64,000 bases of DNA, from assembly GCA_019096065.1 (NCBI GenBank), contig JAGUCH010000007.1:3928501-3992500 (forward strand). The letters run 5' to 3'. Every line of letters starts with the position of its first letter. Positions within the stretch are counted from its first letter, which is position 1. The notes under the pieces were generated by a model. It was not told the origin of the DNA. It made no database searches and saw only the letters and a list, made by a program, of their open reading frames with translations. This document shows positions 1 to 64,000 of this stretch, piece by piece. The position numbers and the translations under genes are program-made. The stretch is from Paracyclopina nana (taxonomy: Eukaryota > Arthropoda > Copepoda > Cyclopoida > Cyclopettidae).

Positions 1-75
1 AACATTCCTTTAGCTAAAAAAGAGGAGAAAGTCAGCTGTCTTTGACGTAGCTGGAGCTTACGCAAAAGTATCACC

Positions 76-1743
76 ATGACCTTACTTTATTTGCCTCAGG
101 TACATATATTCATTATCCTTACTAAGACTATTAAATTATTTCCACCAACATGCTGAAAAAATGCAAAAAAGGATTAATCATTGCATAACATAATTTAGAT
201 ATTGGGCTGCCTCAGTGTGAGTATGGCATCAATGTCATTGGGAACACTCTTGGGATATCCTACCAAAGCTTTGCCACAGCTAAGAAATGAAACTGACACT
301 GAAGTCAACCTGAATGAAAGTTTGGGCTCTTGGTATGCAGCCAGTTTTTGGTTGGTTGGAGTCATCATTACTCCGTTGGGAGGAGTCGTATCAGGCTGGA
401 TGGGAAGAAGAAAAACTCTGGTAACTTCAGCTCCTTTGGTAGCTGTTGGTTGGTTCATCACTGGTTGTGCAACCAATAAAACTCTTCTCTTCCTTGGAAG
501 ACTGACATCCTCATTCTCTACAGCTTTACACATGTCTTCTGCAGGTTGAATATCATTTTTGATGTTCATCCAAAAGTAAAATAGGTTTTCTCTAAATTAG
601 GTGTGTACATTTCTGAGATGGCTCATCCAAAAATTCGAGGTAGCCTCTTGGTTATGCCCGGCTTTTTTATGGGGGCTGGTATGTTGTATGTTTGGACTCT
701 AGCATATTTCCTATCCTGGAGGCAAACTGCGTTAGCATCAATGGTACCTTCAGTTTTGCTGACGGTCACTTTGGCCTTTTTGCCAGAATCTCCATATTGG
801 TTGGTCAGTGACAACAAAGAACCTTGTGCAAAGTAACATGTCTTTTTAATTATTTAATTTTGGCATTAATTATTTTTTACATTATTTTTCAGAAAGTCTC
901 TGCAGTTCTTCCGGGGTCCAGATTTTGATGTGACTGAGGAGCTGAAAGAAATCCAGGAGAAGCACGAGTCAAAAATGGAGAAAATAGCCAACAAAAGCTG
1001 GCGATGGACTTTGAGTCAGATGTGCTCCTCAGCTTTCTTGAAGCCATTTTCAGTCATAGGTGTCCTCTACATTTTGAACACGTGGAATGGGTTCAATTCA
1101 ATTATCACATACATGATTACCATCCTGGAAGAATCTGGATCCGCAATTGACCCTGATAAAGGCCCAATGATTGTGGGCAGTCTTAGACTAGTTACAGCTG
1201 GTGCCATAATTAAAACTGTGATAAAAAATTTAATGAATGATGTAACTATTATTTATAGGACTTAGCACAGTTGCCATTGCCAAGATATCTCCAAAAGTGC
1301 TTTTTGTCACTTGCAACCTAATCACAACTGCAAGCCTTGGATCAATAGGAATTTTCTCATACCTCAAAGCATTTCATGGTGATCATCCCTACATGGACAA
1401 CCTGGGATGGGTGCCATTGGCAATGGTCATCCTCCTCGTAATTATGAGATCAATTGGCATATTGCCAGTGATGCACGTGATGCTGAACGAGCTGTACCCT
1501 ACTGAAATTCGAACTCAGTCCATCGGCATCTCCCAGTCATTCTTTTTGGCTGCTGGAGCTTCAGGAGTGAAGCTATTTCCAGACATGAAAAATGCGATGG
1601 GACTTTATGGAGTTTGCGCATGCTACATGTTTTTCAGCCTCTTATGCACCTTTTGGGGCCTGTACAAGATCCCTGATAACCGAGGAGTTAGCTTGGTCAA
1701 AGTCGAAGAGCAATTCGAGGAAAAGGAAAAAATGAACGTTTAG
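76..1743 (+). CDS. Facilitated trehalose/sugar transporter (Tret1-like, MFS)
   Basis: Plasma-membrane sugar porter of the major facilitator superfamily, closest in feel to insect Tret1-like transporters that move trehalose or hexoses down a gradient. The model joins exons 76-99, 199-544, 601-832, 893-1200 and 1259-1743, all with GT-AG borders and matching phases, giving 464 residues, a normal family length. Visible hallmarks are the GRRKT loop after the second membrane segment (about residue 77), PESPYWL at about 185-191 at the end of the sixth segment, and NELYPTEIR in the C-terminal half. Hydrophobic segments run throughout. The first exon codes only eight residues; its ATG has a good context (CACCATG) and an in-frame stop lies upstream at 43-45, but a more distant start outside the window is possible. 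Substrate cannot be read from sequence. Confidence 0.85.
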
Positions 1744-1963
1744 TACATTACAGTAATATATACATTTCCCAGTTTACTGAAATATATGAATGCTAACTTA
1801 TTGGCAAATGAAAAGAGAGGAAGCGTGCAATGTGTGCAATGAAAAGAAACCTTTTTTCTAAGGAGAACCGTTTGATTTGACAAGTACCTACTATGAACGA
1901 ATTTCTTTGAGTGGCCAAGCGTGTCATATCATGTAGTAGAAAATATCAGTAGCTTCAAAAAGT

Positions 1964-2937
1964 ATGAAGCATCAGCTCCTCATTTTGACATCCCTAATAA
2001 TGATGGTAACAAACTCAAGCAATGAAGAGCCAAAACAGGACATATTGACTCAACAATTCAGGTGATTTTTTTTTCAAATTATTTTTCGGGATTTGAAAAA
2101 GAAATAAGGAAATTGGGGATTTTTCAGCTCAACAGGCTCAGAGCCCCAAAGCAACTCAATTTGCTTGGCCAGTGACGCGTATTACGACCTCTGGGGCTAC
2201 CCTGTCACGTGGACAGATCCCCAAGATGGATGGGACGAGGAAATGAGGAAATCCATGGTTGCACTGACAAACTATATTCTAGACCAATCAGCACTTTTGG
2301 AAGCCTACACAGAATTAGGGTACAAAAAACTGACGATTCCTGGTGACTTGTACACGATCCTGATGGAGGCCAGAAATAATGCAGCTGAGGTGAAATGGGA
2401 AAAATGCATCCCATCTCCATACATAAATTGCTTGGCTCTCGTGAATGGCGTGAAGGTGCCAAAGCACAATGTGCAGTTGATGAAGGTGAAGAATGAGCTG
2501 TCACTGCGACATCACTTGGTCAAGTTTCTCAAGCCAATTGTGGAAAAATGGAGTGGCCAAAAGCTGTCTCATCGAGTCGTAATTTATGGAATCAGACGCT
2601 ACCTAAGAGGGGCTTGGCTATCCTTGCATGTGGATCAAGTGCCCACACACATTTTGAGCGTTATTCTCCAGGTATAATTATATGCCTCTCTAATGATAAA
2701 TGCTTATACTTGGCCATCAATATGCAGATTGACCAAAAAGTTGACGAGGAATGGCCACTGACTTTAATTGATCACAAAGGGACCAAAAGGAAGATATTCT
2801 TGCAACCTGGTGAAATGGTTTTGTACGAAGGTGCGAAAATCGCCCATGGACGCCAATTTCCATTCAAAGGAGATTATTTTGAAAATATTTTTGTGCATTT
2901 CTCACCTGACAATTTCGATTTGGGCAATCTCTCTTAG
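1964..2937 (+). CDS. Secreted 2-oxoglutarate/Fe(II) dioxygenase, prolyl-4-hydroxylase-like
   Basis: Predicted secretory-pathway oxygenase that would hydroxylate a substrate using 2-oxoglutarate, Fe(II) and O2. Exons 1964-2061, 2128-2671 and 2728-2937 splice in frame to 283 residues. The start codes a signal peptide (MKHQLLILTSLIMMV). The C-terminal third is the double-stranded beta-helix: HVD at about 200-202 supplies the first two iron ligands, WPLTLIDHKG and QPGEMVLYE follow, then the distal histidine in AKIAHGRQFPF (about 254) and a nearby basic residue for 2-oxoglutarate. This arrangement is that of prolyl 4-hydroxylase alpha-like proteins, including forms common in aquatic eukaryotes. 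The N-terminal 180 residues match no domain I recognise. The hydroxylated substrate is unknown. It lies 221 bp after the transporter on the same strand. Confidence 0.75.
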
Positions 2938-3886
2938 ATCTTTTATGGTCATTTTTTATTTTTTGCTATGCAAAATACATATATATGATGGAACAATTTT
3001 TGAGTTCAAGTCACCCATTTAAAAATTGCTACATTTTTAATGCTCTGCATATATGTGCATAAAATGATCCCAAAAAAATACGTAGGCACATATGTTTGGC
3101 AGCATTTCCAAGGTTCCCATGTAAAGTTGTGGAAATCTTTTGTCCATTTTCCCTCACTTTGAAATAATGGACAGGTGCCAATTTAAGAAAGAATGGCCGA
3201 AGAAAAATGGCTAATTTAATCTTATTGATGGGAGAGGCAAATCTGATAAATAGTGACCGACTACAAGCCAAGCTATTTCTCCGATTTGTGCTTCGAACAA
3301 AAGAAATAAAGGATGACATGTGATCTCGACCAGAGTAATCCTTTGATAATCTCATCATAAATACCAAGATATGTAATATACTACTATAGTAGCATTGATT
3401 TTTTTTTTTGCTGAAACGTGATCTGCGTTATTGCGACATTTTGTCCAGATTTCTCAATAGAAATACGATCGCATTTACCAATATTAAAAAAATTATCAAA
3501 ATTTGGCCCTGTCATCTTTGGTCCATTTGGAATCAATTCAGAGTCGGAATTTTATTCGGCTGTTTCAGTAAGGCAATTCTTACAAAATCACCGTCGTGTA
3601 TTTAGCCCCAACTGCATCATCATCCATAAGTGTATAGTAGTAATAATAATCGTAATTGGGTAACAGTAATAATGATAATCGATCAGTCAGTAGGCTAAAA
3701 ACAGATGAGTATCCTCTTTTTTCTTCAATTAAAAATAGCTGGGATTAGTCTCGATGTTTGGGAGCAATTGAGGCCGGTGGTGCGCTTCTTAAAATATCAT
3801 TAACATATCACACAATTTATTTGGATAGCAAACGTCTCCATCACTGTTCTAAAGTTCATGATTGTCAGCGCTGTCCGCAGCGCGCT
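2938..3886. other. Intergenic spacer between convergent genes
   Basis: A+T-rich sequence between the 3' ends of the oxygenase and Duox. It holds the presumed 3' UTRs. I see no coding exon or RNA gene here. Confidence 0.6.
3816..3821 (-). terminator. Duox polyadenylation signal
   Basis: AATAAA on the minus strand, about 65 bases after the Duox stop codon. Confidence 0.5.
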
Positions 3887-6800
3887 TCAACCAAAGTTCT
3901 CGTAGTGATGAATAAAGTAAGGCAGTTTTCGCTGCCTATTGACAGCTTCACAAGCATCACTGATTGAGTTGGTGAGCGGTCCAGGACCACAACTGAACAC
4001 GCCAACTTTGCTAACCTGCAAAAAGAAATGCGTACAGATCACTCTTTAAAAGATACTCCCATGCATAATTGACATTATTGTTCTTTTTCAAAAAATTTGA
4101 TATTTAGGCAAAATTCCATGTTTTACTTGGTAACTTACGTAGCTATGTTTCTTCTGCACAAATTTGAGAAACGAAGGCATGTCCGGCCTTCCAAAATGGT
4201 TAATGGCCTTCAGCCCTGTGAACATGCTCCGACCTTGCAGCCGCTGGAAGTGGTTTTCGCAAATGTACTGAAGAGAAGAATGCATTTTAGAAAGCAGCCA
4301 TCAATAGGAATCACGGATCATTATTACCAGCATTGTTGTTCTCAAGTCGAATTTGTGAAAAAATTGCGTGATGAAGATATGCATTTCGAGCACGTTGGTC
4401 ACATCTTTGCGCTCCACATCACGGAGGACATCGATGAACCACTCGAAGTAGCGATGCGAGGGGCAGATCCACAAGAAGTAGACCTTTTTGCAGGCAACGC
4501 CAGAATACCGATTGGTGGAGGTGCCAAAGACGAGGTCGTTCAAGATGGACGCATAGGGAGTCACACCTATGCCACCTCCCACCATGACAGCAATCTCGAA
4601 CTTGTACCAGTCCTGGTTGCCACCCCCGAAAGGACCCTCGATCCTCACCTTGGGAGGGTTGTCCTTGTCCTCCTCCTGATCATTGATGGACTTGTCAAAG
4701 CTGAAACCGAAGAATTGAAGCCATATTTTAACAAGTTGTATGCTTGCTTACTAGTTTCGTAGCCTCCACGTGAAAGGCCCATGGGCCTTGACGTGCACTG
4801 ACAAAAAGTCCTCATGGGGCGCGGATGTCAGGGTGAAAGCATGGAACTCCTCGGGCTGGATGGCAGTGCAGCTGAACCTGATCCATTGGCCGGAGAGGAC
4901 TTTCATGTTGGGCGGACGGTAGAACTTGATCTTGACCACGTCCGAGGGCAAGAGCTCGGTCTCCAGGATGTCCAGCTTCATGTAGCGCGTCCTCAAAGTG
5001 GCAACTTTGTCAATCACGTAGATGATGCCCGGGAGGGTGAAAAAGTACCAGAACCGCGGAGGCCCCGTCAGCCTCGCGAGGCCGTGGAGGATGCTGAAGA
5101 TGTACAGGAAAACGTACAGCTGGTGCGTCATCCAGAAGAAGTTGAAGGCCTTCTTCCGGATGCGCGGATGCGCAAAGATGAAGATGAAGATCACAATGAT
5201 GTAGAGCGCGATCCCTGTCAGCCCCGTGAGGGTCTGGAAGAACCAAAAGTCGATGCCGGGTCGGTTGTCGGAGTGGAAATTCATCTCCTGGGTGAGGCAG
5301 TTCAAGTGGTCGACGGGTTGGGTACCAACATGGTAGAAATTAACCAGATGACCAGCACTGTGAAGCAGCGAGAAGAAGAGCGCCGTGCAAGCCACGATCT
5401 TGTGGAACTCCAGGTGCGAGTCCAGTGGGATGTACTGATGAATCGAGTGCTCTTTCAGCTTGGTGATGAGGTTCCTGCTCATTGTCAGGAGCAGCAGCGA
5501 GTAGCAGAAGGACAGCGAGGCCGCCGAGCCTCTCGTGATGGCGATTCCGACTCCCATGATGTGCCTCAGGTCCAAATGCTCCGCCATGAAGGCATAAACT
5601 GCAAAAAATTAAGGCATTATGTATAATTATACTATAATGGCATGGATTGGAACTCACATATGAACCGCTCAATAAATAGTGCAATCGTGATGACGTAGAA
5701 AATGAAGATGTAGAAAATGTGCTGTCGGTTCTCCTCCAGGAAGTTGGTGAGTGCATCCCAACGCTTCATCAGGGTGGGCTTTCTCCTCTCGGCGATGGCG
5801 TCCAAGCCAAAGCTCTGCATTCGCGCCACGTTGGTCGTGGAGTCGAGGTAGTTCTGCTTGGCACCCTTGCAGTCCAGGCCGATGGCCAAAAAGTCCCCCT
5901 TGAACTCCTTCATCATCGTCTTGAAGTCCTCGTAGTTGAGCGACTCCTTGTTCTCGAATCCTGCCGAGGTGAACATGCTGTTGATCAGGGCGTTCACGTT
6001 GTCCTCCGACAGCCTCTTGGTCTTGGCAATGTCGACCAGGGAGTTGAGCAGCTCCGAGAGCTCCCCCTTGTCAATGCTGCCACTCTTGTCGTCGTCGCAC
6101 ATGTCGAAGATGATCCTGAGCTTGTCGTCCGTGCGGCCCTTGCTGAACAGGACGATGGTGTCGAGGAACTCTTGGAAGGAGATGCGTCCGTCTCCGTCCT
6201 TGTCGACAATGTTGAACATCTTGTGGACGAACACGTCCGTCTCCTTCATGCCCAAGGCGCTGGCAAACTCCGCCTTGGACAAGGTGGTCCTCATCACCAT
6301 GATGACGTCACTTGTGACTTCCTCGAACTTGCGCTTTTCGCCGGGCTTGAGGCCGAAGGTGAGAGCGTAAGCCTCGCGGAAGAAGTGCTCCAGCCTAAGT
6401 TTCCGCTTCTCCTTGGTCTCGGCATTCATGAGCATGTGGTCGCGGAAGCAGGGCACCGTTTCCAAGCTCTTCTTGTGGCCTTGCAAGAAGTTCTCCATTT
6501 TGGCCAGGAACTTCTTCCGCTCTCCTACGTAGCTGAACTCGAGGACGAGGTCGTGGTCCTTCACCACACGGATCAGCACCATGGGCTTCTTGTTCGTGTC
6601 CTGCGTCACCTCGATCACGATCGACTCCACGTTGTTCACTTTGATGGTGCGCAACTTGTCACCCTTCCGGTTGAGCAGGTGGAACGCCTCGTCGGGGCCG
6701 AACTTGATCTTCACCGGCCTCTTGGCACTCTGATGCAGCCACTCCTTCACGTGCATCTTGTCCGACTTCTTCCCGTTGTTGTTGTTCTCCTCGCGGATCT

Positions 6801-9800
6801 GCTTCATCTTCCGCCTCCGAGAGTTCATCAGCTTGATCACGGAGTAGCCGAGGAACGCGGCCAAGAGGGGCACGAAGCACAGCACGATGCAGCCATAAAT
6901 GTAAGCGGCCTCACTTCCCTGCATCACATCAAAGATATGAGAGAATCAGTCACGCTTTAATTTATGGGCACTAAGCCATATCATATGTACGCTCAAGATC
7001 GTTGGGCGTGGCACTTCCATTCTTCTCGGATGATGGCTAAAAAAGTGATTACCTGAAAGTAGTCGTAGCCTTTAAGGTATGGACAATGCTCCAAGTGGCT
7101 CGCGTTCAGCTGCAAAGGCTGCTCGCACGGATCGCCTTCCTTCCACTCGAACACATCCTTTTGAAGGTCTTCGTCCGCGATCGATGTCACCTGCTTGATG
7201 ATGTCCGATAGCTTCAAGGCTTTGATCTCGGCCACCTCCTCCTCGGTGAGAATACTGGAAAACGATGCGATGGTCATTTTCAGGCAGTTCCAGATAACAA
7301 TCAGCTATTATGCTCGCGGCCAACTATATATATTAAACATTTGAAGATATGCTTACTCGTGTTCCACGTTTTCGAACCAGAATCGGTCCGAGTCTCGGAT
7401 ACGTTCGAACTGCTCCTTGATAATTTTCCTGAACAAAGGCCCGGGACGATCGTAGGACTCGAGCATGCCACCCACATAGAGGTCCACATCATCCTAAAAG
7501 ACAAGACTAATGACATCACGGAATCCATGTCAACACTCCTTTTGAGGCTGCAGACATAAATTAGAGGAGCTTTTGCATGATGCCAGCTTTGGCCATGCGC
7601 AATATTGGCGGAATTTTCACTTTTCCACTTAAGCCAGTGGCCAAGATTCGGCAAGACCACACACGCATATACTCTAGCCTTGATTTATCACTTCTTGTGA
7701 TATTTAATTAGCAGCTCTGTTTTGTTAGTCACCTCTGCTTTGTGTTGAGCCCCCGTTAATTGAAACGTCTCAAAAGTGTCTTAGCAGGCTTTGAAAAATG
7801 GCCTTTTATTGTGCAATTCTTATATGAAGCGCGGGGGGCCCAAGTGCAATTACAGCTCCAAAAAGTGGATGTTGAGCAACCAACCCTAGTTTAGCCCTGT
7901 ATGGGCTCAAAATCAATGAATGCAGCCATCCAGTGTGCATATGTGCGCGCCATGAATGAGCCAAAGAGCAATAATTTCAGACAGTTTTCTTATTTATGCA
8001 AATAGCGTTAAAAACGACGTGAGCGCTTCGTGCATATTCATGTGATTAGGCCACACAATGGTGGAAGTAAGAAAACAAATTCAAGCCCACCAGCATGGCA
8101 TGCTTTGAGCTCTTGACTATATATATATACTCTAGGTTTGTACTCACAAGTTCGGTGTAGAGCTTTTGCAGTCGTTCGAATATTTCGGGATCTTCTTGAT
8201 ATGACAGAGGATTGATTTCGGACCACTTGCTCACTTTGGGCAGTCCATAGCACTTTCGCACTTCATTGTAGTCGGGCAACCCGTTGTCCCTGCCCCTCAT
8301 GATATTCAGGGCAGCCAGATCCCGCCTCGAAAACTCCATTGGCCCGAACAGCATGTTTCTGACGTCAGAGCACAAAACGTTGTCTTCCCGTTCGCCTATC
8401 TGGCTAGACAGGCCTAGTAGAATTTCCTCAATGGACTCGGGATTGATATTATCCTGAAAGGAATGTCCAGAGAATGTTAATAATATTAAACTGCGCCAGA
8501 GAGATGATGATGAAGATCATCTTTGGCTGGCAAATGTGTTCAAAGTTCAACCATCAAACTATTAGAGAAGATGTTGTCTGACATTAAGTCTAATGACTTG
8601 GCAATAAGAATAATGACGGGTCCATTTCACTACATTGCTTGGATAACAGCATTCTCCAGATAGAGGATTTCAATTCGCGAGCAAAAAATGGCGCGCTAAT
8701 GACGGGAAGAGGAAGTGTAAACAAAGGGAAAGCGAGCCGCCAAATTTAGGGCTAGCCTAGCAACAACAAAATGTTGAATCTTTCAAAAGCCACGTTTGAA
8801 GTACGAGCGGACAACAAAAAGTGCAGTGGAGAAATAGTTGTGTCATTAGAACAATGCCTGACTTTGAATATCGCACAGTAGGTGGCAGTTCTCGAGATGC
8901 TGCCGCGGCGACCAAGGCCTAGAAACTCGTTCCATTTTTTAAAGCTCTGCTCTGAAAATTCCATCAAGGTTACTCCAGTTGATTTGGAACACCGTGATTA
9001 TTACCGCAATATATCTTTAACGTTGGAGCTCGCGCGCGCAGGATTTTCCTAAGTAATCATCATCTTCTATGAGGCCGCGTTGACGGGCTTAATATGATTG
9101 ATCATCGCATATGCTCAGCAAGGACTCCTCCGAAATAGATTACTACAACAACCACGAGGATGATTCCGCAAATCCAGAGATCTCAACGCGCGCGCGTGCA
9201 TTGGCGGTGCGCAGCCAAAGTTCATTAATTAAACATGAGATTTGCTAAGCTGTTACACACACAAACTTTATCGCAGTTTGGCTTGTAATTAATTGTGTGC
9301 AACCGATAACTAAGCATGGTGAATCACGATCGATAAACTGTACCTGAGAATCCCACCAAGTTGCACACAGCCGCAGCGCCATGCCACCATTAGGAGCCTT
9401 TTTGAAGTTGCAGTGGCGGTCACGAACGTAGATTCCAGGAGGAATGGTCGTGTGTCCAAATCTGAGGAGAAAAGCATGTCATCATCGTATTGGAATAGCG
9501 AGAGAAAAACGAGCCAGAGCCTGTATTACATTTTGGCTGTGTGGGATATGAGACATGACAGCCTAGCTCAACAAACAAAACATCATACACACACGAGTAC
9601 AAAAAACCTTAGCACCTTTTTGGGCTTTAATAGTAGTTCATCTATTGGCCTTGGCTTTACAGAAACATTTTTCAGTCAACAACACGAGGCCTCACTCCTA
9701 ATGGCTAATGCTCGCTCATGAGTGGAAAAACGATGGCCAAATATAGCTAATTGCTTGCCAAAGAGTGATGAGCACACTTTAAAAACAGTTAATTCAAACA

Positions 9801-12800
9801 TCAAGACTTATAATGTCCTGCTCATGTACGCCTTAATCTCCTTATAGAGAAATCTACGAAAAACAGCTCAAGGAAAGGATTGCTGATAGAAAAAAAATCA
9901 GATCGACTTTCAGCCAACTACAGCGTAAACAAATCTAATTTTGGCTATTAAACGCTCCACATTTAAAAATAGTAGCCATTTTGAGCAAAATCAATAGTTC
10001 AATTTCGTCTTTTATCAATGAAACGTGAATAAAGCTAGTTTGTTTTCAAAAAATGCCGAAAACCATGAGACAAAATAGCACAAAGTGCCATTAAAAACGC
10101 TGCTCGGCCCCAAGCTGAACTCGCAGAGTGGCAATCAGAAGCAGATTCACTTCTTACTCGAGACAAGGCATTCTTAATACATGAACAAAGCATCAGCTCT
10201 TTTTCTGTATGCGCAAAATGGGTCTATCAAGGCTTCAAATCAGCTATAAATCAAAACCTCAAGCGCACAAGGGTCATAAGGTTTACGGCTATTTTTTACG
10301 AGTCTAGTGAGCAACAAATTGCATCTTGTCATGGAAAACGAAAATGTGCAAAAAAGGCACATAGATGAGGGTATCACTCCAAATTGTATGCATTATTACC
10401 TGAATGCGGCACTTTGAAAAACGTGCGAGACTCCGGGATGGACATCGGGCTTATATCCCGTGTAGGGCGCCACCTCCTCACCCAACAGGAATGGCAAGTA
10501 CTCGTACATGATAATGTTCTACATAGCAAAAAAGAGAGAAAAAGGTCATGACAATTCATGACTGAATCATTTAGCACGGGTAGAATATACATACCTGTAG
10601 CGTGGCAATGACTCGACGTCTGGCCCCTTGAAACACGTCTTCGTCATCCCAATTTGGGTGCTGTTGTTGGATCTTGGCGGCCTGCAGGTTATGGTAGCGA
10701 TAAAACATGATGGCCAAGGTCAAAAAGGCCGGATTCTGGTTGCATCGTGGATCGCCAAGCACTGCAAATAATGCGTAAAAATTATTCGACATATGGCCGC
10801 GTTTCGCATTTTTCGAATACTTTGCCCAACTCGGGCTCATTAGGCTGCCATAAAAATAGCTTTTTTAGGCCTGCGGCCACTTGAAATGATTATTTAATTA
10901 AAGGCTGCTGCGCTTCATGGACATCATGGTCGTTTTTCTAGCCTTGATCATCCGCATAAAATTTTGGAGACTTGGGCCCATTAATCAAAATGAATTAAAG
11001 CGTGGCGAAATGGCGTAGTAGTTTTGAATGAAAAATTGAGCTTCAGCTAATTTTCACTGCATACCGCCTAAATCTTGCCATTATCCAATATATTGGTGTA
11101 CAAAGGTCTGAGGCCACGATCACGACCTCCTACTACTACTTTTTCATCTCCCAGACAAGTCCATGCATCACCAATTTTTCAAGGTAGATTGGCGAATTCC
11201 AATTATTGAATTCTATATACTATATACTCTGGCCTTAAAGTTCTTTTGCAAAAGATTGGTGTGGATTTGCAAGAATCTGCATCCTCATTCTGGTGCAACC
11301 AAAGATTCTTCAGTGGGAAAAAATAAGAAAACGTAACCTTGCAGCACACTCAAAAATCAGCTATTTAAAACAGGCTGAGAAATGGCTAATACAGTGAAAT
11401 GTTATGACAAGGTTTCTTATTCTGGGAAGAAAAAACAACTTCCAGCCGAGCACAGTTTGACACTGCAGCAGCTGAGATATACATCTGCTTTGCGTTTTTT
11501 CCCCTTAAAGAGAAGTAATTCTTGCCAGAATCCAAATATCTAATGGGATTCGGTAGTAATGAGGTAGGCAGAAACTCCTGGCATTTAGCCTCGAACCAAA
11601 AGCTATGGCAAAGCCACCACAAAAAATAATTCACCTCCAATCGACTTCTGATGCTTCGAGCACGGAAATATGCTAACTTTTATAGTATAGTGCAGAGGTG
11701 TGAACTCCGCCAAGCTCGGGTTACAACGATCCAAATAGTTTTCACACGATATTTTCCTATGGGATATATTATATATGGGAAGCCTGGTGAATTTAAACTA
11801 ATCCAGCCTCTCAATAAGGAGTGACTTTGATTTAGCGGAGTGCGTGGTTTTTAATTTTTCTCAGCATCCTTGGCGCCCTGGATGTGTTTAATGCGATGCA
11901 GTGCTGAAAAATCGTGTAAAACGCTCTTTTCACTTGTTCTGCATGCCATTAGAGCAAGGTCTAGCTCACACACACTGGGCCCCATGCCATACAAAACTGT
12001 CAGGAGCAACTAGATACGCGTATTTTTCATTCCAGCATCATTTCGATCAGTTCATATATCCAATGCCATATATATCATCGAGTGATTTATTTACTAACTG
12101 CCACTTGCATTTCAAAGCCTCAGCAAACAAAAGTAGACGCAGCCAATTTTACCTTAAAAGGACTTATTAAGCACTCTCAATCCAGGAAAATACGTTCCTA
12201 TCCTCTCAGCCAAATCTGATATGGCGTATATTTAATGTATGGAAAAAAGTGTAAGACTATTTGAGCGTGACAAGGCTTTAAACTCATCATAAAAAGGCCA
12301 GCGCCTTCTCAAATTGACGTAATGAAATTTCGCACGGTTGCTGCTTTGTTTGCCGATTTTCAATGCTACCATTATGCTATCATACCCTAAAGCGTTGTTA
12401 ATTTCAGCAGCAGCCGCAGCAAAAAACGGCAAAAGAAGTCGTTGATGCTCTTAAATCTTCACAGGAAAAGGGTTGTGGAAAAAATAATGCATTCAAATGG
12501 AGTGAGCAAAGCTATCATCATTTTTCAATTAGCTGACCTCCATGACGCGTAGTATTTGCCTAGGGGAGAATTTTTCGCATTCATGAAAGCTTCATAATGT
12601 GCTTTAAAGGAAATTGATCGACAGAAGGAAACAACCCGCGGACTTCCATAATATGATGTGCATCGATATTTGACCTTCGAGCCTTTTTTGCTACCATTCT
12701 CCTCACTCCCTAAGAATCACTCGCATTTTTCACACATAAACATTTTCAATGGCATTTCAACACCTTTTTTCCTCTGTCTCCGCACTCGAAACACAATTGA

Positions 12801-15800
12801 AGTGCAAATCTTTTCTACAGCTCAAATGAAAAAATGCAATCACAAATAAGTGCTAGGCATCGATTCCGAACATTTAAAATTAACTTTAAAGTGAAAATTC
12901 AGTTAAGGTGGAAATTAATGATGCGTGTTATCGTGTTGACAGCACGTTTCATCGCAGCATTATTTCCTACACAAACCTATAATATTTTTTGAAGGTTGGT
13001 AGACAAATGGATATTGGGAAAACATGAAGATTTCCAGCTTTGATGGAATTCGGAAAAAGTGCCTCGTCAGGCAGACCTACTACCAGGGAACGAAAAAAGA
13101 ATACTTACAATACATCCTTTCAGGACTGAGCATTCGTAGCACATTCGGAGAAGGATGGTTGGCCAGGGGCACCCTTTGGGTATTTTTGGGAGGCATCCCA
13201 AAAATGGCGTCGCCTTCCATTTTAAAACTGCCATTTTGAAATGTTCGCATGGCATTCACCCATGCCTCCTTTGTCGAGTAAACGAAGCTGGCATCGATCC
13301 AACTGGTCATGCGATTGACCTGTCAACGAGGAGAAAGAAAACCATTTGAAATTCCCCCCAAAAGAAAGTAGCTTTGCCTTAATTAGCACGCAGAGCTCGT
13401 GGGTTTCCAAAATCTGCTGCCCACGAGTATTTTCAAGATTGACGTGACACTTGTGGTCTCACGAGGTCGACTTGGGACAGCTGCCACATTTTTAGCTCAA
13501 AATAATTATCAATTCACTGAGAAACCTCCACCACATTTTGAGCTCTTTTCAAAAGGCAGAATGATGGATAGGCCATTCATTATGCATGTCATCAGCTCGT
13601 TCAAATCAGGTAACTGGTACAAGATACACTGCGATCCTAATTTCCTTGCAGGCAATAACACGAGTTTTTGCGCTCAGACCTCAATTTGCATCTGGCACAA
13701 CATATTGCCAAATAAATCAATCAGACCTAGATGAGCAACTGACATGCCAGCTCTAAAAGAGGCTAATGGAAAAATGTAAGGCAATGAATAATCGACGCAA
13801 AAAAGATAGCCCATTTTAATTACATTGCGGTGCACAGCTCCGCCCTCCATTTTGAAGGAGTAAAAGTTATCTGAATTTACAATCAGGCCTTACCTGTTCG
13901 CGTGGACTGTTTGGACTCTGACCAGTGCTTTTGTCATAGTTGGCACGATGAAATGGCATAAAGGTGTCCCCTTTGCAGTCAGCATCGTACATCTCGTCGC
14001 ACTTCTCGATGGGGATCCGATGCATTTCGATGGGACATCCAAGCTCTGAGGCCATGAGAATTTCCGCACTCACTACTTGACCTGCAATTCAAAACTTGTT
14101 GTATATAATCAAGGAGATCAAAAGGTTGCGCTTTTCTGACCCATTTGATGAGCACCAAATACAGGCTGTCCCGCAATTTTCGGAACAAATAGAGCACTCA
14201 TGCTCAAATAACTTTTGCCTATAAATTAAAGGCTCGGTTCACCTACAAGATTACGGCCTAATTTTGAGCAAAATTACAATGATATTTGCAAATTTCAGGT
14301 AGGAAGACACACTTTTTGACAATTTTTCTTTGAACTAAGAGGCAAAATAACCAGCAGTTGTTATATGCCATCATTTCTGCCATTATTTGTAGGTGAACCG
14401 AGTTCATCGGAAATCTTTTAATTGCTATAAAAACCGTGGGACATTCTGTATCTTTTTCATGCTTTATACAGAGTGCGACGCCGAAATCGCAACCGCGCTA
14501 CAGCCGATTCGGCCCATTTATTAACTTCTTCAGAGCAGCCCGCTGCATGCAGTTTCGGAGCCGCATTCTGTATTCACTTAAAAAGAGTCATTTTAAAAGG
14601 TGGAAGCATTTCAATTTTCGGGTTTTATATGGCTACCATAAAAGCTTGTTAAAACTAATATTTTGTAGGTTGATGAGCTCAAATATCAAAAAGCGGAGGC
14701 TTGACCTTTTCAAAAACTTGTCGCGGTCAGAGCCCATGAATTTGCCAGGATGCGATGGATGCTTGGATTACAAGTACTATTTGCAGTGAAGTGGCCGCTA
14801 AATCATTTTGATCTGACGCGTAGCGAAGCAGCTGGAAGGATATTTCTGTTTGCAGTGCCAATTTGTCATAAGGCTAACAGTGCGCGAAATGCGTATTTTG
14901 GCTAGAACCAATGTATATATATACAGTGGTCCAAATTGCGCTTTCTGCGCAATGATAATGAAATAAAGTGGAAATTCCCATAGTGCGACCTTTACAACCA
15001 GCCAGCTGGAGATCAAAGTAAAATGCCAACCAGCAACTTCTTCTTCTTCTTCATTAGCTCGTCTCCAATCCAATTTTGGCCTTGCTTTTTTTAACAACAA
15101 ATTGCGAGCTGTGATACTCTAAGCCTAGCTAGGCGCGCACCTTGCTTCGCAGGGGGCTAATCCATTTAGAATTGTTTGTCACGGCAAATCCTGATCGCGC
15201 CTTTAATGCAAGGTGACAAGAGGAGCTTGTACACTTGTCAAGTCGTACTTATGGGCGTGGCCTCAAAGCATCATCTTGTGGGAAAATGGTGCGCTTGAAT
15301 CTTGCCCAATTAGTAGCTCCATTTGTTAACGAGAACAACAATGAAATGCGGCTTAACAAAGAATTCAAATGCTGCTCTGATCCGCGAGATGGAGCAGCCA
15401 TTTGTTTTGGGCTGTATTCAAGCTATTTTGGCCAATTGAGCGTCAAAAATGCCAAAAAGCAACAGTACGGAAAAAGTCTCTATCTGGTATTTTTGCCCCC
15501 CTCTACAGTGGCGCCATCCAAAGCGGTAGCGATAAAACGATAGAACTAAATCTCGTGTTTGAGGCTTCAAAGCGAGAGCAAGTCTTATTTGCAACCGCAA
15601 TCATCTCCAATTTAAAAGATATCACGTTTGAAGATTACACAATGGCAAACTGATCCAAAAATGCATCACCAATCGTGTCACTCTCGATGAATTGCCTCCC
15701 AGATCAAGAGTCTTCAAAGTGTAATGGTAGCCTTAATTGGAGCCCAAAGTAATGGGGTCATGCGTTTCACGTCATTATTATTAAGAGGATCCTTCTTACC

Positions 15801-18800
15801 GAAAAAGGTGTGTAATGCCGTCCGGTTCCTCCGTGATGGCAGCCCATCACTTCCCTTCATTAGTGCTTGGCTTATGGATCTAGGACTAGGTCGTGAATCA
15901 CCAGACATTCGATACACTCCGTCGGAATATGAGGCGGGAGCTTTGCGGGTCAGTTGACTATCTGAAAGGGGGCACGCGGAAGAACTTTAATTACTCTGTG
16001 CGTACTTGATGATTAATGATCTTGAAATTGGAAGATGCGAGAGGTGAAGTGGTGATGATAATTGGAACAATTATCTCACACTCGTAAAATGAAGACAAAT
16101 TCATTTGACTCTGGGATGACCTTGCTGAAAAAATATTATTTTCGCCTTTCAACCGGCAAAAATGCCAAAAAGCATAAATAACGAAAAAATCCACATCTGG
16201 TAACTTTGTCCCCCCCCCCTCTACGGTGGCGCCATCTAAATTGGTAGCGGAACATAATTGAACTAAGTATCTTGATCCTATGCAGGAATGCAAAATGCTA
16301 CTGCGAAAAGAAAGATATATTATGCACGTTGTCCCAAAATGGGACGCGCCCTCATTATAGAGACGGGGTTTTTTCAGCTCAATCTCGAAGGTCAAAGGAA
16401 TTCGACTGCGTTAAGGTCACCACTTGTCTGTTATTGTGGAACAACCAGCTACTCACCAGCTGACCCCCAATTCGGGTGGGCGAGGTTATTGTACCAGCCA
16501 TCGTAGCGCTGCCTCTCGGCAAAGGCTCGATCTGGAATAAAAAAATAAGGGAGAAATTACACATTTTCCAGCATTGTACAAGTACGTTCCATTCAATCAA
16601 GTCTATCCATGAAATGAATGGCGGCTGAATTCGGAGAGTGCCAATTTGTGATATCATTGTTTCCTGGTAACAATACACTGATTGGAATCATGATCAAACG
16701 GAGATGACTCCATTTCAAAGCTTATTACATCATAATTTGGGAGCAATACCAAGACCTAGTGTATACACGAGAAAAAAGCCAATTATGCGATTCGGCACAG
16801 CACTCCAAGGCTTTTCCAAGATAGTTTGCTTCCATGTGGTCTTGTCGTGAGGCCATTGGCAATTTCGAGATGAAGGTGAGAACAGCGAATCCTCGTCGCC
16901 ATTATTATCATCTTTTCGAGCAGCAAGATGATCCTATCTCCAATTCACGAGCAGTCTCAATTTTCATGGGAATCCACGGTTGATGATGATGACTGTGATG
17001 AGATGGCGAAATGTCACCACAATAATGCGAACAATATACTATGTGTATCAAGGATATTCAATTTCGAGTCCATACTTGTGAAACGTTCCATTGGTGCCAA
17101 GACGAGTGCCAAAACCTGATTGCACGTGACGTACACTTAATTGATTCCCGACCTTTTATTTCTCAGCAGCTGCAAACTTTCAATTAGGAATGTATATGCG
17201 GTTTGTGTATGGTATATTAAAAAAGTGACCACCAAATTGTGAGAGCGGTTGCGTCGTGATCGATCGAAATTAGTCGTGAGCAAGATCCATACACTCTGAT
17301 TATTAATAGGTCGAGATATGGATCACAATCGACTATTTGTACAATTTGGATCCTGCCTCAGGGATATATGAATTTGAACCCATGGTGCAACGTGCCATTT
17401 CAAGGCGTGTGTGCATATGCTAAGACAACGACTCAAAAAATGTGGAACGTCATGCTGCAGCAGCCTTCTTTGACATTTGAACCAAGGGGAAAAAAGCCAA
17501 GAGCAGTTTTATCTTCTCACTTATAAAAGATGGAGCGTTTGTTCAAATAGGGAAGAAAATGTGTGCTGCACCAGTTGGCTAAAACTCAAGGCTGTCTGCT
17601 GCACTGATTTATCCGCCTCAACATTAGAATTGGAAATCCAAAATACTTTGTAAATCAACCTTTAGACTTTGCACTCAAAGGAAAACCGAGCGAAGAAATG
17701 GCAAGAGAGGAATATCTGCGGATTTCCTTTCACGGCTGAATGTGGTGAGAGGCCCATTTTGGTCCAAATGAGCGCGCACTATAAAAAAATTGTAACGAGC
17801 TCGACCTTATTTAGAACCGATAAACGTCAAGGCGGACCCATGATTGACCATGCCTAAGCATGAGCTAGTTAAGAAGTCAAGTCATGCGCAACCGGGGAGA
17901 ATTCGGATTAGGAAATATGCAGATTTTAAGCTATTTATGTCCGGGTGAACTTTTTGGCCCCAAACATATATAATGTTCGTAGATGGGACAAGCCTCAAAA
18001 AGCTCGGCTCGGTATCCCGCGAGTGGCGCCCTCTCTGTCAATTCCATATTGCTGAGATGGCAATTAAGACTTATTCCCCAGATTAAAAATAAAGAGAATG
18101 TGCGATTGTGTGGTTTGGTTAACCGGAAGCAAAAATCTCTGCCAGCCAGATTTCCTCCAAGCTCTACAGGCTTTGTTGGCAAGAGTGAAACTTAAAGTGT
18201 CACGCAAAGTGTGCTATTATTTATTTTGCGGGGAGCTCTTGACAACCTAATGGATCATACACCATATAGGCTTGCCCTTCTGATGCTGCTGACCCTGTAA
18301 TCAAATTTTTGAAACAAGGCGGAAAATCTCATGTCCTGTCACCGAATTTATACACTAGATATATACATAGCAGCAGCCAGCAAAAAATATAAGGATTTCG
18401 TCTGGGCCAGCTGCCAAAAAAGTCGTGACAGGTTAATTCTTTGGAGCTTGACCTGAGCTGTACACTTGAAAATGCAGAAGGTAAATCCACTCGGACAGAT
18501 TCATTTATGCTAACAAGAGCTAGCTGGCGGAGCGTGGTCTAATTTTTAATGCGGACGCCATAGAGTCGTCGTCGTCGCAGTTGCTAGAGTTGGTCAGCCA
18601 GCAAAAGACTTCCGCAAACAAAATAAGTTGCATTAAAAGGCAACGACGCACCAACTTAGCGCCATTCAACTGCGTGCAATCAATAATTGTGGAATTCAGA
18701 AGAACGTGATGTCATCAAAAAGCCTCAGTCAAAACGATGACTGGGGCCATTTCTTGAGCATCATCTGGACTACTCACTAATGACACTGCTCGCCACAGAT

Positions 18801-21341
18801 GACACACACTATAATAGTGTACTATATGCAGGCCTCAATTTTTGTCGCCTGTGATTAAGTGGTGGCAATTTAAAAGCACACTCTCTCATAAATTCATAAA
18901 ATAAACACCTCGCAGATTTATGGATGAAAACACTAATTGCACAATTAAATATTTTTTTTAAAGAAAGTCCATTTTTAATCTCACTCGCGAGAGTATAATG
19001 TGAAATGCTCGAATAATTGGCGGCCAATCTGGCCCAATAAAGAAGTCAACCAGGAAATTTCATCAAACAATGGCATGCCAGAGCGACAAATGAATGTCAC
19101 TAAGTAGAAATGCGTGACTCTGCTACTTTTTCGCCATAGAATTTTTAGGACCATCCACAAAAAAGGCTGACGTACTCTGCATGCGCTCATTTGAGCGAAC
19201 GGCATTTTTGCATAGCTGAAAACATAATGACCACAAGCCGTACTTGACACAAAGCCATAACCATAAATCTTGCAGGCTGCTGCTGCAACATAGTGACAAT
19301 GTCCATGGCAGTAGCTGAAAATAGCAGCATTTGGGTCACTGAGATGGCAATCCGGACATCATTGAGCATTTGTCTATGTAGATCGGCACGAACATATGCC
19401 ATAAAACACTGGATGAAGAAGTAATTGTTTGCAAAATAATGCTGCAAAAGTATTTGCTTTTTACTGCCTTATTTTGCTGAAATGCACTTGCTGGCTCTAA
19501 TGCCAAGAACGTAACATAAAAATGAGGAGATTTAGCACTTTTACAAGGCTGCATCATTCTCTGCTGCAAAATGCAGATATGTAATTCGACCCGTATTCGT
19601 ACTTTTCCCCATTTAACAAACAGCTGTCATAATCAATCCATTTCGAAATTTCACTGCAGGAGGTGATTTTTCAAGTTTCGTGGTTGGCTCTGTATTAGGA
19701 GAAAAACCTTTTGTTTCAATTTTTTTTCTACTGTTTAATAGAACTCTGACACTTAAACTTTTTTCATAGCGAGGCGTTCAAGGCCCAACCACGAGTTAAA
19801 AAGATTGAAATCAAAATGTAGAGTAGTCTCGTTAGGAAGCCATCTGATTCAATTATCCAACAAGGAAAAGAATTGACCAACAGCAGTGCTCTGCTTTGAG
19901 CGTGCAAAAAAAAATGATGGATCCAATGCACTTTAGTTTATAGGGGACTGGTGGAATTTTGCTGTTGATCGAGCACCTCAATCAATAATTTTTACATAGA
20001 GGCGCGCGTTGATTATCCCTTTTTTACGTTCAGTAATCACCTTCATTCAAAAGCGAAATTTCCAAAATGACCATAGTATATAGCTGTCATGCAGCTGCAG
20101 CGAGTCGTGAAAGATGTGGTGAATCAGGAGCTTAAGGCCAAATTTCTCATCACCTTACGAAAAAATAGGCCATAAATTGGAGGCTAATCCATGAATAAAC
20201 ACGACAGCAAGCTCCCTTTTCCAATCACGACGAGACACACAGCACGAAACGTGACACTCCATCCTGAGAGGACTAACCAGGATCACCAGGGCGAAACTGC
20301 GGGTTGATAAAAATGATCGAAAAAGGGCTGCTCTCATCATCAAGTCGAGGCCCCCCACGCAAAATGTCAACCCCAGACTATTTACGCAGCTGAACTACGC
20401 CTGTCACTCAACATCATGTAGTACTCTGATGATCTTGGGTGGATCTGAGAGCCTGAATTTTATCCATAAGACTGACTGGGTGTCAACTCATGCGAGAGCC
20501 AGACATTTAAGAGCCTATAAAAGAGAAAGGCTCAAATGACACAAAGTGGACCATTTGCGAGACTTCAAAGCACTGCGTGACCATATGGGGGAAGTTGAAT
20601 AGCTCTAGTTCACGACGGAATTTCAGGTAGTGCGGTAATAATGAGGGCAGAAATCTCGAGAAAAAAGGCATGCCCATCATCATCAATTCCTATCTGTATC
20701 ATATTCGTATGGCAGCAGCACACGTCAGCCAGCTCCTGCCACTCTCAAGAAGTCGGGTGTGGTTTTTGTCATCACAACCCAGTCTGACTCGTCTTAAAGG
20801 TTGAAGGTTGCTCTGCAGCTCTCAAACTGTTCCAAATATCAGCGCGGCGTGGAAATGTCATGCACTACTGTACTGATCATCATCCAAGGATCTTTGCAGT
20901 CCAATCGATTGTTTTCCCATGAAAAAATCATGGGCACTTGATCGACAGCTGGCGTCAAAGAAGACAAGACCATGCGTAGTTATCATTGATGGCGAAGCAA
21001 ATCAAACGGCAAGCGGAACTCCGCAGCTGTTGGTCTAGCTGACTGCGGCAAAGACATCCTTGAACCAGCAACAACGCTGCTTCAAACAACTGCCAATCCG
21101 TCAAAAGAATTCGGTCTGGGATGAGACACGCACCAAATACGAAATAATAGGCGCGATTTTACTGCTACGCGAACGTACGCATCGCGTTTTTTCCGGGAGA
21201 CTTCAACGCGCGGCGCTTATAAAGTAAACAAAACTGCATTTTCTCACCTCTGGCTTCTGACAAGGCTGCGCACATAAGGATAGCAAGGAGTAGGTTGGAT
21301 GACGGCCTCGAGGCGAGGCCACCATCGCGTCGGCTGCGCAT
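3887..21341 (-). CDS. Duox: Dual oxidase
   Basis: Membrane NADPH oxidase that makes extracellular H2O2, used in arthropods for gut defence and matrix cross-linking. Sixteen exons: 21248-21341, 16457-16531, 15800-15961, 13894-14081, 13109-13319, 10595-10761, 10400-10518, 9344-9461, 8148-8453, 7357-7493, 7053-7254, 5658-6918, 4752-5598, 4328-4700, 4139-4267, 3887-4015. All phases agree and give 1505 residues, the usual size. The order is signal peptide, peroxidase-homology domain (about 35-560), first membrane segment (about 597-620), EF-hands DKDGDGRISFQEF (about 832) and DDDKSGSIDKGE (about 868), ferric-reductase segments with haem histidines near 1079, 1093, 1172 and 1185, FAD motif HAFTLTSAP (about 1266), NADPH motif GGGIGVTPYASI and C-terminus HHYENFG. 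In the peroxidase domain FRFGHT keeps the proximal histidine, but the distal DHDL motif reads VSAEI. The ATG at 21341-21339 directly precedes the signal peptide. Confidence 0.96.
7494..8147 (-). other. Duox intron 9
   Basis: Non-coding, A+T-rich intron of 654 bases. Nothing further recognised. Confidence 0.8.
8454..9343 (-). other. Duox intron 8
   Basis: Intron of 890 bases with short runs of alternating CG (for example near 9030 and 9188). No exon or repeat element recognised. Confidence 0.8.
9815..10192. repeat. Dispersed repeat family A, copy 1 (in Duox intron 7)
   Basis: About 380 bases that align along their whole length with 40561-40970. Shared blocks include AGATCGACTTTCAGCCAACT (AGATCGACTTTAAGCCAACT in the other copy), ACCATGAGACAAAATAGCA, GGCCCCAAGCTGAACTCG and GGCATTCTTAATACATGAAC. 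Neither copy keeps a long reading frame or clear terminal inverted repeats, so the element type is unknown. Confidence 0.75.
10762..13108 (-). other. Duox intron 5
   Basis: A 2347-base A+T-rich intron. Several short open frames occur but none shows homology, codon structure or splice context that I can support. Confidence 0.75.
13320..13893 (-). other. Duox intron 4
   Basis: Non-coding intron of 574 bases; nothing recognised. Confidence 0.8.
14160..14450. mobile_element. Degenerate miniature inverted-repeat element (Duox intron 3)
   Basis: The left end reads TACAGGCTGTCCCGCAATTTT and the right end, reverse-complemented, reads TACAGAATGTCCCACGGTTTT. A second inverted match, CTCGGTTCACCTACAA, lies inside both ends. 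TA flanks both termini. The layout is that of a small non-autonomous DNA transposon of the Tc1/mariner type. It holds no transposase frame and has lost some bases on one side. Confidence 0.55.
15426..15557. repeat. Direct repeat B, copy 1
   Basis: About 130 bases that match 16138-16274 in the same orientation. Shared blocks are CAAAAATGCCAAAAAGCA, ATCTGGTA, CCCCCTCTAC, GTGGCGCCATC and GGTAGCG. The two copies sit in introns 3 and 2, on either side of Duox exon 3. Confidence 0.75.
15962..16456 (-). other. Duox intron 2
   Basis: A 495-base intron that contains the second copy of direct repeat B. Confidence 0.8.
16138..16274. repeat. Direct repeat B, copy 2
   Basis: Partner of 15426-15557. It includes a run of cytosines just before CTCTACGGTGGCGCCATC. 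Possibly a dispersed element, since nothing coding is shared. Confidence 0.75.
16532..21247 (-). other. Duox intron 1
   Basis: A 4716-base first intron, the largest in the window, separating the signal-peptide exon from the peroxidase domain. I see no nested gene. First introns of this size often hold enhancers, but no specific site can be supported from sequence alone. Confidence 0.75.
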
Positions 21342-23993
21342 GGCTGAGGCTGAGGTCACCGGTCGTCGTTGGCTGAATCACGGCTGAGTAAGGCTCACGT
21401 GGTTGGCAGCACCTAGAGGGCACGAAAAGGTGGCCATGGCCCGCCTGGTGAGGTCACTGAACTGGAGGCCGCTCGGGACCTTCGGAAGCACTGCTATTTT
21501 GAGGGGAGTCGAAGAAGCCGAGATTGTCACTGAGTTCGGAGGGCTGAGAGGCTCACAGCTGACTGCTACTCAATGGCGTGCCCAGAGCGGAACTCGAGCG
21601 CGTACTCACGTGACTGCATGTGAAGGAACCACCGACGTCATGCAGTAGAATCATGCGCGCGATCGAGCTGGCGCCTTCAGCACAAGCGCGAAGGGATCAC
21701 GGACCTATGCCACGATATAAAACGCAGACAGCTCGCTTCACGCGGCCTACGTCATGCCTGTGGCCTTTAAAGGCCACTTGGCATGTTGCACAATTCCCAT
21801 CTGAGGGCTGGTTTGATTTTCCGAAGTTATGTAAGAAGTGAAGCAATCGATGCTAAGGGCGATGCCCGGAATGTGGAATTCGGATGCAAGGTCAAGTGCG
21901 CGCGTGGCTCTGCGTCTCGTCGCGTCGTGACGCGTCGTGACGCGTCTCAACGGGGCTCATGCTCGAGATCTCGTTGCCAACGGAAGCAACGTCCGACTTC
22001 TCAACTCCTCCCAAGCCTTGTCTTCTACACCATGCCAAAGTCGGGCGTGCCCACATCGGTATGCTTAAACGATTGGCACGCAGGTTTCTTCCTAAAAATA
22101 GATAGTCAGGCTAATTTGCTCGTGACCTTAATTTTTGAGTAACGTCGTAGCCACTATAGTATGTATGGGACGAGTTACCACATTTATCTTGTTTTGCGAT
22201 AGCTTATTACAAGTATAGGTGTCGTGATCGCTTCATCATCGTCATAGAAGCTGCGAAAGTGTTTTTTGGCAAGCAAGTCTGGCGTGACTGGATCAGTGCA
22301 GCATCCACGCCAAAAAGCCGCAGAATGCCAGAGCATCAGAAACGTTTTTCATCTGCGGTTGTTGTGGAGCATTCGTGGTTTCAAAAGTTCAGCAAACACT
22401 GCGCTACACGATAATTTCATCGTCATGGCAAATAATGCCGAAGATTATTGCAGACTTGTCATGTTTGCACTAGAGTGGCAATCGTTGTTTCGTGCCATGA
22501 TCCGCGGCGGCCTGGATGAAATCATGCTAAGACCACATCAAAAAATCGCTCTATTTATTGACCTGCAAGTAGCTCGCCGGTCGCATTTTGTTTTTGACAG
22601 ACTTGACATTTGTGAGATCGATGTGCCACCCTAGCCATGTAATGGCCTACTAGCTACATGATTTCGTGACTTGAAAGCACTTTCTTGGGAAACTTTCAAG
22701 AACTTTCTTGCGTTTGGGATCTTCTTGAGGGGAGCGGCAGTGCACGCAAATATTATTCCCCCCTTAGACAAAATCGGTATAATAGTATACCTCTCAATCT
22801 GCTGCTATTTAGTAGGGGAGAAATACTAGGTCAAGAAGATATACCACCAAGGTAAGCAAGGTGTTTATTGGGTGGTGCAGAAAACAAAAACATGCAGCCA
22901 CGCAAGCCAAGACTTGGAAATTATTGAAACAAACGAAAAAGCCAAAGGAAAGCTCTCAAACTCTAAAAAAATCGAGCTTTTAAATGCGAATGCTAATTCA
23001 AAAAAGGCAATATAACAACGTGAAAATAAATGCAAATGAATGCAGTACATTTATGTTATACATGCAGTTTGTCATTTTGTAATTTAGGTTGCTATGAAAA
23101 GACCTCTTACTATCAATAGGTACACAGATGAAAAGCTCGCACAGCTGGAAAATTATTGCCATATTTGCAATGAGTCCTTTGAGTGCAACTGCATAACAAG
23201 CATTCCTTTTATTGAGCTTCCAGATGGCTGCAGACATAAATATTGCACTCTTGAGGTATACCAACAACTGCACAGCTATACACATACTACAGGACAATTA
23301 AACACCTCCTCATGTGCATGCATGTCAACTCATGTTGTTGCACTTTTATTGTCATATAACAGCCATCCGAAGGGCCATATTTTACCCTACACGACAGCCA
23401 TACAATCAGAAGGGTAGTGAAACTTTTTCAAAGTCTACTCAATATGCTGGCAAGAATTTTGCAACAACAGTTTCGCAAACTGTCTGCATGCGCGGATACC
23501 TAGACTAGCAATTTACTCCACCATGACTTGGACACACAATTTATGACTGTTTGGTCGATCTGCCATGAGAAACACTAGGCCTACTATGCTATCCATCATG
23601 CAAAAAAGGGGAAAATGGCCAGCAAAAACACATGAAATCCTTAAGAAATGGTTGAAAAGCAACTGGAGTGAAACGGTTGCCAAAATAAAAGCATTTTATG
23701 GCTGGCAGACGAATGGTGAGCTTTCCTTTGTTTTATGAACTCGCTGACATTTTAGGTCGAGGGTTTTTGGCTGCCAGCGAAGTTTGAGAAAGCTCCAAGC
23801 CATGGGGAGCTTTCATTTTATGTGCCCTCGTTGGCGTTGAGGTAAAAGGGCCGAGAGAAAGATCCCCGGTTACCATTCCCTCACTGTGTGCACCATTGTA
23901 AGCACCGTTTGTGGGGCATTTCTGGCTGTTTGTCAATTGACAATCTTAGATTAGCTCTAAAACTGCCAACTAACTTTCCTACAATTTATCAAA
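21342..23993. other. Divergent intergenic region, Duox to alpha-tubulin
   Basis: A 2.65 kb region between the Duox start (minus strand) and the alpha-tubulin start (plus strand), so it should hold both promoters. The Duox-proximal part (about 21360-22000) is richer in G+C and CpG than the rest. A TATAAAA at about 21715 on the plus strand fits a core promoter, but no transcript from it can be assigned. No gene recognised. Confidence 0.55.
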
Positions 23994-26104
<2,111 letters not shown>

Positions 26105-26445
26105 ATTGCTTTGAAAATAAACAGCATTGTAAAATTGTCACATGAAGCAACCACTACTCTCTTATTAAATTGAAAGTGTTTGGAGTCTCACTCAATGTAT
26201 AAAACGAAAGGCCAATAAAAATCGCACCCTTGTGATATATCGACCAACCACATCCATGTATCATCGAATTTTCACCCCTGTGCTCTTCTAATTAAAAAAA
26301 TGCCTAATTACTGGGCAACAATCCACAATTTGCAATGCATAATGTGACCACTCAGCTTGCGCAATTGATCAAACTCACGAGAGGTTTGTTTGCCTCAATT
26401 GGCTTTCCAAGTTTAGTGGATATCATTGATGTGCCTTGAAAAACA
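26105..26445. other. Short spacer
   Basis: About 340 bases holding the tubulin 3' UTR and presumably the promoter of the next gene. No other feature seen. Confidence 0.6.
26116..26121 (+). terminator. Alpha-tubulin polyadenylation signal
   Basis: AATAAA shortly after the alpha-tubulin stop codon. Confidence 0.65.
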
Positions 26446-28156
26446 ATGCCAAAAGAAAAACCAATTATTCCTTCAGGCATACCAAATCCAATTGGCCCAG
26501 CCACTTTTAAAGGCATAAGGAACCAAGCCAGAAAAGGAGGTGAGTCTTGCCAATATCGTATTCTTCAGCAGAGAAGGTTACATTTTGTGATTTTTAGGCG
26601 AGGTTCCCATTGAAAGGTACCCCCTAATTTGCCCCAAAGCACTACCCTTCAATGTCAAGGGAACAGTTGTGAGCAACGAATCTTTTCAAAGATTGGGTGA
26701 AATTTCGCAACCGTTCACAGCATGCGATCCAGACCCATTCAAAGAGCGAATGGAGAAATTGAGAAGCCAGTCACAAATGCTCCAAATGGGATGGTCTGAC
26801 AATAAGAAAGACTTGATCAAACGACTCGCCGAGCATTTCTTGAGCAACACACAAAAAGACCAAGACATTCGCGAAATTGAAATGCGCGAGAAGGTTGCAA
26901 AATCCAAGCCAAAAACTCGTCAGGGGTTTCCTCTCTCACTTACAGGCAATAACGAGCGGGTCATTCAAATACAAAAGGGCCTTCTGTTCTCTGAGGTCTT
27001 GGCTCAGAGAAAAGAGCACGAACAATTTGCAAAAAACTATAGGCAAATGTGTCAGGAGCGAGAGGCGAGAGAAGCGCAAAAAAGACTTGAAATGGAAGAA
27101 CAATTGAACAGGGGGCATAAGGAAAAAGAGCTGAGAAGTAAGGCCTACTGGAAGAGTGTGGATGAATTCCAAAAAATGCAAGCTGAGGCCAAACGCAGAG
27201 AGGAAAGAGAGGCCAAATTGCAATTCGACTCACAGAGAACCAAGTTTGTTCAAGGAGCTGCAGAGGATGCAATGGCCAAAGCATACATGGACCACATTGC
27301 TGAGAAGAAAAAGATGCAATCCTGGGGGGAATGCTACAAAAGCTTGATGGATGAGAGGAGCAAGCAGAGAGAATACATGTCTGATTTAGAAATGGGCCTG
27401 TTAACCATGGCAGACAACCAGACCTCAGGCAGATATGCTAGAGATGACAGAGAGAAAGAGAGACACTTGCAGAAGGTCTTGAACAATGCTGCCAAGCAAA
27501 AACGAGCTGGCACGTGGCTAAAAGAAAACATATTTGATAAAGTCGTAGATAGCGAGGATGCAAACATTGCCAAGGATAAAATGAGGGAGGAGGCCCAGTT
27601 TGTCCTCAGTGAAGAGCAAGGCAGGGAGAAAAAGAGTACAATGGCCAAAGCCCTGCTCAAGTTTCATGAAGAGGACAGACTTGTGAAGCAGCAGAGGTTG
27701 AAGCAGTCTCTTGTGGAAAAGCAGAGACACAGAGTGGAGCTAGAGAAGCAATTCTTTGAATTTCTCGGCCATGTTGGCATGAAGCAGGCTGAGAAAATGA
27801 GCCAGACTCAGTTGTATGCCAATTTCTGGAGAAAACAAATTGAGGAGAAGAATGCAACGCGAAGGAAAATGCTGCAAACAGACAAGGACTTCCAGGATGC
27901 AGTTAAGCTCAGTGAAGCCAAGGATGAAGATGATATGGAGAGATATGTGGAAAAAGTGCTGAGTCATCAGCAAAACAAAGGTCGTTTGACTTACCCAGTT
28001 CAGAAGAGCAAAAACACGTTGGGCCTGGGCTATGGAGCTCCCCTGGTGGCATCTGATGATTTTGACAACAAGATTTTCACGCAAACCAAGGATATCTTTT
28101 ACACGCCAGAAGTGTCGAGAAATCGAATGAGCATCAACTGGTATCCAAAAAACTGA
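26446..28156 (+). CDS. Coiled-coil protein, probably ciliary (CFAP210/CCDC173-like)
   Basis: Exons 26446-26539 and 26598-28156 give 550 residues. After a Pro/Gly-rich start (MPKEKPIIPSGIPNPIGP), almost the whole protein is charged alpha-helix rich in Glu, Lys, Arg and Gln, typical of trichohyalin-plectin-homology and microtubule-associated coiled coils. A segment reading QKGLLFSEVLAQRKEHEQF resembles the conserved stretch of CFAP210 (CCDC173), an axonemal microtubule inner protein of similar length, and the C-terminus ends in a non-helical tail (NRMSINWYPKN). The family match is from memory and only moderate; another ciliary coiled-coil family is possible. Lying downstream of alpha-tubulin on the same strand is suggestive but not proof of shared function. 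AATAAA at 28216 follows. Confidence 0.7.
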
Positions 28157-28540
28157 GACAGAATTGTATTTTAACGGAACATTTTCAAAAAGGAAACTCG
28201 CAACCTCTCTCTTGTAATAAAGATACTAAAAAGCTCGTAAACTTGGAATGCTACTTTTTTAAAAAGCTGGTTCATAGGTATTTTAAAATTTCATTAACTT
28301 TTACTTTTTTGCTCCATGAACCATGCATGAAACTAAAAGTATTATGCATCATGGTGTAAAAGTACTTTTTGATTTATTAATTTTTTGTGGCATTGCACAT
28401 ATGATGAGGTCCGCATGAAAAAAGCCTTATTTGCTACAATGAAAATGCAAAAGTCAAATTCAATTATCTAGTCTCTTTTGCAACTTGAGACGTCATAGGC
28501 ATCAAAGGACAAGTTATTATTGTACGATTGGTTGACAATT
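28157..28540. other. Intergenic spacer
   Basis: About 380 A+T-rich bases. Contains the 3' UTR of the preceding gene; nothing else recognised. Confidence 0.6.
28216..28221 (+). terminator. Polyadenylation signal of the coiled-coil gene
   Basis: AATAAA about 60 bases after the stop codon. Confidence 0.6.
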
Positions 28541-29365
28541 ATGACTTTACTTCTTATTTTACTAATGTTACTAGGCGAATCATTCTCTTGCCCCAAGACT
28601 AGAAAAGAGGATCGCAGATTAGCTGGTATGCCTTTGTGATTTATGTTAACCTATATGAAATTACCATTAAGGTTTTCGAATCTCTTAGAAGATGGCATTA
28701 TAATTCCCACGGGATTAGGAGAATATGAAAAGAGATTAAATCCGTCTGAACCATTAGTAAAGGTAATAAAAAATACCATATGGTATCTTTCATTTTTGTA
28801 ATTAAATTAAATGAAGCCGAGGCCTTGTCACGTGCCAATGGGACTTTCTTCGATATGCGTTCCAATGAAACAATGCCCTCAAGTTGGAGCACTATTGGAA
28901 TCTTTGCCAAGGCCTATCTCTGGAGAAGTTGAAAATTTTTTCATTGATACGTTGTTTTGCCCTCTGAATGGCTCGAAGGATGTCGAAATTTGCTGCCCTT
29001 CTGACTATGTCTCCCCACCAACCATAGTGGACAAATCATCATACCCAGACCAGGAGCCATGCCTTCTTAATTCAGGAAAGCCAGCTTCATGTACAAGTTA
29101 CATTTCATGTGAGCCATTTGTGCAGCTTGTGTCCATTTTGCCCAGGCCAATTCCGGACCTATGGTCCAAAGTGGCACGAAGAACGTGGTATTGCGGCTCT
29201 GAAAAATCCGTGAAAGGTGAGGATTTTGGCAAAGTTTGCTGCCCCAAAATGCCAACCGCTACTACGTCCCAACCAGCAGCAAATTTGACCACTACAAGCG
29301 TAGAGCCAAATTCAACTGCTGCAAATAGTGAGTCAAACGTGACAACTTCAAAATCGACTACTTGA
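28541..29365 (+). CDS. Secreted double-CLIP protein without protease domain
   Basis: Exons 28541-28625, 28689-28762 and 28817-29365 give 235 residues. The start is a signal peptide (MTLLLILLMLLGESFS). Two cysteine modules follow, CHVPMGLSSICV...FCP...ICCP and CLLNSGKPASCTSY...WYCG...VCCP, each with the six-cysteine spacing of CLIP domains (ending CCP). The tail is a Ser/Thr/Asn-rich linker ending in a stop, so there is no trypsin-like domain. It is clearly paralogous to the next gene, which has the same two modules followed by a protease. CLIP domains regulate arthropod serine-protease cascades in clotting, Toll signalling and melanisation; a CLIP-only secreted protein might act as a competitor or scaffold, which is inference. 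The acceptor of exon 3 has a weak pyrimidine tract. Confidence 0.75.
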
Positions 29366-29899
29366 AATGCACTTTTGTACTATATATTTTAGATTGATTG
29401 TAGCAATTATACTTTATCGTCTATAAAACCATATGTGTATACTCTAGTATATGTTTAATGTCACAACTTAGAAAATGAAAATAATTGAATGTCACGCACG
29501 TGTCATGAAAGAGTTAATTTCGCTCATGGTTCATACAGTATAAGTATAGCGCAAGATGAAGTATAGCGTTTTTATGCTATCATCATTCCCATTGTGCACT
29601 TTTATGTAGCAGCTTTATTCGTCGTCTTTTTTAAGAGTTAAGAAGGAACAAAGCTGCACTTGAGCTATATATATATAAACTGGATTGCTCTTCAGCTTCA
29701 TTTTATAATAGCACTCGCTGTAGTAGCTAGGCATATCACAAAACCGCTTTTATATAGAAGGTTGGCCATTTATTGTTGGACTTCCAGTTTACCTGGAGTC
29801 TGGGGGTTTCCAAAGCAAAGCATCAAAGTGAACTCCTAGCAAAACGAAGCTTCATAACTCCATTTATCGAGTCAGTCCCACTCGTACGTGTGCCTCATA
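29366..29899. other. Intergenic spacer with promoter of the CLIP protease
   Basis: About 530 A+T-rich bases between the two CLIP genes. The only feature I can support is the TATA box at about 29666-29679. Confidence 0.55.
29666..29679 (+). promoter_or_regulatory. TATA box of the CLIP-domain protease gene
   Basis: TATATATATATAAA about 220 bases upstream of the start codon, followed about 20-30 bases later by TTCAGCTTCA, a reasonable initiator. Confidence 0.45.
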
Positions 29900-31623
29900 A
29901 TGAGGGCCATACTGATCGGTGCTGTAGCACTCTTTCTCAACGTTATTGGCTCAGCCAAGGCACAGTTCTTTTTCGGTGATGATTTGCCCCAAGAAGAAGA
30001 CGAGGAGGAGAGTGCGCTCATAAGGAGGCCTTGTTTCGTGCCCACAGGTCAATTTTCCTTTTGTGTCCCATTAGAGCAGTGTCCTTATGTGAGTGACCTA
30101 CTGAACAACTTGCAAAAGCCCCTACCTGGTGATGTTGCCATCCTCTTCAAAGATTCATTCTTTTGTCCGAAAAACGAGGCTGGCAAAACGGAAATTTGTT
30201 GCCCGTTTGAAAGCATCGAGCCTGCAATAGAGGAGAAACCAGCCGTTCCAGACAAGGGCGAATGTGTGCTCCAATCAGGACAGCCAGCTTCCTGTGCTGC
30301 CTATAATTTATGCTCGCCCTTTTTGCAACTCCTCTCCAATTTGCGTAGACCTGTGCCAACCACCTTGCCAAAACTGATGAGAAGTTCTTGGCTGTGTGGC
30401 GTGGAGCAAGTGAGTGGCCTCGTTGTACCGAAAGTGTGCTGTCCCACAGCCGCAATAATTCAGCCCGAGACCGAGCCCACACCTGTCATTGATGAGGTCA
30501 CCACTGAGGCCATCACTGAGCCTTCCACTACGACTCCGGAGCCAACAGCAGCCGAAAAGTAGAACAAAACCTTTGATTTCTAATTATGCATAATTACCTT
30601 TTTATTGATTGAAAGGTTTGCTGGTCACCCTAATAGAGCTGCTTTGGCATCTACCGAGAGCTGTGGGCTGCAAAAAATCAACTCACGAATTGTCAATGGA
30701 GAAGAGGCTGACATTGGAGAATTTCCATGGCTGGCCAACTTGGGATATTCAGTGTCAGGAATATCCAAGGCGGATTGGAAGTGCGGAGGAGCTCTCATTG
30801 GTGACCGATACGTGATCACAGCTGCCCACTGCGTAACTCAACTTCCAGGTTCATTTGAACTGTAATTCAACTTTTACTAGTGGTTTATGTATGCACTTTA
30901 ATACTTCTATATTTCATGTGATCATTTCAGGACGAGAGTGCGGCTGGGTGAGCACAAGTTGAGCACAGATCCGGATTGCTCCGATGACCTATGCAATGAG
31001 ACTCCTCAAGAGTTTGACATTGAGGAAATAATTTTCCATGAGAGCTATGGATCACCACAAGTGTTCAGGAATGACATTGCCCTTTTAAGACTTGCAGCTC
31101 CGGTCAACCTGACAGGTGCACTTATTCTATATGTTGAAATATTTACGTATTTGCATTGGTTTTTTTGTCAGATTTTGTTCAACCAATATGTCTACCATAT
31201 GACCATGATCCGGAAGACTCGTATATTGAGTCAACTGCTGAGCAAGGATTGGACATTTTCGTGGCTGGTTGGGGAGCCACAAATGAGAGAGGTCGTGATC
31301 CGGCAGATGCTCTGCAAAAGTTGCTGGTTCCAGTTTTTCCAGGGGACAAGTGCAAAGAGGTGTATGCCAAGAGAGGTGGCAATTTGGACTCTCTGGCTCA
31401 AATGTGTGCTGGAGGTGAGCAAGGCAAAGACAGCTGCGTTGGTGATTCTGGATCAGCTCTGATGCGCGAAGAGAAGCCCCAAGAAGTTGGCCAACAAAGG
31501 CAGTACAAATTGATCGGAGTGGTCAGCTTTGGCCCCAGATTGTGTGGCACCAAAGGTGTGCCTGGAGTCTACACCAAAGTGAGGCATTACATTGATTGGA
31601 TACTAGAAAATGTCCGACCGTGA
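29900..31623 (+). CDS. CLIP-domain serine protease (two CLIP modules, trypsin-like)
   Basis: Secreted zymogen of the kind used in arthropod clotting and melanisation cascades. Exons 29900-30558, 30616-30861, 30931-31115 and 31172-31623 give 513 residues. Order: signal peptide (MRAILIGAVALFLNVIGSAKA), two CLIP modules, a Thr/Pro/Glu linker, activation site NSR-IVNG (cleavage after Arg about 244), then an S1 domain. The catalytic triad is His about 291 (TAAHC), Asp about 350 (RNDIALL) and Ser about 456 (CVGDSGS). Asp six residues before the serine (KDSC) predicts trypsin specificity. The usual GDSGGP reads GDSGSA. The ATG at 29900 is chosen because it opens the signal peptide. Reading through the first intron gives an immediate stop (AAG TAG), so intron retention would make a CLIP-only protein like the upstream gene. 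Confidence 0.9.
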
Positions 31624-31755
31624 TGATTAAAAATTCGTTCAGTATTTTAAGTTGGGCATTTTATGGTACTTTACTTTTTCGTGTGATTTCGTGAACGCAA
31701 ATATTGTGTAATTAGTGTGGATGGTAGTTAATATTAACGAAATCTGGATTCTTCC

Positions 31756-32746
31756 TCACTTGTAGAGGGGGTGAGTTGGCAAAGGAGCATTTTTGAGGCA
31801 ATGGCTATTGATATTGTCCACAAAGTCGCCATATTGCTCTGTGAAGTAGTTGGCAGCCACAGGTTCGCTCAGGTTCAGTGCAAGCCTGAATGCTTGGAAA
31901 TCAAAGTTGTCTCGATTTCCCTGCTCGCAGGAGGACTCTGCTTTGTATTCCATCAGCGATTCTTTGGGAAGCAAGTTGGCTTGCTCCATAACTGCCACCA
32001 CGTACTTATGCAGGCCTGATCCAGGGGCAGGATTGGGGCCCGCGTAACTGGCCACCACTTGGCCCAAGTTGACTTTTGATCCCGGAATATTGACAACCAT
32101 CCAGTGCAACTTGTTGTTCATGGTCATATCCACCATGACCAAGGTATGGAGCTTGTCGGCACTTTCTCCCTCTCCGGGATAGCTGAGTGCAGTTGGTGGA
32201 TACGCGCTGTCCTCAGGACTCAGCTCGGTTCCCAAGTGGACACACACGTGGATGTCATAGTTCAAGTTGATCAGGCCCTTGGGAGCGCTTGTCAAGATTT
32301 GCCCCCCAAGGAGGCCACTTTGCTCAAAAAGTTCCGTCAGTTGCTCCTCCCATTCCGCCTCAGTAGCTTCGACCCTTGGGATCTGCAGCAGCAAGTGGAA
32401 AAGTGGTTATAAAAGAAATCAAGCCATATTTTTTGCTGCTTTGCTCTACCTTAAATCGGGGATTCCAGGGGTCAAAGTAATCCAGTTGGTTTGAGGGAGA
32501 CGAAGGGTTTTTCCTCACTTCTTCAGGGAGTGAACTATTTCTATTGTGGCTTGGAGGAACTCGGAAATATTGAGTCATTGAGATGAACGAGTTGGTGCCT
32601 GGCAGAGCGTGCCGAAAACTGCTCACGATTTCAGCTTGACTTTGCTCAGGTGAGGAAAGACCGACAGCATGATTGTGATGATGTCCGTGATTCGCCTGAG
32701 CAAATGCATAGCACAAGGCCCCAAAAATGGTGATTTGGATGATCAT
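31756..32746 (-). CDS. Secreted phosphatidylethanolamine-binding protein (PEBP) family member
   Basis: Exons 32450-32746 and 31756-32382 give 307 residues. The N-terminus is a signal peptide (MIIQITIFGALCYAFAQA) followed by a short His-rich stretch (NHGHHHNHAVG) and about 80 residues with no recognised fold. The PEBP domain occupies the C-terminal two thirds: VMVDMTMNNKLHWMVVNIPG corresponds to the ligand-site block usually seen as DPDAP...HWLVVNIPG, and YAGPNPAPGSGLHKYVV to the second conserved block (GPxPPxGxHRY). The catalytic-type DPDAP appears as DMTMNN, so anion binding may differ. Secreted PEBPs occur in arthropods and helminths, with roles suggested in immunity, development and lipid binding. 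A TATATATATA at about 32945-32955 could be its promoter on the minus strand. Confidence 0.85.
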
Positions 32747-35700
32747 GATTTAGAATCCAGTGGTTTTGAGCAGCATTGTCCTGCGTTCCAGACAAGGTCT
32801 AAGGTGCTACTAAATGTTCTCAAGCGCTCATTATTGCTCGTCCAAGTTGCGTACGTGCAACCGCGGAAACGAGTCCTGCCCTTACATCCAATTTTGAAAC
32901 GCACGTACCTTTACAGCATACTATACTATACGTACATGATAGAGTATATATATACAGTAGCAACAACGCAGCTAGAGCTGCGAGCAGAGATGTACTTTTG
33001 GACAAAATCAAAATATTATGCCTCGTACATGATGTGGATTTATGACAGAATAATCTCATTTTTAAAAAATGGAGCGTATTACAACGTTTCGCCAAAAACG
33101 GGACATTTGCTTTAAACATGAGCCTTACTTCCTAGTTCTTCCGCGTATTCAATTATACTTAGATGCCCTCTGCCCAAGACAAAAATTTTATGGTAGCAGA
33201 AATACAACAAATAAATACTCAAGGTCTTTTTTTACAAAAATAGCTGCAAGCCCTAAATGCTACTTTTAGAGCAGATAATAAAGCAAGGTATCTTTGAGGT
33301 GGAATGCTGGAAAAAACTACGATGCATGTTTCAAATGATCTTCGACTCGGTCGTAGAAAAACGGTTTTTGCTGCTGCTCCTGAAGGTCATGGTCAAGCAT
33401 GCCGACAAATGATGCTTGGTGTACTCAAACAGCCTTTTGGTTCCGTCTTAAAAAAAACTGGAACATGCATGATTAAAATAAGGCGACGCAAGAAAAGCCT
33501 ACATTAAAAAATGCTTGATGCGCGCGCGCGCGCGCGCGTTCTTACGTTCTTAATGCGATATGTCATGGTGAACACATCTGAAGCAATTAAGCTACATTTA
33601 GCCAATAAGTGAAGTAGGATTAAGCAAAGGTAATTGTTGGCTTAACACTCCAAAATGTCGCGAGTCGCTCGTTGGAACTTCCTGGTACGATTCATCAATC
33701 TGGGTCGCAACTTTTCAAACGTCCTTGAGTTGCGATGCAATTTTTAAACTACTACTCCATTTCAGTACATATACATAAATAGCCAGAAAATGCAGTATTC
33801 ATAGTATACTGCTATAAAAATGAATAGATGCAGATCCGCGCGCTGCAGCTACTTTTAATGAGCAATTAATGATGAGGACTTTACATATTGTTCGCTTAAT
33901 TATTACGAGCTATATGCATTTTCACGAGGGACACTAGAAGCGGACTTTGAAAGCCTCGCGAGGCCGCCATATCGCGGCCATTTCACCGAGGCCGCGAAAG
34001 CGCCGACCATATTGGGAGAAACAAGACTTTCAGCCAAAAGCATACTGTACATATATAAACTAGAGTACAATGCCACATTATACATAGTGAGCCCCGTTTC
34101 ACCACCACCGAACGTCCTTTGCATGATATGGTTGGAGAAGAAAAGAAGCATTCTGGCAAAACCATCAAAGGATCCCAGTTGCATCTGAATACAGCCATAA
34201 GAATGAACAAGAGACCAAAGGGCAACAACATTAGTAAGCCACCAAATTATTCGACATGACATATCATAAAGTACTATATTTTTAAGAGGATAAGTTGCTC
34301 TGAGTTGAGTAGACAAAATAACGCGCGATATTATATATGCTGATATTTGCAAATATCAGGCACTTGCAAAATCATTTTTCATTAATGCCTTAGGAATCGG
34401 CCTTCGAGTACCAAAACGAAATTCTCAGTTTTTCAGTATTTTGCCAAAATATCAGCCATAATAAGCAGGTGAACAGGCCCAAAATAAACGTGCGCGAGAA
34501 TGCGACTGCATTAAAAAAGGGATGCAGTAGCAAAGAATTATGGTGTATTACTACAGTCTTGCGTGCATGCTTATTTGTGCTGACATCAATGTAGTGGTCA
34601 TGATGGTGTTGCTGCATTTGCTGACTATGATCATTACTTCCAGAAACTGGAGCATATTCCAAAATTGTCACCATATTTTGAGCCTCTGGAAAACTAGCTT
34701 TAATGGGGATTTATCCTAAGCTCTGTTTTGAAATCATCAACATATACTATAATTGGAAAAATCTGTGATTGATAGCTAAGCTTTTTTGCTTTCCAAATTA
34801 TTATCTTCAATTATTAGTTAGTTGGCTAATTTTGTTGAGTTAACAATTAATTACTTGACAATGCAATGCAAATATAAAGGTTGTTAATTAACTTTCATAA
34901 GCTGCTCGAAAAGAACAGTATTAGTTTGTTGTCATTATTGACTCAATTTCATTCATCATCTTTTGCCACTCAGTTGAGAATATGCAAGATTTATGGACAT
35001 TTTCAATAAAGGCGCTCTTTTTTTAATGTGTTGACCGATCATGTTTGACTGTATGCTGTACGAACCAGCTTATTTTCCACACTTGTTCAACTATAAAGGT
35101 TGCCTTTGCTGATCTTTATCACAGCGCACACATATTCACTTCTAAAAAACAGTAGGCAGAATTTCAGCTCAAATATGGCACAACAAGTGTTCCCTTTTTT
35201 GCTAATATAGCTCACACTGTTCAGAGTTTGAATTTATTATCCTCAAGTAGATAGCCAGGATTTGCAAGCAGATGTTAAATCTGGATTTAACCAAACAGTT
35301 CAAGTAGGCACAAATATTCATAGAAGATAAAGATATGTATACGATGGAACGAGCTGGAAATTATCAGCTTGGTCAAGCTTTTGAAAAAGGTGTTTTTTGA
35401 ACAAAATCCATCTTTTTCAAGCTCATTTCGAGCACGCTTTTCGTAATATTGCATATTTTGGCGTGATTTTGCTGTTCTAAAGAAGTAGGAATTTCTCTTT
35501 TAGCCTCTTCTAATAAAAAGTGAGCAAATAATTGCAAATACGTATCTAGTGGTTTTTTTATACTAATACTTGCTGGGCATGATAACATTAATGATCAACT
35601 ACGCAAACAAGGCCTTAATTGATAATATTTGTCATAATGTTGATGCATCAATTGAAATTCTTTGCATCAAATAAGCTGTGATTTTGAAAAACTGAAAATT

Positions 35701-35914
35701 GGTTCATGTGTTTTTAAGCTGTTCCCGAGCTTTTTTCTTATGCAGCTCAAGCTGGATTTTTGGGTCAAGCATTCAAGCCAAGCTGAAGCTGGGTCCATCA
35801 AAACTCAAAATCCTGTTGCTACTTAGTAAGCTAAAATTGATAAGGGTGATCAGAATGTACTTCAGCTAGCGTAGGCATGAATATCAAATAGTTCTAGATC
35901 TAGACACGTGAAGC
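32747..35914. other. Intergenic region
   Basis: About 3.2 kb of A+T-rich DNA without a recognisable gene. It contains a (CG)9 microsatellite and a small G+C-rich patch at about 33950-34010 with palindromic motifs (CCTCGCGAGG). Two open frames on the minus strand (33903-34352, 34390-34674) have hydrophobic runs but no signal, splice or family support. Confidence 0.5.
33521..33538. repeat. (CG)9 microsatellite
   Basis: Eighteen bases of perfect alternating C and G in an otherwise A+T-rich region. Confidence 0.95.
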
Positions 35915-36445
35915 ATGAAGCTGACACAAGTGGTTATCGTTTTAACCTGCCTCGCAAAAGTTGCTCATGGCAACAGAATTGCTACGATCACAGCTTTTAC
36001 TTCTGACTGTGAAGGGTGTGGAATGCTCGGTGCTTTGGGTCAATTGACTGTGAAGGTATACAAAAAAATCCAGATTTTTCAACTATGTACCACAATTTAC
36101 TCCACATGTGCGTACATGCAGGTTTGTGGAAATTCAGCGCAAAAGTGCTGTGTAGCGTTGAACATTAATAATCTGTTTGGAGACGATTTCAAGCCAGGCA
36201 AGGAAAGTGTGTTCAATGGGCCCACACTGGGAGAATGCAACTCCTTTGATATGGGTGATGTTTCTGATTGGGCAGAATTTCTCACTATATACCACTCTGG
36301 ATTTGATAATGGCAAATTTGATTGGGTTTCAGTCACACTTGACTCCGGGATTGAGGCAAAATGTGATTTTACCAAATTCCTAGGTGCTGGTGACTATGAG
36401 ACTGGAAGCAACTGCCAGCTTGAGCAAGCTCAAATATCCCTCTAA
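35915..36445 (+). CDS. Small secreted protein, possible PLAT-like beta-sandwich
   Basis: Signal peptide MKLTQVVIVLTCLAKVAHG, then a cysteine-containing domain. The likely model splices 36056-36121 (GTATAC...GCAG), joining QLTVK to VCGNSAQKCC and giving 154 residues. This 66-base intron is a multiple of three and has no stop, so an unspliced 176-residue form can also be read. The block FKPGKESVF...TLGEC...LTIYHSGFDNGKFDWVSVTL has the spacing and residues of PLAT/LH2 domains (F-PGK-D, LG, I-H-N-G-W--V), but this is a weak, memory-based match. Six or more cysteines suggest disulphides. Part of exon 2 recurs as a broken copy at 42236-42468. Function unknown. Confidence 0.7.
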   Translation: MKLTQVVIVLTCLAKVAHGNRIATITAFTSDCEGCGMLGALGQLTVKVYKKIQIFQLCTTIYSTCAYMQVCGNSAQKCCVALNINNLFGDDFKPGKESVFNGPTLGECNSFDMGDVSDWAEFLTIYHSGFDNGKFDWVSVTLDSGIEAKCDFTKFLGAGDYETGSNCQLEQAQISL

Positions 36446-36555
36446 AGTTTTGTTGTAGAATTTTATTATTGATCTTGTGCTACAGTCATGTTGAATTAAA
36501 AAGCAATTTCAATATGTACAATATTTTAATATGCTAAAAGTTATTTTAGCTGTAA

Positions 36556-38508
36556 TTAGACAGCTGTAGGGCAATTGAACTCATCAGCTGGAACATTGAT
36601 GAACTGGAATTCTTCCCTTTCTGAGCCATCTACAGCCAACGTGGAAAAGGCCTCAAAACCACCATCTATGGTGTACTTGTATAAGGCTCCATCACTGTTT
36701 TCACCACCTCCAAATATGATGGTGTCATCATTCCATACAAAAGATTGAGCATCATCTCTATCGGAATCAACAGGATAGTTTTGACCAAGTGTCACTTTGT
36801 TTGTAACAGTATTCCACAAAATCACATCTGTTGAAGGTGTGCCATCATTCCCATTAAATATTACCACTGAGAAAAAAGAGCACACTTTGCACATCCTATC
36901 ATTTGAATTGGTTAATTTCAAACCTGTTGGTGCTCCATTGTAATTCAAAGTCTGGCATGATCCTTCATTATCCAAATCATACCCTAAGGGCCCAATAAGT
37001 TTGGTTTTGCCAGAAGTCAAAGGCCAATCAAGTGTATAAATATTGTTATCATTTGTACTTATCAAAGCAACCTTATTCTTAGCTATGAATGTCAAACAGG
37101 CAGAGTAAGGAAGCTCTATGTCAAGTGTGGGACCAGCAGTCCAAGTACTCATTGCAGGATCATATATGGCAGTATCACTGTAGCTCACTATAAACCACTT
37201 GCCATCAGGAGTGTAGACAGCATTCTCTTCACTCACTGATATGCCAACATTATCAAAAAGATCTGAGTCTTCAACCCAAGTAGAGCCATCCCAAGTTGCA
37301 CATCTTTCATAAGAGCAAACATATGCTTTGCCATTGACATAGAGGGCTTCGCCATCAGCATATCTACCATCAGCTGTGGGAGTTGAAGTAAAGGCACAAA
37401 TTTCACCAGTTTCAAGATCAACCAAGTCAACTTGCCCACTTGCAATGGTACCTCTTCCTCCACCAATAATAAGCAATTTGCCAAAGCCTGAAATAATGGC
37501 AGCTGGTTTAGCTAGTTTTGTTTAAATATATTGATGGCATTCATTTGGCTTGAAGATGGAGCTATTTCATACAAAATACCGTAAAAAATTGGCTCAAAAA
37601 ACACTCTTACACACAAAAACAAGAAAAAACCTTTAGGCGGCATTAGGGCTTGAATTGTGTAATATAAAAAAGTCTGAAAGTGATTTTACTTAAACCTTTT
37701 TTTTGAAGAAATTCAAAAATAAAGCTACTTAGGTATTCACAAAGCAATATGTTTTGCGTTTTTAGGGAAAACCAATTGTAAATATATGGTTTGCATGGTA
37801 TTTTGACTTGTAACATACCTTGAGAGAAGGCTCCTGTGGTATCTAAGAGGCAGCAATCTTGACCTACACTTCCTTCATAGCAATAACACTGCTGATAAAT
37901 GCAGTCCCCTAAATCACAACATTCTGCCACCTCTCCAGGGCAAATATCACCTATTAATCAAACATCTTAATTTTTAAGGGTGGAATCATTTTTGAATGTT
38001 AATTATGAACCTGATTTTTCCTCTTTCTTGTGAGTGCAAACAATTTTCATATTAGACTTGTGTGATTCTAATTGGAGGTTATTGTGATAGGGGCTATATG
38101 ACAAAGTACTGTAGTCATGGCCAGATTCTAGGTTGAAATTTGGGAAAAGGGCAAAATCTGCTTCACCCAACTTGATGGCTGCTCCAGACAACACATGGCA
38201 ATACTTGTGTAAATCTTGGATTTTGAAGTTCTTGAAATGGTGAATTGCCCACCAAGCTCCATTGTACTTAATTGCATTGAGGCGAATAGTGTTACGGAAT
38301 GACTCAGTCAGGTTTCCAGGATGCCCCAGAAAGTTCCTCAACTTTGCCAAAGTCAGCAAATTGGCCACATTTTCAACATAATGGTCAACATCAGCACGTT
38401 TGTCTTCTTCATCCTCACATTTGTTTAGCGCTTCTTCAAAATTGTATTCCCCATTCATACGTTTAGAGCAGATGAAGCCATTGAGATACCAACCATCAGG
38501 ACATTCAC
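36556..38508 (-). CDS. Secreted C-type-lectin-like / Cys-rich / Kelch-type protein, copy 1 (5' end not found)
   Basis: Exons 38011-38508, 37819-37950, 36924-37487 and 36556-36866 are phase-consistent. Exon one codes a divergent C-type lectin-like domain, beginning CPDGWYLNGFICSK and closing at IVCTHKK. Exon two codes a compact Cys-rich module (DICPGEVAECCDLGDC...CYCYEG). The last two exons code a beta-propeller-like region with Kelch-type strands (LLIIGGGRG, YVNGKAYVCSYERC, DTIIFGGGENSDGALYKY). The first exon shown begins at an acceptor with one base carried over, so a signal-peptide exon must lie further upstream but I could not find it; an in-frame ATG just before it (MIMLGECP) is an alternative. 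The last intron (57 bases) is a multiple of three and stop-free. The domain combination suggests an extracellular sugar-binding protein. Confidence 0.7.
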
Positions 38509-38604
38509 CTAACATAATCATGATAAAACTGGCTGAGTTATATGCGCAGCTTTAAAAGGGCAGACTAATTGCCCATAATGTTATAGGCTTTTAAACGAAA
38601 TACA

Positions 38605-39021
38605 GTACCCGTGCTAATTTTGGTCCGCTTGAGAACAATTTTGCTCAAAATTAAGTCTCCCATTTTTAACACTTCAAATAAAAAAAAGTCGAACGAAATT
38701 AGGTCCGTTCGAAATTTAGACTTGGTTCAACTGCAAAGTATGGGTTAACTTAATATACTGATCAGAGTAAACTGGTGGTTTTTTGCCCAATATTTTGAAT
38801 TTTAATTTTCGATAGCGCAATGTCAAAGAAATAATGTCTAAAATTGCCTATCGACGTGAATTTAGCTATTAATATTCATTTTGCTCAAAATTAGGCCATA
38901 ATTTGGTAAGTCAAGCTTTGGTCCTGAAATAATTTAATTTAAGTCCGCTCGAAATTAAAAATTAGGTCCGAGCAAAAATCGCAAAATTTAATTTAAGTCA
39001 GACTTAAATTCGAGTGGGTAC
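38605..39021. mobile_element. Possible miniature inverted-repeat element
   Basis: The block opens with GTACCCGTGCTAATTTTGGTC and closes with a sequence whose reverse complement is GTACCCACTCGAATTTAAGTC. Inside are several near-repeats of ATTAGGTCCG and TTTTGCTCAAAATTA. No clear target-site duplication, so the call is tentative. Confidence 0.35.
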
Positions 39022-40007
39022 GCTATCATAGAGCTCGGTGGAAATTTCTGCTAGAAAGCCCTAGTTTTTCTAGCATTGTAAAACAAGCTTTTTGAGAAAA
39101 ACCTGAGTCCATGTGTAAGATCAGATTTGCCAGCTTGCGAGCGGGCCTAAAGGGTAACTTTGAGCTCACGTTCAATGCATTTAGTAATAACTACTACAAA
39201 AGCGCCTCAGCAATTGGGCTTTGCTTACGGAGGCTCTGGTAGTAATAATTTTTGCCGCTAGGAGGAGCTAATGATAGCACAGCTAATGGCAGCGTAGGCT
39301 AAGCGGGCTGAAAATTGAATTTCGATCTGTTTCTGTTTGCACCTGCTCTGCTGCTAGCCCCGATCTAAAAAAATTGAACCTCCGATCAATTTTTTAAGTC
39401 AACAGATATGGTATATTTCAACTAATTCACTAATATTTCAGTCTTCTAATTTTTTAAAAGTAAGATTTAATCCAGTTTTGTTGCCATTTTATGGGCACAT
39501 TGAGTAATAATTGTGTGCTTTGCAGGACAATTTGCCCAAGAAAAGCAAGCTTAAAGCACAGAGGAGCTTTCTGGAAAAGACAGAAAATATCTTGTTTTTA
39601 GACCAGAACGCCAAATATTTTGTTTTGAAAAGTCAAAAAGCCAAATGATAACGATTATGCGACGAACTAGTTGAAAGGACGCCGAAATAGAATCGGAGGT
39701 TACTCCTAATGCCATCTTTTTTACCTTATTCGGAAAAATGTAACTAAACCGTGAGCAAAGCCCAATTAAAACATAAAGTGGTGATTGAAATACTTAAAAC
39801 TTGCGCCTAGAACTCTCACTTAATCGCGCTAATTTATGGAAAGAGGGAAAAACAAGCGGGTCGCGATCATCGCTCGATTCTCAGATTGGGAGCCAAAACT
39901 GCGCTAAAACACAATTGAAGCTTTTACCATTTATTAAATGAATTAACTATGCTTGCCCACACACTCAAATTTTCCTAGCTTGTGCAGAAGATACTTCCAA
40001 ATTATGT

Positions 40008-40196
40008 ACCTTCCAAAGAGGCCAGGCTCGGCAAAATAATGCTCAAGAGGCAAACATGTATTAAAAAAAGTTTTAACATTGTCTGTTTTCGGAAACCTCA
40101 GGGAAAGGACTGTGTGGTAAGACTGAGCAACATTCAAAAATATTGCTTTATTTCCACTTGACTTTTCAAACAGATATTCATCAATTCAAGTGTTAC
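40008..40196. repeat. Dispersed repeat family C, copy 1
   Basis: Matches 45299-45490 in the same orientation. Best block: TACCTTCCAAAGAGGCCAGG followed by CTCGGCAAAATAATGCTCAA, and ATTCAAGTGTT at the far end. Middle part diverged. Confidence 0.6.
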
Positions 40197-40344
40197 ATTT
40201 GCAGAGCTTAAAAAAACTAGAGCAATAGCCATAGTATATGGCCACTTATTTCTTAAAGCTCGTATTAAAAATTCGTGGCAAAATTGCAGAATTGTTGAAT
40301 GATGCCAACTCTCAAAAATGTATCAATCAAAGGCCTTATTTTTG

Positions 40345-40420
40345 TCTGCTTCGCCACTCGGTGATCTTTCATTTGACTCCTCGTGACAAAAAAAACCGGA
40401 CTCGTCATCAGGAAAGCGTT
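40345..40420. repeat. Half copy of the palindromic element at 45012-45161
   Basis: Shares CTTCGCCACTCGGTGATCTT, TCATTTGACTCCTC and GGACTCGTCATCAGGA with the right arm of the 150-base palindrome. No left arm is present here. Confidence 0.65.
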
Positions 40421-40560
40421 GTTTAATTCTTTTCTAACTAGAAAATTAATCCATCTACCATGTATGTACCAAGGTATGTACGTGATGATGCAGGACGTAT
40501 TTAGATTTAGTATTTTACCTATTCAGTCCCGAAAAGCAGCATGTACAAATGTGCACTTAT

Positions 40561-40970
40561 GTCCTGTTCATGTACGCCCCAAACTCCTTAGGAAAATGCA
40601 CGAAAAACACCTCAAGGAAAGGAGAAAAATTGTCTTATGACAAGCGCCAGCTGATACTAAAAAAATCAGATCGACTTTAAGCCAACTAGAAAGTAAACAA
40701 ATATAATTTGGGCAACTAAGCACTCCGTATTTTAGCCATTTTGAGCAAAATCACTACTTAAATTTCATCTCTTATCAAAGAAACGTTATGAAAGATAGTT
40801 TGTTTGGAAATATGCTGAAAACCATGAGACAAAATAGCAAAAATTGCCATTAAAAACGCTTCTCGGCCCCAAGCTGAACTCGTAGAGTAACAGCCAGCAA
40901 CAGATTCACTTTTCCTTATGGCAATTTTTTCCATACCTTAAGGCATTCTTAATACATGAACAGGGCATTA
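40561..40970. repeat. Dispersed repeat family A, copy 2
   Basis: Partner of 9815-10192 in Duox intron 7, same orientation, with several small insertions and deletions. Confidence 0.75.
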
Positions 40971-41205
40971 AACCGAATTTCCAAGTGAGTAATGAACTTT
41001 CCGAAATTAAGTGCTTTAACTAAAGGAGTTCAGAAAAATCTGCGAATTTATTATGTATTCTCTGATTCTGCTGATTTTTGTTGATGGAATTGGGCTCATG
41101 TGTTAACTCTGACTTTATTCAAGCTCAGGAGCTGATTTTGTCGGTATCAGGTCGTTTGTCCCTCTCAAATTACCCCTTTTGTAATCTTTAAACATTCATA
41201 ATATA

Positions 41206-41784
41206 CAGTCTGTTTCAGAGAATTCTACGCACTTTGAAATCAAAAGTTTGTGTTACGGATTTGAGTAATGCAGTACAATATGGATATCGTTGGAAAGCTT
41301 GAATCTTTTGCCATCTGTTTTGTAGCAATGATCATCACAAAATAAAAGTAAAAAAGATAACAAAATTAAATTTTTCCGTGGCAACTTTTTTAGAGCAAAA
41401 GTGCAATTTTCACCAACTGAATGCAGCTAAAATCAAGTATTTTCATAATAAAATCAAAATCACCCATGAACCTTTTGTTATTTTAATACTAAAAAGAACA
41501 ATTAATTCTTTATATCAAAAAACAACGTCAAAATTCGCAATTTTGACCATTTTGAAATGTGTGCATTGCCATAAAAAATAGAAAAAAATGGGTGCCATTT
41601 TTGAGTGCTTTTTTATTTTAGGCTTTTAATCCAAATCTTAAGTAATTTTTATCAAAAGTGATATCAATAAAAAAGAAGACCATAGTTTCAAGGTTTCCAA
41701 CGATATCCATTATGTCTAGCATTTATCAAATCCGTAACACAAACTTTTGATTTCAATGTGCGTAGAATTCTCTGAAACAGACTG
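41206..41784. mobile_element. TA-flanked inverted-repeat element (Tc1/mariner-type MITE), 579 bp
   Basis: Terminal inverted repeats of roughly 90-100 bases: the left end starts CAGTCTGTTTCAGAGAATTC and the right end is its reverse complement, with identity continuing through CTACGCAC, GAAATCAAAAGTTTGTGTTA and CGGATTTGA, and a later block GGATATCGTTGG. Both ends are flanked by TA, the target duplication of Tc1/mariner elements. The A+T-rich interior has no transposase frame, so this is a non-autonomous copy. Confidence 0.8.
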
Positions 41785-41793
41785 TATACTATA

Positions 41794-41951
41794 GGGCGTT
41801 CTCATATTGGACTTTAGCTTACCAAAACCTGATTTTGGTTAATCAAAAACCTTTTTTCGGTAGGTAGCCACTACATAGCGCTTGACTAAAACCAGTTTTT
41901 GGTTAACCAAAATCAGGTTTTGGTAAGCTAAAGTCCAATATGAGAACGCCC
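41794..41951. mobile_element. TA-flanked 158-bp palindromic element
   Basis: Arms of about 48-50 bases are perfectly complementary: the left arm starts GGGCGTTCTCATATTGGACT and runs through TTAGCTTACCAAAACCTG and ATTTTGGTTAA; the right arm mirrors it. A roughly 55-base loop remains. TA flanks each end (41792-41793, 41952-41953). Nearly unmutated arms suggest recent insertion. Confidence 0.85.
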
Positions 41952-42235
41952 TATGTCCAGAAGGTCAAGTGTATAAAGTGTTAAAATGGGCAAAAGTTGG
42001 AAGGGGTGAATGTTAATATGGGGCGGGGTGAATATGGGGCAAAAGTCTCATAGAATTGGGAAAAGGGAACCAGGCTCCGAAAAATGAGCGAAGGGAACTT
42101 GGCTCTTAATATTTTAGAAAGGGGAACTAGGCTCCAACTATGCATAGTGCCCAATTTTGCTTCTATTTGAAGCAAAGTCTCTATTATGCAAGCTTTTTTC
42201 ATTAAATTAGTCCAATATGCTATGGAACCTCTTCT

Positions 42236-42468
42236 TTTGAAAATGGGAAATTTGAATTAGTTTTAGTCACATTTGACGTGATTTTACCATATTCATAGGT
42301 GCTGGTGACTATAAGGCAATTGACAGCCAGAGTAGGGTCAAATATTCCTTCAAAGATGATAATAGGATTTTAATTATTGATCGTGTGCTACAGTCAAATT
42401 GAATTAAAAAGCAATGCAATTTCAATATGTACAATATTTCAATATTCTAAAAGTTATTTTAGCTGTAA
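42236..42468 (+). pseudogene. Broken 3' fragment of the small secreted gene
   Basis: Aligns with about 36302-36555, that is the end of exon 2 and the 3' flank of the gene at 35915. Recognisable blocks include GATTTTACCA, AGGTGCTGGTGACTAT and, in the flank, GTGTGCTACAGTCA/GTGCTACAGTCA and AAAAGTTATTTTAGCTGTAA. About 20 bases of coding sequence are deleted, frames are broken and no 5' part is present. It marks the end of the duplicated block. Confidence 0.75.
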
Positions 42469-44373
42469 TTAGACAGGGCAATTGAACTCATCAGCTGGAA
42501 CATTGACGAACTGGAATTCTTCCCTTTGGGAGCCATCTACAGCCAACGTGGAAAAGGCCTCAAAACCACCATCTATGGTGTACTTGTATAAGGCTCCATC
42601 ACTGTTTTCACCACCTCCAAATATGATGGTGTCATCATTCCATACAAAAGATTGAGCATCATCTCTATCGGAATCAACAGGATAGTTTTGACCAAGAGTC
42701 ACTTTGTTTGTAACAGTATTCCACAAAATCACATCTGTTGAAGGTGTGCCATCATTCCCATTAAATATTACCACTGAGAAAAAAGAGCACACTTTGCACA
42801 TCCTATCATTTGAATTGGTTAATTTCAAACCTGTTGGTGCTCCATTGTAATTCAAAGTCTGGCATGATCCTTCATTATCCAAATCATACCCTAAGGGCCC
42901 AATAAGTTTGGTTTTGCCAGAAGTCAAAGGCCAATCAAGTGTATAAATGTTATCATCATTTGGATTTATCAAAGCAACCTTATTCTTAGCTATGAATGTC
43001 AAACAGGCAGAGTAAGGAAGGTTTATGTCGAGTGTGGGACCAACACTCCAAGAACTTGTTGCAGGATCATATATGGCAGTATCACTGTTGCTTACCATGA
43101 ACCACTTGCCATCATTAGCGTAGACAGCATTGACTTCACTCACACTAATACCAGCAACATCAAAGAGATCTGTGTCTTCAACCCAAGCAGAGCCATCCCA
43201 AGTAGCACATCTTTCATATGAGCAAACATATGCTTTGCCATTGACATAGAGGGCTTCGCCATCAGCATATTTACCATCAGCTGTGGGAGTTGAAGTAAAG
43301 GCACAAATTTCACCAGTCTCAAGATCTACCAGGTCAACTTGTCCAGCTGCAGTGGTACCTCTTCTTCCACCAATAATAAGCAATTTGCCAAAGCCTGAAA
43401 TAATGGCAACTGATTTTGCAAATTTTGCAGGTGAAGGCAAATTGGCTTGTAAAAATAATAACTTTGCATGAAAACATGCCATAAAAACGGGCATAGTAAA
43501 AATACTCAATAACTTTTCAAAGCTATTGGCCTTTTCATTGAAGTGCAAGACTAAGAAGAATTCTTAAATATTTTTAATTAAAAACTTTTTTTTTTCAAAA
43601 TAGAGGTGATTTTTGCCTTTTTTGCTGTCTCTTATAGGTTAATTGGCCTATATGTATTCTAAAATTATTTGATACCTTGAGAAAAGTCTCCTCCTCCATT
43701 AGAGCCACCTCCTCCACCACCACAGCAATCTGAACCTTTGGTTCCATCATAACAATAACATTGTTCATATATACAGTCCCCTAAATCGCAACATTCAGCC
43801 ACTTCTCCAGGGCAAATATCACCTAAATGAATCATGCCAAAAATCAGTTGCACCATAGGAAAGCTAATGAAGTACCTGATTTTTCCTCTTTCTTATGAGT
43901 GCAAACAATTCTCATATTTGACTTGTGTGATTCTAATTGGAGGTTATTGTAATATGGGCTATATGACAAAGTGCTATAATCATGGCCAGATTCTAGGTTG
44001 AAATTGGGGAAAAGAGCAAAATCTGCTTCACCCAATTTGATAGCTGCTCCAGACAACTCATGGCAATACTTGTGCAAATCTTGGATTTTGAAGTTCTTGA
44101 AAAGGTGAATTGCCCACCAAGCTCCATTAAACTTGATTGCATTGAGGCGAATGGTGTTACGGAATGACTCAGTCAGGTTTCCAGGATGCCCCAGAAAGTT
44201 CCTCAACTTTGCCAAAGTCAGCAAATTGGCCACATTTTCAACATAATGGTCAACATCAGCGCTTTTGTCTTCCTCCTCATCACATTTGTTTAGGGCTTCT
44301 TCAAAATCATGGTACCCATTCATACGTTTGGAACAAATGAAGCCGCTAAGATACCAACCATCAGGGCATTTCC
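42469..44373 (-). CDS. Secreted C-type-lectin-like / Cys-rich / Kelch-type protein, copy 2 (5' end not found)
   Basis: Exons 43876-44373, 43676-43822, 42831-43394 and 42469-42773 match copy 1 in order and phase; the first and third exons have exactly the same lengths (498 and 564 bases). Differences: the Cys-rich exon ends in a Gly-rich run (CCGGGGGGSNGGGDFSQ) instead of CCLLDTTGAFSQ, the propeller has several substitutions in its first half (for example VNAVYANDGKWFMVSNSD), and the C-terminus is two residues shorter (FNCPV). The last intron is identical to that of copy 1. As in copy 1, a first exon with the signal peptide is missing from the model; here no in-frame ATG precedes the acceptor. 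Function inferred only from domains. Confidence 0.7.
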
Positions 44374-44579
44374 CTAAGAGCAATATTTTTCATTTTTGTC
44401 AACTTGGCGGTGGGTTCACTACATACAGCAGTGAAGCGAAAATCCTTGTATTTTGCTGAGATTTGGAGTGCGCTCGCATCTACCGTACAATAATGACCTT
44501 TTTTTCATCACATGTGAAGAAATAATATCCATTATTGTACGGTAAGCAACATGAGAGTTCTTCTACAATTAAAAAAAAA

Positions 44580-44652
44580 GACTTGACCGGGATTCGAACC
44601 TAGGTCTGCTGAGTGAAAAGTCTGCACTCTGCCAATGTACTATCAGAGCACA
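44580..44652 (-). other. tRNA-like sequence (pseudo-tRNA or SINE head)
   Basis: On the minus strand it has a perfect B box (GGTTCGAATCC, 44590-44600) and an A-box-like TGATAGTACATTGG within CTCTG...CAGAG. The anticodon-loop region TTTTCAC resembles tRNA-Glu. The acceptor ends do not pair and the T stem has a mismatch, so a working tRNA is unlikely. Confidence 0.45.
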
Positions 44653-45011
44653 CTTGTTTACATGAATACTATGGCATAGTAAAAAACTATTACATTGCGT
44701 TTTAAGAAAGTCTTCAAAACCATTCCTAATGAAGAACATTAAAACACATGAAGCATTCTCAATCAATTTCAAGCCAAACTCGTTATTTTGGTGCATTTGG
44801 GAAAAATTCTGGCTAAAAATCACTCAAAATATCTGGTTACCCTGCAAGTGCTGAGCTCTAGCTGGAGATGCGCGTGCGCGCGATTGACCGCAAAGTTTCA
44901 CCTGCAAACGAGCTGTCTTTTTTAAGGCTAATTTCTTGATTAAATTGATAATTTTTTAGCATTCAAAAGTAGTGTTGAGACTTTTAACCATCACGAAGCT
45001 GACAAAAATGT

Positions 45012-45161
45012 CAATACTGTCCTGATGACTCGTCCATATAGGGTTTTTCGCTCATTCGTAGTAAAATTCCAGATCACTCGTGGCTTCGCCACTCGGTGAT
45101 CTTTCATTTGACTACTCATGAGCGAAAAACCCTATATGGACTCGTCATCAGGACAGTATTG
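45012..45161. mobile_element. 150-bp imperfect palindrome (fold-back element)
   Basis: Begins CAATACTGTCCTGATGACTC and ends with its near-perfect reverse complement; both arms also share CCATATAGGGTTTTTCGCTC. The centre carries GTGGCTTCGCCAC. One arm recurs at 40345-40420, so it belongs to a repeat family. Confidence 0.7.
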
Positions 45162-45298
45162 TTACATTTATTACTCCTTAAAATATTTGATTGAGAGACT
45201 TAATTTTTTTTTTCATGTAGAGAATTATTATTCCTCAATTTAGGTTTAGGTTTTTCAAAGGAATCTTTATCTTGTTCCATGAAAAATAATCAGGGGTT

Positions 45299-45490
45299 TA
45301 CCTTCAAAAGAGGCAAGACTTGGCAAAATAATGCTAAAGAGGCAAACTACCAGGCAAATATGACTTAACATTATGTTTATCCTTTTCGTCCAACCTCTGT
45401 CAAAGAGTGGACAATACTGGGCTGGTAACAGTTGTCACATACCCTCTTTGACCCATGAAATAGATATCAATCGATTCAAGTGTTCTTAAA
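45299..45490. repeat. Dispersed repeat family C, copy 2
   Basis: Partner of 40008-40196; shares the block from TACCTTCAAAAGAGGCAAG to AAAGAGGCAAAC and the end ATTCAAGTGTT. Confidence 0.6.
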
Positions 45491-46410
45491 AGTCAGATTA
45501 TTCCGGTGTACTCCAAAATTGTTGAGAATATTTGTGCACTTGTTAAAAATGAAGCCTGACATATAATCAGATAATACATAAAGAAATAAGAAGCAATGAC
45601 TTTAAAGACTAAATAGCTGAATTTATTTCTAAGGCATGGCTAAAATAATGCGCAGCAAAATTGAAAATATCTCGATCAATGGAGCACAAATTCGCAAATT
45701 GAAAGCATGTGTAATGCATGTAATAATGTCAATCAAAACTGATATCAATATTTCCCAAAAAATGTCGCGCAAAATGAAAAACTGTAGTATCCCATATACT
45801 TACTTGGCTTTTTCGCGGTCATTTCTCATCAGTTCATGCAATTGGAAATTGCGAACTCAAAGCAATACAATCATCGTTCATGATCTCGTAGCTTAATCGA
45901 CTCTTGCGATCTTAATAGAATTGGGAAAAGGGAACTTGGCTCCAAGTTCGAAGAGTGCCAAACTTTGCTTCCATCTGAAGCAAAGCCTCCATTCAGTAAG
46001 CTAATTTTCATTAAACCGGGCCAGTAGATGAATAAGCAGCCGCCATAATATTCTTCATGCTTTCCTGCACATTTGACCACGATCATCATATGAACCCAGT
46101 GGTTCCATTGACTTCTTTGGTATTGCTTTCTATCAAGCCTTATGCATGGGTTATGCTTAAACACATGGTCAATGTAATTAAGCAGCTTTGGGCATCGATC
46201 ACGCCCACATAAAGCTGCTTTTTTGCTTCATATGCGAATTAATTTAGCATACATATCATTAACAATTTCGCAAGAAGCACCTCAACATTCGAGCAACTAA
46301 TCACCTAAATAATTTGTGCATACTATGAAAAAAGTATGAGTGATTGCATGTATTCTTGATTTTAGTAGAATAATAAACCACAACAAGCGATATGGTGAAA
46401 AACAGATGAA

Positions 46411-47691
46411 ATGGATGGTTTGATGATGCACGAGGGACCAATAAATCGGACATCTGGTGGACCACCCGAAAAACCATCATCAAATGCTGGGCCTGTATTT
46501 TTTACTCTCATGAGTGGCTTTGGTCTCTTTTTAATCATTTGTCAGATGAGCATTGTGAGCATTGAATCACCAAAAGATTCTAGCCAATATCATTATCTTG
46601 TTAATGCCAATACTTCTAAGTTTATGCACGGCTTAGAAGACGAGTCAGTAAGGTACAATGTGAGCATTGATTATAGCTTTTTGAACTAATTAGCATTTTT
46701 TCCGTTAAGGCCTCATAGTGATTCGTGCATTGGGCCTTTTCTGACCGTTGCGGATGGAGGCCGTTTGGGTAACCTGATGTCTCAATATGCCACCCTCTAT
46801 GCCAGCTCAAAGCGCTTTCATGTCAAGGCAGTGATCAGCGCTAAAATGGCCGGAAAGTTGGACCAAATTTTCCCTTATCTATCCATACGTCCTTTGTTGC
46901 CTAGCTGCAAACTTAACTGGACCAAGACGAATATTCGCAACTTAGGCAGCCACTCCTTCACGAATGGAGAGAATGTGCTCATTGATGGATACCCAAGTGA
47001 GGTGCCAATGTTTGATTTTTATCGGAAACTGTTGTCACTCACTGACTTCAAAATGAACAGTGGAGTCGAGGAAGATGCCAAAAGGTTCCTTCAGAAGGTT
47101 GCCAAAGATACAGGCGCCCAAGTATTCGTAGGAGTTCACGTCAGAAGAACAGACTATTCTGTTTGGCTCAAGAAAATGGTCAATGGCCGATTGCTCTCCA
47201 AGCAATATTACTCGAAAGCAATGTCGATTTTCAGAGATAAATACAAAGACTACTTGGTGGCATTTGTCGTGGCCTCTGATGACAAGAAGTGGTGCAGGAG
47301 TATGCTAAGCAAGGAACCTGGATTCGTTTTGACTGACCAAACGAATTCGCGTGAATTGGACTTGGCAATTTTGGCCCAGACAAACGAGTCAATAATTAGG
47401 TGGAGTAATTAACCCCTATGAAAAACTAATTACGTTGCAAAATACATAGCCACTCATTACAGCTTTGGTACTTTTGGTTTTTGGAGTGCCTATCTAAGGC
47501 CAACAGGAGACGTTATCATCGCAGATGGACACAGCCAACGAAAAACGTTGTTAAATCAGCAGATTAGCACGATGTTGCCTTTTTGGAAATTCCTACGAGA
47601 TCCTTGCTTTCAATATTCGAAAACAGGCCGACCAGTATTGACCAAAGAATGTGCAAAGAAGAGACACGAGTATGGAATTTTCGAGAACTAA
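46411..47691 (+). CDS. Galactoside alpha-1,2-fucosyltransferase (GT11)
   Basis: Golgi type II membrane enzyme that transfers fucose from GDP-fucose to galactose of glycans. Exons 46411-46652, 46710-47399 and 47463-47691 give 386 residues. A short cytosolic N-terminus precedes a membrane anchor (VFFTLMSGFGLFLIICQMSI), then the stem and catalytic domain. Family motifs are ADGGRLGNLMSQYATLYA near the start of the catalytic domain, VGVHVRRTDY (about 221-230), the GDP-fucose-binding motif, and SFGTFGFWSAYL near the C-terminus. Catalytic-domain length is normal. The 3' end converges on prohibitin-2 with about 120 bases between stop codons. An upstream ATG at 46392 is quickly followed by a stop, so the start at 46411 is preferred. 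Confidence 0.88.
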
Positions 47692-47711
47692 AAAAACCAT
47701 TAACTACTACC

Positions 47712-47717
47712 TTTATT
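47712..47717 (-). terminator. Prohibitin-2 polyadenylation signal
   Basis: AATAAA on the minus strand about 95 bases after the Phb2 stop codon; it lies just past the fucosyltransferase stop, so the two 3' UTRs probably overlap. Confidence 0.5.
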
Positions 47718-47809
47718 AAACCAACCAGTTTCATCAAAAACATGAAATTCGGAAATAAGGCAAAAAGTACACAGGAAAATTCTCTCTGCCTCTGACCCAA
47801 ATGGACTTT

Positions 47810-48886
47810 TTACTTTTTAGCGGTTAAAGACTTAATGCCCTTATCATAATCGTCCTCGTTAATATTCAGCATCAAGGTTCCAGCATTCAAGTAGACTCTG
47901 TTTTGCGATTGAGCCATCTATGGAAAAGTGTGTGTAAGGAAACGCTCTGGAACAAGTGAAAACAAAAAGAAACTCACGGTTTTGGCGATGTGTCCAGAAG
48001 CTCTTAGCTTTCGCAATTTAAGATAGCCAGGGTTCTTGGTGATGGCAGCTCCCAACATTGTGGCGGCCTCTGCTTCTCCCTCAGCCTGGACAATCTTTTG
48101 TTGTCTTTCCTGTTTGGCCTTGTCAACAATAAAGGCTGCTCTTTGAGCTTCTTGCTGGGCAACTTGCTTAGACTCGACTGCAGCAGCATATTCCTTGCCA
48201 AAACTAAGCTCAGTGATGGCGACATCATCAAGAATGATGTTGAAGTCTCTTGCTCTGTCAGTAAGCTGCTTTCTGATCAGCAGAGAAACCTAGGTAAAAA
48301 TGGCTTTTTTAAGCATGAACAAGAAAAGTACGAATAGGCTTACCTGTTGACGTTGGGTAATCAGCTGAGAAGCATTGAACTTGGCCACAACACCCTTGAG
48401 GACTTCGTTGCAAATGGAGGGCAGCACTTTTTCGTCATAGTCAATGCCCAACTCCTTATGGATTGAGGGAATGAATGAAGCATCAGGTCGCGACAAAACG
48501 CGAAGGCTGATGTTGACCATTTGCAAATCCTTTGAACCAGTGGGTGAGGAGATTTTCCTGGGCCTGGATCGGATATCATAAATGATGGGATACTGAAACC
48601 AAGGGATCCTAAAGTGCAGTCCTTCAATCATAATGTCCTCTTGAACACCTCCGATTCTGCTGAAGATGATGGCGCGATGACCACCCTCAACTATCGTGAA
48701 AAAAAAAACATTATTTGAGGTTCGAAGCGAAATGATGTAACAGTGGCCATTACCAGTGTAAATGGATTGCTGAATTCCATAAACAGCAGCGGCAGCTCCT
48801 GCTAAAAGCTTAACACCGAGTCCAAGGCCTTTGGGAGCTCCACCCTTACCAAGGTTTTTGGCAAACTCGTTCAATTTATCCGCCAT
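47810..48886 (-). CDS. Phb2: Prohibitin-2
   Basis: Inner mitochondrial membrane scaffold protein that forms ring complexes with prohibitin-1 and supports cristae, m-AAA protease control and mitophagy. Exons 48754-48886, 48344-48690, 47978-48289 and 47810-47917 give 299 residues, exactly the human length. The N-terminus [16 protein letters not shown] leads to the membrane anchor ([15 protein letters not shown]), then the SPFH domain ([53 protein letters not shown]) and the C-terminal coiled coil with [10 protein letters not shown] and [12 protein letters not shown]. Every exon joins in phase. The [11 protein letters not shown] block identifies PHB2 rather than PHB1. It is head-to-head with chiffon (414 bases between start codons). 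Confidence 0.97.
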
Positions 48887-49300
48887 GTTCGAAAGTTAGC
48901 GTTCGGAAAAACTCACGCGTAAGTATTTCAGACCGATGTTTACTTTTATGTTTACTCAAGGAAGAGCAGAGTTGCAAAAATATTCATTGAAATACTCGTC
49001 TCTACAGGGAAGTGGCTATTTCATGAAGTATTTGGCGGATTCAACCACATTAGCTCTAGTAACTTTGTAACATTGTTCCCAGAATATTTATTTCGTATGG
49101 CTTTTTCTCGCTAAATAGTAAGGGGGAAATGTGAGACGATTGCATCAAAGCCACTCATTGGATTTCAGAATTTAGATGTCCCGGGCGAATTTTCAAAAGT
49201 TTTCCGAGGCTCTCCAGATCCAAACGCAGCCATTTAAGGCATTGACTTGATTAAGCAGTAATTTGAGTATGTCTGTCGGTAGCGACAGGCATAGCTAGAA
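48887..49300. promoter_or_regulatory. Shared head-to-head promoter region, Phb2 / chiffon
   Basis: The 414 bases between the divergent start codons of Phb2 and chiffon must carry both 5' UTRs and core promoters unless remote 5' exons exist. No TATA box is evident. Confidence 0.55.
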
Positions 49301-51211
49301 ATGGTGTCGCCGCGAAAAAGACCGACCACGGCCACCGTTCAAGATCACCATCATCATCAAGGAGCAGATCGTGAGTTGCGCAGATATTCTCTCATTTGTA
49401 GGAATAAAGTGTCATTCATTCGTATAGGTGCGAAATCTCGCAAGTTTCGCCAACAAGTTTTTGCCAAGAAAAAGTTTTTTCTCGACATCAAAAACCTCGA
49501 ATCGTCCCACGTCAAGGAGTTGGCCAAAGATCTCCTACTTCTCGGCGGGGTGAGTACGGCAGTTTTTCCTTTGATACGCGCCGCGCTAGTCTGGAATTTC
49601 GTCTCAGAGCCATAAAACAAGCCTGGCTTTACGCGCCTCCCTTTGCGTTTGCCTGCTGCGTCCGAGTTCCGTCCGCGTCCTTCCTCAATTGCTATGAAAA
49701 AGTGGCATTGATGTATGCTGAAACAGTTTGCAAAAGAGGCCTTTTGATAGGAGCGAAAAAGCCGGCTGGCTATGTGTCCTCGGCACAACAGCAGCTGCAA
49801 CCTCGAGGTCTCACTGCATTAGCAAGAGCTGTAAAGAGACTTTGTTTTACTATAGCGCGCGCGTTTCTGTTTCGTGACTGTGAGAGTGGCCTCTTCTCTG
49901 CCGTCTACTATACAGTCGCTCTCACGCACAGTAGTCTCCGTTCGCTAGCTGGCCAAGCTTTGCTGTAGTCGAGGTGAATGCTAACGGTTGAGCCGGCAGC
50001 TGAAGCAGCGAGTCGGGATGGAAAGGAAGCGAGCGAGTTTGACAAGTCGGACCGGTGCGGCCAGATCATCGAGTAGTTTCCTCCCCTACGAGCTGCCATT
50101 ACACAGGCTTGACAAAGCTGTCTGCATACACTGGAGCTGGCGGCTGAAACCAGTACAACTCAACGCAATCGCCTTTGCTGCTAGCCTCGGCCTCCGTTTG
50201 GGGACTTCATAACCTATGGGCTCGCCAGCCAGCCTGCTCGTCACTTTTTACACGCAGCCTCCCTCATTTGCAGGCCATTGAGCCCTTCTTCTCCAAGGAA
50301 GTGACTACAGTCATCACTGACGCACCAGAGTGGAAGCTCAGGCCTCAATCTTCGGCCAAGGAAAAGCTGGGCCTCCACTTTGCTCCCAGCCCTTCAACCT
50401 CTGTTGGAACTCCGCTAGGAGCGAACAACTCGCCCACCAACTGGTCCCCTTTGTCGGTGCAAGAGGACGGACTAGCCAAGCAGAAGTTTCAAGCGGTAAG
50501 CTCACCAGCCATAAAAAGTGTCAAATGTTGTGCTGATCGTACGTTTTCCAGAAATCGAGAGTTGAGACGATTTTGGAAAAAGCCAGGCAGCAAAACGTTG
50601 CCGCCGAAAATACGTGTGACGTGCTTGAAAGTGCTCAAAAGTTTGGAATCACCGTTTGGCTCCTGCCAAAAATCATAGTGTGGATTGAAAACTACAAGAG
50701 GCGATACGGGCCTTTCGATCAGAAAAGCCACCGAAGATCTCACTCTTCCATAGGCCAACCAAGTGAAGTGGAGCAGCGAGAATTGAAAGCTCCCTACATC
50801 AAGTTCGAGGCGACGAACCACGAATTCAAGCCAGTGTTCACAGAGTTCCGTCGGTTTCCAAAATTGTATTGCGGAGGCAGAGCTGGACAATCGCCCTTTT
50901 TTATGCCCGATTCCCTCGTGAGGCATAAATTGCGGGACTACCCTGACAAACAGCACCCCCAGGCTCTGCCCAAAGTGCAAAAGAAGATCGTGGAAAAAGT
51001 TGTCCCTGCTCAATCAGGCTATTGTGAGATTTGCGAGTGTCCTTTTTCAGAGCTCGAGGAACACTTGAGCTCCAAGGTCCATACGGCTCGAGTGGGCCTT
51101 TCTCATTTGTGGACCAAGCTTGACTCGTGCATCGAACAAGTGAACAGAGTGACCAGCGACAGTGACATTGACGAAGAAGACATTGTGGGATCGGCCACGA
51201 GTGATCAGTGA
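49301..51211 (+). CDS. chif: Chiffon-A: Dbf4-type regulatory subunit of Cdc7 kinase
   Basis: Activator of the Cdc7 kinase that fires replication origins. Exons 49301-49370, 49428-49549, 50274-50495 and 50552-51211 give 357 residues. Visible parts are a basic start (MVSPRKRP), BRCT-like motif N (KKKFFLDIKN...FFSKEVTTVITD, about 35-85), motif M (APYIKFEATNHEFKPVFTEF, about 217-245) and the Dbf4 zinc finger YCEICECPFSELEEHL with Cys296, Cys299, His309 and His315. The frame ends at a TGA 49 bases before the exon's strong splice donor (ACG-GTGAGT). Two further introns follow, and a second long frame starts 19 bases after the stop. Intron 1 (57 bases) is stop-free and a multiple of three. The Drosophila gene is known to make separate Cdc7-binding and CHAT-binding polypeptides; this model matches the first. 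Confidence 0.85.
49550..50273 (+). other. Chiffon intron 2
   Basis: Intron of 724 bases between GGG-GTGAGT and TTTGCAG-GCC. No further feature seen. Confidence 0.8.
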
Positions 51212-51233
51212 TGTCGACGTAGGACGCAACATG
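51209..51233 (+). promoter_or_regulatory. Intercistronic junction of chiffon
   Basis: The stop of the first frame overlaps an ATG (TGATG), which opens a mini-frame of three codons ending in TAG at 51220-51222. The start codon of the second long frame is at 51231-51233 with A at -3. Only 19 bases separate the first stop from the second start. This suits termination-reinitiation or leaky scanning, which is inference. Confidence 0.6.
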
Positions 51234-54200
51234 CCCACCAGAACAGCATTCATCATCACGGTGAGTGATAGCCAACTTCAATGACAGTTGAGATGTACGC
51301 AACACTGTGTGAATTTCAGATTGGAGATGTCCTAGAAAGCGGTCCCCCTAGAAGTCGAGCCTCGAAGGCGGTCAACGGCCAGAGCAGCGGTGTTGATGAC
51401 ATTGACGAGTCTCCGCCATCCTCACGGCCTCATTCACCAGCGTCTTCCACCTACAGCGATGCACCTCGTCCTCGTCGCTTCAGGAAGCGAAACAAAATGA
51501 AAACACGTGTCAGCAATACCGGAGGAGCCTCCGCCAACGTTGTGGTCAATGGGGCCAGCAACGGAGGTCGGAGGTCGCGCCTTCAATCAGTCGATCAAGT
51601 GTATTTAAATAACAGCAACAATAACCCTTTGAGCCCGAGGACGCGATCCTCTGTGAAGCAAGAGGTAGACGAAGAAATATCATTTGCGTAAGTCTTGCTA
51701 GTTTTTATTGCGAATGGTTTTCTAATTGTCATCTATGCAGCGATCCTTTGAGCACTGAAGATGAAAAGTGCAACGGAGTAAATGGATTCGCGGAAGAACC
51801 TGAGGAAGCCAAGGACACAGTGACTGAAGTCTCCTCCAATGCAATCAAGAAAAAGAGAAAATCCAGTGCCGAGAAGTTTCTGGAGGACAATTCGGAATAC
51901 TATGGGTTTCAGGTCCTGCCTTCAAAGCTCCGATCTTCTTCTGTTGATTCATCTACTACTACAACTAGCTTTCCCAATCCTTTCTTGGACTTCTTGAATC
52001 GAAGCAATTCTACTACTATTGGTGGTGATAGTGATAATGGTGCTGGCATTTCTTCTGAACAGACCCAGAAGTTGCAACATGTGAGAGTAAACTTCGAGAG
52101 AAAAATACTGTATTGCTAACACGACGGGTCGACATTTTTGACAGTTGGTCAGACCCCCGGGCAATTTGTTTTTTCAGCTAACACAAAGCGCATTTTCAAA
52201 GGGCTTCATTGTTTTTGAAAATTCTCGATACTATTCTAATCAACTCACGTTATGTCCATGTCAATTGCTTGTCTCAGCCTCACCAATTCTAAATTGAAAT
52301 CACTAACATCTAGCGTTCTTATCTTTCCCCTTCAATCTCTGTCTGTCCCTTCTGAGAAAAATTCCCTTTTCGGTGCAAATTCTAATTTCAATGTTTATAT
52401 GTAGGATCATGACGAGAGGCGAAGTCAGCGCCACAGATCAGCAAGCAGCAGCCTTAGTGCAGATCCGTCAGTGGATGGAATCAAGGGAGAGCGATCGAGA
52501 CACAGCAGCGGAGCGTCCTCCACAAAAAGGCGCATCAGAGCTAACAGCTCGTCGAGCAATCATCACGGAGAATGCTTGAATGCGACCAAAAAGCTTCGCG
52601 TGGAAGTGACCAAAATGGAAATCAAGGACTCGACCACAGTCAGCAGTGATCATTCTGGACTTTCCAGCAGTGAGGAGCAAACCAACGATCAAAATGGAGA
52701 CCGTCCCCTCAGGAAAAAGCTTCGATCGAGGCGTAACAATGCGGCCTCTTTGTCGCCCTCGTCCAAGAAAAGGAGATCCGAACTGGACAAGCTCTTGGAG
52801 GCCGGGTTGTCCTCATTCCACTGCGAGACTGCCAAGCAGGCTGCTGATAGAATGGGGCCACTTCAGGTTGATGTGTCAGATAACAGCTCAGAAACCGGCT
52901 CAGTTGAAGAGGCCAAGAAGGCCGCTCGAGGCTCTTCTTCGAGGCTGCTTCAAGAGGCTGACGTCAACCAAAACTCGAAAGGTGGTGGGAAAAAGGGGAA
53001 GGCTGTGCCAAAGACTTCCAAGAAGGTTGGCGCCAAGAAGGGTCGGCGAAAACGGACGAGTGGCATCAAATCGGAGCCAGAGGAAAACGAGGACGAAACG
53101 CTGAGTTGTGTGTCGCCCGTGTCATCCTGTGTCTCGCCCAATTTCATGAACAGCATGGAGGATGCACTCAAGAGGGTGGACTCCAACGAAGTGGAAATTT
53201 CCTCCATGGAGTTTTCCTTCGAGAGAACGCCGCATAGGGAAGGCTGGTTCCAGACCTACTCGAGACAAGATCAAGGCGATGAAATCCTTTTCTACCCGGA
53301 TCACCTTTCATTCCCTTTGCCGTATGAAATGCCCATGAGCACATTTTATCCCCGAAAGGAGGGAGGAGCAACGAGCAAAAAGGCTGGAAAGACAACCCCA
53401 ACAATTTCGGGCACTGCCACACCAATTGAGGAAGAGGAAGAACCGCTGCAGGCTGTGAGAACGACAAGAGGCAAATCGAGCAACAATGCTGCTGCTACAG
53501 GCAAAAAGAATCTCAACAATATCTTGGAAGGTCCCTCGTTTTTCGACAAAATCGATCCCAAGAAAGCGGCCGCCCTAAGAGCGGCCGAGTTCTCTCGTAA
53601 AAGCCCCAGAGGACATGCCTCTACCAAATCCCTGTTGAACTCAGCTTCGCCCTATGTTGACGACATGGACGATGAAGTGTTCGAGGACCTCATCGACGGA
53701 GCCAAGAGACCAGTGGGGTATGCCAAGAGCTTGGCCTACCTTGACGAGTGCTCGAATGACTCGATGATGTCGACCAGTTCAAAGAAGGGCGTCTCCGAAT
53801 CCGTCGGCCAATTTGAAGAATTAGCCAACAATTTAGACTCTATCCTCTGTGAGGAAGACCCTATGCTACTGCCCATTGACGCACCTACCTCAGATAATAA
53901 CCATAGTAGTAGCAAAAAGCGGTCGCGAAGGCAATCCTCGTCGGACAAAGGAGGCAGCAAAAAGCACCGGAAACCCAAAGAAAGCAACGAGCCCGAGAGC
54001 ATTCTTGACCGGCTCGTGGACAACAACGTTGACCCAGTATTTTTGGACTGCCTCGAGGATGAGCTGCCCAGTGTAGTTTTCGACGAGGCGATGCCAGGCT
54101 CGGATCCAATGGACCTCATTTTCTCGTATGAAAACTGCACCTCAATGAAACCCTTGGGGCGCAAGAAGAAGCTGGCCGCCAAAGTGATGGAGGCTGACGA

Positions 54201-55419
54201 GCCACGGTCCAGTGTCACGATGGATCCGGAACCCCTAGTTGTTTGTCACAGCAAAGATCCCTCGTCGACCATCCTTAGGAGGCTTTTGACAGATCCTGCA
54301 AAGCGCAAGGGAAAGAAATCTGGTGTCGTGCGAAAACAGAAAGCTTCGTTGAACGCCATTCCGGCTTCTGCGGATGATTCCAGCTCCGAGTGTGCATCGA
54401 ATTGCGAAACTGCGAGCGTTGCGAGCAGTTCTGCGTCCAGGCATAAAAAGAGGCGCAACTTGACTGGCTTTCCCTCCGTGAAAAAGAAGAAAACCATACC
54501 GAAAAACCAGTCCAAGCTCATAAACAACAACGGAGTTGCTGCTCCGAGGCCATCGACTCCAAAGACGCTCATTAAGCCGCCCTTAAAGCCCAAGCTCGGC
54601 CGACCTTCAAAGGCTGACGCGGCGGCGAAAAAGGGCGAAAAGGGGCCACCGACCAGCAAACCGAACAATCGTATCGCCAAGGCTGTGCAACTCCAGCTTA
54701 AACTTGGCTCAAATGGGATCTCTTTGCAGAAGCCGACCAAGTCTCCGCCCAAAAAGGGTGGGCTAGTCAAGCGAGGTCGACCTTTGTCCAAGTCGAAGCA
54801 GCCTTCGAGGAAAGTCCCCGTCAGAACCAGCAAAGCGGCTGCAGTCGCTCTACCAAAGCAAGCTCCTCCTTCCTCTGAAATCATTGACATTTTGTCGTCG
54901 GATGATGATGACTTTGACGATGACGACGACTGCACGTTTAGGCCTAGAATGAGTACGAAGAAAATTGCTGGCAAAAAAACGAAGCGCAGCAAGAAGAAAA
55001 ATAAGCGTTCGCTGGTTCTGAAAAAGCCAAAGCGTTCACAAGTCCCTGTGAAAGTCATTACCATAGACGACGATGATGAGGGAGGCGAAGCTCCTGCCAA
55101 TAATGACTCGCCTTCCAAAGATCAGGATGAGCCCGTCGTTGATGTAGACACTGATGCAGGAGAAGCGTCCAACCCCGACAAGGAGGCGCAGAGCGAGTCA
55201 GAGGAAGGTGACAGCGACGAGGATGAGGAGGAGAGCGAGGATGACAGCGAAGAAGCCGAGGAGTCGAGCAGTGGCGAGGAAAACGAAGAGAGCGAGAGTG
55301 GAGACGACAACGAGTCAGATAATGAGGCTGATGGCTCTGGTGACGACGATGAGGACCAACCCATCAGCAAGAACAAAACTAGGGCATCTTCTAGGTCAAA
55401 CAAAGGCAAGGCTACTTGA
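51231..55419 (+). CDS. chif: Chiffon-B: long C-terminal polypeptide, putative Gcn5/CHAT-binding
   Basis: Separate frame on the same mRNA. Exons 51231-51260, 51320-51687, 51741-52080 and 52405-55419 are phase-consistent and give 1250 residues starting MPTRTAFIITIGDVLESG. Most of it is low-complexity, rich in Ser, Lys, Glu and Asp, as expected of a disordered nuclear scaffold. One segment looks structured: EFSFERTPHREGWFQTYSRQ followed by ILFYPDHLSFPLPYEMPMS, about residues 510-555. Two AT-hook-like motifs (KLGRPSK, about 976; KRGRPLSK, about 1035) and a long acidic tail (about 1132-1235) follow. In Drosophila the corresponding polypeptide binds Gcn5 and builds the CHAT acetyltransferase complex; assigning that role here is by position and general composition, since I cannot align the fly protein. 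Confidence 0.75.
52081..52404 (+). other. Chiffon intron between the last two coding exons
   Basis: Intron of 324 bases (CAT-GTGAGA to TATGTAG-GAT), pyrimidine-rich in its 3' half. Nothing else seen. Confidence 0.75.
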
Positions 55420-55761
55420 TGAGAAGATCGTGTTGTACATTTTGGGCTGTTGCAGTTTTTTAACTAATAGATGAATGTCTAGTAATAGTCTTGATAAAGT
55501 TGATGTTATCCGATTCCTTTTTGTACCTACTACTATATATAGAAGAGAAAAACAGCTCCCCTCCCCATACTATGAAAATTTGTCTATTTTATGAGACGAT
55601 GGATGACCATTCAGGATGTTTTTGTATCACACGCTTTTTAGTATGATATATATTCTGTCGATAACAACCCCCCACCACACAACGTATGATGATGATGACA
55701 TTTTTGCTAGGAGAAACACATACAAAAAATCGTAATAAATTATCTCTATATCGAACTAGAG
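55420..55761. other. Convergent spacer, chiffon 3' UTR
   Basis: Holds the chiffon 3' UTR with AATAAA at 55734-55739, only about 25 bases before the stop of the next, opposite-strand gene. Confidence 0.6.
55734..55739 (+). terminator. Chiffon polyadenylation signal
   Basis: AATAAA about 315 bases after the Chiffon-B stop codon. Confidence 0.6.
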
Positions 55762-57099
55762 TCATTTTTTGCCTGCGGCCGCTGCAAGAGCGAAAGCATT
55801 GGCTGCTGCTTGCTCCTGCATGACAATGGCCATGTAGGCTCCTGCCATGACAACCATAGATCCGATGGCCATCATCATGGGATCATGGAGGGCATCGGCA
55901 AGGCTGTGTGCATCCATACCCATCACATGCTCAACGATCATTTCGTTCAATTGCCTTTGCGGTGGAGATGTTGTGGCCAATGTTGTTGTCGTTGTCGTTG
56001 ACGTAGTGGTGATTGTTGTTGTTGTCCTCCTTCTTTTTACATCAGTCACTAGTGAGCCCCTCATACTCATTGGCCCTTGAGGCTGGGAAAACGGGACTAT
56101 CCTATTTTGCTGAGCTGTGTGGCCCATGATTGGGTCATTTTTGGTGTCGCAATCTTGACCGAAACTGGAAGAGCAAGATGAGCTTTTCCTCTTGCATTTT
56201 GTCTCCCCATTAATTTCACTGCATTCTACTGATGATGTCATATGGCCAATAGGTCGATTTCTTTCCCCAGCTACGACATTGTTGAAATTGAAGTGGGGTG
56301 ACATGTCCAATTCTGGCTCGTCTTGCCTGTAGTTTTTACGAAGGTTTTGAATAAGCTCTGCGAGCTGAGATTTCTTCTCTTCTAGAATCTTTTCTTTCAT
56401 TTCATAGGTGCTTTCAAATGCTTCAGAGGTGTCATACCCGTGGTAATTTGGAAAGGTAGGAATGGCACCTTGGTTCCATTTCCTTCTCACTTCTCCATCT
56501 TTGGTAATTTTCTCGTGCATTTTTTCTATACTAGGCTGCTGCTTGTCTTTAGTGACTGCAACTTCCTCGTTTGATTTTCTCTTTTGTAACGTGGATAGCT
56601 CAATGTCATTTGAGGCCAAAGTTGATATGGAATCTGACCTCGCGGTTGGCCCTTTGGCCTCTTTTTCTTCCCAAGATGTTAATAAGAGGCCATTTTGAGC
56701 TTTGGCAGTGTTTGTGGTGCCAGTGGTAGCCGCCATGAATTCTTGAATTTGCTGCTCTGTCACCCGACTCTGATCTGGCAAGAACATCACTATCAAATCT
56801 CCTTGGGGAAAAGTCAGCCTCTGAGGCCGCCCATTGTTGATTTTCACATTGAAATTCATGCTGAGCCGTAGCACACTTTGGTCCAGTTCAGATGATTCAG
56901 TGTGAGAATTTTGCACAGGAAATAGCTCCACTTTTTTCACCGCGTCACCGTAGTTCACATTTTGGAAATGCTGGCTGATCTTGTTGGCAATATTGATGGC
57001 CTCTAAGCTGTTATTGGAGATGGTCAAAATGGGGTTGTGAACCGGCGAGCCCAAAGATTCGGCCGACAAAATAAAGATTGATGCCACCAAAAGAGACAT
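55762..57099 (-). CDS. Secreted Thr-rich protein of unknown function
   Basis: Single exon, 445 residues. The start is a signal peptide (MSLLVASIFILSAESLGSPV). The middle is polar and probably disordered, with a Glu/Lys helix (MKEKILEEKKSQLAELIQNL), a short cysteine cluster (VECSEINGETKCKRKSSSCS) and a run of threonines at about 350-380. The C-terminus contains a hydrophobic Met/Ala-rich stretch (MMMAIGSMVVMAGAYMAIVM) ending AAAAGKK, which may be a membrane segment. I recognise no domain. It is followed by another intronless secreted gene on the same strand 254 bases upstream; the shared layout suggests a matrix or cuticle role, which is only inference. Confidence 0.7.
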   Translation of the reverse strand: MSLLVASIFILSAESLGSPVHNPILTISNNSLEAINIANKISQHFQNVNYGDAVKKVELFPVQNSHTESSELDQSVLRLSMNFNVKINNGRPQRLTFPQGDLIVMFLPDQSRVTEQQIQEFMAATTGTTNTAKAQNGLLLTSWEEKEAKGPTARSDSISTLASNDIELSTLQKRKSNEEVAVTKDKQQPSIEKMHEKITKDGEVRRKWNQGAIPTFPNYHGYDTSEAFESTYEMKEKILEEKKSQLAELIQNLRKNYRQDEPELDMSPHFNFNNVVAGERNRPIGHMTSSVECSEINGETKCKRKSSSCSSSFGQDCDTKNDPIMGHTAQQNRIVPFSQPQGPMSMRGSLVTDVKRRRTTTTITTTSTTTTTTLATTSPPQRQLNEMIVEHVMGMDAHSLADALHDPMMMAIGSMVVMAGAYMAIVMQEQAAANAFALAAAAGKK

Positions 57100-57353
57100 T
57101 TTTGAACACTGATAAAAGCAACAACGGTATCCTCACCTGAAAAGTTTCTCGAGTACAGTTAAGGATATATTATTTGTGTTAGAAGTTGCGCAAGAGCGTT
57201 GTTATCACGAATTTTGCTTGATGGGTTGCGTTACTCCAAAAGATGAAATCTTGCGACAAGAATCAGCGGGAACAGCGGCAAAATACCAAAATATAATTAA
57301 TGGCTCGTAAAACTTTTATGAGTAAGAAATTATTTTTGCTGGCGGCTAATTTA

Positions 57354-58925
57354 TTAGTTTTTTCTGCGTTTCACTAGACGTAAACCAGCTTTCGCATTCA
57401 TATTATTTTTGGTGTCCAATTTCTTTCTTTTCCTCACGGTGGATGACGCGCGCTCTTTGCCATCTGCGGCTCTCGAAAATGGGATTGCCCCAAGCTTGAG
57501 TGTGTCTTTATTCCAAGAGCCATAAGTGTTGGGCATCCGCTTTAGCTCCTCGTTATTCTGGCTGTCATTATTCGAGTCTTCCCACGACGGTTTTGCTAAA
57601 TCCAGCGAAACCCAAGGCTTGACACTCGCGGGAATTTTGGGCCTCACATTATGCGTGGGCTTGATGTCGTACCATTTGCTCAAATCAGGCCTATACGTGT
57701 ATTTATCGTCACCGGGGTTGTCCGACTCCTGCACGACATATCCAGCATTGACTAGTTGCTCTTTTCCGACAAAAGGCTCATTAGCTGCAGCAAAAAATCG
57801 ATCAGGTTCACTGTAGTAATCGTTTCTGTCATTAAATTGATTTTTCTCATTATTTGTCACAGGAAAGTAATCCCGTTCTGGTTTCGCTGTTTGATCATTG
57901 TAGGCTGGAATTTGGTCATCATTTGCAGTGAAAGTGGTGCCCCCTGGAAAGTATGGATTTTTCCTCGTTATGCTCTTTCGAGTGGTGGTCGTGTCTTCTC
58001 GATAATTGTAGCCAGCCCTTCTAACATTGTTGTAGTTGTTATCACGATTATTATAATTCCAGCTGCCATAGCCTTGATGATATTGATGCATCGGCGGCTG
58101 GCGTTGATGTCTCCACGTGATTGTGTCCCTCAGACCATTTGGCACCACCAGCTCCTCTTCATCTTGCTGATTATGCCGTTTTATTATTTTGGGGCCATAG
58201 GCAGTGGTGACTCCAAATCTGGAGTCAGTATTGTGACTGGGCCTCACTGGCTCTTCTTTGGTGGTGTAACTTGTCCTCGAGGGTCGCCTCAATTTTCGTT
58301 TTTCGTGGTGATAGTTGAACGGGTCGTACCGCTCACTGTCCACCCTGTCAGTGAGGACATTGCTGTAGAAGCTAGGCAAAGCTTCTTCGGCTTGATCGTA
58401 AGTCACAAAGGGCCGAGGAGCTTCAGTTGTCACTCTATTGTTATAGGTTGAAGGCCACTTGGGATTCGCCTGGTTGGAATACAGAGAGGCCACTGAAAGG
58501 CCCAAAGTCGAGGCCGTTGCTGTGGTCTTGATATTCGGCCTCGTTCTCGGCCTTTGAGTGGACTTTGCCTCATCATAGTGGACTTGCTGCACGTGGTTGT
58601 CCCTCCTATCTTCAAATTCCTCGTTGTTACTCCACAAAGGGATCGTTTGGGAACACGGAGCGTATGGAGTGCATTCCACGGTGTACTTGAGGTTTGAGTA
58701 GGGATTCACCGGTTCCTCGTCCCATATGGGCTTGCTTGAGCCGGTGAAGTATCTCAAGGACGGGCCCCTCAAAATGTAGGATGAAAGGCCCGATTTGCTG
58801 CGAGGATTTTGAGGAGCTTTGTACAGCCTCGAGTTTTTCGAGTCGGACACTTCAATTGCATCTGCAGCGGTGAAAGCAGATGTCAGGCAAAGTAGAAAAA
58901 TGCGAGGAGCAATGTAATTCTTCAT
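57354..58925 (-). CDS. Secreted Tyr/Asn/Arg-rich protein of unknown function
   Basis: Single exon, 523 residues, beginning with a signal peptide (MKNYIAPRIFLLCLTSAFTA). The rest is hydrophilic and rich in Tyr, Asn, Pro, Arg and Asp, with motifs such as YGSWNYNNRDNNYNN and RRPSRTSYTTKEE, and only two cysteines near residues 85-90 (ECTPYAPC). The C-terminus is basic (VRKRKKLDTK...KRRKN). Composition suits an extracellular matrix or cuticle-associated protein that could be tyrosine cross-linked, perhaps by peroxidases, but that is inference. No family recognised. The start codon directly opens the signal peptide. Confidence 0.72.
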   Translation of the reverse strand: MKNYIAPRIFLLCLTSAFTAADAIEVSDSKNSRLYKAPQNPRSKSGLSSYILRGPSLRYFTGSSKPIWDEEPVNPYSNLKYTVECTPYAPCSQTIPLWSNNEEFEDRRDNHVQQVHYDEAKSTQRPRTRPNIKTTATASTLGLSVASLYSNQANPKWPSTYNNRVTTEAPRPFVTYDQAEEALPSFYSNVLTDRVDSERYDPFNYHHEKRKLRRPSRTSYTTKEEPVRPSHNTDSRFGVTTAYGPKIIKRHNQQDEEELVVPNGLRDTITWRHQRQPPMHQYHQGYGSWNYNNRDNNYNNVRRAGYNYREDTTTTRKSITRKNPYFPGGTTFTANDDQIPAYNDQTAKPERDYFPVTNNEKNQFNDRNDYYSEPDRFFAAANEPFVGKEQLVNAGYVVQESDNPGDDKYTYRPDLSKWYDIKPTHNVRPKIPASVKPWVSLDLAKPSWEDSNNDSQNNEELKRMPNTYGSWNKDTLKLGAIPFSRAADGKERASSTVRKRKKLDTKNNMNAKAGLRLVKRRKN

Positions 58926-59854
58926 TTTCCAACTCTACGAACAGCTAGCCATGGTTGTGTCCTTTTCTGCACTGAAGTGTTGCAAGCTTAGATTTGTCGC
59001 GGTGGAGCGATGGATTCGTGTCACGGTTTGCTGACGCTGGTTTTCCATGTTCTCGTGACACGAGTAGAAATCAGATATTTATGGCACCAACAACTCAAGA
59101 AACCTAATGATTTTAAACTAGAAAAGCTCTTCATCCATTAATTTGATATGTCACCTTTTTCCTAAATATTAGGAGCTGAACACTTTGGTGCGTAAAAGAT
59201 AATGTGAAAAAATGCTAGACTTCATAAAGGAAATTAGCCAAGGAGCATCTTTATAATCTGATTTTGCACATTTTCATAACTTCCTACTTCGCTGCTGGAA
59301 CATTAGAAGGTTTACATTGAAATTTTGTTGCACAATATTTTTTAGAATGAAGAGCACCAGTCCATAAAAGTGGTGACCTCGAGGAAACATATACGAGACT
59401 TTGTGCTTTGTATACGGATGATGACATGTCATAATTGACGAAATTAGGCTGAAAGTAGCATACTTTTACAAACATGCGGAGACATTGACAATATATTAAG
59501 ACTTTTTCATTAATTCAAGGTCGACGCAATTTTTCCTTCATAAAACGCAACGGGAAATTTATTGAACGCGGTCGGGAAAAGAGCAAGCGTGGAGAAAGAT
59601 CAGCTTGCAATAACCGATGCGAAACAATGATGATGTCCCTATATTAGAAATTAAAACAGAGAGAAAATCGCGATTAGCCAACTGCAAACATCAAGTGCGA
59701 GTTGCAAAGGGCTCAATAATAGTGCGCTTAATAGGGGAAAACGATTGAACTGCACGCGCATGACTTCTTAACGATGGCTATTTCTGGAGCACCTGCGCAT
59801 CTCCCAGCATTGACAACGCAAGCATCAATGGACGACCATTTTTATTGGAGGAAA
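58926..59854. other. Intergenic region
   Basis: About 930 bases, A+T-rich. Contains the presumed promoter of the gene at 57354-58925 and the 3' end of HYPK (AATAAA on the minus strand at about 59841-59846). No gene recognised. Confidence 0.55.
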
Positions 59855-60246
59855 TCAATTGGTGAGTGAAGCCAGAGCTTCAACGACGTTACCAGCATGC
59901 TCTCTTAGCGTTCGTTCAGCTCGCGTTCGAGAAATCTCGAATTCGTCCACGATTAGATCGACGTCCTCCTTTTTGATGGAAACTTTGGCCAACTCTTTCT
60001 CTTTGGCTAGCTTCTTCTCTGCTTCTTCCACTTGCTTGTTATCTGCGAAAAAGCAAATTAATTTCATCCCTATTAAAATTATGAAAAGTCCTCACTTATG
60101 ACAGCAATGGCATCTTCGGCAGCCAAGGATGACTGAATCTCCTTCTCCTCAGCATAATCGGTGACTTTTTCGAGATCAGCCGCACCAGAGTCGTGCTTCT
60201 TCTCCTTTTCCTTGTCTTTGTGATTGGCTTCTTCGCTGTTAGGCAT
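59855..60246 (-). CDS. HYPK: HYPK, NatA-associated chaperone-like protein
   Basis: Huntingtin-interacting protein K, which binds ribosome-associated NatA acetyltransferase and tunes its activity. Exons 60096-60246 and 59855-60042 give 112 residues. The conserved N-terminal block KKHDSGAADLEKVTDYAEEK is nearly that of the human protein, a charged helix follows, and the UBA-like C-terminal domain is present (KKEDVDLIVDEFEISRTRAE, then GNVVEALASLTN at the terminus). The start codon lies 37 bases after the MOCS3 stop on the same strand, and TTTTTTTTGCAG, a strong splice acceptor, sits seven bases before the ATG. That implies a 5' UTR exon spliced from upstream or a trans-spliced leader. Confidence 0.92.
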
Positions 60247-60283
60247 TGTACAGACTGCAAAAAAAAGTAAATAAAAATGCTCT
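60247..60283 (-). promoter_or_regulatory. MOCS3-HYPK intergenic splice acceptor
   Basis: On the minus strand the 37-base gap is mostly pyrimidine tract followed by GCAG and TCTGTACA before the HYPK ATG. No AATAAA for MOCS3 fits in this gap. Confidence 0.65.
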
Positions 60284-61483
60284 TTAGTACTTGGGAAATG
60301 ATTTGTCAATATGATCAGCCCACGAGTACAAGCCTCCTTTTATGTCTTTAATCACAATTGAGGCATCAAGCTTGCCTCGCAACTTTTGCACAGCAATCTG
60401 TGAATCGTTGCCTCTACGGCAAAGCAAAATGAGGTTTTGAGCACCATTTTCTTTCAGTAAGCTATTGACTTTGTCCACACTTTCTTCCTTGTCAATATCG
60501 CCAATTGGAATGTTGACTGAATTTTTCAATTGGCAAATGTCCATTTCTGGCTCAGACCGAACATCAACCAGGACATGGGGCATGGTAATTATCACACTGT
60601 TGTATTCTTGGACGGTGACTCGGTCTTCGGGGGATAGTAAAGAGAGACCCTTATCCTTGTCGGTAGCTTTTGCACCGCAAAATTGCTCATAATCAATCAG
60701 CTTCTCGATTTTATCTGCATGCGCTGATCTTGGCCTCAACTTCACTGTGGTGAATCTAAAGGAGAAGCTATCAAAGAGCAACATTTTGCCACTCAAAACA
60801 TCTCCAAATTCCCCAATGATTTTCATGGCTTCTTGGGCCTGAAGTGAACCAATGATGCCAGGCACCACCCCAATGACACCCCCATCAGAGCAATTTGTGA
60901 CGGTCTCTGCTGGAGGAGGCTCTGGAAAGAGGCATCGATATGTTGGGCCTCCCTTGTAATTGTACACGGTCAGTTGTCCTTCAAACCGAAGTGCGCTGCC
61001 ACTAATTAGAGGTTTGTTGGCCAAAACACAAGCATCATTGAGCAAATAACGCGTGGCCACATTGTCCGATGCATCCAGCACAACATCATAATTGCCAATT
61101 ATCTCAAGAGCGTTCGTAGAATCCAGACTGGTTTTATAGGGCACCACTTTGACATGACTGTTCAAGTCTTGAACGGCCAAGACCACAGAGTCCACTTTTG
61201 CCATGCCTTGGCGGCTTTCGGTATGGAGGATTTGCCGGTGCAAATTGCTCACATCAACCTCATCATAGTCCACAACACCAATCGGGCTGAGCCCGGCAGC
61301 AGCCATAAACTGGATGGCAGGACAACCAAGTCCACCAGCACCTACGACAAGCACACCTTTGGTGGCTCGGGACAATTTTAGCTGGGTTTTGACACCCCAT
61401 TCAGGGAGCAGAAGCTGGCGACTGTACCGCATGATTTCCTCTTTGCTGAGCTTCTCGTCACTTTTCGACTCGGATTCTGCCAT
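60284..61483 (-). CDS. MOCS3: MOCS3/UBA4 adenylyltransferase and sulfurtransferase
   Basis: E1-like enzyme that adenylates and thiocarboxylates URM1 and MOCS2A for tRNA 2-thiolation and molybdenum-cofactor synthesis. Single exon, 399 residues. The N-terminal MoeB/ThiF domain has GAGGLGCP (about 48-55), [18 protein letters not shown] (about 138) and the catalytic cysteine in TVTNCSDGG (Cys198). The C-terminal rhodanese domain has [11 protein letters not shown] and the active-site loop [10 protein letters not shown] (Cys355). Oddly, the structural zinc cysteines are mostly missing: the usual CYRC reads TYRC (181-184), and where human MOCS3 has a CxxC before LLDYE, this protein has SAHADK (about 253-258). 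All catalytic residues remain. Ends 37 bases before HYPK on the same strand. Confidence 0.95.
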
Positions 61484-62078
61484 TGTTCCTCTAATTAAGT
61501 TCTTCTTCGCTTGATTTGCCTTTTTCGCTATGGCTAATTGCGAGCACGGCTGAAATCGGAAGTGTTTGTTTTGATTTCACGAGTAAGGTTGCGTTCTTTG
61601 ACGGAATTTGTTTGCGCTTTTTCATTTGACGATATTTCAGGTTGGGAGAGTGACGTAATTTAAAAATACCGATATCACCTAATCAAACATTCAATCATTT
61701 TCATAGAGCAAGATGTAAATTGAATGTGTGTACTTTCCCTACGTCATATTGCTTATGAAATTCCATTGTAACAGCGTCCTGTACATGTTAAGGGTCCACA
61801 TGTAGCCTTTCCTCTGTGAGGCTCTTGAAATAAGGCCAGGCCATGGCTTTCTCTGAGTTGACTTGGCAGCAAGCCTGCAAGAAAGTCCCGTACAATGTAG
61901 TTCTACAACTGACGGCCTGATAGGGCACTCGAATAACCAAGTAGATTTACACACTCAATTTTGCTCTGTTGACGAGGCGTTGGACACACGCAGTGCATGG
62001 CCTTACCTCGGCCTTTTTTGTAGTTAGTTAATATCATCTTGGAATGGACAGCTTGTGCAACGCAATTAAATAGCAAAA
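61484..62078. other. Intergenic region
   Basis: About 600 bases between the divergent MOCS3 and small membrane protein genes; presumably holds both promoters. No other feature seen. Confidence 0.55.
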
Positions 62079-62429
62079 ATGGAATTCAATGTGAAGGCCA
62101 TGGTGGCCATGGCTGTGGCTGGACTTTTGTTGGCTATGAGCTTTGCAGTGGTGCTTGGCTCTGAGGAGGACGTCATAGCAGAACGAGTCAAGCGACAAAA
62201 TGCTCCAGCCCAAGGAGAAAGCTCCTCAAGTGAACCAGAAAGTGGGAGTGGGCATGCAGAGAGTGAGACCCCGCCCAGCTCTGGAGGGGGTGTCAGCCTT
62301 GGAAAGATCCTGGGGATTGCCTTTCTGGCTTGCTGCATCATCTACTGCATCGGAATCAGCTGGAAAGTCTACAAGGTGTGCAAGGGCACTTATGTGGAAG
62401 AAGAACCAGTGTTCCTCAAGTATAAGTGA
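62079..62429 (+). CDS. Small single-pass membrane protein of unknown function
   Basis: Single exon, 116 residues. An N-terminal signal peptide (AMVAMAVAGLLLAMSFAVVL) is followed by a short dibasic site (RVKRQ), a Ser/Glu/Gly/Pro-rich stretch of about 50 residues, and a membrane segment (ILGIAFLACCIIYCIGISW) with a short cytosolic tail ending in FLKYK. The layout is a type I membrane protein with a small, probably glycosylated, extracellular part that might be cleaved by furin at the dibasic site. I recognise no family. Start context AAAATGG is good. Confidence 0.65.
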   Translation: MEFNVKAMVAMAVAGLLLAMSFAVVLGSEEDVIAERVKRQNAPAQGESSSSEPESGSGHAESETPPSSGGGVSLGKILGIAFLACCIIYCIGISWKVYKVCKGTYVEEEPVFLKYK

Positions 62430-62726
62430 ACATGCTGCTCAATCGCCGTAATCTTTCTTGCTACAACTCCTCATTTGTGATGCATGGCCATATTTAATTG
62501 CACAGTCCAAAATAATTACCATAATTAGATATGTTCTATCTACACACAATTGACAATCATGCAGGAATATCTCCAGATAATTCTGCTCCTGTTTTATTTC
62601 GTCGCACACATATACAGCTTTGAGCTTTTGACCATACACAAAACTCAAATAAATGCTTACATGACCTCAGTTGAAATAAATACTAGTAACACGTGGCAAT
62701 GCAAGCCACTAAACCAAACATCATTT
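62430..62726. other. Convergent 3' region
   Basis: About 300 bases holding both 3' UTRs; AATAAA occurs on the plus strand at about 62648 and on the minus strand at about 62592-62598, so the transcripts probably overlap. Confidence 0.5.
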
Positions 62727-64000
62727 TTATGCCAACACTGATTTTCGGTGCTCATCACTACCAGGATCAGGAATGCTTTTGCTCTTGTCACACGTAAATC
62801 CCCTGTAATGTAAGGGAAAATGAGTGATGCTAGAAAAATGCAAGGGAATGTGCGTGCTCACATAGTTAACGCATATCTCACGCCCGATGTGACAGGCTTA
62901 ACCATATGCTTATTTTCGATGCCCGATGTAAAGAAACTGACTCGTCCCAACCTCGGCTCAATAGTTCTACGAAACAAATTATTATTTTTTTAACGCAAAT
63001 CATGCGTATGTTTTCAATAAAAAATACCTGTTCAATTTGTCATGGGTATCAAGGAATACAAATTCGCCTCCTTGGAAATCATCTCCAAAATCAGTCAAGT
63101 ACAATAGGGATGTGTAATGGAAATTGGGATATGTTTCCTTATCAATGTGCGCATGCCAGTACTCGTCATGCACAGTTTGAGCAGGTTTGCTTTCCAGCCT
63201 TGAGAAAAACGTGGGATGGGTCAAATAGAGGCTATTGCTATCAATTCCAAAATGCTCAGCAACGTAGTCTTTGATGGTGTCTTTCACTTTCCTAAAAGAA
63301 TCCTTTTAGAAGTCTTAAAGTAAAGACGGAAACGATTTACGTACTTGTATGTGGTGAAGTCGTTGAGTTGGAACATATCTGGGAAGGACTTGTATAAATT
63401 GATGAAATGTTCACCACTTGATAGGGCCCCACTATGCATGTCAATTATGGATGCTCCTCCATTGGATCCTCCTTTGGCAAGGCCCTTTTTAGCCAGTTTG
63501 AGCAAAGTGTGAGCATCTTTGGTTTCAATCAACCCATCATTGACAGCTCTGCCGCATTTGGCAGGCAAGCACTCTAGTCAAATCAATTTTAATAAAAGAG
63601 ATACGTTATCATAGCAAAGCAAAGTTATACTATTGTTTCCCAAAGCCTCAATTTCTTGCTTGAAAGAGGGCGCACAAAGGAACGACTGGGATCGTTTTCC
63701 ATTGAGAAATTCAGACTGTTTTGCTATGGGGGTCTCATAATGCTGTTGCTTGTGCATGGTAACATACACTACAATTCCAATTGCAGCTCCCATCACCAAC
63801 TTAGTCCAAGCTTGATGGTCAAGCCAAGTCCCATCAGCAGTTCGCTCTGGCCTTTTTTGCATCCTTCACACATGTACAAGGTTTAATTGTTACTCACTTA
63901 ACAATAGTTATCCTTTGATATTTCTTACCTGGGGTTGAATCTACCTTGGAATGGCTGTTTGGTCTCTTTGGGCTTTGTGCTGTCATCCTTGGTACCCGAG
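62727..64000 (-). CDS. OGFOD3: OGFOD3, 2-oxoglutarate and iron-dependent oxygenase (5' end outside window)
   Basis: Type II membrane oxygenase of the prolyl-hydroxylase class. Exons 63930-64000 (partial), 63631-63863, 63345-63573, 63028-63291, 62862-62966 and 62727-62802 are phase-consistent. After a charged cytosolic part comes a membrane anchor (KLVMGAAIGIVVYVTM), then CLPAKCGRAVNDGLI, KGLAKGGSNGGASIIDMHSG, LTHPTFFSR, and the iron site: HAHIDKETY for the first His and Asp, and the distal His in ENKHMVKPV with the 2-oxoglutarate arginine in SGVRYALTMGFTC. The blocks match human OGFOD3 in order and spacing. Substrate not established. The initiator methionine is beyond 64000. Confidence 0.92.

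Follow-up and report, generated by a model that had tools for sequence, protein, structure and literature searches.

The window, a stretch of 64,000 nucleotides of Paracyclopina nana genomic DNA, contains on its + strand a gene of seven exons that encodes two long open reading frames (ORFs) one after the other. Translation of the exons gives a first frame, ORF1, of 357 amino acids from an ATG at 49301 to a TGA at 51209-51211. After a spacer of 19 nt, a second frame, ORF2, runs for 1250 amino acids from an ATG at 51231-51233 to a TGA ending at 55419. A preliminary description of this DNA had given the same stop, gap, second start and residue count, and all of these held on re-translation. The arrangement of two ORFs is a genuine feature of the sequence.

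Exon 1 (49301-49370) opens with the ORF1 start in the context CTAGAAATGG. Exons 2 (49428-49549) and 3 (50274-50495) carry the first and second parts of a putative BRCT-like motif N, and exon 3 ends in phase 0. Exon 4 (50552-51260) holds motif M, a zinc finger, the ORF1 stop, the spacer and codons 1-10 of ORF2, whose start lies in the context CGCAACATGCC. The rest of ORF2 is found in exon 5 (51320-51687), which begins in phase 0, exon 6 (51741-52080) and exon 7 (52405-55419). Every intron has a GT donor and an AG acceptor. The frame opened at 51231 had been said to continue in phase over the next three exons, and we could follow it through them to 55419; exons 5 and 6 have stops in both other frames, and exon 7 by itself forms an ORF of 1004 codons plus the stop. 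GC3 is 0.57 in both ORF1 and ORF2. An AATAAA at 55734-55739 on the + strand is the probable poly(A) signal. Between 49300 and 56000 the only other AATAAA is at 49403, in intron 1, and ATTAAA is absent, so that neither hexamer occurs from 49404 to 55733. We infer that both cistrons lie on a single mRNA. In the neighborhood there are ORFs for CLIP-domain proteases and a trypsin-type ORF, which speak for an arthropod; CLIP domains are typical of arthropods. A prohibitin-like ORF lies 5′ of ORF1, 405 nt apart. The whole window gave no Rfam match at the gathering score and no tRNA.

ORF1 had been described as a Dbf4 frame, and domain searches bear this out. Its zinc finger (amino acids 292-335) matches the Pfam family zf-DBF, PF07535, with an E value of 7.3e-10 and 39.2 bits against a cut-off of 24.8; by the exon table, this DBF finger, motif C, occupies 51011-51142 on the + strand. 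In a phmmer search of the PDB, the region of motifs M and C (amino acids 215-325) matched DBF4 homolog A, 4f99_B, with an E value of 3.3e-4; 7pt6 and 7p5z matched marginally through their DBF4 chains (E 0.02-0.03). The matched DBF4 chains are of human and yeast origin. Toward the N terminus, two Pfam matches of BRCT type fall under the cut-off: BRCT at amino acids 32-86 (E 0.0044) and DBF4_BRCT at 131-179 (E 1.5e-4). The protein encoded by exon 4 of ORF1 had no relative in the genome-contig and viral-contig collections that we searched. The product of ORF1 is a Dbf4 homologue by the zf-DBF and 4f99_B matches, and presumably an activator of Cdc7.

The product of ORF2 is rich in serine (14.9%), lysine (9.8%), aspartate (7.8%) and glutamate (7.8%). 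Simple patterns pick out two stretches resembling SUMO-interaction motifs and two resembling AT-hooks. Exons 5 and 7 had no Pfam family at E values up to 1 (the 113-residue part encoded by exon 6 was left out), and a PDB search with exon 7 was empty at the same threshold. A 55-residue block of ORF2 had no relative in the genome-contig and viral-contig collections searched. An age of CHAT greater than that of the insects, raised as a possibility in the preliminary description, finds no support in these searches. AlphaFold, run on a single sequence of 100 residues of ORF2, gave a mean pLDDT of 50.8 and no confident structure, and a second alignment-free prediction (mean pLDDT 35.7) was uninformative as well. 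The locus encodes this large ORF after the Dbf4 frame, and we regard the ORF2 product as probably the equivalent of fly Chiffon-B.

The first cistron is depleted of AUGs. From just past the ORF1 ATG to 51231, there are two AUGs in 1090 nt of spliced sequence, or 1.8 per kb; nine of the eleven control ORFs, which are stop-to-stop ORFs of the window, have 15-38 per kb. One of the two, at 50903-50905 on the + strand, is an in-frame Met codon in the context TTTTTTATGCC, preceded by six T; it is the sole internal AUG of ORF1. The other, at 51211, is fused to the ORF1 stop (UGAUG), shares its A with that stop, and opens a three-codon ORF, M-S-T-stop, at 51211-51222 on the same strand. The first AUG beyond 51231 is at 51327. 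The six introns of the gene hold 16 AUGs in 1273 nt. A 1090-nt interval moved along the unspliced window never held fewer than 3 AUGs on the + strand or 9 on the − strand, and the + strand minima among those listed, up to 20 starts, fall inside this gene. This AUG desert is a new observation, absent from the preliminary description.

We compared the depletion with several randomizations. Out-of-frame AUGs number 0 in the 356 codons of ORF1. Shuffling the order of codons predicts 7.0 of them (P 0.0001 with 20,000 shuffles and 0.0007 with 3,000), in a test conceived after we had noticed the single internal Met of ORF1 and applied to this one gene. A synonymous shuffle that keeps the protein fixed predicts 4.3 (P 0.003 and 0.002 in two runs), and codons sampled from ORF2 and eight other ORFs predict 5.4 (P 0.0008). 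Internal Met is likewise scarce in ORF1, with 1 in 356 codons against 7.2 expected (P 0.006). ORF2 shows no depletion, with 45 out-of-frame AUGs observed against 33 expected. Depletion was also absent from all 11 of the other ORFs in the window, the lowest P being 0.38; three of these controls, 36556-37521, 55762-57132 and 57354-58934, had no Pfam match above the cut-off.

In a ranking of the 64 trinucleotides by out-of-frame depletion in ORF1, ATG came after TTA and TAA. With a threshold of P < 0.05, ORF2 is low in both TAA and TTA, as are 5 of 9 other ORFs for TAA and 4 of 9 for TTA; ATG is low in none of the 10 ORFs run (ORF2 and 9 of the 11 controls). Silent sites speak to the same avoidance. 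D, N, H and Y codons that precede a G never end in T in ORF1 (0 of 8), compared with 167 of 223 among the 11 controls (Fisher P 2.5e-5) and 44 of 80 in ORF2 (P 0.003). Within ORF1 itself, 15 of 38 such codons end in T when the codon that follows starts with another base (P 0.03). A second silent-site test, of A-ending codons before TG codons, was uninformative, with 0 of 6 in ORF1 and 0 of 5 in ORF2.

Could the two frames be joined by splicing? In that case, skipping of exon 4, or use of a donor inside it, would fuse the frames, and the message that retains exon 4 would make Dbf4 alone. The end of exon 3 and the start of exon 5 share phase 0, so that skipping would leave a continuous ORF: exon 3 joined to exon 5 gives an open frame of 1378 amino acids. 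We scored the splice sites with a simple position weight matrix built on textbook frequencies. Among the six acceptors of the gene, the one at 51320 has the lowest score, which suits skipping. By score and phase only, the phase-0 donor-like sites at 50918 (4.65) and 51140 (4.20) exceed the weakest donor in use (3.97). None of the donor-like sites that precede the stop in exon 4 reaches the score of five of the six donors in use, but four, these two among them, exceed the weakest. However, the donor at 51261, already singled out as strong in the preliminary description, is far stronger (10.1) and is the best of the six. Agreement in phase is expected by chance in a third of cases, loss of exon 4 would cost the protein motifs M and C, and a splicing account does not predict the AUG desert. 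We consider such fusion by splicing unlikely.

The two frames overlap, which raises the question of a sequence error. The ORF2 frame is open 5′ of its ATG, back to 51153, and therefore the ORF1 and ORF2 frames overlap by 56 nt. An assembly error of a single base, or an indel confined to one allele, somewhere in about 51153-51211 could then have split a gene that is truly one frame, as in the fly, where residue numbering makes the gene seemingly continuous in the available part of the report (PMC8917357). Against this, the longest homopolymer in 51153-51230 is 3, and an error would not make an AUG desert. We judge an indel to be quite improbable. The AUG desert would, for its part, also fit a continuous gene in which translation starts internally at 51231.

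How does the locus compare with fly chiffon? In the available part of the fly report, chiffon produces Chiffon-A, which binds Cdc7, and Chiffon-B, which binds Gcn5, from a single exon of about 5 kb and a single transcript; constructs are numbered to 1695, with a delta-N form covering 401-1695 (PMC8917357). One exon together with numbering to 1695 suggests one continuous frame. Here a Dbf4-type product also comes first and a large second product follows at one locus, and the length of ORF2, 1250, is near that of the 401-1695 construct. Unlike the fly gene, with its one exon and one frame, the gene in the window has a stop codon, a change of frame and, beyond the stop, three introns. The layout had been likened to a dicistronic fly gene; the order of a Dbf4 frame and a large second ORF at one locus stands, and the separation by a stop does not carry over to the fly, as far as the numbering in the available text goes. 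The stop-separated layout would thus be a variant and not simply the fly layout. The same text states that the mRNA level of the two parts does not differ substantially, suggests translational control, and describes the C-terminal region of Chiffon as conserved within insects only (PMC8917357). It further reports that a stop at codon 174 leaves Chiffon-B production and that removal of the N-terminal part leads to a partial gain of CHAT-related activity (PMC8917357). A review, in the portion available, calls the two-product locus unique to the fly (PMC9220011). In the literature collection searched, no paper combined "chiffon" and "leaky scanning", and none among the matches listed concerned, by its title, chiffon in crustaceans.

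Scanning 40S subunits halt at AUGs, and elongating ribosomes do not. A desert that spans the whole cistron is to be expected if ORF2 is fed by ribosomes that scan past the ORF1 AUG. The desert raises the likelihood that ORF2 is translated on its own, and it favors scanning to 51231 over an internal ribosome entry site (IRES) or reinitiation after ORF1 alone. In the mechanism we propose, 40S ribosomes would scan past the ORF1 AUG by leaky scanning, possibly aided by a short upstream ORF, cross a 1.09-kb stretch kept almost clear of AUGs, and initiate at 51231; some ribosomes may restart after UGAUG. A single spliced mRNA with two cistrons, one for Dbf4 and one for a probable Chiffon-B, the second reached mainly by leaky scanning, is the account we favor, at somewhat better than even confidence.

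Such an arrangement has precedents elsewhere. The Drosophila genes stoned and Snapin encode proteins different from chiffon. In both, as in ORF1 here, the first cistron is poor in internal AUGs, and the second depends on leaky scanning; an AUG-depleted first cistron is a published signature of that process, according to the available text (PMC11892635). The first-AUG contexts of stoned and Snapin diverge from the consensus (PMC11892635, same text), whereas the ORF1 context in the window is not clearly weak. Green-algal bicistronic loci resemble the present one in having few start codons before ORF2, and there an added internal AUG lowered the second product, as the available text reports (PMC11892635). 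They differ in preferring weak Kozak-like contexts at ORF1, and they belong to another lineage and are other genes (PMC11892635, for the contexts, same text).

Around the ORF1 AUG, positions −3 and +4 are both G; the ORF2 AUG has A at −3 (CAACATG). By the general Kozak rule, G at −3 with G at +4 is not weak, though this consensus is a general one and may not be that of the host. With a context that is not weak, leakage would need a short leader, an upstream ORF or a factor. A putative upstream ORF of nine codons lies at 49269-49298 on the + strand and ends 2 nt 5′ of the ORF1 ATG. If it is transcribed, ribosomes that resume scanning after it would be too near the ORF1 AUG to use it and could reach ORF2. 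Further points against leaky scanning are the AUG at 51211, which precedes 51231 and has G at −3, and seven AUGs, one of them that of the nine-codon ORF, in the 405 nt that separate ORF1 from the prohibitin-like ORF, as far as these belong to the leader.

The junction of the cistrons invites two other explanations. ORF2 might be translated by reinitiation, that is, by ribosomes that have just finished ORF1, and the UGAUG overlap, the three-codon ORF and the short 19-nt spacer would suit this. But reinitiation after an ORF of 357 codons is rare in animals, and it leaves the avoidance of AUGs in ORF1 unexplained, because elongating ribosomes ignore them. As the sole route to ORF2, it seems very unlikely to us. 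Alternatively, ORF2 could be made from its own promoter, from an IRES, or by a +1 frameshift at CAG-UGA-U, for which the 56-nt overlap of the frames would speak. However, the 150 nt around the ORF1/ORF2 junction fold worse than 199 of 200 shuffles (z +2.1), a result that does not point to a structured IRES or a frameshift-stimulating signal, and none of the three predicts the AUG desert. This group of explanations is, in our view, highly improbable.

Leaky scanning would also bear on the fate of the mRNA. The preliminary description had expected the transcript to be a target of nonsense-mediated decay (NMD) unless it evades it. The geometry is as it implied, with the ORF1 stop 49 nt 5′ of the exon 4/5 junction and two more junctions beyond. 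As an objection to the dicistronic layout it loses strength, since ribosomes translating ORF2 would strip the junction complexes.

A bolder reading, which we regard as rather unlikely as a whole, is that the locus might be a hard-wired switch between Dbf4/DDK control of replication and CHAT histone acetylation. One mRNA with stop-separated cistrons would be scanned across a selected 1.09-kb desert, and bypass of the ORF1 AUG could be gated by the nine-codon upstream ORF, as in the delayed reinitiation of GCN4/ATF4; any such regulation, like translation from 51231 itself, is something we read into the sequence. The same mechanism might explain the production of fly Chiffon-B.

How one mRNA in the fly gives both a Cdc7 activator and a separate Gcn5 partner is an open question. 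Stop-separated cistrons together with depletion of AUGs offer a concrete, testable answer, and leaky scanning fits the fly results with the stop at codon 174 and with removal of the N-terminal part. Should the desert prove to be shared by arthropods at large, the arrangement could be dated, and the control of replication would be tied to that of acetylation through the choice of a start codon.

The chiffon-type gene has a close neighbor on the opposite strand. A domain match identified this neighbor as a Band_7 (prohibitin-like) ORF (48290-48886, −), which is oriented divergently from ORF1, the 357-aa Dbf4-type cistron that begins at 49301 (+). Since the first ATGs of the two ORFs are only 414 bases apart, they probably have one short promoter region in common.

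Out-of-frame ATGs, which we counted as controls for the near-absence of AUGs across ORF1, are very numerous in two kelch-type ORFs, 36556-37521 and 42469-43563 (33 and 38, respectively). Both lie on the − strand and are perhaps a duplication. Adjacent NADPH-oxidase-like ORFs (4751-6945, −), with domain matches to EF-hand and ferric-reductase/FAD domains, have a very high GC3 of 0.81 to 0.86, compared to 0.33 to 0.57 in the other ORFs measured. An ORF at 46690-47412 (+) matches glycosyltransferase family 11 (alpha-1,2-fucosyltransferase-like; E = 6e-22), a family that is not known from most insects; its presence is a weak hint that the species may not be an insect.

Within ORF2, the second cistron of the chiffon-type gene (+), simple pattern searches returned GRP motifs resembling AT-hooks at about 54598 and 54775 and, close to the C terminus, two SUMO-interaction-like stretches (54880-54909 and 55048-55077), each made up of a hydrophobic core and then an acidic run. 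Ahead of ORF1, a putative 9-codon upstream ORF predicted from the sequence (49269-49298, +) leaves just 2 nt between its end and the ATG of ORF1; such spacing could favor delayed reinitiation.
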